Of a stretch of 64,000 bases of DNA, positions 1 through 64,000 are shown in pieces (position 1 is the stretch's first letter; every line of letters begins with the position of its first letter). The stretch comes from Phlebopus portentosus (lineage: Eukaryota; Basidiomycota; Agaricomycetes; Boletales; Boletinellaceae), in the NCBI GenBank assembly GCA_037892935.1, contig JAYXKI010000013.1, positions 1,364,001 to 1,428,000 on the forward strand, read 5' to 3'. A program made the translations under genes and the position numbers. The notes under the pieces were generated by a model, which was given only the letters and a program-made list of their open reading frames with translations, made no database searches and was not told the DNA's origin.

Positions 1-992
1 CCTTCAACCACCTTCGGGTTTAGTGCTCGTTTCAAGCGACTCATCAGCCATTCGTCATGAGCCTCTGTGGCCAGTCCAGCGTCAACTCGACAAATGTCGA
101 ACTTATTGAAGAACTCGTCGGCGTTAAGGTCCCCTTGGTACATCGCGTCAAGCCTTTCGAAGGCCTTCTGGGAACGAGCCAGATCATCAAACAAGGTGTC
201 AAGTTTCTTTAGGAAAGCGTCCCAAGTGTCCTTGAATGCTATCCTACCCTGTTCGTCAATTGCGCCACTCGTGTAGCTTTCTGCCCAGCTTGCAGCAGCA
301 CCGCTCTTCATATACGACAGAGCGAACATGATCTTTGCTTTGCTCGTCCTAAACTCTGACTCCGACGCATAAACATACAGGCGCAGCTCTCATTTGAAGT
401 TGACATATCCGTGTTCACCATCGAAGTCTCGGGGCTTGGCAACATGAACCTTGTTCATCTTCGATCCTTGGCTCGTTCCTTCTCCTGCTGCTTGGAGTGC
501 TAGTGCGATCGCTGTAGCAAGGTCCGTTATTGACTCTTTCGACAGCGACATCTCTTGTTCTTCTTCTTCGTCTTCCTCCTCTTCGTCTGTTGGTACGAGC
601 GGAGCCGGCTCTCGTGGTTTGGTGAAAGACAACGAGGGTGCTATGGGTGGAGCTGGCATCTGACCTGTCGATGTTGATGGCCCTGGTAATGAAGCCGTTG
701 ATCGTGTGGGGGTAGGGGGTGCGAGATCGTCTACTTCACCCTCTTGTTTCGCTCTCCAATATTGGGACTTGTCCCCTCTGGTAGAGTACCACTTCTTCGC
801 AGCCTCGTCCCACCAAGCAATGAAGGTTTGATCGCCCGACTTGACAATATACTGTCCTTGCGACGCGCTCCACCTAGTGTTTGTCGGGAGAGCCGCCCGC
901 TGATCGTCAGTTAGATCCACCTTGATAAGCCGGAGGTGGAACGGGGATCGGGATGGTGTTCGGATGGGACTGACTTCGGATGACCGGCTCGT
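1..992 (-). pseudogene. gag: gag of chromovirus A, partial, one stop
   Basis: Retrotransposon capsid polyprotein. The frame opens at a candidate ACG codon (992-990) and runs through the N-terminal ASR-G-Y-V-K-like region, a Ser/Pro/Thr-rich stretch, an acidic run of Glu/Asp and the MSLSKE segment. An in-frame TGA at 390-388 sits where the relative B has an Arg codon (DFK-R-EL), after which homology continues to the window edge with no other break noticed. The zinc knuckle lies outside the window. The TGA fits a CGA to TGA transition. This copy is therefore probably dead. Confidence 0.8.
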
Positions 993-1317
993 CTTTGAAA
1001 TTGATGACTAGTCGGAAGGCACCGAGGTAGATGATAAACGAGATGCTTGATGACGATTGGACTCTATGAGTCACCCAAGAGAACGTCTGATGCGAGTTCC
1101 ACAGAAGAGTGATTTGGAGCGCCACAATTAGAGGATTGATTGATTGTTTCGGGAACTATCGGGACACATCAAAGTCAGTCGGACCTTGACGGGCAAGATA
1201 GGGGTTGCTCGGATAAATCCGGGATGGGCGCGGTCATCGACCGTCGATGTGTCTCCTGCGTGGAGTAGCGACGAACAAGTGGTTAAACCACGGGTTCGAG
1301 AGTAGGTCTTTCTATTA

Positions 1318-1737
1318 TGTTAGGCGGCGAGACTAACGGGCGTCAATCTCGAGGCGGCCAACACAAACAATAAACAACTGGCTAAATGCGAGTTGCTGGG
1401 CTATACGCACGCTATGTCGCAGTGAAGGTAAGTAGAATTCAGCAAACTAATAATACAAGAGTAGATACCTATGTCGCAGTGAAGGTAAGTAGAATAGAAA
1501 GACAAGGAACGAAAGAGTCAAACTATCTACTTATATAGACTTTGAGCACGGGAAAGGTCTACTCTAATGGGAAGTCACATAACAAGGAATGGGATGATTA
1601 GTGAGCGTGATGGAACATTGTGGAATGTTCCGGCAATTGGATGAATAAGCGCATAAGAAAAATAAAAGAAAAGGAAAAAGAATATTAAAATGAATGATGA
1701 CATAAGAAAAGAAAAGGAAAATGTTCGAGTCCTTACA
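1318..1737 (-). repeat. LTR of chromovirus A (5' LTR), 420 bp
   Basis: Starts TGTTAGGCGG and ends CCTTACA on the plus strand, so it has TG...CA ends. It is nearly identical to the LTRs at 3827-4246 and 10010-10429. In the element's own orientation a TCTATATAAG box, the likely promoter TATA, lies near 1535-1545. Two copies of a GTCGCAGTGAAGGTAAGTAG motif lie about 60 bp apart downstream of it. Confidence 0.9.
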
Positions 1738-1794
1738 GCATGACTGTATGTAACACATATCATGTTTACTATTGAACATGATTGTCTTTATCGT

Positions 1795-3826
1795 TCAGCC
1801 AATGTCCTCCCGGGCATAGAAAAGCATGGCGGATGCAAGCCCGCGCATGATGTGAACACCCAACTGTGACGCCATTGAAATCAATTCATCGGTTGTCAAC
1901 CTGAGTAGAATCAGGTTGATGCGCAGATATCCATTACATTTCAGAACATCGGCCAGCACTGAGTAATTCATGTTGTTGCACCCTCGTTCCATGTGATCAT
2001 CGCACATCTTCAGCCAAATCTCCACCAAAGGATAATCACAAATTTTATTTCTCATGGATGGGGAGCCTTGAGTTCTGTTGTGGTGACCTTTGTGATGATA
2101 TCCACTATGACGCGATGCAGAGTATCTGTTCCAATAACTGTGGTGCCTGTAGTCATCCTCGGATAACGAACTGCAATCGTGATAACCTCTTTCTGCAGAG
2201 CTTTTGGAGTCCGCCCACCCTGATGATGACGAGGATCGATAGCGATGTTTATGACCCCTCTTTCTGATGGATCAGCTCCTGCTATGATGACACTTCTCTC
2301 CACACGATGATCCATAGTACCTTCTGTCATCCCTCGGCCTGTCTCGTGCAGGCCGGGAGGCGGGCGATGGTGATGCATGGCGAGTCCTTCCAGCACTGGA
2401 ATTTTCTACACCTGGTTTGGTCTGTGGATCCCCATCCACTTGTGCTTGACCAGTGCCAGCTTGGTTTGTAAGCCTCTGCTGCATGCCTATGGCAGTTGAA
2501 CCTAAGGTGGTCTGCACAGTTCGCTTTGATTTGTGGTAGTCGAGCAAGTTCAGCTGCTTAGGAACCTCTAAAGCTGTCATGCCTGGAGCTTTACTTAGCT
2601 ACAAAAGCTCAGAAGCCTCCAGAATCACATAGATGAGAGTAAGACACGTACTAGGAGCCTTGCATGATCAAAATAATTCTTCATTGTATAATATATATGG
2701 GTGCCATCGGCATGAACATAACAAACTTCCTCCAGATGCATGCTGCACTGTAGGTTCTGCTTGATCTCCTTGATATGAGGTGCGAGCATTGCATTCAGGT
2801 CACCTTTCATTGCTTCGGCTGCACTGGTTAGTTTGGTCGCATTCTGAAGTACGCTTCCTGAGCATTTAGAACCCTTCTAAATGGAACGTAATTCACGCAT
2901 CAACACGTGAAAGAGAGAAAGGCAAACAATCACATTTACCCATTCATCATTCATGTTCATAAGCACAATTTCGCCTGCACTATCGACCTTGCACTTCTTC
3001 TTCAGCTTCTCGAGATACTTCTTGAACCCTTGCACAAGCTCATCAAGATCTACATCAGATTCGAGATACCATGGTTGAATCTTTGTCCCAATCTTCTTAA
3101 ACCACGGACCGGTGTAGCCTAGTGTAACCAAGGTGGGATAGCACTGAAGAATACTTGCCACGTTCTGATGCACATTGATTATGCTGTGTTGAGGTTCGAC
3201 ATTCATTTTGCACAAAGCCCGCCCATCGTCAACCAGAACGACAAGTGTTGATCGTGTTTCTTTAGGAGCTTGCTGCTCCTCTTTTTCACGTTCGAGATTT
3301 TCCATAAAATGCACATAAGATACAACTAACGAGTCACATCTATACTCTTGGTCCAAATTGTCAGCGTAGTCTATTAAATCATTAGAGACTGACAAACTCC
3401 TATAATGGTCTATGCACCGGCTGCAATCAACGGATTATCAAAGTCCCAAGGATCACCAGTACCGACTCTGTTGGTATCTGACTCTTGACCCGGATCATCA
3501 TTAGCCATTCGGGCAATATCAAGTTGTGATGGTTCTTCATCATAGGGCTCTTCATATTGATACGTCAGGTCCTTGTCAGCAGCTCTCCGGCCCCTTGCTT
3601 TTGTCGTGGTGGGCTCCGCTTCTATGTTTTTCTGTTATGAAGTATGAGTGCAATACCAGAAGACAAGACTATCAGTACTACCATCTCTTCAACACCGTTC
3701 TTGTTGACAGCAGGCTGCTCTGCCTTCCTTGGCCAGCCTCATTTCCGTGGTCCTTCAGCAATGACATCTGCATTTTGAGAGTTCGAATGAGGGCTATTTG
3801 CTCGCTGGGGCTCCAGGGCCGTTACT
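1795..3826 (-). pseudogene. element I accessory gene (AT-hook/SAM-like), main part
   Basis: This is the 3' portion of a multi-exon gene whose first exon lies at 10,430-10,542, on the other side of retrotransposon B. Read on the minus strand it has an RGRR-containing acidic exon (about 3,425-3,625), a conserved exon (2,877-3,395) with the signature GYTGPWFKKIGTK, an exon with a Cys/His cluster (2,625-2,810), an Arg/Ser/His-rich stretch (2,060-2,580), and a helical SAM-like C-terminus (1,795-2,055). All of these line up with the intact gene at 25,888-27,949 (GYEAPWSSKIGTK, WLKACEDDLERG). An in-frame TGA near 2,270 and the retroelement insertion show it is dead. Its biochemical role is unknown. 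Confidence 0.65.
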
Positions 3827-4246
3827 TGTTAGGCGGCGAGACTAACGGGCGTTGATCTCGAGGCGGCCAACACAAACAACAAACAACTGGCTAACGCGAG
3901 TTGCCGGGCTATACGCACGCTATGTCGCAGTGAAGGTAAGTAGATTTCAGCAAACTAATAATACAAGAGTAGATACCTATGTCGCAGTGAAGGTAAGTAG
4001 AATAGAAAGACAAGGAACGAAAGAGTCAAACTATCTACTTATATAGACTTTGAGCGCGGGAAAGGTCTACTCTATTAGGAAGTCACATGACAAGGAATGA
4101 GATGATTAGTGAGCGTGATAGAACATTGTGGAATGTTCCGGCAATTGGATGAATAAGCGCATAAGAAAAAATAAAAGAAAAGGAAAAAGAATATTAAAAT
4201 GAGTGATGACATAAGAAAAGAAAAGGAAAATGTTCGAGTCCTTACA
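3827..4246 (-). repeat. 3' LTR of chromovirus B
   Basis: TG...CA ends on the plus strand. The right boundary touches the pol stop codon directly. Immediately inside is a purine-rich tract (GAGAGGGGGGTGA on the minus strand), the plus-strand primer. It is near identical to the partner LTR at 10,010-10,429, so insertion was recent. Confidence 0.92.
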
Positions 4247-7200
4247 TCACCCCCCTCTCAAGGTTGGGCGTCCCGACCAACCACATAATCCTTCTGGCGA
4301 CGTGAACCTATACAGTGCTCGCATGCTTTGTCGAGGTATTGTTAACTTTTGTGGAGCTCCAGGATGTTTGCGATAGAATTCTTGAATTGATTCCTGTGCA
4401 TTATCCTTGACGTCGGATTCCGGCTGCCATGTCGCTTCCTCATATCCAACCCACTTGACCAAGAACTGGAGCCTTCCTCGATGTAGACGTGAGTCGAGTA
4501 TTTCTTCAACCTCGTACTCTTCTTGTTCGTCAATGATCACTGGTGGGGGTGGAGGCGGCTTCTTTTGTGATTCGAAAGACGGTTGAACAGCCGGTTTGAG
4601 CAGGATCTCGTTAAAGACGGGATGAACGTGTTTCCATGTCTTCGGGATCTTTAGCTTATATGCGCTCGCGCCCACCCTTTCCATAACCTCGAATGGGCCA
4701 AACCATTTGTCATCCATCTTCTTCGTCGGTCGGATCGTCTTCATGTTTCGACCATCTAAGAAGACCTTTTGTCCCATCTCATAGACTACCGATTTTCCGG
4801 CGTGACGATCGTAAAAGCGCTTCATGTCTTCATTGGCCTGAGTCAGATTGGCCTGAGCGAGTTCGTGTATTCCCTTGACATGTTTGGCAAACTCTTCTGC
4901 TGATAGATTGGACGAAGTCGTTCCAACGCCCGTGAAGCCTGAAGGGTGTTGTCCCGTGTTGACGAAGAAGGGTGATAGTTTGGTCGCCGAATGTTCACGA
5001 TTGTTGTGCGCAAACTCTGCGAGAGCTAGCCAGTCCGCCCAGTCTGATTGTCGATGATTGACGTATAGTCGAAGGTACTGTTCGAGTTCTTGAATAACTC
5101 GTTCTGTCTGTCCGTCCGTTTGAGGGTGGTACGCCGTTGACGGATTGCCTTCGATGTGAAGGAGTTTGTACAACTCCCTCATCATCTTCGCATCGAACTG
5201 TACTCCTCGGTCGTGGATGATCTTTCGAGGTAAGCCGTGTAACCGGAAGACATGGTCCCTGTAAATTCTGGCCATTCCTTCTGCCGTCAATTTTGTCGTC
5301 GTTGGTATCGCATGGATTTGTTTGCTAAAGCGATTGACTACCACACAAATTGCATTGAATCCATTTGACTCCGGCAACTCTCCAATCAGGTCGACCGTGA
5401 CAACTTGCCAGGGTGCTTCCGGTACCTCGTTAGGGTGCAAAACCTTTGCCCTTGTCGTTCTGAGGGCCTTCGTTCGCTGACAACGATCGCATCCTCGCAC
5501 ATATTTTCTGACGTCGACGTACATGTTAGGCCACCAGAAACTCCTGTTCGCTAGCGCAACGGTTTTGTTTGCTCCTGGGTGGCCTGCCAATGTCGAGTCG
5601 TGACATTCCCTCATCACTTCCTCCCTCACACTCGTCGGTATGAAAACGTTTTGAAACTTCTTCGTCTTCGTCATCGAGAGCTTAACCGTCACCTCCTTTT
5701 TCCACAACCCATCTACGAGCACTAAGTTCGTCGGTCTCTCTTCCTCGTTCACCTCTGCTTGTGCCTTTCGAATCTTTTCAATCAGCACATCCCTTGACGT
5801 CTCCACCGTTCCTCTGACCAGCCATTCATCTCTAATGAACGTGACGTCTTCATTATCCCGTTCGCCCTTGTTGTAGTCTGCTCGTCGCGACAATATGTCT
5901 GCCTTGCCTAGCGTCTTCCCTGGCTTGTGCACCAGCGTGAAGTCAAACTCGGCTAAATCGAGCCGCCAACGAGCTTGTCGACGATTCAGCTTCTGAGGAG
6001 ATCGGAAGTATGTCAGGTTCGCGTGATCAGTCCACACTTCAAAGGGTTTCTTGGCTCCTTGAAGGTACTGTCGCCATTCCTTGAGGGCTTGTACGATTGC
6101 GAGCATCTCTTTGTCATAGATCTCGTAATTCCGTTCAGCCTCCAAGAAGGTCGACGATCGATAGGCTATCACTTTCCACTTGTCGTCTTGTTTCTGAAGG
6201 AGTACTCCTCCAGACGCAAAGTCCGACGCATCTGCTTCGACCTGGAAAGGACCCTCCTCGTTCGGGATGGCTAGAACCGGGGGACTACTCAACCGACCCT
6301 TCAACTCTTCGAAAGCTTGTTGTTCCTCCTCTCCCCACTTCCATTCCACCTTACCCGTCAGCGTCGTCAGGGGTTTAACGACAGAGCTATAGTCCTTTAC
6401 GAATCGTCGCAACCAATTCCCTAGTCCCAGGAATTGTTGCAGTTCGTGAACGTTTCGCGGAATTGGCCACTCCTGAACCGCTGTTGTCTTTTCGGGTCCA
6501 TTCGAACCTCGCCATTACCGATGATGTGTCCGAGATATTTAACTGTATCAACCTTGAACTCACATTTCTGTGGCTTCAGGAAAAGTCCATTTTGACGCAG
6601 GATCTCAAAGACTCGTTTGGTGCGTTGGCGATGTTCTTCCAAATCGTTCGAGAAAATGAGGATGTCGTCGAGGTAAATGATGACGATACCCTCATGGATC
6701 ATTTCTCGAAAGATATCGTTCATGAAACCTTGGAATGTCGCCGGCGCATTGCATAATCCGAAAAACATGACCGTTGGTTCGAATAAGCCTAAATTCGTCC
6801 TAAACGCCGCCTTCCATTCATCGCCCTCGCGAATCCGAATGTTGTAATATCCCCAGCGAACGTCGAGCTTCGTGATGTATTTCGCATCCTTGACCTTATC
6901 GATGAGCTCATTTATCAATGGCAACGGGTATTTGTTCTTAACCGTTCCTTCGTTAAGCTTTCGATAGTCTTGGATTGCTCGTAGGCTCCCATCTTCCTTC
7001 TTAATAAAGAAGAATGGAGATGCCATCGGGGATTTCGACTGTCGGATGCGTCCTGATGCTAGGTTCTCTTCGATGAACTCCTTCATTGCCTCTTGTTCTT
7101 TCGGCGACAATGGGTAAACCTTGCAATCGCTAGGCTTAAAATCTGGCTTCAAGTCGATAGCATGGTCCCACGTTCGATGGTTTGGTAGGCGTTCAAACGA

Positions 7201-8181
7201 TTCTTCACTAAAGACGTCTGCATATTCTTCCAGATAAGGTGGCCACTTCGCCGCTTCCTTCATCTGCACATTCCTCACAAATTCTTCGTCTATCTCCTCA
7301 CTCGGTAGTGACGACTCACATTCGTCAGGGCAACGCGTGAACTTGACTGTTCCTGACCTCCAGTCGATTTCAGGATTGTGCTTCGTCAACCAGTCATGTC
7401 CGAGGAAGATGTTGCTTGATGCTAAGGATGTCACCGCCAGTCGTATCTCCTCTTCGTGTTTCCCAAAGAACATTCGTACGACTACATATTCCTTGATCAA
7501 TCCCGCCTCATTGCTTGTTCCGTCAGCATTGAAGACTGGTCTAGGCCGAATGTACCTTTGGGTGGGGAAACCGTATCGTTTGACAAAGCCCTCATCGATA
7601 CATGAACCCGTACATCCCGAGTCAATTAGCGCATGAGCATCGATGAAGTTTTCTTCTTCGAGTAGAGGGTTTGACAAATCTACTTCATCATCGCCCGCTA
7701 TCTTTGGATGTACGATGCTAACGAAAGCGTCCAACTCCTTTCCTCCCGCCCTCCGGATGAATTGATCTGCGTCCACTATGCCCTCGCGCCATACCTCAGC
7801 CGCGCGTCTGCCAACCACATCCCATACTGCTTCAGTATCGTTCGCCTGAGCAACAACGTTCTCGCGGTAAGGTGCTTCCACCTCAACCTCATTTTTTATA
7901 GCGGTTTGATTCCGCTCTTCCACACTAAGCTCGTTCGAATCGCCTGCTTGCGCATTCACTTTTCTAACCAACAAATCTGTGTAGACGTCGAAGTCATCGT
8001 CGTCCGCTTCAGGTTCATCAGGTATTACGTCGGTAAGGAGTTTTCGAAGGGTGAAACCGTCACTGATATTCGCATCTTGGTATTGTACAACAGGACGATT
8101 ATATGTTAACGAGTCCGACGAAAAGAATCCTTTAGGTGATCGACCAGTCGTTCCGACGTCTACGTCTGGTCTTCCGGAAAA
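4247..8181 (-). pseudogene. pol: pol of chromovirus B, one frameshift
   Basis: The pol frame is -1 relative to gag and is open from the GGGTTTT heptamer (8,178-8,184) onward, with ACG where element D has its pol ATG. Visible domains are an aspartic protease ([10 protein letters not shown]), reverse transcriptase (YLDDILIF), RNase H, integrase with an HHCC zinc region, then D, D and E residues (VDLIG, DRGVQF, DGQTERV), and a chromodomain (EYEVEEIL...WVGYEEATWQP). At about 6,488 one A is missing from an A run (CCGAAAAGAC), breaking the frame between RT and RNase H. The stop TGA at 4,249-4,247 abuts the LTR. Without the frameshift it would match D's 1,285-residue Pol in layout. Confidence 0.9.
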
Positions 8182-9683
8182 CCCTCGCCTTCTACGAGTT
8201 CTTCCAAATCAGCGGGTACCGCTCGTACATCGATGTCGTCAACCTCTTCGAAGGAGGATTCCTTGGCTTGGCCGAGTTCCTCGAAGAGCGCCTTTCTGTC
8301 TGCTGGAACGAAGGCCGCAATGATTGCACATATTGCTTCACGGCCTCGAGGGCATTCCCGGATGTAGTGGCCTACCTGACCACACTTATAGCAAGCGCGT
8401 GTACGGCGCGCCTGGTTCATCATCACGTCCATCGGCTGGCCTAAGCCTCCATATGTTACTCCAGTGGCATCACGACGATCTTGGACGGGTGGAGCAAAGG
8501 GGCGAGCTGCTTGTTGAGGTGGTGCCAGACGTTTCAATGGTTGTGGCGCTGGTTTCATCATCGTCGAGCTGATCGTCTTCCTCCGGCGTTCGGCCATCAG
8601 ATCTCTGATCTGGCGCTCAACCCTGTCAACCTTGACCGCCGCCTTCTTGAATTCTTCGTACGTCGTTGGCTCGTTGGGTAAACGCATGATACCTTCGACC
8701 ACCTTCGGGTTTAGAGCCCTCTTGAGGCGACTCATCAGCCATTCGTCGTGAGCCTCCGTGGCCAGTCCAGCATCCACTCGGCAAATGTCAAACTTGTTGA
8801 AGAATTCATCTGCATTGAGATCGCCCTGATACATCGCGTCGAGTCGTTCAAATGCTTTTTGAGACCGGGCCGGGTCGTCAAACGAGGTATCGAGCTTCTT
8901 TAGGAAAGCGTCCCAAGTGTCCCTGAATGCTATCCTACCATGTTCGTCGATTGCACCACTCGTGTAGCTTTCTGCCCAGCTTGCCGCAGCACCGCTCTTC
9001 ATATACGACAGAGCGAACATGATCTTTGCTTTGCTTGTCCTAAACTCCGACTCTGATGCATAGACATACAGGCGCAGCTCTCGTTTGAAGTCGACATATC
9101 CGTGCTCGCCATCGAAATCTCGGGGCTTGGCGATATGAACCTTGTTTGACTTTGATCCTTGGCCCGCGCCTTCTCCTGCTGCCTGGAGCGCTAGCGCGAT
9201 CGCCGTAGCAAGGTCCGTTATTGACTCTTTCGACAACGACATCTCTTGCTCTTCTTCTTCGTCCTCCTCTTCTTCGTCTGTTGGTACGAGCGGAGCAGGT
9301 TCTCGTGGTTCAGTGAAAGACAACGAAGGTGCTATAGGTGGAGCTGACGTCTGGCCTGTCGATGTTGATGGCCCTGGTAAAGGAGCCGTTGATCGCGTGG
9401 GGGTAGGGGGTGCAGGATCGTCTATGTCTCCCTCTCGCTTCACTCGCCAATAAAGCGACTTTCCTTCTCTGTCAGAGTACCACTTCCTCGCGTTCTCGTC
9501 CCACCAGGCAGTAAAGATTTGATCACCTGACTTGACAATGTGATGTCCTCGTGACGCGCTCCACCTACAGTTTGTCGGGAGAGCCGCCCGCTGGTCGTCA
9601 GTTAGATCCACCTTGATAGGCCGGGGGTGGAACGGGGATCGGTACGGTGTTCGGACGGGACCGACTTCGGATGACCGGCTCGT
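8160..9683 (-). CDS. gag: gag polyprotein of chromovirus B
   Basis: Capsid/nucleocapsid polyprotein that would assemble the virus-like particle. The frame is open from an ACG at 9,683-9,681 to the TAG at 8,160 (507 codons plus stop). No in-frame ATG occurs until the MSLSKE segment, so the start is probably non-AUG. It has a Pro/Thr-rich and acidic middle region, a conserved helical capsid core ([14 protein letters not shown]...), and a CCHC zinc knuckle ([14 protein letters not shown]) near the C-terminus. It ends [10 protein letters not shown], where GAG GGT TTT contains the slippery heptamer for pol expression. No internal stop was noticed, unlike the copies in A, D and E. Confidence 0.85.
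8178..8184 (-). promoter_or_regulatory. -1 frameshift slippery site (G GGT TTT), element B
   Basis: In the gag frame the codons read GAG GGT TTT CCG, giving the canonical X XXY YYZ heptamer GGGTTTT, 22 nt before the gag stop. Shifting -1 here enters the pol frame, which is open from this point into protease. The same heptamer is at the same place in elements D (42,711-42,717) and E (16,553-16,559). Confidence 0.65.
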
Positions 9684-10009
9684 CTTTGAAATTGACGACT
9701 AGTCGGAAGGCACCGAGGTAGATGATGAACGAGATGCTTGATGATGATTGGACTCTATGAGTCACCCACGAGAACGTCTGATGCGAGTTCCACAGAAGAG
9801 TGATTCGGAGCGCCACGATTGGAGGGTTGATTGATTGTTTTCGGGAACTATCGGGACACGTCAAAGTCAGTCGGACCTTGACGGGCAAGATAGGGGTTGC
9901 TCGGATAAATCCGGGATGGGCGCGGTCGTTGACCGTCGATGTGTCTCCTGCGTGGAGTAGCGACAAACGAGTGGTTAAACCACGGGTTTGAGAGTAGGTC
10001 TTTCTATTA
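9684..10009 (-). promoter_or_regulatory. untranslated leader of chromovirus B, no ATG
   Basis: The stretch between the 5' LTR and gag. Read in the element's sense it contains no ATG at all, and none appears in gag until about codon 140. A second open frame of about 120 codons overlaps it but also lacks ATG. I could not match a tRNA primer site directly next to the LTR with confidence. Confidence 0.5.
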
Positions 10010-10429
10010 TGTTAGGCGGCGAGACTAACGGGCGTCGATCTCGAGGCGGCCAACATAAACAACAAACAACTGGCTAACGCGAGTTGCCGGGCTATACGCA
10101 CGCTATGTCGCAGTGAAGGTAAGTAGATTTCAGCAAACTAATAATACAAGAGTAGATACCTATGTCGCAGTGAAGGTAAGTAGAATAGAAAGACAAGGAA
10201 CGAAAGAGTCAAACTATCTACTTATATAGACTTTGAGCGCGGGAAAGGTCTACTCTATTAGGAAGTCACATGACAAGGAATGAGATGATTAGTGAGCGTG
10301 ATAGAACATTGTGGAATGTTCCGGCAATTGGATGAATAAGCGCATAAGAAAAAATAAAAGAAAAGGAAAAAGAATATTAAAATGAGTGATGACATAAGAA
10401 AAGAAAAGGAAAATGTTCGAGTCCTTACA
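10010..10429 (-). repeat. 5' LTR of chromovirus B
   Basis: 420 bp, TGTTAGGCGG...CCTTACA on the plus strand. It contains the TATATAAG promoter box (element sense) and the duplicated GTCGCAGTGAAGG motif. The right flank TTACT matches the left flank of the 3' LTR. Confidence 0.92.
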
Positions 10430-10542
10430 TTACTGCTTTTTTGGGAGAGGAGTTTCTTGTGACAGCGGATGCCTGCTTCGTCCCAGCAGTCTTACGAGCT
10501 GCAGTCTTGTAAGCTGCAAGTTTTCTAGGGGTGGGACTCATG
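10430..10542 (-). pseudogene. exon 1 of element I accessory gene, cut off by element B
   Basis: Starts at ATG 10,542-10,540 and encodes a basic N-terminus (MSPTPRKLAAYKTAARK...) that continues in frame across the B insertion site into 3,826 and below (SPKKAV | TALEPQ). It begins about 140 bp downstream of the transposase stop in the same direction, so the two genes of element I were arranged in tandem. Joining the two flanks with one copy of TTACT restores the reading frame, which confirms that B inserted into this exon. Confidence 0.65.
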
Positions 10543-10679
10543 ATAGTAAGAGATAAAAAAAAAAAGTGATGTGGCAATGAAGGTAGCTGCTTATAAACGT
10601 GTTCCCAGCTCGCTTACTAGCCCTCCGGAGATCGACGATTCTTAGTCTGTAAACATACACTATCTTCAGATTCAACAGC

Positions 10680-11874
10680 CTATACAAGCACATCATAGTG
10701 ACAGTGGCAAAAGAAGGAATAACTATCCAAAGAATTAATGGAATACACCTGCCTGCAGAGTTGCTCAACAACTGAAGCGTCATCCTGAGGACCGGGACCC
10801 TGCCGTTTTAACCTGGACTTGATTACGGAGAATGCAAGTTCAATAGGATTGTAGTCTGGTGAGTAAGGAGGAAGAAATTCAAGCCTGACACCCCTAAGCA
10901 AAGGGGTCAGTACATGCTGCAACTTGCATTGCTAGTGAGACAGACCGAGATTCGATGAGCTCCCAAATCTCAGGAGCCTTGTGTATCGGGCAGTTGTCTA
11001 TTACGATAACTGATTGATTACTGGGGAAGGGATGCATTTTGTCCAACAGGCTGGTGATGAATTCCGTGAACAATTTGGTATTGAATGCGCCCTGTACGAT
11101 AGTGCAGTCGATTGTCCCATTGAGGCTGATAGCTGGCAAGACAGAGAAGCTAACGGAGTGAATCAGAAGCTTGTGATGCACTACAAGAGGCAGAATCACT
11201 ATTTCCCCCTATTGAAAAACTGCTTGTAACACGCATGGTGACCCTCAAGGGCCCAAGCAGTGTTGTGAAGAAAAGCCCGCCAATCACAAGCACTCTCATT
11301 GACAAATACCAGCTGTTCCGCTGTGTACTGAGAGGTGATATGTGCGATGTACTGTGCACGCAGAGTTTCATTCCGCTCAAGAGCCCTTTTTGATAACTAG
11401 ACCACGACAATTTCAGTTTGCATAGACTGCGTGGGGAAGCAAAGCAACAGAGACAGCCACCTTCTTAAGTGTGAAACCGGTGCGCAGCAAGGACCTGCAT
11501 ATAGTTGCATCCGAAGCCTCCTTCTCCCATCTTTCCTGGAGCAGTAGCCTCAACTCGTTGATGTAACAGTCATTGAGATTGCTTAGTGACCTGAAAAGGA
11601 ACTATGTGGTGTGAACCAACAGCTACCAGGACAGGTTTCAACATGTGCATACCTCGGTGTGGATATAATCAAGCACTCGAGGCCTTCCACAAAAACCAAG
11701 TTCATGTGCAGCAACAGTCCCATTGTGCTTGAACTCTCATATTATCTAGAAAACTGTTGTCTTGGGTATGTCAGTCAAGGCTGCAATCTGAGAGGCGCTG
11801 AGTTTCTTGTTCATAGTGATGATGCATTCCCGTAAATCGTTGAACAGCCATCTGCCACGTTGCTGGGGTTGCAT
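10680..11874 (-). pseudogene. DD34E (IS630/Tc1-type) transposase of element I, decayed
   Basis: Cut-and-paste transposase. From the ATG at 11,874 the N-terminal helix-turn-helix region is readable (MNKKLSASQIAALTDIP) but carries TAG and TGA stops. Further down come the catalytic segments VIDNCPIHKAPE and YSPDYNPIE, spaced as DD34E (34 residues between the second Asp and the Glu). The C-terminus ends SFFCHCHYDVLV. Several introns interrupt it, as in the intact relative at 28,166-29,336. It is closest to the relics in G and G'. Confidence 0.8.
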
Positions 11875-12549
11875 GAATGAATGCTCAACATAAGCTGTAG
11901 AGATGGTGACTGTGAAGATGGTGATGGCTCGAGATCAAGTGGCGACTCAACATATGAGTTAACCCTTCATCCTCACATGCGTCACTGCTCCTATCTCTTT
12001 GTCGTAGTGCCTCATCTCTCATGATGGTCCATTGTAGACTATCAGACTCTCCTAGATAGGGACAAAGGTGGCAGTGGCATTCGACCACAGGGAGGCGATG
12101 TCAAAGGTGTCGAGAGGAAAAAGGAGAAGTCCTACCAGATCTACAGACTACCTACAGACTTTCAGAAGCGACACTCAGCTCAGATGCACAAGAATCCAGG
12201 CGTCAGGTGGATCCGCCGCACCGTCGAATAACTCGCCGCAGTGATACAAATCTCGGCAGGGTCCGAGAGGATGAATAGGGACCACCGAGTCCAACTGAAC
12301 TGGTGAAGGGGTCAAAGCGGTGGGCTGTATGCAGCGGCGGTGGATAATCACACTAGTGCGATTCTGGCTGGTAGTCGGGGAGATGAGGTGGGAACGACAC
12401 AGAGAAGGCGGAGGTGAGAGAGTGTCGACACCACTCGAAAGGGAAGTGGTGTCAGTGGTAGAATGACACGGAGGCGGCGGAGGCATCGAGAAGTGGCAAA
12501 CTGGATTCAGACGCAGGGGAGGTGCCAGCGCCGGCGGTAGCGGCGGGCA
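11875..12549. other. region upstream of element I transposase, no gene
   Basis: On the minus strand the part next to the transposase resembles the sequence just upstream of the G transposase (CTTGATC...CATCACCATC), so it is probably 5' untranslated or promoter sequence of the element. The rest shows only short low-complexity frames and I see no gene. Confidence 0.4.
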
Positions 12550-12905
12550 CGAGAAGAGTGACAGCTGCATCGAGACGTCGAGGAAGTATCGCAAGTCCCC
12601 CAAACTGAATGGCGGCGAAGAATCCTGAGAGGGGATGGTGATGCAGATAAAAGTCGAAAATCCCCAGAGTGATTACTAGAAGAGTGACGGCTGCGTCGGG
12701 ATGTTGAGGAAGAATCACAATCGGTTGACGCCGGACGGCGGCGAAGAAACACGAAAGGCGGCCTCAGGGGTGGGGAGAAATTGAAAATCCCAGGAGTGAT
12801 TACTAGAAGAGTGATGGCTGCATCAGAACGTTGAGGAAGAATCACAAACGGTCTGAACCGAGCGGCGGCAGAGGATCACAAGTGGGGACACCGATGCAGA
12901 TAAAA
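12550..12905. repeat. minisatellite, about 126-bp period, roughly 2.8 units
   Basis: Units start at about 12,554, 12,681 and 12,808 with AGAGTGAYRGCTGC, and each contains GAGTGATTACTAGAAG and GGCGGCG motifs. The third unit stops at GCAGATAAAA where the LTR of element E begins, so E inserted into the array. The open frames across it are by-products of the repeat. Confidence 0.65.
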
Positions 12906-13364
12906 TGTAAGGACTCGAACATTTTCCTTTTCCTTTCTTACATTATCATTTATTTTAATATTCTTTTTCCTTTTCTTTTATTTTTCTTATGCGCTTATTC
13001 ATCCATTTGCCAGAACATTCCACAACGTTCTATCACGCTCACTAATCATCCCATTCCTTGTCATGTGACTTTCCATTAGAGTAGACCTTTCCCGTGCTCA
13101 AAGTCTATATAAGTAGATAGTTTGACTCTTTCGTTCCTTGTCTTTCTATTCTACTTACCTTCACTGTGACCTAGGTATCTACTCTTGTATTATTAGTTTG
13201 CTGAATTCTACTTACCTTCACTGCGACCTAGCGTTCGACGGTCTGGACTTAAGCCTTGTCTTAGCTGTCTTGACCTGAGCGACGTGTTTGGGATTATCTC
13301 ATCCATGCTTGTTTGTTGTTGTGTTGGCCTGCCTCGACTCAGTCCTTGAGCTGTCCGCCTAACA
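12906..13364 (+). repeat. 5' LTR of chromovirus E, 459 bp
   Basis: TGTAAGGACT...CCTAACA with a TCTATATAAG box at 13,104-13,113. The 3' third (U5) differs from the A/B/C type and matches D (TGTCCGCCTAACA end), so two LTR subtypes coexist in this window. Confidence 0.9.
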
Positions 13365-13708
13365 TAATAGAAAGACCTACCTCTGGCTCACGCCCGATTC
13401 CGTTGTCGTCGAGCACTCACCTGTGATGTGTCCCCTGAAGTATATCTTCGAAGGATGACATCGAACGAAACCCAGTTCCTACTGTGCAGACAACAAACCC
13501 CTATCTTGCCCGTTGAAGTCCGATTGACTCCGACGTGACCCGATAGTACCCGAAGTATCAACCAATCATATCACCGTGGTGCTCTGAATCACCCTTCTCT
13601 GGAACTCTCATCAAACGCTCTCATGGGTAACACATAGAGTCCAGTCGTCGACTAGCATCTCCTTCATTATCTACCTCGGAGCCTTTCGTTTAGTCGTCAA
13701 TTTCAAAG

Positions 13709-16576
13709 ATGAGCCAGTTATCTGAAGTCAGTCCCGCCCGAACAGCATCCCGATCCCTGTTCCACCCCCAGCCTATCAAGGTGGAGCTAACTGACGAGCA
13801 ACGAGCAGCCCTCCCTGCGAACTCTAGGTGGAGTGCTTCGCGAGGACATTACATCGTCAAAGCAGGAAATCAAGTCTTTGGTGCCTGGTGGGACGAGACT
13901 GCAAAGAGGTGGTACTCCCAGAGGGAAGGAAAGTCCCTCTACTGGAGAGTGAAACAAGAAGGCAACATAGATGAGCCCTCACCCCCTACTCCGACGCAAC
14001 CAACGGCCCCCTTACCAGACCCATCGAACTCGACCACTCAAGCATTGGCTCCCCCTGTCGAGCCTTCACCGGCTTTTGGAAAATTCCGAGAACCAGCGCC
14101 GCTTATACTGAGTGAAGAAGACGAAGAAGAAGAGGAAGAAGAACATGAGATGTCATTATCAAAGGAAGCGATGACTGATCTTGCGACGGCAGTCGCGCTA
14201 GCGCTCCAAGCTGCAGGCGAAGGTGCAAACCAAGGATCAAGGGTGTCGAAGAAGGTCCATATCACTAAACCAAGAGACTTCAATGGCGAACACAATTATG
14301 TGGACTTCAAGTGAGAGCTGCATCTCTACATCTACGCATCTGAGTCAGAGTTCAGGACGAACAAGAGTAAGATTATGTTCGCCCTGTCATACATGAAGAG
14401 TGGTGCTGCGGCTCGCTGGGCAGAAAGTTACACCAGTGGAGCAGTTGATGGAGATGGCAACCTGACGTTCACGGACGGCTGGGACGCCTTCTTGAAGAAG
14501 CTGGACACGTCGTTCGATGACCCCGCCAGATCCCAGAAAGCCTTCAAACGACTAGACGCGATGTACCAAGGAGACCTCAACGCTGATGAGTTCTTCAACA
14601 AGTTTGACATTTGCCGAGTGGACGCTGGCCTAGCAACAGAGGCACATGACAAATGGTTGATGAGTCATCTGAAGAGGGCACTAAACCCAAAGGTTGTCGA
14701 AGGTGTCATGAGATTGCCCAATGAACTGACGTCATATGAAGAGTTCAAGAAGGCTGCCGTCAAGGTCGACAGGGTCGAATGCCAAATCAGGGACCTGATG
14801 GCCGAATGTCGGAGGAAGGCAATTAGTTTGACAGCAATGAAGCCAGCTCCGGTGAAACTCCTGTGCACTGTCTGATAGCTGAGGAGTGTCACAGTTCTTG
14901 GGGGCTGTTCGGTAAGATTAAAACGAGTGGAAAGAGAAGGGTGACTCTTGGAGGGGAAAACTAGAGAAGCGCTGATGCGTCGATCTGGGTTCCAGAGCGG
15001 TTCCGGAAGGGATGGAGGAGAAATGGGATTGAAGGCTGCTGGATGTATGCGAGGGGGGGGGGATTGGATTAAAGGAGATAGGCGAAGAAGCAAGGCGGGA
15101 GAAGTCGAAGCAAGGGGGATTGGCGGTGGCGGTGCGAAGGTAATCGATGTCCTCACAGGTAATCCCTCGATGGATTCGAACCCTGGAGGCGGAAGACGAT
15201 GGGACGAAGCTTAGAGAAGGACTTCCCCTAAGCGCTGACGATTCGAAGGTGATCCCTTCGAGGATCCGACACGATATAACGGGTTACGACGAGTTACGAC
15301 GAGTTTCGGTGGGTTACGAAGCGAAACGGAGCTATACGACGCGGAACGAAGCGATACGCAAGGGACTCAAGTGAGACCTTGCGTAGAGGCGTGGGGAGGA
15401 GAGATGAGGGTCTCTGACTTCAACACGGGTTGAACTGATCACACTGGGCTCGGGTACGACTGCAGAGCAGGAGACTCGAGGCGTATGAGACAGAACTATT
15501 GTGTATTTGTGGGAGATAGAGTCGAGGAGAGTACAGGAAGAGTCGAATTGGTCTCGACTGTAGCTGAAGTGGGTTCAAGCCCGAGCTAAACTGTTTTCTG
15601 CTAAAACTCTCCGGGCTAAAACTGGGCTCCTACTACAAGTTGCTCGCCTATTTATAACTTTGTCCGAACCTGAGCCATCGGAGCGTCAGGGAGCATAACG
15701 AAAGGAAATCGGAAGTGAAAATCATAAGGGAACGCATGGGAACAAGGTACGAGGTGAGCATATCTGGAAGGTGGCGAGATAATGACCATAGAGCATAATA
15801 CGACATGTGAGCGCACACGGAATAATGAGCATAAGAATCATAAGGAACAAAACAAAATATGAACGCATATGGGACTCAAAAGGGGAAAAGCCGGAGTGCG
15901 TCGCGTCGGGTCGAAACTTGGGAGGTGTCGGGGGCCAATTGCGGATCCTTCAATTTACCTCTCGTGCCTGGGTTTAGTAAGACGAGCTAGCTAAGTCAGC
16001 CTTTGTAAGTTTTCGACTGGGTGGCTCGAGCGTCCGAAGGTTCTTCCTACGCAGCGGTCGAGTGCGAGAGGCTACAGTAGTCCGTTCCACTTCGAATCGA
16101 ATCGATCCGCACTGAGTTCCGCTGTTACGATGCTGATCACCGCGGAACACGTGTCACGTGCGCGATCTCGGACCTAGCGTGTCGATGCTTCTTACACCGG
16201 TACCACCAATGAGACATTCTATGCCACCTCAACAAGCAGCTCGTCCTTTCGTACCCCCCGCTCAAGATCGTCGTGATGCCACGGGAGTAACATATGGAGG
16301 CTTAGGACAACCCATGGACATGATGATGAACCAGGCGCATCGTACACATGCTTGTTACAAGTGTGGTCAGGTGGGCCACTACATCAGGGAATGCCCATGA
16401 GGTCATGAAGCGATACGCGCCATCATCGCGGCCTTTGTTCCAGAAGACAGAGAAGCGCTCCTCGAAGAGCTCGGACAAGCGAAGGAATCCTCCTTCGAAG
16501 AGGTCGAGGTCCGAGCAGTGCCCGCTGAGCTAGAAGAATTAGTGGAAGGTGAGGGTTTTCCAGAAGACCAGGCATA
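13709..16576 (+). pseudogene. gag: gag of chromovirus E, interrupted
   Basis: Gag in two pieces, 13,709-14,852 and 16,197-16,576. This copy has an ATG (13,709) where A, B and D have ACG. A TGA at 14,312-14,314 replaces the same Arg codon that is mutated in A, and a second TGA (16,398-16,400) lies just after the zinc knuckle ([14 protein letters not shown]). Removing the insertion with one copy of CCGG restores the frame (MKPAP-VPPMR). The GGGTTTT heptamer is at 16,553-16,559 and the gag stop at 16,574-16,576. Confidence 0.85.
14853..16196. mobile_element. probable solo LTR inserted in gag of E, TSD CCGG
   Basis: A 1,344-bp insertion with TG...CA ends (TGAAACTCC...TTCTTACA), flanked by CCGG on both sides (14,849-14,852 and 16,197-16,200). 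It has no convincing coding frame. A TATTTATAA box near 15,648 and the TG/CA ends point to a single LTR left by recombination of an unrelated LTR retrotransposon. The 4-bp duplication is unusual, since 5 bp is common, and the fifth flanking base differs (T versus A). Confidence 0.55.
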
Positions 16577-17354
16577 GACGTCGGAACGACTGGTCGGTCT
16601 CCTAAAGGACTCTTTTCGTTGGACTTGTTAAAATATAATCATCCTGTTGTACAATATCAAGATGCAAATACCAGTGACGGTTTCACCCTTCGAAAGATCC
16701 TTACCGACGTGCTGCCAGATGAATCTGAAGATGACAACAATGACTTCGAAGTCTATGAAGATTTATTTATCAGAAGAACAGATGCGCAAGCAGGCAAATT
16801 GAGAGAGGAAGAGCGGAATCAAACCACTATAAAAAATGAGGTTGTGGCGGAAGCACCTTACCACGAGAACGTTGTTGCTCAGGCGAACGTCACTGAAGCA
16901 GTGTAGGATGTGGTAGGCAGACGCACGGCTGAGGTATGGCACGAGGGCATTGTGGACGCAGACCAGTTCGTGTGACGGGCGGGAGGAAAAGAGTTGGATG
17001 CCTTCGTTAGCATCGTACACCCAAAGGTAGCAGGTGATGACAAAGTGGACTTGTCAAACCCCCTACTCGAAGAGGAAAACTTCATTGATGCTCATGCACT
17101 GATCAACTCAGGATGCACAGGCTCATGCATCGACGAAGGTTTTGTCAAATGGTATGGTTTCCCCACTCAAAGGTACATTCGGCCTAGACCAGTCTTCAAT
17201 GCTGACAGAACAAGCAACGAGGCTGGATTGATCAAGGAATATGTAGTCATACGAATGTTCTTTGGGAAACACGAGGAAGAGATTCGACTGGCAGTGACAT
17301 CCTTAGCATCAAGCAACATCTTCCTTGGACATGACTGGTTGACGAAGCATAATC
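16557..17354 (+). pseudogene. pol: pol of chromovirus E, N-terminal fragment
   Basis: Pol frame continuing from the -1 slip site. It has ACG rather than ATG at the position of D's pol Met. The aspartic protease region is present, but [10 protein letters not shown] reads [10 protein letters not shown], so the catalytic Asp is lost. Stops at 16,904-16,906 (TAG for Trp) and 16,973-16,975 (TGA for Arg) both fit transitions. Homology ends abruptly at 17,354 inside the protease-RT linker. Confidence 0.8.
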
Positions 17355-17630
17355 GTTTGCTGACAATAGTACATGGGGTGTCCTGGGTATGGCATAGGGG
17401 AGTACAGCCCTTACAGGCCTGTGCCGCTGGACCGGTACAGGTTAGTGTAGCACACTACACCGTCCCCAGCAACTGGGGGTTCCCTTATGCCTGTGGGTGA
17501 TGAGGGATTAGTGAGGATGAGGAGGGAACTGTGGACAAGTGATGAGAACTGCTGTGCGGGGAGATACTGCATACGAAAGACTACTGTCATGTGCATACAC
17601 TCATGTTTCTCTGAGAGATGTTTCTGCAGC
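17355..17630. other. unassigned spacer between E and the terminal repeat
   Basis: No gene recognised. The sequence starts where element E breaks off. It does not resemble the rest of E or the 126-bp repeat, and may be part of element I's interior or another relic. Confidence 0.3.
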
Positions 17631-18334
17631 CCTGGTGGGCACACTCAGTTTGGTTGTAGCAGGAGTGCATGATGGCTGAGCTGACCTTGTTCGCCCTCGC
17701 CCAGATATGATTTTGGGTGACATTTCAGCAGAGGATGGTCACCAAGGTGGTTTCAAGTCTGATTGGTAGATAGTACATGTAATGTAGCCACACCCAAGCC
17801 TAACTCAGCTCAGCTACTGTCTTGGCTGAAAGCGCCTATGCTGCTGTCTTTTTAGCAGAAACAATCAGATTTTTTGGTGTCCGAATGCGTGAGTTATGAC
17901 AGATGCAATGAAGTAGGGGAGAGTTCTGCGAGCAGGAGTGACAACAAACCACCCAGTTTCACTACCACAATCATGTCAGGGTGCCTCGAGGAGTTGCGTA
18001 CAGGTGCCCACTGGGCTGGCCTGATTTATCAAACTTGAATCAGATTTTTCCGGATGACGTTGGGCAAGCTATGATTTTTACACTGAACGGAGGGCATGAC
18101 AAGGATTTAGCACTATGATGCTATCTTTTTAGTAGCGAAGTACATACTCAACAAAACCCAGACATTTTTATATGTACTGGAGCGCATTTTCGAGCAGGTT
18201 TTTTACATGGTTATATCAGATTTTTATGTGCTGTATTGACTGAGATATTCGCTATTTTGTTTTTTTTTGCTCATCCAGGATGCACTATGCGTCAAAAATA
18301 CACGTGATTTTCCAAATTGCCAACAATTTTGCAA
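17631..18334 (+). repeat. right terminal region of a DD34E element (probably element I)
   Basis: Matches the outer part of G' (46,810-47,315) in order: AATCAGATTTTTTGGTGTC, GAATGCGTGAGTTAT, TTGAATCAGATTTTT, GCTATGATTTTTACA, a T-rich run, GCGTCAAAAATACACGTGATT, ending TTTTGCAA at 18,334. It lies in the orientation expected for the right end of element I, whose transposase faces left. No coding sequence seen. Confidence 0.6.
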
Positions 18335-18341
18335 TTAGCTG

Positions 18342-19381
18342 TAAGCAGCGAGAAGGCTAGCTCGATCGGGTTGAAGTTAGGAGAATACGCTGGCAGATAT
18401 TCCAGCCTCATTCCTCTATGAAAAGGGTGAACAAATTTTCAGTAACATACCTGAGAAAAATCATCACCTTTCTTCGACAAGCTCGCGAAGTTCGGGAGCT
18501 TTGTGGATGGCACAATTGTCCATAACAACGACAGACATCGGCGCCGGGAATGGATTCATTTTGACCAGAAGGTCCTCGATGAAAACCATAAAAAGCTCCG
18601 TATTGAACGATCCTTCGACTATCATACATTCCACGATTCCGCTCAGAGATATAGCAGGGAGGATGGAATACCTGAAAGCATGAAAAATGATATAGCGTGC
18701 AGGTAGCTCTGAAAGGTATACCGTTTTCCCCTCGTAAAGACCTGCTTTCGGCATGCGCGAACTCCCTCTAATGCCCATGCTCTACCACGCAAATATGTCC
18801 TTCGATCACACGCACTTTCATCAACGAAAACCAGCTGATCTGGAGAATAATTTGCTCCGATGCGAAGCCGATACTCTGCCCGACGGGACTCATTGCATTC
18901 TTGAGCGTGTTTTGTGATCTATGTTGAAATTAGTGATTTTTTATCAATCCATTTGGATAAGCTACAAATTACCTCCTTCATCCGAAAGCCTGCCCGGTTA
19001 AGAGTTCTCCAAATGGTAGCATCAGATACTCTCACACCGCATCTTTCTTCGAGCGACTGTCTGAGTTCGTCAAGATAGATATCATTGTGACGCATCACTG
19101 TTTTCAATAGAAACTTGTTCCTTGTTAGTTACATCCCCAAGATCACGATTCTTCAGGCGTACCTGGGTATCAGAGAAGTCTAACGCCCTTGGACGTCCCG
19201 ATTTCGAACGGGGTGCAAGACACTCTTCCCCAGTTTGCTTCCAAGCATTCAGGATCCGATACACTGAAGCTCGAGGAACTGCAGTAAGATAAACAATGCC
19301 TTTTACATCTAGACCACAGTTCATGGACATGTGGACGATAACGCGACGTAGGTCATCTGAGATAGGAACCCCGTGCGTCAT
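18342..19381 (-). pseudogene. DD34E transposase of F', C-terminus missing
   Basis: Same exon structure as the intact copy at 28,166-29,336: exons 19,381-19,163, 19,113-18,973, 18,918-18,722, 18,671-18,468 and the start of the fifth at 18,415. It breaks off at 18,342, after the YSPNFNPIE catalytic segment, losing about 45 C-terminal residues. Catalytic residues remain but the protein is truncated. Confidence 0.85.
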
Positions 19382-19540
19382 ACTGGGTGAAAGAAAAGCT
19401 TCAACATTACATTATATTATAATATTCGCGGCAGTGCCGCACGCTTAGTAAGTGTAAGAGCCAAAGCCTATCACCACTTCGTCTTCCTAACACACACACC
19501 TCTCCCTTTACCCCATTTACCACAGTTTGGACTGTTCAGA

Positions 19541-21293
19541 ATGTCTTACGCTTTGCACCTCTCTCAAAGTCGCCCCACCATCATGACACGCGGGCGCGGC
19601 GTCCGCCCACCGGCAGTTGTTTCCCGTGGCGCATCGAAGAAGAATGGTGAGTATCCTCCACGGTATATATTGTTTTGCCCTGTCCCCCTGAGAACGGGCT
19701 CTGTAGATCCTGTTGAGGGTCTGGTTGTCGAGCATAAGAGGATCAAGAGGAAAGTCGAAGAGGATGAGGATGCTCATCCTGACAAAGTAATGGATGTCAC
19801 AAACGTGCTGTGTGATGTCGTTCGCCAACTTCATCAGCATGTCTCTCACCTTGGAAAGAGTTTTGGTGGCTTGGAGGATGTTGTGAACGAGCAACGTGCG
19901 AAATTGCAGGATCATTCCTCAACCGCGAAAAAGGATATCGCCGAGTTGGCGATGGCGCTGTCCGAGACCGTGGAGCATGTTAAGATGCTTGAGGCTTCTT
20001 CTTTAGGGGTAAATGACTCATTCACGTTTAGATGCATCTTTCCTAATAGTCCCTCTTTCTTTTTAGAGTGATGCAGCTACGAGGTTGCTAGATGTTCGAA
20101 GGGCGTATACGAGAGCGCGATTTGATCTAGCGCGTGGTTTTACGCTCGTCCTTCCCAAGTTCTTCACGATCACGGGTTTCCTATCTGAACTGGGATGGGC
20201 GATGCCCGTTAACTTGTGGCACATGTTTTTATTCAAGCTGACCGAGCATTACCGCCGCCACTTTGACGTCGAATCAAAGGCGAACGGGACATACCTGTTT
20301 CGTCCTCGCCGCTCTGTTTTCCACTATCTTTTGGAAGAGGAGCGTTATTCACCCAATGGTCCGAATTTTGGCAGTCTTCCGGACACCACAATTATCGAAG
20401 ATTTTCGATCGGAAGCCATACACCATTGCAACGAAATTGGACGTTTTGACACGGAATCTATCAACGAATTTTTTGATCGCATCATGAAGTTCTTCACCCC
20501 GCTCATAATCTGGGAATATAGCGTGACTAAGAAGGAAATGGAACGAATGGGCATAGAAATGGAATCTCTGAAAGCTGGGCTGGCTGAGCAACGCAGCCTT
20601 GTAGAAACACTTCGTCGTGGTGGTACAGTGGAAGAGGCGGCATCTTCTGTTAGTCAGCAACATTCTCAGGCGGCCCATACCATCAGCGCATTTGGAGGGC
20701 CAGCGCAGCATCTAGGTTCCACGCACGAGGATCAGCAGATCGGACCTGCGATCAACTCAACGTTGATACAACACTTATCTGTAAATGCAGGAGTGTTTGA
20801 GAAGGAAGTTACAAAGCTTCTCGAGAAGCAGCGGAGCCGCGCTCATCAGCTCAATGTTCTTCAGCAGTGCCTGCGGGTGCTTGGCGATAAGAACTTACGG
20901 AATCTAGCAGTATCTGGGTCCACTCGCGTTTACGAACTTATAAAAGCGGGTGCGCTCAAGGTCAAGCTATCCCCCAGTGACCTGGAAGATGCATGGGCCG
21001 CCGTCAAAAAGATCGGGTCGCGAGACGTCGACTTGCAGGAAGTCCTCGATCCCAGCGAAGCTTTCCATGCGACGGAGAAAGTCGAAGTTTTTGATGTTAA
21101 CGAAGATGAAGTTAGTGGAGCCTCGTTCAACGTGGAGAAAGCAATCGATTCGTTCATCGAAGCAGAGCTGAGCGATCACAAGGCGCCGACATATATGGAT
21201 AACCTTATTCTGTTGAAATGGTTGGATTCAGTTAAGCCTGTTCAGACGAATCAGGAGCCGGAAACGACGGGTTCGAAGGCGAAGGCGGCGTGA
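19541..21293 (+). CDS. X1 coiled-coil protein, copy in F'
   Basis: Three exons: 19,541-19,646, 19,707-20,008 and 20,067-21,293, 544 residues. Splice sites GTGAGT/GTAG and GTAAAT/TTAG keep the frame open. See the copy at 29,496 for the description; the two proteins are almost identical (one visible change, Arg/Gln in a shadow frame, is silent or conservative here). The gene is complete although the element around it is truncated at both ends. Confidence 0.75.
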
Positions 21294-23814
21294 GTTGGGC
21301 CAGGGACCATCCAGCGTTGCTTTACAGTCGGAGGCCGAAAGTACTATGGACTATGGACTGGACGATCGCTTGCCCTCCACGGGCGGAATTATGCCCTCTT
21401 CACCTCTCCTTTGTTTTGTTTGGAGGCTGTTATTCGAAAGGATCTCCTCCCGTATTTATATTTGTCTCGGTCTTCTTATGCAGGTACGTTGACCGCTTTT
21501 GCGGCTGTTTGTATATAAAGAGCTTGCTGTGTTAGGTCACTACACAATAGCTCCATTTCCCTTGCCTTGTAGTGCGTGTACAGTAGGAGTCGCTGACTCC
21601 TCTTGTCTCCTATCATAAGTATTCTGTTCTTCTATATGAAATCTACCTCTGTATTTCCCCTGTATGTTGGCACATGTATGGATCGGATTGTACTCTTCGG
21701 TAGCGATGATTCATAGTAGCGATGGTTCGAGTTCCGCCTGCTTTCGTTTGATCAAGAGTTTGCCGTAAGTCGGAATTGTTTTTTGTAGATAGTGGGCTTG
21801 TCTGTGCGAGCTGTGTACTGAGCGATAATGGACACAACGAATTATAGTGAACTGATCTGTTGCTGAGGCTTCTTGGTCTGCTCTGGCTCGAGATACGAAG
21901 ATGAATTTGAAGACGTTGATGGACCTGGCTCCAAAGGCTGCTGTATATTCTCTTCAGAGTGACGACTGGATGGGATAGGTAGTGAAGGGTGGGTACTGAC
22001 CTGTTGGTAATCGAAACTTGCACAGACTCTAATATTCCCACCAAAAAATGATCGTAGTAGAAATGATCGGGTTTTTCTGTCGAAGTACATGAGTTATGAT
22101 GGGTAAGAGGGAGAGAAATCTGCATGTAGGCATGCTAGAGGACTGCCTTTCTCTATGAAGGACACCTCATTGAGCCACAAAACTCACGCATAGATACCAC
22201 CCATCCTTGCATGAATTTACCTGCTTGAATCATATTTTTATGAGCGGTATGTCGTGAGCTACGATTTTTTCACTGTCTGAGGGAGGGGGTTGAGGTACCG
22301 ACTTGATGAGGTTGTCTTTCTTGTACTGCCACTTACACACCACATTGTTTGGAAAATTTTACACCTGTAGAAGCGCATTTTCGAGTGCTTTTTTTACGTT
22401 ATAATAGTATGTCTTACAGCCGTTGCCAAAGTAATGAGAAAAGCCAAAATCACATGATTTTTCACTCGCGTTGTGCCCTCGAAAGGCAAAAATGAACAAA
22501 ACGGCCAATTGCTCACTCAGTATTGCACATTAAGACATACTATTACAACATAAAAAAAGCACTCGAAAATGTGCTTCTACAAATGTAAAATTTTCCAAAA
22601 AATGTGGCATATAAGTGGCAGTACAAGAAAGACAACCTCATCAAGTCGGTACCTCAACCCCCTCCCTCAGACAGTGAAAAAATCGTAGCTCACGACATAC
22701 CGCTCATAAAAATATGATTCAAGCAGGTAAATTCATGCAAGGATGGGTGGTATCTATGCGTGAGTTTTGTGGCTCAATGAGGTGTCCTTCATAGAGAAAG
22801 GCAGTCCTCTAGCATGCCTACATGCAGATTTCTCTCCCTCTTACCCATCATAACTCATGTACTTCGACAGAAAAACCCGATCATTTCTACTACGATCATT
22901 TTTTGGTGGGAATATTAGAGTCTGTGCAAGTTTCGATTACCAACAGGTCAGTACCCACCCTTCACTACCTATCCCATCCAGTCGTCACTCTGAAGAGAAT
23001 ATACAGCAGCCTTTGGAGCCAGGTCCATCAACGTCTTCAAATTCATCTTCGTATCTCGAGCCAGAGCAGACCAAGAAGCCTCAGCAACAGATCAGTTCAC
23101 TATAATTCGTTGTGTCCATTATCGCTCAGTACACAGCTCGCACAGACAAGCCCACTATCTACAAAAAACAATTCCGACTTACGGCAAACTCTTGATCAAA
23201 CGAAAGCAGGCGGAACTCGAACCATCGCTACTATGAATCATCGCTACCGAAGAGTACAATCCGATCCATACATGTGCCAACATACAGGGGAAATACAGAG
23301 GTAGATTTCATATAGAAGAACAGAATACTTATGATAGGAGACAAGAGGAGTCAGCGACTCCTACTGTACACGCACTACAAGGCAAGGGAAATGGAGCTAT
23401 TGTGTAGTGACCTAACACAGCAAGCTCTTTATATACAAACAGCCGCAAAAGCGGTCAACGTACCTGCATAAGAAGACCGAGACAAATATAAATACGGGAG
23501 GAGATCCTTTCGAATAACAGCCTCCAAACAAAACAAAGGAGAGGTGAAGAGGGCATAATTCCGCCCGTGGAGGGCAAGCGATCGTCCAGTCCATAGTCCA
23601 TAGTACTTTCGGCCTCCGACTGTAAAGCAACGCTGGATGGTCCCTGGCCCAACTCACGCCGCCTTCGCCTTCGAACCCGTCGTTTCCGGCTCCTGATTCG
23701 TCTGAACAGGCTTAACTGAATCCAACCATTTCAACAGAATAAGGTTATCCATATATGTCGGCGCCTTGTGATCGCTCAGCTCTGCTTCGATGAACGAATC
23801 GATTGCTTTCTCCA
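21133..23814. repeat. 2.7-kb palindrome formed by F' and the left TIR of F
   Basis: Plus- and minus-strand features mirror each other exactly about position 22,473.5 (for example 21,643-22,125 and 22,822-23,304). The arms include the shared last 53 or so codons of X1 and X2, the 3' untranslated DNA and the terminal repeat. The left arm stops at 22,416, so the central 110 bp belong to the right arm only. Confidence 0.92.
22423..23814. repeat. left TIR of element F
   Basis: Inverted copy of 31,088-32,479 with no length difference. The outer 205 or so bp carry 17 differences from the right TIR, whereas I noticed none in the inner 1.2 kb. The inner end at 23,814 falls inside X2 at codons for GEKAIDSF-like sequence, so the TIR contains coding sequence. 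Confidence 0.88.
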
Positions 23815-25636
23815 GCGACACGCCGTCCTCAACTAAGTAATTGTCCTCCGTAAGAAGCTTATGTGCCTCTTGGAGTTCCTTGGTATGGGTTCCTTCTTCA
23901 GATGCCAGTAAGGTGGAGAAACTATCCGACAGCTCCGGATCACCAGCGAGGCCCTGCTGAGCCGTCTTTAACAACTGCGCGACGTCTTGTAAACACTCCT
24001 CGTAATCCTTGTCATATGGGTGCCTGGCGTGTGCTAGATGGTTCGACGCGATTCTCAATGCCGATGGGCCGGTTACTGCGAGACGACGTATGTTGTTGGA
24101 AAGGAGTATATGAAGACACTTTCGGTACGTTTCGAATTTTTCCTTGGAATCGCCGAGTTCTTCGATAGCCTCTATCCTAGGCTTCAAAATTTCCGCCCGA
24201 CGTTTTACATAACCGAGATAGGTTGAATGTTTAGGATCGGAGGCTGGGACCCGCTCAGGAGGATAAGTGTCGTCGGGCTTGCCAGTGTTTTGAGGGGGCT
24301 TGCCCTCGTCCGGATAAATCAAATGTGCCTTCTGGAGCCCTTCGGCAGCATAACTATGGATTGAGGTCGACATGTCGGGGTTGAGTCGAGGTCGCGGACC
24401 TCCATGTGCGCCACCATCGTCATCCGCCTTTCGCTTTTGTGCTTCACTTCTCTCTCCCTCTCCCTGTCCTACGTCCTCATCGGGGTCCGAGAGCTTCAAA
24501 TGTTCTTCCCATTGAGCTTTCAATTGGCCGAGCCAATGGCGCCAAACATCTTGCTGTCGTAACTCTAGCGCTGTTCCAAGAACAAGTTTGTCTTGAAGGC
24601 CATCTTCATCGCTAGGCTTCTTGGGTACAGCCGCAGTTGCGAACTGTTGGAGCACCTGGGTTAAAGTCCTTTGGGGGTCCACCAGGGCTTGGAGCCAATC
24701 TTCATAGTGCTGGTATAGCTCCTCATAGTACTGCACCTGCCCACTACATTGGATCACGACCTTCTTTTCCTCCGTGTAGGCCCGTATAAATGCTGGCACG
24801 AAGAACTTCAATTGTCTCGCAAGCCAACCTCCCCCATTTTCATCCGGCACACGACCCTCCTCGTCGCAATCTATCTTGGGTTGGATAAGGTCCAGGAGAT
24901 AGCGGCAGAGAAACTCCAAATCTGCAGTGCAGGACACACACTCGAGGGCGGAGTAATTCTGAAACATGCTGTTCCCACTTCGACCGTAATATGACTTCCA
25001 CGTATCAGAAAGGCTGCGTATGAACTTCCACCATATCACTGAACGCTTAAGTGGATCACTACGATCGAGAAGGTTGTGTGTCGAGAATTCATCAGGCATA
25101 AGGGATATGAATCCGTGTGCGACGGCAGAGCGAATGTCATCAAGGTCCCTACGGACAATGATAGCTTGATGGCTTCCCTTGTACTAGGAGCATGGCGGCA
25201 TCAGTAAAAAATGCATCTGAATGTCATGCGCCATGCTCACCCCGAGGGCCTTAAGTTCCAGCATTACCGTTACGTCTATGAGTTGCTCTATCGCCACAGC
25301 TTGATCCCCAATGTCACGTTTGACTATCTCAGTAATACTATCCAGCGCTGTTGAGGTAGCTTTAATCTTGTCTTCCTCCGCCGCAATTCTGCTGGACAAC
25401 GCAGTCATCTTGTTATGCAGGCTGACGACCGCATCCACCGCAGAAACGAGAGTAGAAGCAGAAGCATCTGCACTTTTCCCTTTCTCTCCCAAACTTGACA
25501 TCAATCCATCTCTCTTCTCTATGAGGGCCTTGAGTGCATCTATAACTCTGATTAGTAATGCCATACAGGCAGACATGCAGCATCCCAAATGTCACGTACC
25601 GTCCAATTTGTTATCCTGTGGTCTTGTAGTGTCCAT
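23654..25636 (-). CDS. X2: coiled-coil protein of element F, C-terminus encoded in the TIR
   Basis: Unrecognised family. Exons 25,636-25,600, 25,545-25,241 and 25,183-23,654 give 623 residues; introns of 54 and 57 bp have GTACGT and GTGAGC donors and a TACTAAT branch site in the first. Exon 2 is coiled-coil-like (heptads of Leu/Ile/Val). Exon 3 shares scattered blocks with X1 (VRR...GF, a KFFVP/KFFTP block, CL..L..N.R.LAV.G), and a KRKADDD stretch may be a nuclear signal. The last 53 or so residues, from LEKAIDSFIEAE to GSKAKAA, are identical to X1 because they lie in the TIR. Intron positions match X1, so X1 and X2 are old paralogues. Function unknown. Confidence 0.75.
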
Positions 25637-25887
25637 GAGTGGAGAGGTAGACAGAGATGGTAGGAACTCGATGAACCGTTCTATGTCGAGATGGTGGTAA
25701 GAGGAAGGATAACTCCCGAGTCGAACGCCTTCGCCCGACATAGTAATAGAAGTGACGGCGTTCTCATTCCCAATGATACGGATGTAAGAGAAGAGACGAT
25801 GGTGAAGGACACGTGTATCGCGTGACTCATTTTGATGGAACAGACAAAATGGTCACAATTCGATTTCTCTTTCTTTCCACCACCATC
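25637..25887. promoter_or_regulatory. divergent promoter between X2 and accessory gene
   Basis: 251 bp separate the start codons of X2 (minus) and the AT-hook/SAM-like gene (plus). No clear TATA box seen; it must hold both promoters if the start codons are right. Confidence 0.45.
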
Positions 25888-27949
25888 ATGCTGTCTTCTC
25901 CGAATCAATCTGCGGCAGCGATTGTAGGAGACAAACGCCGACCAAAGCCGTCTCAGAAGATTCTTGATGCAGCTGCCCAAGATGTCCCTATGGTCAAGCG
26001 TGGTCGTGGGCGCCCTCGCAAAGTCGTACCAGAACAGCAGGGCTCAAATGTAGATTCCCGCGTTGACAAAGCCAAAGTATGCTCCTTTTCTTTTGTCTTG
26101 CGCTGGTTTTGACATACTTGTTGCAGCATGCTGTTCAAGCTGTGAAAATTCAGTGTGAGGACAGGACTGGAACTGACAGGGATAGTCAGGTAATGATGGT
26201 CTTATTTTCCACTTTTGTATCTGCTATTTACCGCTTCTGAAGCAACAAGAACGTCATAGAGTGGGGTATTTGAACTCAGAGCTGGGAGGTGCTGTCGTCA
26301 TTACGGATTCCGAGGGAGAAAAAGACGATGAGGTATATTCTTGGTCTCATGAATCTGTTTATGTTCTAATTCTTCCGAAGTTCGTCGTCCAACCTCGCAA
26401 ACTCAGTTGTTTTTCAAAGCTACCTCTCCCATTGGGTCAGGCTAACTCAGCTCCGGAGGTATCCAGGCTCTAAAGTGCGTGGTTTACTTGTTCATGGTTG
26501 CTGATCAAGACTCAAACATAGAAAACTTTTTTACCGTCCTCCGACGGAGGGCCTACTGTTGCCAGTACTTTTGACGGGGAGTTAACGGATGACGTACTTG
26601 CACAAATCCTTGTAGACGGGATAGCGAACTCTACAATCCCTTTGTCCGATTCCGATTTTGAGGAAATTGAAGACGACGGTAAGAAATACCATGCTTCCGT
26701 TGCTGAATGAAATCCAGACTAATTATGATGGAGATAATAATTCACTAGTCTCATTGAACTCGGGTATAGGCAAGAACACATGTCACACCCAAAAGCGGCC
26801 AGGGATCGAAGAAATAAAGGTCAAGGTCCATGACGGACTGGCGGAACGAGTCGTTACCATATCATCTTTGGACAAGCACGTTGACGTTTTAGAGAAGGCT
26901 GCCCAAGCGATGAGGCGACCAAATCATCTTGTTGAGATTGGCTATGAAGCCCCCTGGAGCTCAAAGATAGGGACAAAGATGAGCCTTACATATATTTCCA
27001 ACCCGGATGAACTTACGGAGTTCTGGAGTGCCTATAGGAGGTATGTAAAGGATCAACAGAGCACACGTCGCAATCGCGACCAGGAGATTACATGCGAAAT
27101 AGTTTTTCGCAATATGTTGGACACTCTTCAGGTAAACTACTTTCCAAGAATATGACGATGTTTGCTCAGTAAATTTGCCATAGAGTGCCACAAAGATGAC
27201 TGTCCATGCAGCTGGTGCGTCGAGGGGTCGGCCACCGAAACAGATCGACCCTACATATTCTGCCAGGGACTCAGCCGATGACAAGATCACTCAAGCTACA
27301 AAGAGCATCCAGGCTGCCATGTTTTGTCAAGTGCACAACCGCGTGTGTTATGAGAAATACAATGGTGCTTGTGGTGTTTATACCCCCGATCTCATTTGGA
27401 ACATGCGCAAAAACTCGTGAGTTCCGTGTTTGACTCTCTTCACTTACTGATCTGACAACTGGGCATCATGAGGCACGGCGGGAGTTGCATGTAGTTGCAA
27501 GTAAAATCCCAGAGTCGATGTCGGCAAAATTACTCGACTACAAGAGGCCAGGAAGAACAAATCAAGGGCCGCCTCCTACTGATGGTGGGGCCCGCAGGAT
27601 ACAGGTAGACACGCATGCGGCACCCGTCAGAGTAACACAAGAAATTTCAAGTTCTATGACGCACAGAGGACCACTGAACTACCCGGCTATTGGAGATTGG
27701 CTTAAGGCATGCGAAGATGATTTGGAGCGTGGCAGGGATAACCACGAATACCGCAAGCTGGCACCTGTGTTTTTGAGTAGCGGTTGCACAAGGATCGATG
27801 ATATCGCAAGGATGAATGCAGACAAGATCGAAGCTTTGGTAAAGGCAGAAGGGGTAGATATGACAATTGGACTTGTGAATTGCATTCATGATTATGCAGT
27901 GGGGGACGTTGCTTGTGTCAAGAGGGATGGAAAGTTGTCTGGCTATTGA
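25888..27949 (+). CDS. AT-hook protein with SAM-like C-terminus, element F
   Basis: Eight exons in phase: 25,888-26,076, 26,127-26,189, 26,243-26,332, 26,381-26,458, 26,522-26,678, 26,749-27,131, 27,184-27,416 and 27,502-27,949, 546 residues. Exon 1 has a perfect AT-hook (KRGRGRPRK). A second GRP motif (SRGRPPK) is in exon 7, which also has a possible metal-binding cluster (CQVHNRVC). Exon 6 carries GYEAPWSSKIGTK, shared with element I. The last exon ends in a helical domain (YPAIGDWLKACEDDLERG...) resembling SAM domains and found also in I and J. A DNA-binding or assembly partner of the transposase is an inference from its constant company. Confidence 0.75.
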
Positions 27950-28165
27950 AATGGCGCAGTTATATTGGCTTGCTTCTTTCTCCATTAGTTGTTTGACGTT
28001 TGATGCACGCGAAGTACTCCCTTTCTATCCGTGCACAGTTTCTTTCCTCCTGTCTTTCACTCACTGTATTTAATCCATTTCGGGCTTCAACAGCTCTTTC
28101 TACACATGAAAAATATAAAACTGCTTCAACTGCACTTGTTCATTGAGATCCACGTCAGGACCCCG

Positions 28166-29336
28166 TCAGAGATAGCCTGATTGGTGATAGAAACTTCGAC
28201 AATCCGCCGCAGAGATGCCAAGAGTTTGAAGATATAGGTATTCATAGACAAGAAACTCATCCCCTTCGGGCGGGGGGCTGTGACGGAGATTATGTTTAAG
28301 CAGCGAGAAGGCTAGCTCGATCGGGTTGAAGTTAGGAGAATACGCTGGCAGATATTCCAGCCTCATTCCTCTATGAAAAGGGTGAACAAATTTTCAGTAA
28401 CATACCTGAGAAAAATCATCACCTTTCTTCGACAAGCTCGCGAAGTTCGGGAGCTTTGTGGATGGCACAATTGTCCATAACAACGACAGACATCGGCGCC
28501 GGGAATGGATTCATTTTGACCAGAAGGTCCTCGATGAAAACCATAAAAAGCTCCGTATTGAACGATCCTTCGACTATCATACATTCCACGATTCCGCTCA
28601 GAGATATAGCAGGGAGGATGGAATACCTGAAAGCATGAAAAATGATATAGCGTGCAGGTAGCTCTGAAAGGTATACCGTTTTCCCCTCGTAAAGACCTGC
28701 TTTCGGCATGCGCGAACTCCCTCTAATGCCCATGCTCTACCACGCAAATATGTCCTTCGATCACACGCACTTTCATCAACGAAAACCAGCTGATCTGGAG
28801 AATAATTTGCTCCGATGCGAAGCCGATACTCTGCCCGACGGGACTCATTGCATTCTTGAGCGTGTTTTGTGATCTATGTTGAAATTAGTGATTTTTTATC
28901 AATCCATTTGGATAAGCTACAAATTACCTCCTTCATCCGAAAGCCTGCCCGGTTAAGAGTTCTCCAAATGGTAGCATCAGATACTCTCACACCGCATCTT
29001 TCTTCGAGCGACTGTCTGAGTTCGTCAAGATAGATATCATTGTGACGCATCACTGTTTTCAATAGAAACTTGTTCCTTGTTAGTTACATCCCCAAGATCA
29101 CGATTCTTCAGGCGTACCTGGGTATCAGAGAAGTCTAACGCCCTTGGACGTCCCGATTTCGAACGGGGTGCAAGACACTCTTCCCCAGTTTGCTTCCAAG
29201 CATTCAGGATCCGATACACTGAAGCTCGAGGAACTGCAGTAAGATAAACAATGCCTTTTACATCTAGACCACAGTTCATGGACATGTGGACGATAACGCG
29301 ACGTAGGTCATCTGAGATAGGAACCCCGTGCGTCAT
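28166..29336 (-). CDS. DD34E (IS630/Tc1-type) transposase, element F, intact
   Basis: Five exons, 29,336-29,118, 29,068-28,928, 28,873-28,677, 28,626-28,423 and 28,370-28,166, give 321 residues, a normal length for Tc1-type enzymes. The N-terminal part has two helix-turn-helix-like segments (VKGIVYLTAVPRASVYRIL and DIYLDELRQ...VSDATIWRTL). Catalytic residues: Asp in FVDESACDRRTY, Asp in VVMDNCAIHK, Glu in SPNFNPIE, with 34 residues between the last two. Introns are 49-54 bp. It converges with the accessory gene (216 bp apart) and diverges from X1. No damage seen, so it is likely active. Confidence 0.88.
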
Positions 29337-29495
29337 ACTGGGTGAAAGAAAAGCTTCAACATTACATTATATTATAATATTCGCGGCAGTGCCGCACGCT
29401 TAGTAAGTGTAAGAGCCAAAGCCTATCACCACTTCGTCTTCCTAACACACACACCTCTCCCTTTACCCCATTTACCACAGTTTGGACTGTTCAGA
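29337..29495. promoter_or_regulatory. divergent promoter between transposase and X1
   Basis: 159 bp between the two start codons, containing an AT-rich stretch (TTATATTATAATATTCG) about 60 bp from the transposase ATG that could supply TATA boxes for both directions. F' has the identical sequence at 19,382-19,540. Confidence 0.45.
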
Positions 29496-31248
29496 ATGTC
29501 TTACGCTTTGCACCTCTCTCAAAGTCGCCCCACCATCATGACACGCGGGCGCGGCGTCCGCCCACCGGCAGTTGTTTCCCGTGGCGCATCGAAGAAGAAT
29601 GGTGAGTATCCTCCACGGTATATATTGTTTTGCCCTGTCCCCCTGAGAACGGGCTCTGTAGATCCTGTTGAGGGTCTGGTTGTCGAGCATAAGAGGATCA
29701 AGAGGAAAGTCGAAGAGGATGAGGATGCTCATCCTGACAAAGTAATGGATGTCACAAATGTGCTGTGTGATGTCGTTCGCCAACTTCATCAGCATGTCTC
29801 TCACCTTGGAAAGAGTTTTGGTGGCTTGGAGGATGTTGTGAACGAGCAACGTGCGAAATTGCAGGATCATTCCTCAACCGCGAAAAAGGATATCGCCGAG
29901 TTGGCGATGGCGCTGTCCGAGACCGTGGAGCATGTTAAGATGCTTGAGGCTTCTTCTTTAGGGGTAAATGACTCATTCACGTTTAGATGCATCTTTCCTA
30001 ATAGTCCCTCTTTCTTTTTAGAGTGATGCAGCTACGAGGTTGCTAGATGTTCGAAGGGCGTATACGAGAGCGCGATTTGATCTAGCGCGTGGTTTTACGC
30101 TCGTCCTTCCCAAGTTCTTCACGATCACGGGTTTCCTATCTGAACTGGGATGGGCGATGCCCGTTAACTTGTGGCACATGTTTTTATTCAAGCTGACCGA
30201 GCATTACCGCCGCCACTTTGACGTCGAATCAAAGGCGAACGGGACATACCTGTTTCGTCCTCGCCGCTCTGTTTTCCACTATCTTTTGGAAGAGGAGCGT
30301 TATTCACCCAATGGTCCGAATTTTGGCAGTCTTCCGGACACCACAATTATCGAAGATTTTCGATCGGAAGCCATACACCATTGCAACGAAATTGGACGTT
30401 TTGACACAGAATCTATCAACGAATTTTTTGATCGCATCATGAAGTTCTTCACCCCGCTCATAATCTGGGAATATAGCGTGACTAAGAAGGAAATGGAACG
30501 AATGGGCATAGAAATGGAATCTCTGAAAGCTGGGCTGGCTGAGCAACGCAGCCTTGTAGAAACACTTCGTCGTGGTGGTACAGTGGAAGAGGCGGCATCT
30601 TCTGTTAGTCAGCAACATTCTCAGGCGGCCCATACCATCAGCGCATTTGGAGGGCCAGCGCAGCATCTAGGTTCCACGCACGAGGATCAGCAGATCGGAC
30701 CTGCGATCAACTCAACGTTGATACAACACTTATCTGTAAATGCAGGAGTGTTTGAGAAGGAAGTTACAAAGCTTCTCGAGAAGCAGCGGAGCCGCGCTCA
30801 TCAGCTCAATGTTCTTCAGCAGTGCCTGCGGGTGCTTGGCGATAAGAACTTACGGAATCTAGCAGTATCTGGGTCCACTCGCGTTTACGAACTTATAAAA
30901 GCGGGTGCGCTCAAGGTCAAGCTATCCCCCAGTGACCTGGAAGATGCATGGGCCGCCGTCAAAAAGATTGGGTCGCGAGACGTCGACTTGCAGGAAGTCC
31001 TCGATCCCAGCGAAGCTTTCCATGCGACGGAGAAAGTCGAAGTTTTTGATGTTAACGAAGATGAAGTTAGTGGAGCCTCGTTCAACGTGGAGAAAGCAAT
31101 CGATTCGTTCATCGAAGCAGAGCTGAGCGATCACAAGGCGCCGACATATATGGATAACCTTATTCTGTTGAAATGGTTGGATTCAGTTAAGCCTGTTCAG
31201 ACGAATCAGGAGCCGGAAACGACGGGTTCGAAGGCGAAGGCGGCGTGA
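29496..31248 (+). CDS. X1: coiled-coil protein of element F, C-terminus encoded in the TIR
   Basis: Unrecognised family. Exons 29,496-29,601, 29,662-29,963 and 30,022-31,248 give 544 residues. Exon 1 is Arg/Pro-rich; exon 2 has a basic KRIKRK stretch and then coiled-coil heptads (VRQLHQHVSHLGKSFGGLED...). Exon 3 holds a hydrophobic domain (RRAYTRARFDLARGF...FLSELGWAMPVNLW), a Gln/Ser-rich linker, and a LQQCLRVLGDKNLRNLAVSG block matching X2. The last 53 or so residues are TIR-encoded and identical to X2. It runs outward into the right TIR and diverges from the transposase. Role unknown; being intact in both F and F' suggests selection or very recent copying. Confidence 0.75.
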
Positions 31249-32479
31249 GTTGGGCCAGGGACCATCCAGCGTTGCTTTACAGTCGGAGGCCGAAAGTACT
31301 ATGGACTATGGACTGGACGATCGCTTGCCCTCCACGGGCGGAATTATGCCCTCTTCACCTCTCCTTTGTTTTGTTTGGAGGCTGTTATTCGAAAGGATCT
31401 CCTCCCGTATTTATATTTGTCTCGGTCTTCTTATGCAGGTACGTTGACCGCTTTTGCGGCTGTTTGTATATAAAGAGCTTGCTGTGTTAGGTCACTACAC
31501 AATAGCTCCATTTCCCTTGCCTTGTAGTGCGTGTACAGTAGGAGTCGCTGACTCCTCTTGTCTCCTATCATAAGTATTCTGTTCTTCTATATGAAATCTA
31601 CCTCTGTATTTCCCCTGTATGTTGGCACATGTATGGATCGGATTGTACTCTTCGGTAGCGATGATTCATAGTAGCGATGGTTCGAGTTCCGCCTGCTTTC
31701 GTTTGATCAAGAGTTTGCCGTAAGTCGGAATTGTTTTTTGTAGATAGTGGGCTTGTCTGTGCGAGCTGTGTACTGAGCGATAATGGACACAACGAATTAT
31801 AGTGAACTGATCTGTTGCTGAGGCTTCTTGGTCTGCTCTGGCTCGAGATACGAAGATGAATTTGAAGACGTTGATGGACCTGGCTCCAAAGGCTGCTGTA
31901 TATTCTCTTCAGAGTGACGACTGGATGGGATAGGTAGTGAAGGGTGGGTACTGACCTGTTGGTAATCGAAACTTGCACAGACTCTAATATTCCCACCAAA
32001 AAATGATCGTAGTAGAAATGATCGGGTTTTTCTGTCGAAGTACATGAGTTATGATGGGTAAGAGGGAGAGAAATCTGCATGTAGGCATGCTAGAGGACTG
32101 CCTTTCTCTATGAAGGACACCTCATTGAGCCACAAAACTCACGCATAGATACCACCCATCCTTGCATGAATTTACCTGCTTGAATCATATTTTTATGAGC
32201 GGTATGTCGTGAGCTACGATTTTTTCACTGTCTGAGGGAGGGGGTTGAGGTACCGACTTGATGAGGTTGTCTTTCTTGTACTGCCACTTACACACCACAT
32301 TGTTTGGAAAATTTTACACCTGTAGAAGCGCATTTTCGAGTGCTTTTTTTACGTTATAATAGTATGTCTTAATGTGTAATATTGAGTGAGCAATTGGCCA
32401 TTTTGTTCATTTTTGCCTTTTGAGGGCACGATGCGAGTGAAACATCATGTGATTTTGGCTTTTCTCATTACTTTTGCAA
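31088..32479. repeat. right TIR of element F
   Basis: Mirror of 22,423-23,814. It contains the last 53 or so codons and stop of X1, 3' untranslated DNA, and a terminal block with TTGAATCATATTTTT, GAGCTACGATTTTTTC, GAGGGCACGATGCGAG and CATGTGATTTTGG, the same order of motifs as in G, G' and the region at 17.6-18.3 kb. An inward-facing frame of 160 codons in each arm lacks outside support. Confidence 0.88.
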
Positions 32480-32491
32480 ACAGCCAGCTAA

Positions 32492-33888
32492 ATGCAAAAA
32501 ACCTGAGATTTGGGGTAATCACGTGTGTTTTTTGACACATAGTGTGCCCTGAATGAACAAAAAAGAACAAAATAAATGGTCGATTTCTCTGTCAATATAG
32601 CACAAAAAAATCTGATATTGCCATGTAAAAAAACTACACAAAATTGTGCATCTGTACATGTAAAAATATCTGAGTTTTGTTGCATCTGTGTAGCAGAACA
32701 AAACAGATAACATCGAAAGACTAAGTTCTTGACCTTGTCCTTCACTGAATGTAAAAATCATAGCTTGCCCAATATCACCTGTAAAAATCTGATTCAACTG
32801 TGATAAATCAGGCCAGCCTAGTGATCATCTGTTTTCAACTTATTGTGGCTCCTCGACATGCATTCATGATAAAACTAGACAGTCTGTTGTCTCTCCTGCT
32901 TGTAATTCTCTCTCCTAGGCCATTGTAATTGCTATAACTTATGCATTCAGACACCAAAAAATCTGATTCTCTCTGCTAGAAAGGTATGCTAATGGGTGCT
33001 TTCAAACAGAATTATCATTGAGCTGGATAGGCCTGAGTGCAGCTGCATTACATATTTCATTCTATTATATAGGCCCGAAACTACTTTCACCCTGCAACTA
33101 TCTTTCTCCAAAACATCACTTGCTGACATATCTAGGCCATTCAGTTCTCAAATCAGGTCAGAGAATTGGTTCCATTATGTATTCCCTCCTCAGGAAAGTC
33201 GAAAGTGGTCACTAAGATAAAGACGTAACTCATAGGCCCAAGTAGCAGAAGGATAGTCTTTGAATAATATACAATGGCCCTCATGCAACTCCTATCACTC
33301 ATTCAGACCTCTGAGGCCCCTCACCTCTCCCCTTGTCCATGCGAACAAAATCTTGAAAGTTGAAAGTAGCCGATGCTACACAATATAAGAACACAGGTTC
33401 GTCGTTCTTTGTAAGCATGAACAGCACTCTAGATAGTGAATGCCTTGATCTGGCCACCAACATCCTACTTACCAGCTCAGAGCATCCCTGTTGACACAGA
33501 CGATGACAGTAAATGGCCAGTCACTGTTGTTGCTTTAAAACTAGAGTGCAAGGGCCCCGGGGAGGGCATGCATAGATTCATATTGCCAGGCCTGAGCATA
33601 TGTCAATGTAGATTTTGAATCGGATGTCAGACGTTACAGTAAATTAACAGAACTTCGAGAATGCAACTGCAGATACAATAATAAGTATGTGATAAGGGGT
33701 GCCATCGGTATGAGTGAGCAAAGTGAGAAAAGAAGAGGAGACTGATGTGCATGATGTCACTTGTTTCATGTGCCATACTCACAACTTGATCTTTAACTAT
33801 CACCATCCCAGATGTAGGTGGCTTATCGATGTTATCCGAACTATCATTCTGAAGTCCATGGTCCAGCTTTCGAATGAGCGTACCTTTA
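32492..33888. repeat. left terminal/subterminal region of element G
   Basis: Shares the ordered motif set of the F-type TIRs (AATCACGTGTGTTTTTTGAC, GCACAAAAAAATCTGAT, ATGTAAAAATCATAGC, AAATCTGATTC). Short frames here are mirrored in G' and come from the repeat. No gene supported. Confidence 0.6.
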
Positions 33889-35087
33889 TGTCTTATCAAC
33901 AGTGCAGCAGAAGACTTTTCAATGACCTACAAGAATGCATTGTCACCATGAACAAGAAGTTTAGCGTGTCTGAGATTGCAGCTTTGACTGAGCTTTCGAG
34001 AGCAATAGTTTTCTGGGTAATACAGGAATTCAAGTGCAACGGGACTGTTGCTACACAAAGTCTTAGTTTTCATAGAGGACTAAGGGCCCTCAATTATGAC
34101 CATACCTAGGTTTGCCATATACCTAATCCAATACTAGTTGTCTATTGGCTGACACTGTCTAGTTCCTCTGTGGGTCATTGGGCAATCGTAATAACTGCTA
34201 TATTGACGAGCTGAAGAAGCTTCTGCAGGAAATATAGGGAAAGAAAGTTTTGGACTCAACTATATGCAGGACTTTGCTGTGCACCGGCTTCAGATTAAAG
34301 AAGGTAATCATCTCTTTGCTTCCCTATGCATTCTGTGCAATTAATCAAATCCTGGTCATCTAAATATCAAAGAGGGCTGTTGAGTAAAGTGAGACCCTTC
34401 GTATGCAGTATGTTTCATATATAGATTCGTAGTATGCAGCAGAACAGTCAGTGTTTGTTGATGAGAGTGCTTGTGATTGACGGACTTTTCTCTGTGATAC
34501 TGCTTGGGCTCTTGAGGGTCTCTGTGCTTGTCAAAAACAGTTCTTCAACAGGGGTAAATAGTGAATATAACTTTTGCAACTCAGTGTAATTTTCTGATAC
34601 ATTCTGCTCAGCTTCTCTGTCCTGTCAGCTATCAGTCTCGATGGTATGATCAATTGCTCTGTCGTGGAGGGTGCCTTCAATACATGGTTGTTCATGGAAT
34701 TCATTGCCAGTCCATTGGACAAAATGAATCCCTTCTCTGCTCCTTGGTCCATTATCGTGATGGATAACTGCCTGATACATAAAGCCCCTCAGATTCAAGA
34801 ACTTATTGAATCATGGTCAGTCTTATATAAGAGATACTGAGAGCAGCATGTACTGACCATCACATAGAGGTGTCAGACTGGAGTTTCTTCCTCCTTATTC
34901 TCCTGACTATAATCCAATCGAGCCTGCATTTTTTATGTTGAAATCTAGGCTCAAAAGGCAGAGGCCTTGGAATCAGGATAATGCCTCGATTATTGAGCAA
35001 CTCTATGTTCAGGTATATTGTATCAGCTCTGTGGATAGCTATTCATTCTTCTGCCACTGTGGATATGATGTGCCAGTGTTTATATAA
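33889..35087 (+). pseudogene. DD34E transposase of element G, decayed
   Basis: ATG at 33,889 opens a helix-turn-helix region (MNKKFSVSEIAALTELS). Later parts lie in several frames separated by introns: a block with CYIDELKKLLQEI then a TAG, VFVDESACD-like residues, VMDNCLIHKAPQIQELIES (34,757-34,820) and YSPDYNPIEPAFF (34,895-34,935), ending at TAA 35,085-35,087. DD34E spacing is kept, but at least one in-frame stop makes it inactive. Confidence 0.75.
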
Positions 35088-35198
35088 TTTGAACATTAGA
35101 TTTGTATGGCCAGGATAGGTATAATAAGTAAGGCCAGTAATATGTATGTAAAATGCTCCTTTTCTCTTGCCACATCATAACTTTTTTCATCTCCTATG

Positions 35199-35554
35199 AT
35201 GAGGAGAACTACTCCCAAAAAGTGGTAGTCTCCTCAACTCCTAGGGGAACTACGAACAAGGAGGCCTTCGATGCACCTTCAAGACGCAGCAGTCAATAAG
35301 ACAAATATAGCACGGAAACGAGAGAGACCAAAGAAGAGCAAATAGATTATTGAGGATAAGAACAATGTTGAACCTGAGGTAGTGTTGATAGGCTCATCTA
35401 CTGGTACATGGCTAACAAGTTATAGCAGAATGATGTAGAGGCTGAGCTTCCAGGGAGGAGCTGAAGAACTGCTGATTATGATCTGACCTATATCTATGAG
35501 GAAGATTATGACAAAGAACTGTTGCAACTTGACATATTTTACATGACCAATGAG
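35199..35554 (+). pseudogene. accessory gene of element G, first exon fragment
   Basis: Begins MRRTTPKKW followed by a stop and resembles the basic N-terminus of the element I accessory gene (MSPTPRKLAAYK). It is placed about 110 bp after the transposase stop in the same direction, as in element I. It is cut by the LTR of C at 35,555. The assignment rests on position plus weak similarity. Confidence 0.4.
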
Positions 35555-36006
35555 TGTTAGGCGGCGAGACTAATGGGCGTCGATCTCGAGGTGGCCAACA
35601 CAACAACAAACAACTGGCTAACACGAGTTGCCGGGCTATACGCACGCTATGTCGCAGTGAAGGTAAGTAGAATTCAGTAAACTAATAATACAAGAGTAGA
35701 TACCTATGTCGCAGTGAAGGTAAGTAGAATAGAAAGACAAGGAACGAAAGAGTCAAACTATCTACTTATATATACTTCAAGCGCGAGAAAGGTCTACTCT
35801 AATGAGGAATCACATGATGAAGGAGTGGAGTGATTAATGAGCGTCTTAATTGGAAAGATCAGATTTAGTCATGGTCGATGACTGAAGATGAGTAAGCCAT
35901 GACGGAGTGAACGGAATTAGTAAGGATAGATGAGTAATATAAAGGAATGGTAAATTAAATGAATGATGACATAAGAAAAGAAAAGGAAAATGTTCGAGTC
36001 CTTACA
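35555..36006 (-). repeat. 3' LTR of chromovirus C, 452 bp
   Basis: TGTTAGGCGGCGAG...CCTTACA. The left part is of the A/B subtype, but the stretch around 35,850-35,960 is diverged from all other LTRs here. A polypurine tract adjoins it on the right. Confidence 0.88.
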
Positions 36007-38368
36007 TCACCCCCTCTCAAGGTTGGGCGTCCCGACCAACCACATAATCCTTCTGACGACGTGAACCTATACAGTGCTCACATGCTTTGTCGAGGTATTG
36101 TTAATTTTCGTGGAGCTCCAGGATGTTTGCGATAGAATTCTTGAATTGATTCCTGTGCATTATCTTTGACATCGGATTCCGGCTGCCATGTCGCTTCCTC
36201 ATATCCAACCCACTTGACCAAGAATTGGAGCCTTCCTCGATGTAGATGTGAGTCGAGTATTTCTTCAACCTCGTACTCTTCCTGTTCGTCAATGATCACT
36301 GGCGGGGGTGGAGGCGGCTTCTTTTGTGATTCGAAAGACGGTTGAACGGCCGGTTTGAGCAGGATCTCGTTAAAGATGGGATAAATGTGTTTCCATGTCT
36401 TTGGGATTTTTAGCTTATACGCGCTCGCGCCCACCTTTTCCATAACCTCGAATGGGCCAAACCATTTGTCGTCTATCTTCTTCGTCGGTCGGATCATCTT
36501 AATGTTTCGACCATCCAAGAAGACCTTTTGTCCCTTCTCATATACTACCGACTTTCCAGCATGACGATCATAAAAGCGCTTCATGTCTTCATTGGCCTGG
36601 GTCAGGTTGGCCTGAGTGAGTTCATGTATTCTCTTGACATGTTTAGCAAACTCTTCTGCCGATAGATTGGATGAAGTCATTCCAACACCCGTAAAGCCTG
36701 AAGGGTGTTGTCCCGTGTTGACGAAGAAGGGTGATAGTTTGGTCGCTGAATGTTCGCGATTGTTGTGCGCAAACTCTGCAAGAGCTAACCATTCCACCCA
36801 GTCTGATTATTGATGATTGACGTATAGTTGAAGGTACTGTTCAAGTTCTTGATTAACTCGTTCCATCTGCCCGTCTGTTTGAGGGTGGTATGCCGTTGAT
36901 AGATTGCCTTCAATGTGAAGGAGTTTGTACAACTCCCTCATCATCTTCGCATCGAACTGTACTCCTCGGTCATGGATGATCTTTCGAGGTAAGCCATGCA
37001 ACTGGAAGACATGGTCCCTGTAAATTCTGGCCATACCCTCTGCCGTCAATTTTGTCGTCGTTGGTATCGCATGTATTTGTTTGCTGAAGCGATCGACTAC
37101 CACACAAATCGCGTTAAATCCATTTGACTCTGGTAACTCTCCGATCAGGTCGACCGTGACAACTTGCCATGGCGCCTCCGGTACCTCGTTAGGGTGCAAA
37201 ACCTTTGCCCTTGTTGTTCTGAGGGCCTTTGTTCACTGACAACAATCGCATCCTCGCACGTAATTCCTGACATCGACATACATGTTAGGCCACCAGAAAC
37301 TTCTGTTCGCTAGTGCAACGGTCTTGTTCGCTCCTGGGTGGCCTGCCAACGTCGAGTCGTGACACTCTCTCATCACTTCCTCCCTCACGCTCGTTGGTAC
37401 GAAAATGTTTTGAAACTTCTTTGTTTTCGTCATCGAGAGCTTAACCGTCACCTCCTTTTTCCACAACCCATCTGCGAACACTAAGTTCGTCGGTCTCTCT
37501 TCCTCATTCAACTCTGTTTGTACTTTTCGAATCTTCTCAATCAATACATCTCTTGATGTCTCCACTGCTCCTCTGACCAGCCATTCATCTCTGATGAACA
37601 TGACGTCCTCATTATCCCATTCGCCCTTGTTGTTGTCCGCCCGCCGCGACAATATGTCAGCCTTGCCCAACGTCTTCCCTGGCTTGTGTACTAACGTGAA
37701 GTCGAATTCGGCTAAATCGAGTCGCCAACGAGCTTGTCGACGATTCAACTTTTGAGGCGATCGGAAATACGTCAAGTTTGCGTGATCGGTCCATACTTCG
37801 AAGGGTCTCTTAGCTCCTTGGAGGTATTATCACCATTCCTTAAGAGCTTGAATGATTGCAAGCATTTCTTTGTCATAGATCTCGTAATTTCGTTCGGCCT
37901 CCAAGAAGGTCGACGATCGATAGGCTATCACCTTCCACTTGTCGTCTTGTTTTTGAAGGAGTACTCCTCCAGACGCAAAGTCCGACGCATCTGCTTCGAC
38001 CTAGAAAGGACCCTCCTCGTTCGGGATGGCTAGAACCGGGGGACTACTCAACCGACCCTTCAACTCTTTGAACGCCCATTGTTCCTCCTCTCCCCACTTC
38101 CATTCCACCCTACCCATCAGCGTAGTCAAGGGTTTGACGACCGAACTGTAGTCCTTAACGAAACGTCGCAGCCAATTTCCTAATCCCAGAAATTGTTGCA
38201 GTTCATGGACGTTCCTTGGAATTGGCCAGTCCTGTACTGCTGCCGTCTTCTTGGGATCCATTTGAACTTCGCCATTACCAATGATGTGCCCGAGGTACTT
38301 GACTGTGTCGACTTCGAACTCGCACTTCTGCGGCTTTAGGAAAAGTCCGTTTTGGCGAAGGATCTCAA
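36007..38368 (-). pseudogene. pol: pol of chromovirus C, fragment
   Basis: Covers the end of RT, RNase H, integrase and chromodomain, closely similar to B. Stops include one before the integrase zinc region's last Cys-Gln (about 37,236), TGA-TAA in place of WRQYLQG (about 37,828) and TAG for Gln near 38,003. There is also a gap between 36,800 and 36,815. Inactive. Confidence 0.88.
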
Positions 38369-38826
38369 TGTTAGGCGGACGGCTCAAGGACTGAGTCGAG
38401 GCAGGCCAACATAACAACAAACAAGCGTGAATGAGATAATCCCAAACACGTCGCTCAGGTCAAGACAGCTAAGACGAGGCTTAAGTCCAGACCGTCGAAC
38501 GCTAGGTCGCAGTGAAGGTAAGTAGAATTCAGCAAACTAATAATACAAGAGTAGATACCTAGGTCGCAGTGAAGGTAAGTAGAATAGAAAGACAAGGAAC
38601 GAAAGAGTCAAACTATCTACTTATATAGACTTTGGGCGTGGGAAAGGTCTACCCTAATGGGAAGTCACATGACAAGGAATGGGATAATTAGTAAGCGTGA
38701 TAGAACATTGTGGAATGTTCCGGCAAAAGGATGAATAAGCGCATAAGAAAAATAAAAGAAAAGAAAAAGAATATTAAAATAAATGGTGACGTCAGAAAAG
38801 AAAAGGAAAATGTTCGAGTCCTTACA
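38369..38826 (-). repeat. 3' LTR of chromovirus D
   Basis: TGTTAGGCGGACGG...CCTTACA, the D/E subtype. It is followed on the inside by the pol stop and polypurine tract. Confidence 0.92.
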
Positions 38827-41800
38827 TCACCCCCCCTTCAAGGTTGGGCGTCCCGACCAACCACATAAGCCTTCTGAGGACGTGAACTTGTACAGCGCTC
38901 GCAGGCTTTGTCGAGGTATCGTTAACTTCCTTGGAGCTCCAGGATGTTTGCAGTAGAATTCTTGAATTGACTCCTGCACATTATCCTTGACGTCGGATTC
39001 TGGCTGCCAAGTCGCTTCCTCATATCCAACCCACTTGACCAAGAATTGGAGCTTGCCTCGATGCAGACGCGAGTCGAGTATTTCTTCAACCTCGTACTCT
39101 TCCTGCTCATCAATGATCACTGGCGGTGGTGGAGGTGGTTTCTTCTGCGATTCAAAGGATGGTTGGACGGCTGGTTTGAGCAAGATCTCATTGAAAACTG
39201 GATGGACCTTCTTCCAGGTCTTCGGTAGTTTGAGTCTGTATGCGCTTGCGCCAACCTTTTCCACTACCTCGAAGGGACCAAACCATTTATCATCCATCTT
39301 CTTCGTCGGTCGGATCGTCTTGATATTTCGTCCATCTAAGAAGACTTTCTGCCCTGCCTCATAGGTAATGGACTTCCCAGCATGGCGGTCGTAGAAACGC
39401 TTCATGTCTTCGTTTGCTTGGGTTAGGTTACCTTGAGCGAGTTCGTGCACCTCCTTGACATGTTTGGCAAATTCTTCTGCTGACAGGTTCGATGATGCCG
39501 TTCCAACCCCCGTGAAGTCTAAGGGGTGCATTCCCGTATTGACGAAGAAGGGAGATAGCTTCGTCGCTGAATGTTCATGATTGTTGTATGCGAATTCTGC
39601 GAGAGCCAGCCAGTCCGCCCAGTCCGACTGCCGATGGTTGACGTATAGCCGCAGGTACTGTTCTAGTTCCTGATTAACCCGCTCTGTCTGTCCGTCAGTT
39701 TGTGGGTGATACGCTGTCGATGGGTTGCCTTCAATGTGGAGGAGCTTGTACAACTCCTTCATCATCTTTGCGTCGAATTGCACCCCTCGGTCATGAATGA
39801 TCTTCCGTGGTAGTCCGTGTAATCGGAAGACGTGGTCTCTGTAGATCCTAGCCATGCCTTCCGCCGATAACTTTGTCGTTGTTGGAATTGCATGGATTTG
39901 TTTGCTAAAGCGATCGACCACTATGCAAATCGCATTGAACCCATTCGATTCTGGCAACTCTCCGATTAGGTCGACCGTGACAATCTGCCATGGCGCCTCC
40001 GGCACCTCATTAGGGTGCAAAACCTTTGCTCTCGTTGTCCTTAGAGCCTTCATCCGCTGACAACGATCACACCCCCGCACGTACACCCGCACATCTGCAC
40101 TCATCCTCGGCCACCAGTACCTGCGTGCTATCAGCTGGATCGTCTTTGTTGCTCCTGGATGTCCTGCCAGGGTCGAGTCATGGTGTTCCTTCATGACGTC
40201 CTCTCTGATGCTCGCTGGTACATATAGTCGGCGGCCCTTTCTCCACATGTCCCCTCTCTTCTCGACGTCCTTCGGCCTCACTCCCTCGTCCTCTTGTCTC
40301 TGCGCTTCCACAACCTTTTCAACGAGTACTTCTCTTGACGTCTGAACCATTCCTCTAACCAGCCATTCCTTCTTGATGAAAGTCACGTTCTCATTATCGC
40401 GCTCGCCCTTGTCATAATCCGCCCGGCGTGACAACAGATCAGCTTTTCCCAACGTCTTTCCAGGTTTATGGACTAGCGTGAAATCGAACTCAGCTAAATC
40501 GAGTCGCCAACGAGCTTGTCGACGATTCAACTTCTGTGGTGATCGGAAGTACGTTAGATTTGCATGGTCTGTCCATACCTCAAAAGGTTGGTTAGCTCCC
40601 TGGAGATATTGTCGCCATTCCTTTAGGGCTTGAACGATGGCGAGCATTTCCTTGTCGTAAATCTCATAGTTTCGCTCTGCCTCTAGGAATGTTGACGACC
40701 GATAAGCGATCACCTTCCATTTACCGTCTTGTTTCTGAAGAAGGACTCCACCAGTCGCAAAGTCCGACGCATCTGCTTCTACATGGAAAGGGTCCTCGTT
40801 GTTGGGTATCGCTAACACGGGAGGACTACTCAAACGACGCTTCAATTCCTCAAATGCTGCCTGCTCATCTTCGCCCCATTTCCATTCCACCTTACCCGTT
40901 AGGGTAGTCAAGGGTTTGACGACCGAACTGTAATCCTTAACAAAACGTCGCAACCAATTTCCTAATCCCAGGAATTGTTGCAGTTCGTGGACGTTCCTTG
41001 GAACTGGCCAGTCCTGTACTGCTGCCGTCTTCTTGGGATCCATTCGAACTTCACCATTGCCAATAATGTGCCCGAGGTACTTGACTGTATCAACTTCGAA
41101 CTCGCACTTCTGCGGCTTTAGGAAAAGTCCGTTTTGGCGAAGGATCTCAAAGACTCGTTTAGTGCGTCTGCGGTGTTCTTCTAGATCATTCGAGAAGATG
41201 AGAATGTCATCGAGGTAAATGATGACGATACCCTCATGAATTAGCTCCCGAAAGATGTCATTCATAAAGCCTTGGAACGTCGCTGGCGCATTACACAAGC
41301 CAAAGAACATGACCGTGGGTTCGAATAAGCCTAGATTTGTCCGGAACGCTGCCTTCCACTCGTCTCCCTCGCGAATCCGGATGTTGTAGTATCCCCAACG
41401 AACGTCGAGCTTCGTGATGTACCTTGCATCCTTAACCTTGTCGATGAGCTCATTTATCAGTGGCAACGGGTATTTGTTCTTGACCGTTCCTTCATTGAGC
41501 TTTCGATAGTCTTGGATTGCTCGTAAGCTCCCATCCTCTTTCTTGATAAAGAAGAATGGTGACGCCATTGGAGACTTCGACTGTCGGATACGTCCTGATG
41601 CTAGGTTTTCCTCAATGAACTCTCTCATCGCTTCTTGTTCTTTTGGCGATAACGGGTAAACCTTGCAGTCACTGGGTTTGAAATCCGGTTTCAGGTCAAT
41701 AGCGTGGTCCCACGTTCGGTGGTTTGGTAAGCGTTCGAACGATTCCTCACTAAAGACGTCAGCGTATTCCTCCAGGTAAGGTGGCCATTTTGCCGCTTCC

Positions 41801-42714
41801 TTCATCCGCACATTCCTCACAAACTCTTCATCTATCTCCTCGCTCGACAGTGGCGACTCACATTCATCAGGGCAACGGGTGAACTTAACTGTTCCTAACC
41901 TCCAATCAATCTCAGGATTATGCTTCATCAACCAGTCATGTCCGAGGAAGATGTTGCTTGACGCTAAGGATGTCACCGCCAGTCGAATCTCTTCCTCGTG
42001 TTTCCCAAAGAACATTCGTACAACTACGTATTCCTTGATCAATCCAGCCTCGTTGCTAGTTCCGTCAGCATTGAAGACTGGTCTAGGCCGAATGTACCTT
42101 TGGGTGGGGAAACCATACCGTTTGACAAAACCTTCGTCGATGCATGAGCCCGTGCACCCTGAGTCGATCAGTGCATGAGCATCAATGAAGTTTTCCTCTT
42201 CGAGTAGGGGGTTCGACAAGTCTACTTCGTCATCACCTGCTACCTTTGGGTGTACGATGCTAACGAAGGCGTCCAACTCCTTTCCTCCCGCCCGTCGCAC
42301 GAACTGATCTGCGTCCACAATGCCCTCGCGCCATACCTCAGCCGCGCGTCTGCCTACTACATCCCACACTGCTTCAGTGACGTTCGCCTGAGCAACAATG
42401 TTCCCGCGGTAAGGTGCTTCCGCCACAACCTCATTTTTTATAGCAGTTTGATTCCGCTCTTCCTTTCTCAATTCGCCTGCTTGCGCATCTGTTCTTCTGA
42501 CAAATAAATCTTCATAGACTTCGAAGTCATCGTTGTCCTCTTCAGATTCATCTGGCAGTACGTCGGTAAGGATCTTTCGAAGGATGAAACCGTCACTGGT
42601 ATTCGCATCTTGATATTGTACAACAGGACGATTATATTTTAACGAGTCCAACGGAAAGAGTCCTTTAGGAGACCGACCAGTCATTCCGACGTCTACGCCT
42701 GGTCTTCTGGAAAA
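38827..42714 (-). CDS. pol: Pol polyprotein of chromovirus D, intact
   Basis: Open for 1,285 residues from ATG 42,684 and also upstream to the slip site at 42,711-42,717. Domains by residue from that ATG: aspartic protease (DSG at 174-176), reverse transcriptase (YLDD at 490-493), RNase H (about 634-755), integrase zinc region (H834/H835 to C875), integrase catalytic D905, D965, E1001 (DD35E), chromodomain about 1,197-1,243. It would replicate the element and target insertion through the chromodomain. Residues about 765-875 differ strongly from B and C although both sides are nearly identical, a mosaic. The stop TGA adjoins the LTR. Confidence 0.92.
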   Translation of the reverse strand, partial: FSRRPGVDVGMTGRSPKGLFPLDSLKYNRPVVQYQDANTSDGFILRKILTDVLPDESEEDNDDFEVYEDLFVRRTDAQAGELRKEERNQTAIKNEVVAEAPYRGNIVAQANVTEAVWDVVGRRAAEVWREGIVDADQFVRRAGGKELDAFVSIVHPKVAGDDEVDLSNPLLEEENFIDAHALIDSGCTGSCIDEGFVKRYGFPTQRYIRPRPVFNADGTSNEAGLIKEYVVVRMFFGKHEEEIRLAVTSLASSNIFLGHDWLMKHNPEIDWRLGTVKFTRCPDECESPLSSEEIDEEFVRNVRMKEAAKWPPYLEEYADVFSEESFERLPNHRTWDHAIDLKPDFKPSDCKVYPLSPKEQEAMREFIEENLASGRIRQSKSPMASPFFFIKKEDGSLRAIQDYRKLNEGTVKNKYPLPLINELIDKVKDARYITKLDVRWGYYNIRIREGDEWKAAFRTNLGLFEPTVMFFGLCNAPATFQGFMNDIFRELIHEGIVIIYLDDILIFSNDLEEHRRRTKRVFEILRQNGLFLKPQKCEFEVDTVKYLGHIIGNGEVRMDPKKTAAVQDWPVPRNVHELQQFLGLGNWLRRFVKDYSSVVKPLTTLTGKVEWKWGEDEQAAFEELKRRLSSPPVLAIPNNEDPFHVEADASDFATGGVLLQKQDGKWKVIAYRSSTFLEAERNYEIYDKEMLAIVQALKEWRQYLQGANQPFEVWTDHANLTYFRSPQKLNRRQARWRLDLAEFDFTLVHKPGKTLGKADLLSRRADYDKGERDNENVTFIKKEWLVRGMVQTSREVLVEKVVEAQRQEDEGVRPKDVEKRGDMWRKGRRLYVPASIREDVMKEHHDSTLAGHPGATKTIQLIARRYWWPRMSADVRVYVRGCDRCQRMKALRTTRAKVLHPNEVPEAPWQIVTVDLIGELPESNGFNAICIVVDRFSKQIHAIPTTTKLSAEGMARIYRDHVFRLHGLPRKIIHDRGVQFDAKMMKELYKLLHIEGNPSTAYHPQTDGQTERVNQELEQYLRLYVNHRQSDWADWLALAEFAYNNHEHSATKLSPFFVNTGMHPLDFTGVGTASSNLSAEEFAKHVKEVHELAQGNLTQANEDMKRFYDRHAGKSITYEAGQKVFLDGRNIKTIRPTKKMDDKWFGPFEVVEKVGASAYRLKLPKTWKKVHPVFNEILLKPAVQPSFESQKKPPPPPPVIIDEQEEYEVEEILDSRLHRGKLQFLVKWVGYEEATWQPESDVKDNVQESIQEFYCKHPGAPRKLTIPRQSLRALYKFTSSEGLCGWSGRPTLKGG

Positions 42715-44218
42715 CCCTCGCCTTCTATGAGTTCTTCCAGCTCAGCGGGTACCGCTCGTACATCGACGTCATCGTCCTCTTCGAAAGAAGATTCCTTTGC
42801 TTGGCCGAGTTCCTCGAAGAGCGCCTTTCTGTCTGCTGGGACGAAGGCTGCAATGATGGCACGTATTGCTTCACGACCTCGCGGGCATTCCCTGATGTAA
42901 TGGCCCACCTGACCACACTTGTAACAAGCACGTGTACGACGCGCCTGGTTCATCATTACATCCATGGGTTGTCCTAAGCCTCCATACGTTACTCCTGTAG
43001 CATCACGACGATCTTGAGCGGGGGTATGAAAGGACGGGCTGCTTGTTGAGGCGGCATAAAACGTCTCATTGGTGGTGTCGGAGTTGGTTTCATCGCTGTC
43101 GAACTAATTGTCTTTTTCCGACGTTCAGCCATTAGGTCCCTGATTTGGCGCTCGACCCTGTCGACCTTGACGGCGGCTTTCTTGAACTCTTCATACGACG
43201 TCGGTTCATTGGGCAATCTCATGACCCCTTCCACAACCTTCGGGTTTAGCGCCCTCTTCAGGCGACTCATCAACCATTCGTCGTGTGCCTCTGTTGCTAG
43301 GCCAGCATCCACTCGACAAATGTCAAACTTGTTGAAAAACTCGTCGGCGTTGAGGTCTCCTTGGTACATTGCATCTAGTCGTTCGAAGGCCTTTTGGGAT
43401 CTGGCAGGGTCATCGAACGAAGTGTCCAGCTTCTTTAAGAAGGCGTCCCAGGCGTCCGTGAACGTCAGGTTGCCGTCTGCATCGACTGCTCCACTGGTGT
43501 AACTCTCTGCCCAGCGAGCCGCAGCACCACTCTTCATGTACGACAGGGCGAACATAATCTTACTCTTGTTCGTCCTGAATTCTGACTCAGATGCGTAGAT
43601 GTAGAGGCGCAGCTCTCGCTTGAAGTCCACATAATCGTGTTCACCATCGAAGTCTCTTGGTTTGGCGACGTGGACCTTCTTCGACACCTTTGATCCTTGG
43701 TTCGCACCTTCGCCTGCAGCTTGGAGCGCTAGTGCGACCGCCGTCGCGAGATCAGTCATTGCTTCCTTCGATAATGACATCTCGTGTTCTTCTTCTTCTT
43801 CTTCGTCTTCTTCACTTGGTATAAGCGGCGCTGGTTCTCGGAACTTTCCAAACGCCGGAGAAGGCTCGACAGTGGGGGCCAACGCTTGAGTGGTCGAACC
43901 CGATGGTTCTGGTAAGGGGGCCGTTGGTTGCATTGGAGTAGGAGGTGAGGGCTCGTCTACGTCGTCTTCTTGTTTCACTCTCCAGTGGATGGACCTTCCT
44001 TCCCTCTGGGAGTACCACCTCTTGGCAGTCTCGTCCCACCAGGCGCCGAAGACTTGATTTCCTGCTTTGACGATATAATGTCCCCGCGAGGCGCTCCACC
44101 TAGAGTTCGCAGGGAGGGCCGCTCATTGCTCGTCAGTTAGCTCCACCTTGATAGGCTGGGGGTGGAACGGGGATCGGGATGCTGTTCGGGCGGGACCGAC
44201 TTCGGATAACCGGCTCGT
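42693..44218 (-). pseudogene. gag: gag of chromovirus D, one stop and one frameshift
   Basis: Frame opens at ACG 44,218-44,216. A TGA near 44,127 replaces an Arg codon (DEQ-R-AALP) by a C to T change. A missing C in a C run near 43,017 shifts the frame before the zinc knuckle ([14 protein letters not shown] at about 42,900-42,945). Apart from these, the capsid core and the C-terminus ([13 protein letters not shown]) are intact. The GGGTTTT heptamer lies 22 nt before the stop. Confidence 0.85.
42711..42717 (-). promoter_or_regulatory. -1 frameshift slippery site (G GGT TTT), element D
   Basis: Codons GAG GGT TTT CCA in gag. After a -1 slip the frame reads through GGC GTA GAC GTC GGA ATG ACT into the intact Pol without a stop. 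Confidence 0.65.
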
Positions 44219-44562
44219 CTTTGAAATTGATGACTAAATGAAAGGCTCCGAGGTAGATAATGAAGGAGATACTTGTCGACGACTGGACTCTATGCGTTAC
44301 CCACGAGAAGGTTTGATGGGAGTTCCAGAGAAGGGTGATTCGGAGCGCCACGGTGATGTGATTGGTTGATACTTCGGGTACTATCGGGTCACGTCGGAGT
44401 CAATCGGACTTCGACGGGCAAGATAGGGGTTTGTTGTCTGCACGGTAGGAACCGGGTTTCGTTCGATGTTGTCCTTCGAAGATATACTTCAGGGGACACG
44501 TCACAGGCGAGCGCTCGACGACAACGGAATCGGGCGTGAGCCAGAGGTAGGTCTTTCTATTA
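44219..44562 (-). promoter_or_regulatory. leader of chromovirus D, no ATG
   Basis: Read in element sense, no ATG occurs between the LTR and the gag frame, as in B. The only nearby ATG arises within gag from the CAATGAG stop mutation. Confidence 0.45.
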
Positions 44563-45020
44563 TGTTAGGCGGACGGCTCAAGGACTGAGTCGAGGCAGGC
44601 CAACACAACAACAAACAAGCGTGAATGAGATAATCCCAAACACGTCGCTCAGGTCAAGACAGCTAAGACAAGGCTTAAGTCCAGACCGTCGAACGCTAGG
44701 TCGCAGTGAAGGTAAGTAGAATTCAGCAAACTAATAATACAAGAGTAGATACCTAGGTCGCAGTGAAGGTAAGTAGAATAGAAAGACAAGGAACGAAAGA
44801 GTCAAACTATCTACTTATATAGACTTTGGGCGTGGGAAAGGTCTACCCTAATGGGAAGTCACATGACAAGGAATGGGATAATTAGTAAGCGTGATAGAAC
44901 ATTGTGGAATGTTCCGGCAAAAGGATGAATAAGCGCATAAGAAAAATAAAAGAAAAGAAAAAGAATATTAAAATAAATGGTGACGTCAGAAAAGAAAAGG
45001 AAAATGTTCGAGTCCTTACA
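44563..45020 (-). repeat. 5' LTR of chromovirus D
   Basis: 458 bp, TGTTAGGCGGACGG...CCTTACA, with TATATAAG promoter box in element sense. About two differences from the 3' LTR, both C/T or G/A. Confidence 0.92.
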
Positions 45021-45933
45021 TCTTGAATCTGAAGGGCTTTATATATCAGGCAGTTATCCATCACGATAATGGACCAAGGAGCAGAGAAGGGATTCATTTT
45101 GTCCAATGGACTGGCAATGAATTTCATGAACAACCATGTGTTGAAGGCACCCTCCACAACAGAGCAATTGATCATACCATCGAGACTGATAGCTGGCAGG
45201 ACAGAGAAGCTGAGCAGAATGTATCAGAAAATTATACTGAGTTGCAAAAGTTATATTCACTATTTACCACTGTTGAAGAACTGTTTTTGACAAGCACAGA
45301 GACCCTCAAGAGCCCAAGCAGTATCACAGAGAAAAGTCCATCGATCGCAAGCACTCTCATCAACAAACACTGACTGTTCTGCTGTATACTACAAATCTAT
45401 ATATGAAACATACTGCATACAAAGGGTCTCACTTCACTCAACAGCCCTCTTTGATATCTAGATGACCAGGATTTGATTAATTGCACAGAATGCATAGGGA
45501 AGCAAAGAGATGATTACCTTCTTTAATCTGAAGCCGGTGCACAGCAAAGTCCTGCATATAGTTGAGTCTAAAACTTCCTTTCCCTACATTTCCTGTAGAA
45601 GCTCCTTTAGCTCGTCAATATAGCAGTTGTTACGATTGCCCAATGACCCACAGAGGAACTAGACAGTGTCAGCCAATAGACAACTAGTATTAGATTAGGC
45701 ATATGGCACACCTGGGTATGGTCATAATTGAGGGCCCTTAGTCCTCTATGAAAACTAAGACTTTGTGTAGCAACAGTCCCATTGCACTTGAATTCCTGTA
45801 TTACCTGGAAAACCATCACTCTCGAAAGCTCAGTCAAAGCTGCAATCTCAGACACGCTAAACTTCTTGTTCATGGTGACAATGCATTCTTGTAGGTCATC
45901 GAAAAGTCTTCTGCTGCACTGTTGATAAGATAT
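45021..45933 (-). pseudogene. DD34E transposase of G', N-terminal two thirds
   Basis: The initiator is ATA instead of ATG. The helix-turn-helix region (MNKKFSVSEIAALTELS) and the VMDNCLIYKALQIQ segment (His of the usual IHK changed to Tyr) are present. It is broken off by D before the NPIE catalytic segment. Confidence 0.72.
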
Positions 45934-47316
45934 AAAGGTACGCTCATTCGAAAGCTGAACCGTGGACTTCAGAATGATAGTTCAGATGGCATCGATAAGC
46001 CACCTGCGTCTAGGATGGTGATAGTTAAAGATCAAGTTGTGAGTACAACACGTAAAATAAGTAACATCATACACGTCAGTCTCCTCTTCTTCTCTCACTT
46101 TGCTCACTCATATCGATGGCACCCCTTATCACATACTTGTCAGCAGTTGCATTCTCAAAGTTCTTTTAATCTACTGTAACATCTGACATCCGATTCAAAA
46201 TCTACATTGACATATGCTCAGGCCTGGCAATATAAATTTGTGCATGCCCTCCCTGGGGCCCTTGTACTCTAGTTTCAAAGTAGCAACAGTGACTGGCCAT
46301 TTACTGTCATTGTCTGTGTCAACAGAGATGCTCTGAGCTGGTAAGTAGGATGTTGGTGGCCAGATCAAGGCATTCACTATCTAGAGTGCTGTTCATGCTT
46401 ATAAAGAACGACGAACCTATATTCTTATATTGTGTAGCATTGGCTACTTTCAACTTTCAGGATTTTGTTCACACAGACAAGGGGAGAGGTGAGGGGCCTC
46501 AGAGGTCTGAATGAGTGATAGGAGTTGCATGAGGGCCATTGTATATTATTCAAAGACTATCCTTCTGCTACTTGGGCCTGTGAGTTACGTCTTTATCTTG
46601 GTAACTACTTTCGACTTTCCTGAGGAGGGAATACGTGATGGAACTGATTCTCTGACCTGATTTGAGAACTGAATGGCCTAGATACATTGGCAAGTGATGT
46701 TTTGGAGGAAGATGGTTGTGGGGTAGAAGTAGTTTCAGGCCTGTATGATAGAATTAAACATATAATGCAGTCGCACTCAGGCCTATCCAGCTCAATGATA
46801 ATTCTGTTTGAAAGCACCCATCAGCATACCTTTTTAGCAGAGAGAATCAGATTTTTTGGTGTCTGAATGCGTGAGTTATAGCAATTGCAATGGTCTAGGA
46901 GAGAGAATTGCAAGCAGGAGAGACAACAGACTGTCTAGTTTTATTATGAATGCATGTCGAGGAGCCACAATAAGTTGAAAACAGATGGTCACTAGGCTGG
47001 CCTGATTTATCACAGTTGAATTAGATTTTTACAGGTGATATTGGGCGAGTTATGATTTTTGCATTCAGTGAAGGACAAGGGCAAGAACTCAGTCTTTCGA
47101 TGTTATCTGTTTTGTTCTGCTGCACAGATGCAACAAAACTCAGATATTTTTACATGTACAGACGTGCAATTTCATGTAGTTTTTTTACATGGCAATATCA
47201 GATTTTTTTGTGCTATATTGACAGAGAAATCGACCATTTATTTTGTTCTTTTTTGTTCATTCAGGGCACACCACGCGTCAAAAAACACACGTGATTACCC
47301 CAAATCTCAGGTTTTT
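45934..47316. repeat. right terminal/subterminal region of G'
   Basis: Contains the F/G/H motif series ending GCGTCAAAAAACACACGTGATTACCCCAAATCTC. Small frames mirror those in G and are not genes. Confidence 0.6.
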
Positions 47317-48042
47317 GGTGTAGAAGTTTGAAAGCTCTAGGTCTGCTATACCCCCTTACTGCACTGCAATCAACCTATGCTGTGCACATGATGTAAACCG
47401 TGGTGAACCGCGTCTGTGCAACGTCGAAAATTTGAATAAACACCCATTTTCGCTGTAAATCTGCACAATACCCGCTCATTAAGTGCTCAAAAAATAGGCA
47501 CGGTCCTCAAGAGCAGAAATATGTAAAACGTGGAGCTAACTAAACATGTGTAAGTGGAAGGAGGTCAAACAATTGCAGCCAGTTTGTTCTCTCACTTCCA
47601 CTGAGATTCAAAAATTATGGTTCATCTACATCAGCTTGTAATTTTTTTTCCTGTATCCTCAAATTAAGTATATGACTATACCGACAACTCCTGCAAGTTT
47701 GAAGCAAATCTGTACGGTATTCGTGGTGTGGCGGCGAGGTTTGTGCTCCACTTCGATCCATTTCCACCTTTCTCTTCTTACAGTAGAGCTTGCAGCACGG
47801 ACAGCCAGACCGCAAAAATTATGATTCTTTTTTCATGAAATCGGACCACCTAAAGCCATCTTTGCTGTAAGTTTCTTGTCCATCTGCTCTGTGCCTCGAC
47901 TGCTACGCTCAAATTTCTGTGCGTACTACCAACACCTGTGAGCACGTGTGCACGTAAGCACCTTGGCGTGGCACATATATACGATAAAGATTACGAACAC
48001 TTTCAGACACATTCATTTCTCCTCCTCTCATGTTGTTCCGCA
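47317..48042. other. no gene seen; probable upstream part of element K
   Basis: AT-rich with no supported frame. It lies between the end of G' and the start of the K transposase and is probably K's terminal region, but it does not clearly show the G/F motif series. Confidence 0.3.
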
Positions 48043-49021
48043 ATGGTTTCAGGCAAGGCTCTCACCAACAACTCCAGATGCATCATATTCAGACTGTACC
48101 AATCGCGGCTCTTCACTGTACATGACATGGCCAGGATAATAGTTGTGCATCGAGCAACGATCCACCGGACGGTTGCTCGATACAAGTGCACGAACAGGAA
48201 GGCGCGAGGACTGGGAGACCAAGGAAGCATGATTATTCGGATACATAGGCGAGTGTTCTTTTGGGTCGTAGTGACTTGCTATGGCTGAATGAACTGTAGT
48301 GTCTCCTGAGCATGATAGAGCATCGCGAAGATTAGTTCCTAGACGAGACGAGGGAGTTGGAAAGGGTAACCGGCAAGACTGTTTCTACACCACAGTGTAG
48401 GGATCTTTGTAACGGTCTGGGTTCACCTTGAAGACGGTACGATGATGTTTATGGCTTCGCGTTAGAGAACTTACTCTGCTCAAGATCTCCAAGTGGTGCT
48501 TGAACATAGTGGGTCCGCTCGGATAAGGTACAGATTGAGGATGAGGCGGTACAGCTTGTCTTAATCGACGAGAATGCGTGCGACCGGCGTACCTTCTTGA
48601 GGGAAAAAGCATAGGCTTTGCAAGGTCGTCAGGTGCGTCGGAAAGCGATCTTTGCGTGGGGGAAAAGGTGCGATGATTACCTTTATGACTGCGAATCTGA
48701 CTGCTTGCTTCTGCTAGGTATTCGATCTTGCCTGCGATCACTGCGACTGGCACGCTTGACTGTACAATACTGGAAGGATCCTTCAATGCCGCCCCCTTTA
48801 CCGCATTCATCAGGAATCTCTTGGACCACATACAATCTTGGTCGGCTCTAAACTCTGTCGTAGTAATGGACAACTGCACAATCCACAAGTCACCGGAAGT
48901 CCGCGAACTCCGTTGAGTCAAGGTCCGTCTATTTTGACCTGTCGTGCTGCGGCGCGGGGCTCTTATTGATTTGACTCCATACAAGGGCATGAAGCTGGAA
49001 TTTCGCCCTGCGTATTCTCCA
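48043..49021 (+). pseudogene. DD34E transposase relic K
   Basis: ATG at 48,043 starts a helix-turn-helix region (FTVHDMARIIVVHRATIHRTV). Later pieces in other frames: LIDENACDRRTYLREKA then a stop (about 48,560-48,615), PAITATGTLDCTILEGSFN (48,730-48,790), VVVMDNCTIHKSPEVREL (48,858-48,911) and GMKLEFRPAYSP (48,987-49,020). It ends just before the NPIE segment, where the sequence changes. Frameshifts and stops make it dead. The truncation point may be where the Tnp2-type element inserted. Confidence 0.7.
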
Positions 49022-49234
49022 CGAGATTAATACTGTGACGTCAAAGTCTAATGCCACTTTTTCTAACACTGACCGATATTAGTTTTACCGACACATTTTC
49101 CAACTGGAAAAAATTTCAGGCTATAACCTTCATAGTAGACTATCTGATTATTCATGGATTTTTTCTGGTATTGTGAGGCAGACAAGTACATTTGTATTGG
49201 GTATTCAAAGGGCCGGTAAATGCCCGTACATCAG
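49022..49234. other. 3' flank of the Tnp2-type gene, no gene
   Basis: Possible terminal region of the CACTA/Plavaka element, starting where K is broken. I could not pair it with an inverted repeat on the right. Confidence 0.3.
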
Positions 49235-51867
49235 TCACAATTGCCACGAAAACAAGCATTGCTTCTGATTGTAATAACTACCATACCTTGCACAGAGGAA
49301 GTACGACACAGATCTGGCCCTGTAACGGTAAAGCGGAAAATGCCCTACGACAGCGCCGACATCAACGATATCATGCTGGGAAACGATAGTATGAAAGATC
49401 TTTAAAGTGGTATTTTCATAATGACTAAAATGGTCTGCGTTGAACGGGACAGGATGAAGACGGCCTACGACAAACTTCGGTTCGTCTCCGCCAACGATGT
49501 ACCGAATGAAGCCCGGCATCACCGTATCTATCCCATCTGGACGAAAAATTACCTGGCTGTTCCCGGTATTCCAACAACAAATCGCATATTCAGTGCCATT
49601 GCTTTTGTAACTGTCTTGGAGTATGTCTTTGTTGTCTTGAATGAATAGTTTAATCGTAGGATCTTCGATATCCGGCAGTGAAAAATCGTCAAACTTCGTG
49701 CGATAATCCGAGTCCGGCTGTTGCGAAGTTGACGCGGATTCCTTGACGTATGCCCCGTGAATAACTTCTACGCATGACTGTAAGTACGGGGGACAATCGT
49801 CTCGTGAAAGCCACATTTTGAGCCGAGACATGGCGAGGAATGAAGTGAGAATCGTACTTCCGCTCTGGTCTACGAAACAATTAGGACACCAATATAGAAG
49901 ACAAACAATATGAACTGGCCTAACTGATTGTTTCTCGAAAGGTTCTTGAGTGAGTAGATTAGATTCTTGAACGGAATCATCGACCACGAACGAACGGATC
50001 CAAACCCTTGCAGAAAGTCGGTTATGTGCGTTGATAAATGCATATTCGGTTCTAACTCAGCGCCCGGATGTACCAAGCACACATCGCGTATGTAAGAATC
50101 AAGGTGACGCTCGTATGCGTAGATTTCATTTTCACTAGTCGTCTCCCTGAATAAAACCGTGACCGCTTGTGACAGCTGCATTGTGTGATCCATAATAATT
50201 TTGAAGCGCACGCGGTATGCATCGTCTTGCAACTCATCGCCGAAGTAGTACAACGTAAAAGCCAGTGGCAGGAAGATCGTAGTGAGGGTTCTCCACTCAT
50301 CCGCGTCCATCTTCCCTGCGAAGGGAGAGTCACAGTTGCGCGGAACAGAACATACCCAAGTTGGTATCGTCGTATTCTTTACTACATGTTGAAGGTACTG
50401 TCCGAATTTTGCCAACCGAGTGTTTGCGGCGCTCGACTCCAAGGGATGATCTGTCAAAGGAAAGATTTTCGCGAGATGATTCTGCACCACCCCAAGCAAC
50501 AAACACTGCATTACGTTGATCACATGCTGCTTTGTTTGGTGCCAATACGGAAGCCTCGACAGCTCCGACCACTGTGGACCACAGTCTCTCGCATCTATGA
50601 AAGGCCCTGCTCTGGTCTGTGCTTCACGCCGTGCTCTCGCTTGCTCTTGAGAAGCTGTGGGACAATATGAGCAGATGAAGTCGCGCCCTGATATCCTCGT
50701 TGCCTGCATCTCGTCAGGGAGATCACAGACGACCAAAGCAATCGCTGCACGCGCTATTCGTCCTTCCGGTGAAGACGCTGTTCGCGAGAAACGCACTCCC
50801 TCGTTCCACAGGATGAGAAGCTCATCGACAAGCGGGGACAGGTAACGATCGATATCCGAGCGCAACTTTAGATTTGGAGTGATGCCGACTAGAAACATAT
50901 TCTCGGTCCTATACCTAATAGCCTCAGGCAAATTTAGGCAAGCCAATGCAATGAAGCAGTAAGAGACACCGTCCATTTCAGCTCGCACGGCATCGACGTC
51001 AAAAGAGCCGATACACAAAGAGAAAGCAAGCCGTAATTCTTCACCTCTATCAATGAATAGCTTCTCAGGCCGATGGCTCCTAAAGGACTTCAGGAACTTG
51101 GCCTGAAAGGGGTCCCGAAAATCCGACGAGCTTTCTTGGACCGATTTTAATAAATTGTCGCATGCATTGTTGATGAATGCTTCGGTTGAATGTCGCGAGA
51201 CTAGATTTCCAATGAAGTCCAGGACAGAGTTGTAAATGAACGTCTTCAGAGGCTTATTGTTGTCATCCGTGAGCGGTTCGTTGCAGATTGCGCCGAAAAC
51301 AGTTGTAGGTCGGGAACATTTCTTCGGGTAAACGGAGACGCCGGCTTCTGTCGAATAAGAAATGTCTGCAGATCTGCGCAGCGCATAGCATCTTGGACAA
51401 ATGGCGCATAAGGTCGAGCCGCGATTCAGGCAATACATGGATCGAAGTGTCGCTGGATCATCTGGTATGCTGGACGTTATTGCCCTGACCACGTCCTCGG
51501 ACTCTGTTCTCTTCATCGTCGTTTCCACCAAATGCTTTAGAAGTTTCAATAACGCTGAGGAGTCGTCTTGACTTAGCGAAAAGGAAACGGAGGAGAATAA
51601 AGATATAAGAACGACGTTCTGCACCACTGCAGGTTCAGTCTCAAGAGGCCAACTAAAGTGATGACCTGATACTTTAAATGAGAATTCGCAATGAACACAG
51701 GAAATCATCCACAAACTGTTGTCATATTCGTAGGGCCATTGTCTAAGCTTCACTCCAGTCCCGATGGCGCCCTGTCCTCTGCCATATGACGAACCACCCT
51801 CGTTCAGCAGAAGGAAACGTCCGAGATTCTCGACCAGATGCGCGACTGGATCCACGTCAACGTCCAT
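49235..51867 (-). pseudogene. Tnp2-type (CACTA/Plavaka) transposase, probably inactive
   Basis: Large fungal transposase of the Tnp2 type. ATG at 51,867; the first frame runs 665 residues to 49,870 and a second continues to 49,235. A CVHC motif, YCFIALACLNLPEAIRY, ALVVCDLPDEMQ, ELSRLPYWHQTKQHVINVMQ and the C-terminal FGSVRSWSMIPFKNLIYSLK match the family layout. From memory, family members have D-x-M-H after LPYW; here it reads N-V-M-Q, so a catalytic Asp and a His seem lost. A 37-bp GT...AG gap at 49,906-49,870 or a frameshift, then another shift near 49,800, link the frames. The C-terminal part (GFIRYI...FVVGRLHPV) is recognisable. Confidence 0.7.
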
Positions 51868-51949
51868 AAACGAAAACTACCAACCGACCGGAACCCCACG
51901 TGTACGTGTCGTCCGCGCATCGAGCACGTGTTACACTCACTGCACATTA

Positions 51950-52160
51950 AGAAATATATCACATGTCCGTGTAGATTTGGGTAGGTCACATAACCCGTGA
52001 CCACACTAGCTTTGTATGTCATCTACACGAGATCCGTGTTAAATTGCGAATGTATAACCAGCACTGGTTTAGCACAGACCGTCTAGATGAAATAGGCAGC
52101 ACATACATGTAGATATGCATACATGACCTACATTTTCATGTGTAGGCCTGCAAACATTTA
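51950..52160. repeat. left cluster of TGTGTAGAT-type subterminal repeats
   Basis: Contains GTGTAGATTTGG, CATCTACACGAG, CATGTAGATATGC and CATGTGTAGGCC within about 190 bp. The same words occur in the cluster at 53,935-54,200, and together they bracket the RPB1-HSP70 fragments. Such clusters are typical of CACTA-type element ends. Confidence 0.45.
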
Positions 52161-52329
52161 CTCTCTACTTTGCTGCCTCGGCATTTAGAAATTTTGTTTT
52201 TTTCCGTTTCAGACCATTTTTGATTAGAAATTATCAAAATACATGTGAACTCAGTAAGGACTTTAGACATGGCTCAAGTTAGATACATGAAGCAAGAGGG
52301 GGTCTTGGTCTTCTCCGAGGTGTCACCCT

Positions 52330-53012
52330 TGAGGATAGCAGCCAACGGTCTTGTTCGCTTGGAGCAAAATGATCTGCCTGGGGACCCACACTATTTGACT
52401 GAGTTCGGCCCCCGTCTTCTCGCTCTAGGGAACGCTACACGGAGATCAGAGACAATAACACAAAGTGGAAGTGATACGACATACTACATGTTCATTTCAC
52501 CACCAGTTCATTTCATCACCATGGAAGTCGGCATTGATTGAGATGAAAGCTTGCATAAAATTGGTCAGAGTTCAGACATGAACATATAGGTCGGGCACGC
52601 ACTCAAATAGGGCATTAGTTGGACCCTGATACACATCATAGACATCTTGCGCAACGATGGCTGTCAGTTGAAGAGGACATAACTGTGTCGATACTAAAGA
52701 AAGACGTCCATACGCTTATTGTACCGAAGATCTATACACTCCCCGGTATCTTGAGTCACATATCGCGCTCGAGGGCATTCTCTCGATTCATTCCACACAA
52801 GCTCTTGTAAGTATGTGATATTGCATGGGTTCACTGTCAAAATAACAATTTTAAATCGCACATCAATCAAGATGCTCTTCCTACTAACCTCTTTCTTGGC
52901 ACGTGAGAGGCATGGTGATGCTCTTCGGCGCGCACCAACTTCGTCAAGTTTGGGGTCTCCGGTGATGACAGTACGTGCCGAAAAATCGACACGTTTCCCC
53001 ATCAAGTTACCA
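52330..53012 (-). pseudogene. RPB1: RPB1 (RNA polymerase II largest subunit) gene fragment
   Basis: Minus-strand fragment starting [19 protein letters not shown] at 53,012 and covering roughly residues 340-520 of the usual ~1,700. Next come [27 protein letters not shown] then QPSLRKMSMM, the active-site motif NADFHGDEMN (52,535-52,506; normally NADFDGDEMN, so a metal-binding Asp is changed to His), and AELSQIVWVPRQII with QANK (about 52,435-52,370). A phase-1 intron (GTTAGT...GACAG, about 52,835-52,885) is retained. At least three in-frame stops and a small deletion. It cannot make a polymerase. Confidence 0.85.
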
Positions 53013-53786
<774 letters not shown>

Positions 53787-53934
53787 ATGAGGTGGATGAA
53801 GCAGGGACGGAGATGATTTGTAGGTGCTGGGGGTGGATAGAGTGGCATGACAGTACTAGTGGTGGCAAGAGACAAAGAGGACGACACGTCAAAATGCATC
53901 TAAGTTCGTCTGACACTCGTCACTCGCACGCGTA

Positions 53935-54200
53935 GAGATCTGTGTAGATTCTGTGTAGATTTACATAGTTCGATTATACAAATCTAGTCTAGTTCTTATA
54001 TATCAACTCTCAAAATCTAATCAAGCACCACGTCAGCTAGACAAAACTATACAGACTTTTGTGTTGCGTGATCTACACAGAAATGCGTATATCTGTGTTC
54101 CTAATGTATCTTGTTCTACACAAATTTTCTGTGTGATGTGAGACAGATTTTTGCGTAGATTTTTTTATCTTAGGTACGTACGGCTACACAGGTATGTGTT
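53935..54200. repeat. right cluster of TGTGTAGAT-type subterminal repeats
   Basis: Repeated words TGTGTAGATT (two adjacent copies at 53,942-53,962), ATCTACACAG, TTCTACACAAA, GCGTAGATTTTT and GGCTACACAGG. It mirrors the cluster at 51,950-52,160. A true terminal inverted repeat was not found by eye. Confidence 0.45.
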
Positions 54201-54344
54201 AGGGACCTCCAATATGCAGTGACTACAGGCCCACGCAAGGGTGCGAGAAGCAAGAATGCAATTGCAAGATGCAGAAATCAGACGTGGGAACGTAGGGTGA
54301 CGGGCTGACACAGTCACGTGTCGGTCTGTTCCCCGACCTTAACG

Positions 54345-55497
54345 CGTTCTCTCCTCCATGAATCGCGGAAGGCCATTGTCGTGCGATGCTTGGACTGTCG
54401 AAACGAGGCTTTACGATTCGGCGCATGGCAGGATTGACGAGCATCTGGAAATCTACGATCAGCGATGTGATCGATCGTCACCGTCGAGGTGATCGAGTCT
54501 CCCAGACGTGGTCGGCTGAGAGTCCTAGACTAGAATATATAGAAACAAGGGCAAGTACTCATCGCTTTGCATTTACGTACCGCTCAGTATTTCGTCAGTT
54601 TCTTCTCAGTTCATAAGATCGACGTTGTGATCTTTATCTTGCTGAGCTCAAGGATCTGCTCTGGGACATCCAAGCGAAGAAGGCATCGATAGCCACAATC
54701 GAAATGACATTAAAACGGGCTGGTTCCCCTTTTGAAACTGGTAGGCTCAGAGAGCTCGTTTTGATCGTTGCCCGAGTTCCGATCCTTCCTTGCATCTGTG
54801 ATAGATCACTAAGCAAGCATTTGAGCATAACGAGGCCAAGAGACATAAGTAAGCGACTCATGATGAGCTCGCGGTACATGGCAGAGCAACTGGTATCTGT
54901 CGATGAAAGCGCGTGTGATAGACGGACCTACTTGCGAAACAAGGCATGGGCTTTACATGACCATCAAGCCATTCGCAAACAAGTGTTCCTTAGGAGCAAA
55001 CGGTTTGTCTAGTTTGGGACTTGCAGATTTCATCTCAGCCAGCTCATCAGATATTCCTTTCTTCCAGCTATTTCATTGGACGGCATCTTACATTGCACAA
55101 TTGTGGAAGGCTCTTCCAATGCAGCATTGTTTTACGACTTCATTTCTGGACTGTTGGACCGTATGCAATCATGGCCAGGACCGAATTCCGCGATGGTCAT
55201 AGACAATTGTGCAATTCACAAAGGGGGAGAAATTCGCGAGCTTATCAAATACGTTTCCTGCCAATATCGCTCCTCTTTTCACTCTCTGATGGCCTCAGGG
55301 GAATGAGAATCGAATTCCTTCCAGCCTACTCCCCAGACTTCAATCCAATTGAGCTCGCATTCTCACAGCTTCGGAATGTCCGTTTGGAAGATGAGATAGA
55401 CGAGTTTGTGGTGTTCCGGCGTATATACGGGGAGATTATGTCAATTAGCTTGGCCGACTGTCGTTCCCTCTTCAGGCATTGTGGCTACATCCGATAA
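54345..55497 (+). pseudogene. DD34E transposase of element J, nearly complete
   Basis: Pieces in order: helix-turn-helix region (54,386-54,535, KRGFTIRRMAGLTSIWKSTISDV), CDLYLAELKDLL (about 54,625), LVSVDESACDRRTYLRNKAWAL (54,890-54,955), FLPAISLDGILHCTIVEGSSN (55,060-55,125), MVIDNCAIHKGGEIREL (55,193-55,243) and GMRIEFLPAYSPDFNPIELAFS (55,301-55,366), ending CGYIR at 55,497. The gene order with a convergent accessory gene is the same as in F. A TAG near 55,010 and a probable frameshift near 54,385 suggest it is inactive. Confidence 0.78.
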
Positions 55498-55539
55498 TAA
55501 TTTGTATTGCAATGCGAAGCAGGCGCAAACAACTAGTTT

Positions 55540-55985
55540 TTATATACAGACAAGGACTTTATAACGGAGTTGAACCCGTACTTTCATGCACATGTACGTC
55601 GACGAACTAAACCCACTTTTTGCCCTCACTAATGTCCACTTCTCTCGGGCAGCGTAACGGATTCGGTTGATAAGTCCAACAGAGAGTTCTGTCGTTGCCT
55701 GTCCAAGGTTTTCCCAATCGTCTGATTTAAGTGCTGCAACATCGCCAAGCCTTATAATGTCATTGTGCTCGAAAAGCGAGACGAGCGACAAATAATCTAC
55801 TGGGTCACGACCTCTTTCAAGATCATTGGGCAAAGATCGAAGACAGTTTGATGCGATTGGGAAGTTCCTTACCGTGCGAGGTCTCTTCAGAGGGAGGATA
55901 GTTTCGGATCGTCGGAGATCTGTTCCTGTGAGTGCAGCGGGTGTACCGGACGCAACGGGCGTTGTCGGCGGCGTAGTTCCTGGCG
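55540..55985 (-). pseudogene. accessory gene of element J, C-terminal part
   Basis: Convergent with the J transposase, 42 bp apart. NDLERGRDPVDYLSLVSLFEHN and VGLINRIRYA match the SAM-like end of the F accessory protein (DDLERGRDNHEYRKL, IGLVNCIHDYA). Towards higher coordinates the similarity fades and is replaced near 55,985 by MLP1/TPR sequence on the other strand. The N-terminal two thirds, AT-hooks included, are missing. Confidence 0.6.
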
Positions 55986-57272
55986 CATCGGAAGCTAGTT
56001 GGAACCAGCAGCTAGAAGTTCTTAACAAGGAGATTGCAGATCTCACAGCTCGGTAAGCATAGCTTTCTGCTCACTTCCTCATAGACCTCTAAGCAAGAAT
56101 ATAGTTGCAAAGACCTCACGGCTCAAAATAGCCTGCTTCACTGGCACCTGGATTCTGTCGGCCCACAGGCCTCTCATATACGTCAAACTGCGGATTCAAA
56201 CATGAACGTGTCAGAGTCAGGTAATGAAGATGATGTGAATGGTCGTGTGGCGGAGCTGCGTTCCGTGGTCGCCTATCTGCACAAGGAGAAGGAAATTGCT
56301 TTATCCAAGCAGGAGAATGCACCGTCTCAGGCAGGTTCTCGAGGAAACAAGGACGGCACCATGAAATGTATGTCCACACCGTTCTGCTTATCCTTACTAT
56401 GCATTCTAACTCATTCAAGAGGAGCGCGAAGAAGTAGCGGAGGCTATCAGTAATTCAGCTGAGCATTTCGAATTGCTGGAGAGAATAAACGAGCTCAACA
56501 TTCTCCGTGAAAGCGTCGTCACACTTCGTGCAGAGAGTGAAGCGCAAGCTCTGAGACGGCGCTCGATTGTCCCCCCGTCAGAACTGAACCCGCTTAAAGA
56601 GAAAAAGGAGACGCACCGACCTGAGCTTGATGCAAAAAACGCTCAGATTAAACGGCTTGACGATGCGAACGGTCAATGGAAGGAACGAAATGCTCAGCCT
56701 CTTACGAAGGCAAGTTAACTGATCCGCATTATAGTATCTATACTTGACGGCTTATCGACAACGATTAGCACGATCGTACTGACTCAGACGGCGTCCAGGC
56801 TCTCAAGGACGAGATTGAAGACTTACAGATCGGTTGTCGAAGAGGATGCATATACCAAACTGGCATGTTTTGCACACTCTCGAAAAAGACGCATCGCTGA
56901 CCAGTCGATCTTACAGTTTGAAGTCACGCAGGCCACACTCGCCGATTTCCGAAAGATATGCCCGTCTAATCACGCAACCGACTTGGGCAACGGAATCAAC
57001 AGATCTCCAAGTTGAACGAGACTGTCTCTGAGGTGCGAAAGCAAGTCAAGGACCTGTCCGACGAAAAGGCGCCTCGCCAGTCTGGTCGCAGTGGTAGTAT
57101 CATCGGATTCAAATGCCGGGATGGGGTCGTTGAAGACTCAACTGGCGGTTGCAGTCCCAGCCAGGAGAGAGAGAGCTCGGCGAAGTTACTAACCGATGAG
57201 ATGAGCAAAGCGAAGAAGGTTGCAGCTGACCATGAGGCTCCTTTGGTGAGTGTGCTGAGTTTCGACTGCTAG
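55966..57272 (+). pseudogene. MLP1/TPR nucleoporin fragment, first copy
   Basis: Coiled-coil of the nuclear basket protein family. Recognisable blocks: ASEASWNQQLEVLNKEI, then an intron (GTAAGC...TATAG) before CKDLTAQN, IRQTADS, AELRSVVAYLHKEKEI, LSKQENA, an intron, ELLERINELNILRES, LNPLKEKKE, AQIKRLDDANGQWKERNAQ, a damaged stretch, and QISKLNETVSEVRKQ. The order follows the family; the match is from memory and no search was run. Frameshifts and stops are frequent. Introns are retained, so it was copied as DNA. Confidence 0.6.
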
Positions 57273-59670
57273 CAATATTCCCTAAAATTTTGTCGAGTCA
57301 GCTCTCCGCGGGGAGAGGGACAGCTTGCTCGCGGAGAAAAAGCTTCTGGACAAAGTGGCGTTGTTCCAGTGGTTGAAGGTACCGATGTCGCCCAAGTTCG
57401 ACAGCTTGAAGCTGAGAAGGCGAAGCTTTCAAGGGCCCGAGACGACGCTCTCGCAGGTGCGAGGGACGCGGAAGAGCGTGTACTCTCAACAGAGCGACCG
57501 AACGTGGTACGGTGGAGTCTGCGACGGCCTTCCTTCTTTTCCGATTCCCATTAGCCTCCACCGTTGCCAACGTCGCTTGTCGCTCGTCGCCCGTCGCCCA
57601 TTGCTCCTTACTTCTAACGTCTGCCTTCATGCGGATGATGCGCATCTGCTCGCTCAACACCGCCTCCCTCGGCTTCCTTTACAATCGGATCTTTATTTCA
57701 AGATATTGGTGCGGACGCATTGTCCAAATTCTTCCCTGCCCTCAACCATGTTAGTTGTGCAGCACTTCATTGAACGTGTCTCCGGATAGCTTGTTCAGTT
57801 CTAATATAATCATTTCAACGATCAGCAGCATGCAGGAGAAGTTCACCGAGGTTTACTCTGAATACGTTAGGATGCAATGCGAATTGGTCAAGAAATGGTA
57901 TTCGTATTCTTGCTGGAGTTATTGCTGCATTTGAAGAAGAAGTATGTTGACTCCCTTTTTACATTGATCACTGGCATTAATTTCAATTTGGGTCCCAGTT
58001 ATCGGGAAGCAAGAGATCGAGCGACCTACAGCAAGTCCAGTTTGCGACTCAGGTCTCTCGAGCACTCACAAACAGCGGCGTTTCTCTGGTAAAGCTTCAA
58101 AACGCGAAGAATGACGAAGAGAACCTGAAGCGAGAGAACGTTCTATAGAGCTGGCAGCTTGACGATACTCGCAAATCAAAGGTCTCCTCAAGGAACTGGA
58201 TCGATTACAGGACGCGCCGCTGCCTTCAGATGAAGGTTTACAGATTAGTTGACAGTAAACGAACATGGCTCTATTGGGTTAGGTCCGCGAGATTTCGGCA
58301 AGAATGGAAAATTCTGAACAGAAGTACAAGGCACGAATGGAGGACGATCAGAATAGGTTATCCGCGAGGTGCACGAAACAATCACAGCGTTCTGAAGATG
58401 TCTTCTACGTTACTATCCATCATGGCACGCGGAGTATTCGTCGAAGGCCCGATAACCTCTCATGAAGGCCGATATAAGTCGAACGCACTCACTTACGAGA
58501 ACGGGCCGATGAGCTTGTCAAGTAGGCACAAATGAATCGAGAAAGATTACCGTTTATGAGCGAGGTACGTCCTCGAACACTATCACGACTGGTGCCATAT
58601 CACAATCAACTGACGAAGACGGCTCGGAGCAGGACTTCAAGGCTGAACTTGCCGAGCCTCGGTGAGCTTGACCGTATTTATTAGTGTTCGCTGATCACTG
58701 TCTTCCACGGCATGACGCAGAGCTGCACCCAAGTCTGCCGGAGGTGATCTCGCCATGTGCAGCAATTCCAGGAAATTAGTCAAGCCAGTGAAACTGCTTT
58801 TCAAGCACTGCCCGCCGCGCATGACGGGTATAGGGTATCGGTCGAGGCCCAGATCACTAAAGTTGAGGTACGGGAAGCTCATTTGCCCTCTGCATCATAT
58901 ATGTATATTCATTATTTCTAAGGTGAACGGAAGGGGCTTGAGGAGAAAAATGTCTTCTCTGCAGGATGATATCGCTCGACTTGCCGAGAAGAGCGGTGAG
59001 CTTCAACGGCCGCTCGAAGAGTATGTGATCATGCACTCAGGACAAGAAGATGCTGGAAGACATTTGTTGGTATCGCCAATGCCGAGAGGAGCTCTCTCAG
59101 TGATCGGGCGTCTCCTGAGAACAAGGTGCCGGAACAGACGGAACGGGCCAAGGCAGGTCTTCCTAAGATTTCAGGGGTAGGGCTGGACTTACCCACTATA
59201 TAAGACTGCCGAAGAGGAGTATTCTCGCAAAACCGTCGCTCATACCGGGTCGCTCAAGGTCGTGGACTGTCTCAAGGAGCTCAGAAAGGTGTGGGTCTCG
59301 TTACATGAGAAGATGATCCAGGCTGCGACTGCTCAGGCCAAGTCGACTGCATCGGAAAATAATTGGAACCAGCAGCGAGAAGTCTTCTACAAGGAGATCG
59401 TGGATCTCAGAGCTCGGTAAGCACTGTCGTTCTACGCTCCTCCTCGTACCTTCCTTGAGCAAGAGTCATGTTGCAAGGACCTCGCGGCACATAATGGCCC
59501 ACCTCACCAGCGCCCGGAGTCCGTCAGCTCACAGGCCTCTCGCGTACGTCAAGCAGCGGATTCAAAGCGAACGTGTCGGCGTCGGGTGGCCCTATGACGG
59601 AGATGCGGTGTGTGCTGTCCTACCTACGCAAGGAGAAGGACATTGTTGACTTCAAGTAGAACTCTCCGGA
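57273..59670 (+). pseudogene. MLP1/TPR nucleoporin fragment, second overlapping copy
   Basis: Contains RDSLLAEKKLLDKV, VRQLEAEKAKLSRARDDAL, KLQNAKNDEENLKREN, ISQASETAFQALPAAHDGY (58,774-58,830), KKMLEDICW, SLKVVDCLKELRKV (59,248-59,288), then NNWNQQREVFYKEIVDLRAR (59,360-59,416), CKDLAAH and LSYLRKEKDIVD (59,617-59,652). The last blocks repeat those of the first copy, so the locus is a partial tandem duplication in which the second copy starts earlier in the gene. Many stops; not functional. Confidence 0.55.
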
Positions 59671-61588
59671 AAGGGGAATACACGACAAAGGCCCATAGAT
59701 TGATAATCTCGACGAGTCTCTTGAGGAAGAACGGCACTCTTAGATGTACGCCAGTAACGTTTTGCTTATCCTTATCATAAATTTATTCTGCCTTATTCTT
59801 CAACGCAAATCATAAGAAGAAAAGGCCACGAAATTCCTAAAATTCCCCATTGATTCTTCAGAATATTAAAAGCCAACAGACATTAATGCATAGCAGAAGC
59901 GCGTGTGTGAGTAGGTTGAGGCACGCGCCGATCACCTTTCAAAAACGGAACATTTCGATCGAGAATTGGTAGTTGTGCATTGCTATTGCATAAATCAAGG
60001 CGCATCAAATGTGGTAGAAGGATTTAGGACTATGTAGTACTTCTATTCGAGATAAGAATAGGCAAGATTAATCTCTGGAGTCACGTGCAGCAATAAGGAA
60101 AGGTGGTTAAAAGCACAGAAAATCGATACAAGCTAGGTCTTCAGTAATATTTGATACTAAGCAATTGTCATGTCTATAGCATGTCCGTATACAGAATCAC
60201 ATCGCCTGAAAGCTTTTGTGTCAGAATCGGACGGCAAATCCAGGAAAAAATATCACCTTTAAAGCATCCCTTCATACCATCTCCGTGCTTTCTTGACGCC
60301 GAGCAGAAGATCTGTCGAAGATCGTGAAAAACCAGGCCATTGTATGGCCAATGGCTTCAAAGAACATGCTGCAGAAACGGCCGTAGCCGTAGAAGCTGGC
60401 TTCGTCATCCATCTGAGAGATAACAGGCGCGAGTAGTTGTCAATACGACGTAGAGACGTAGAAAAATGCAAAGGACTCGTGTACGGACTGGATAATGCTA
60501 AGCAGTACTAAGTCTCGTGTCAGGTGCAGCTATCGAAAAGATGCATGTATCTCACCTTGGAGTTGTCGGTCCGGAAATGTGAAGCAAATTTAGGATGATT
60601 GACGGTATAATGAGGATGCAAAGAACGATAGTAGGGTGCAGTAGATCAAGCAAGCTCAACGTAGAAATGAATGAAGTCTATTAGAAAACCTCGTTCAGCT
60701 CGCAACGTCGATCAGAACATATATGGTCACTTGCCGAGCAACATATATCACGTCGATCGACCAGTTAGATGTAAACATTCGAGCCCATCTAACTCCCGGT
60801 TCCGAGAGACTTGGCGTCAGTCACGTGACCTAGTTCTTTCCACCTTCACTCACATTCACGATCGGTGTTCAAGAAGCATTTTCCATGGTTCCGTGCTTCC
60901 ATCATCCCCGTTCGGCGCTCAGGGGAAGGAAAGCCGTCAATCATGCCGTCCACATGTTCGGCGAGACTGAGACCCAAAAGCAACCGTGGTTCCATCCTGA
61001 GGTTTGGCGCTTACCACGTGACCTAAACTTTCCAACTTTGTCGCCGACACTCCCATCCAGGCTAATCCATTCTATCTATACATGTATATATAGTTCGCGG
61101 GTATATGTCACGTGTCCTGAACTCAGCCCCCTCCGAACTCCAGCCAGCGAATTCGTTGCAAGACCCATCCAGCAGGTCTGGACGTACTATTTGTAGATAA
61201 TTCCATAAGAAAGCCGGTCCAGCCGGTCCTTTCGGCTCCTCTTCCACACTATCGCCTGCCGTATTCGCCCCCGCTCGCAGGTAGGGCAGCAAGTAATGAC
61301 GAGGCAGGTGCATCTAGGATGGCAGCTGCAGCGGCAGTTACACACATCTCGACAGTATGGCGAGCCATTCCTGTCCACAGAATTCGTCTGCCATTTCCCT
61401 TTTCTGCTTTTAGCTGATCTCGAGGACTCTTGTAACTTATTCCGAGATCCTCTGCGTGACGAGTGCAACCCCTTGCTTTCAGTTCGGTAATCTGGTGCCA
61501 AAGAGGGATTCCGCATATGATGTGCAGCAACTTCTTCCTACTAGCCACGGGTTGGAATTTCCACGTTGATCATGTCTCAGCCGTAACC
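59671..61588. other. intergenic region, no gene recognised
   Basis: Only short unsupported frames. It holds three CACGTG boxes in similar context (60,822, 61,015, 61,109). The first two lie in related stretches (GGCG...CACGTGACCTA...CTTTCCA). Confidence 0.5.
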
Positions 61589-61591
61589 TAA

Positions 61592-61772
61592 GGCTGCGTT
61601 CGGTGCTAGTCGCGGCCTTGGAGTCCACGCGGCTCTTGGCCCTGGTAACAGGCAGTCATGCAGGTAAAGATGGCAGGAAAGTGACAGCCAAGAGCTACGA
61701 CTTGGCCAAAACCATCTTTTTTTGCAGGAGAGCCGCGTGACTAAGAGACTGCGGCTAGTACCGAACACAGCC
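61592..61772. mobile_element. Tourist-like MITE (PIF/Harbinger type), 181 bp
   Basis: Terminal inverted repeats GGCTGCGTTCGGTGCTAGTCGC and its imperfect mirror at 61,751-61,772 (three mismatches in 22), flanked by TAA on both sides (61,589-61,591 and 61,773-61,775). The GGCTGTGTTCGG-type end plus a 3-bp TAA/TTA duplication are hallmarks of Tourist MITEs. It has no coding capacity. Confidence 0.8.
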
Positions 61773-63124
61773 TAAGAATACGACGGTTGTTGCATCTCCT
61801 GTTCATGGAGTCTCTGCGATCCAGAAGGCGCTGTCAGATGATGTAATCCAACTGCTTTGACAGGCTCTTTCGTAGAGTGTTGACATGCAGGTTCGCGTAT
61901 CATTCCATTCGTGTCGGAAGACGATAAAGGAAGTGTTACTTCCATTCTCTCAAGCACCTCTGTTCCATCACGCTCCGCCTGTTGGCCAGTCATTGCGTCC
62001 GAGTGAAAAGCTGATGACTGAATATTTGCTTCGTCGCCTTCAAATGATTCTTGCTCCGTAGTATGGGACACCAAGCCCTGCTCCTGGCGATCATCCATGC
62101 CATTCGCGTGAGGACGCAATGGATGAGGTATCTCCTCTGCCACCAGAAGATAGCATAACCAGTCGACCCGGTATCTCACGGCAATGACTTTAGCAAGACT
62201 AGTTACAGGAACAACCAGAAGGGCCATCGCCGAGATCTGTCCTGGGCCCCAAACGAACTGTCGCATACCCATGGAATAGTTCCGTGTAATAGTCAGCTCA
62301 GTATTCACGACGAGAATCGACCAAACGATGACTATAGCGGAAATATTCGCGATCCGCTCAGATCTACTGGCTTGCCCTCCAGCGTGCGGAGCGTTCCTGC
62401 CTCTTTGTCGGATTACGAGAGGCCTGTCTGTGAGACTCTGCTGAGCCGTATCACGCATTCCCATATTACCACCTTCTCTCCTCCTCGCTCGCCTAAACAT
62501 CTGAGATGCGGACCCAAAAATTCGATTCCGGCGCTCGCAGATTCCATAGTCATACAACGTGATCGAGAGAAATGCCACCAGCTGCACGATGAGAAGGATG
62601 ATCCCGACTACCTGACCCGTACGTAATACGTGGAATTCCTTGAAGAGGACCATTACTGCACTCGAGTTGCACTCCGGCAGTGAACCAAAGGATTTCGCGG
62701 AAATGAGTATTGCTAGGCAGCATGATAAGAGGAGAATAGTGTGGCTGAAGAAGACGATCTCAAAAAGAGGCATTCGCCTCCCGAGATGCCAAAACCACGG
62801 GGTTGCAAGGTAGGCAGTTGTCCAGGACAGTGACAGAAGGTACATGATTACAACCGCGTCATTCAACGTCAGTTCCGGATGGCCCTTGAAGCCCAGGATA
62901 AGCGCAATTAGGGCATAAGTGATGCCGTACAGCAGGCAAGTCCAGAGTGCTGAGATGATGTTTTCGAACGTCGGCCCGAACATCACTAAAAGAGCTGTCC
63001 ACGACACAGTCATAAAATGTTTAAAATCGCACTTGTTTCTTTACTGACCGTAGATGAACGTTTGCGTGTAGAACGAGATGCGCACACCGAGACCAACGAT
63101 GTCGCGATTTGCCTGGGGAAGCAT
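61772..63124 (-). CDS. fungal multi-pass membrane protein, hypothetical
   Basis: Two exons, 63,124-63,049 and 62,994-61,772, joined over a 54-bp intron (GTCAGT...GACAG), give 432 residues. I chose this start because exon 1 (MLPQANRDIVGLGVRISFYTQ) has the DIVG.GVR..FY.Q pattern of basidiomycete multi-TM proteins and keeps the frame. About seven hydrophobic segments follow (for example GITYALIALILGF, LFEIVFFSHTILLLSCCLAILI, VVGIILLIVQLVAFLSI, ISAIVIVWSILVV), then GPGQISAMALLVVPV and a hydrophilic cytosolic tail. Substrate unknown. The stop TAG is formed by the MITE junction. Confidence 0.78.
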
Positions 63125-64000
63125 AGATCAGACCAAAATCATTTATCCGGGGTGGAAGTGGATGTGCTCATACCTCTGGCGACCGACACTCTGATTCTAA
63201 TAGCAAATACATCTATGTTGTTTCGTTTCAAATACGGCGAGCTTTATGTCTTTGGAGAAATGTACAGTCCAGAACTGATAGAGAATGGTATCCAGATATC
63301 CAGTGGTTCAGTACGTTGACGAGCTTCTTTTCCGTCGTCGAGAGAAGCACGAAACTTGAAACACGTGCATTCATAAACCCTAACCCGATCCACTCTCAGA
63401 TTTTCAAATTATGTAATGACGCTACCATTGCTGCCAATATCAATGTTTCAAACAAACAGCTTAAGCTGTAGTTTCGTCTCGATGCCACCTTAGCCTGCTA
63501 CGTGTCTGACTTTCTTCGTAATAATCAGAGGAATCGCGCCGGAGACCATCGTCAAAAATGGTTGGCCGTCGTGGCTTTTGGTTGTTCTCCACACCAAGCC
63601 ATCCATGGTATCACCCAGACGATCGGCTCGTTTGGGCACGCTCCCGCAGGCGTCCACAACGTCTTCTATCCCGGGCCGCGCAAGTGATTCCGGATCCTCC
63701 AACTGGCTGGTCAACGACCGGTACGGAAACCTGAGTACCGGGACCGCCGTCTGGTCTTCCTCGCTTTTGTACTCCCATCAAAATTATATTTCAGCCGATC
63801 CTTAGTTATAAAGAACGGCCCGTCGCATTCCAAGCAGTGTGCTCTCCTACTCAGTATCGGTGTCTTCAGTCTCCTCTGATATTTTTACTTCAAGCGGCTA
63901 GGTCCGTGGACATACTTATCATTCTTCAGGTGCAGTGAAGAAGGTAGTCGTGGACGACCTTGGCGAACATGTATCGGAACAGGGTGAAGAAGGCATCAGT
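63125..64000. other. right edge, no gene supported
   Basis: Short frames on both strands without recognisable domains. The last 80 bp (from about 63,930, after a TTCTTCAG acceptor-like site) read GAVKKVVVDDLGEHVSEQ on the plus strand and could be an exon of a gene continuing beyond the window, but this is weak. Confidence 0.3.

Follow-up and report, generated by a model that had tools for sequence, protein, structure and literature searches.

A probable multi-gene branch of the IS630/Tc1 transposons with long, protein-coding inverted repeats and a recurrent accessory gene

IS630/Tc1 elements are the textbook one-gene transposons. In the accessible parts of the literature searched, the nearest multi-gene Tc1/mariner elements found were Tec and TBE. 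According to the available portions of the cited sources, the Tec1 and Tec2 elements of Euplotes combine a DD34E transposase and a total of three ORFs with inverted repeats of ~700 bp (PMC7325037). The TBE elements of Oxytricha likewise contain three ORFs, with repeats of ~80 bp (PMC7325037), and their Tc1/mariner-type transposase is accompanied by two selected genes of unclear role (PMC4724952, PMC7325037). Long repeats of several hundred bases are reported there for some Tc1 elements as well, e.g., for Minos (PMC7325037). In mushrooms, the TET/JBP-carrying elements (Kyakuja, Zisupton, Plavaka, and others; available part of PMC12730594) are multi-gene DNA transposons in which an accessory gene recurs. 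The term "mariner" is absent from the main text of that paper, and neither "mariner" nor "Tc1" occurs in the accessible part of a review on giant transposons (PMC6431247).

Here, we analyzed an element termed F within a window of 64,000 bp (C13:1364001-1428000; "window" is used for this whole stretch) of a 38.4-Mb genome in 23 contigs, from which the genome-wide counts were taken. A search of the literature, with Repbase and most subscription journals outside its scope, found no published description of this gene set, in agreement with a first-pass annotation of the sequence that could not match F to a described family. F is a real element and represents a multi-gene, probably undescribed branch of a well-known superfamily of transposons.

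Extent, repeats and genes of element F

In contrast to a typical Tc1 element with a single gene and short repeats, F carries four genes and repeats of 1.39 kb. The structural features of the locus are:

Element F: ~22417-32484 of the window, ends set by comparison with other copies of the family
Left terminal inverted repeat: 22417-23814, plus strand, starting CAGCCGTTGCCAAAG..., arm given from 22423 onward in the first-pass annotation, codes for the last 52 residues of X1
Right terminal inverted repeat: 31088-32484, minus strand, outer end without TA, outer 108 bp with 8 differences to the left arm
TA target dinucleotide: 22415-22416, at the left end of F, lying in the repeat of a partial, older copy of F
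Older partial F copy: 18342-22416, plus strand, right half with the end of the transposase gene, X2, and the repeat up to the TA

The inverted repeats of equal length (1,392 bp) claimed in the first-pass annotation were recovered at 22423-23814 and 31088-32479 with an identity of 98.8%, and a repeat of this length excludes chance. The 17 mismatches between the arms are all confined to the outer 190 bp; over their inner 1,203 bp the arms are identical. As the terminal sequence of the family starts with CAGC right after TA, the boundaries initially placed at 22,423 and 32,479 had to be shifted outward to 22417 and ~32484. Family ends read CAGC(T/C)..TTGCAAAA beside TA, and diverged copies with other flanks start at the same base after the TA. 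Five of the seven F-family ends printed adjoined a TA, one of the five starting with TAGC; the exceptions were the right end of F and an old copy (L028). The left end of F is a clean TA/CAGC junction located inside the repeat of another F copy. A two-sided target duplication was not seen for any F copy read, and the right end of F has no TA. Directly to the right of F (window 32485-35073), the end of another element (CAGCTAAATGC...) begins, with its own transposase relic at 34163-35066.

The genes of F are:

Transposase gene (IS630/Tc1-type, DD34E, 321 aa): 28166-29336, minus strand, exons 29336-29118, 29068-28928, 28873-28677, 28626-28423, 28370-28166
X1 gene (621 aa): 23654-25636, minus strand, exons 25636-25600, 25539-25241, 25183-23654, C-terminus within the repeat
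X2 gene (550 aa; 564 aa if the ATG at 29496 is used): 29538-31248, plus strand, exons 29538-29963, 30022-31248, paralogue of X1
Accessory gene (404 aa): 25888-27494, plus strand, spliced as its annotated Sanghuangporus sanghuang counterpart, with AT-hook, PB1-like part and Cys/His cluster
Accessory exons: 25888-26076, 26127-26189, 26243-26332, 26381-26458, 26522-26678, 26749-27131, 27184-27416, 27473-27494, plus strand
SAM-like exon of the accessory family: 27473-27948, plus strand, not in frame with the exon before it when joined at the splice used by the relatives

The symmetric layout of two divergent gene pairs described before was correct, with transposase and accessory gene arranged tail-to-tail in the middle. 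From its five exons the transposase splices to exactly the 321 residues proposed. Its catalytic residues are D153, D237, and E272, with 34 residues between the last two. The protein scored 110.2 bits against Pfam DDE_3 (cut-off 28.6) and 177.3 against NCBIfam IS630 (cut-off 100), and HTH_32 was likewise above its cut-off. A sequence search of the PDB with the transposase yielded a single match (E 0.47), which was taken as chance.

The lengths of X1 and X2 had been given as 544 and 623 residues and were revised. X1 is 621 aa long, with 3 differences in 621 residues to the annotated S. sanghuang protein ACEPAF_8835, and X2 comprises 550 aa from the ATG at 29538. Judged by sequence similarity, X1 and X2 are paralogues: they are 41% identical along 194 residues, a stretch that takes in their shared tail, and 22% identical over 273 residues in a second stretch. 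Their last 52 residues are identical because both are encoded in the repeats, and the similarity falls at once past the repeat edge, still within coding sequence. X1 was predicted to be all-helical by a model of low confidence, too weak for a fold search. With X1 as query, relatives in the protein database came from S. sanghuang and S. baumii only, and in the annotation of S. sanghuang X1 and the accessory gene have adjacent locus tags. At least 37 matches to X1 and at least 40 to X2 were obtained and compared by eye with the genome-wide repeat matches; every one of them in this genome lay within an F-type element, that is, one with F repeat sequence. The farthest X2 match (C1:2201685) was 14 kb away from F repeat sequence, and the X2 gene appears split there.

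Copies of F and history of the locus

Near-identical copies of F were found on C7, C12, C13, and C15 (two copies), and a half copy on C16. They share their flanks (e.g., 20,001 bp at 99.86% on C12) and the neighboring transposon relics, and therefore represent one duplicated chromosomal segment and no independent insertions. The earlier suggestion that F may still be mobile is weakened accordingly. An independent, diverged copy starts at C12:1124743 with its own flank and TA and carries X2, transposase, accessory gene, and X1 in the same order, which bears out the multi-gene DD34E element described in the first-pass annotation. In the 13 kb read at this place the second arm was not found, and F positions 1-2315 and 4101-4704 had no separate match. 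Further diverged copies sharing the repeat arm were located at C12:1156450, C18:827709, and on C1. A second copy with both arms was not found outside the duplicated segment.

Within the window, the older partial copy (18342-22416) is 99.93% identical to 28297-32371, the two forming direct repeats of 4,075 bp. On its left it is truncated by another transposon end at 18341, which belongs to a related family (E, see below). On its right it stops exactly at the TA ~114 bp inside the repeat, where F starts (junction 22416/22531); thus, F inserted into the repeat of another F. The half copy on C16 was considered as a clean empty site and rejected as evidence for the ends: its outer repeat has the haplotype seen at F's far end in C7, C12, and C15, not that of the partial neighbor, and a deletion between the two 4,075-bp direct repeats accounts for it better. 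Solo copies of 120 bp (query 15-133) were likewise rejected as a separate short transposon, all six being outer F ends followed by the end of another element. These six loci (L018-L023) have identical printed sequence and contain only the outer 114-120 bp of the F end. The other element begins at the same TA where F entered F, which suggests that this TA is a favored insertion site.

On C7, the interior of F is inverted relative to the flanks, and C15 carries a row of two F copies plus a part. These tandem and inverted rearrangements lie within duplicated segments (L009-L011, C15:196800-226799; L012-L013 on C7). Both arrangements would follow from recombination between the long arms; assembly error at long repeats is also possible. 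When 15 arm sequences from the duplicated segments were compared, the right arm on C13 was found to combine two types. We propose that recombination between the arms also accounts for the identity of the inner 1,203 bp, with all 17 mismatches outside.

An old F copy on C12 (L024, C12:1123500-1133499) showed heavy C-to-T/G-to-A decay, strongest at CpG. Compared with F, 552 of 633 differences along 5.4 kb and 191 of 334 along another 1.8 kb were of this type. In the 5.4-kb stretch 49% of the CpG cytosines were changed, versus 6-21% in other contexts. Such decay fits methylation-linked mutation or a RIP-like process. As F itself is free of it, the sequence indicates that its insertion was probably recent relative to that process.

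The accessory gene family and its association with transposases

The accessory protein consists of an AT-hook, a predicted PB1 beta-grasp fold, a Cys/His cluster, and a predicted helical SAM fold. The RGRP core of the AT-hook was invariant in an alignment of eight sequences, its Pfam score being 14.1 (below the cut-off of 17.4). With Foldseek alone, no match to the accessory model reached E 0.001 (pTM of the whole model 0.27).

Besides the F-type matches, the genome search yielded 33 SAM-type accessory matches, partly non-independent, since several are copies within duplicated segments. The distance to a listed match of a related transposase was at most 3 kb for 28 of them and at most 12 kb for 31. 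Uniform placement would predict ~1.25% within 3 kb, which is an underestimate in transposon-dense regions. Two spacings prevailed, with 13 convergent pairs at 0.6-0.9 kb, like in F, and 14 same-strand pairs at 2.5-2.7 kb. The accessory gene is a recurrent transposase partner across several families in this genome. Its routine occurrence as a host gene, apart from the transposase and the terminal repeats, had been named beforehand as evidence that would count against the proposed lineage. The gene is common outside F; there it stands beside related transposases and is not a host gene.

Protein searches with the accessory sequence, which reach relatives sharing exact words only, identified one protein of S. 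baumii, one of S. sanghuang, and six of Schizopora paradoxa, all Hymenochaetales. The Schizopora proteins were 32-39% identical over the conserved parts. An alignment-based search, scoring the 7,995 candidates with most shared words, returned 4 proteins, two of them new (P0011, P0012), compared to 8 with the single sequence. In a scan of viral contigs 24 stretches matched, none of which was confirmed.

In F, the accessory product is identical to ACEPAF_8836 of S. sanghuang in 404 of 404 residues. Taken with the 3 differences in X1, this makes the host S. sanghuang, a medicinal bracket fungus, or a species closely related to it. Relative to the other relatives, a frame shift is located between 27372 and 27416, just before the SAM exon, so that the product ends early, at 404 aa. 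The frame with GVYTPDLI runs on into EHAQKL in the protein of S. baumii and likewise in the old copy on C12. It does not in the near-identical copies, of which all five that carry the gene (window, C12, C7, and both on C15) have the same shift. One of the two C15 copies is without the outer 114 bp. F can therefore no longer be called intact, and of the four genes said to splice cleanly the transposase does so and the accessory gene does not. Either the accessory gene is dispensable, or copies with the broken frame are dead or helped in trans. An alternative splice could keep the frame in F.

Several neighboring and related elements were observed. The retrotransposon-nested left part of the window (1-18341) belongs to the related family E (also at L032-L035), in which transposase copies are present in both inverted arms and the accessory gene lies ~2.5 kb from one transposase on the same strand. 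Inverted transposase matches of this family are 7.2-7.5 kb apart at four loci and up to 47 kb elsewhere, the pairing being by position only. A third family is represented by a convergent transposase/accessory pair at window positions 54596-55893, whose accessory gene has near-identical matches in eight further places. Palindromic elements of ~1.07 kb with TACAGCTAGTTGCAAAA-type ends on both sides were found in L033 (1907-2995) and L034 (98-1184), and many such pairs were seen among the genome places listed; by the pattern used, the related 1.07-kb elements have TA at both ends. L030 and L031 were rejected as two-gene elements with terminal repeats of 1.4 kb and 0.6 kb, the inverted repeats recurring throughout the window. 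Here, transposase/accessory pairs stand between inverted Gypsy-like pieces which mimic terminal repeats; by eye, we take these pieces to resemble Gypsy integrase/chromodomain sequence.

Possible roles of the extra genes and comparison with known systems

We consider it likely that F belongs to a multi-gene cut-and-paste IS630/Tc1 lineage, including the helper, X1/X2, and the arm-recombination scheme as a whole. Probably, this is a lineage of Hymenochaetales with a conserved, DNA-binding and oligomerising helper. In such an element, the transposase would bind and cut the CAGC ends, and the AT-hooks of the accessory protein would coat the A+T-rich subterminal DNA. In some other large DNA transposons, distant ends are joined by helper proteins. 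The PB1 and SAM parts of the accessory protein, two oligomerising modules, may bring together the distant ends of the 10-kb element, with X1 and X2 as putative further lineage-specific helpers. X1 and X2 are read outward into the repeats, which thereby encode the C-termini common to both. Arm recombination would keep the repeats identical and could flip the interior, leaving the X1/X2 parts beyond the arms to diverge. With the accessory gene of F broken, the full protein might be supplied from elsewhere, or the SAM part might be dispensed with.

The main alternative for the role of the extra genes, compatible with this reading of what F is, would be that they counter host silencing, with the AT-hook/PB1/SAM protein altering chromatin on the element. 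SAM and PB1 modules are also found in chromatin proteins, and the CpG-centered decay of the old copy makes methylation-linked silencing likely. Moreover, such a role has been argued for captured TET/JBP genes (Kojima 2025, available part of PMC12730594). However, no enzymatic domain reached the Pfam/NCBIfam cut-off in the accessory protein, X1, and X2 (X2 by Pfam), and the tight pairing with transposases is equally expected for a transposition helper. We therefore regard an anti-silencing function as possible and clearly the less probable role.

It is unlikely that F is an ordinary one-gene Tc1/IS630 element with captured passengers, in which the accessory gene, X1, and X2 contribute nothing to transposition. 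The transposase is the only protein required in the related ISY100, according to the portion of the report available (PMC2170065), the youngest copies carry a broken accessory gene, and relatives of X1 were found in just two Sanghuangporus species. Nevertheless, neither the position of the accessory gene beside related transposases at 28 of 33 matches, in two conserved arrangements, nor the alignment of its conserved parts with proteins from Schizopora that are 32-39% identical is expected for passengers. Finally, the long inverted repeats might be products of segmental duplication or palindrome formation and the 10-kb unit with 1.4-kb terminal repeats no transposition unit, given that the locus belongs to a set of five near-identical duplicated segments, in which palindromic junctions and variants in inverted or tandem order occur, that C16 is best read as a deletion, and that the both-arm copy was found within this segment alone; this is very improbable, as diverged copies with other flanks start at the same base after TA and share the arm (C12:1156450, C18:827709, C1) or the gene order (C12:1124743).

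Returning to the multi-gene lineage, we tentatively propose a wider scheme, in which a new IS630-derived group of mushroom elements would pair the transposase with an AT-hook/PB1/SAM protein that polymerizes on subterminal DNA and synapses the far ends, which would permit sizes of 10 kb and above. Their long repeats would hold genes or gene ends, and arm recombination would fix one protein end, the other being free to diversify. If so, elements of the group would reach up to 47 kb, provided that position-paired inverted transposases mark single elements, and the repeats would hold the C-termini of X1/X2 in F and transposase genes in the related E family. A lineage that consistently has a DNA-binding, oligomerising partner would mean multi-component IS630/Tc1 chemistry outside the ciliates, and such a two-component system can be tested with two proteins and two DNA ends. 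The accessory family, common to several element families, is of more interest than the single F copy and provides a search handle for fungal elements now annotated merely as hypothetical proteins. The repeat-encoded protein tails offer a natural test case for gene conversion acting across inverted repeats.

Among the described systems, ISY100, Minos, and fungal Tc1-like elements share the transposase family, the DD34E spacing, and the TA target with F, but usually consist of one gene in ~1.3 kb. The TET/JBP-carrying fungal transposons belong to other transposase superfamilies, and by Pfam no TET/JBP domain is present in the four proteins of F. The TBE elements differ by repeats with telomere-like tips, whereas the ends of F read CAGCCGTTGCC..., and by extra genes including zinc-finger and kinase domains, which were not found in F, the kinase domain by Pfam. 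Tec elements, like F, combine a DD34E transposase with further genes and very long inverted repeats. In contrast to F, they carry a site-specific recombinase, which by Pfam is found in none of the accessory protein, X1, and X2. The repeats of F have about double the length of those of Tec and code for the ends of two paralogues, and the gene set and the host kingdom are different. What F has in common with the Tec elements of ciliates is the plan and not the set of genes.
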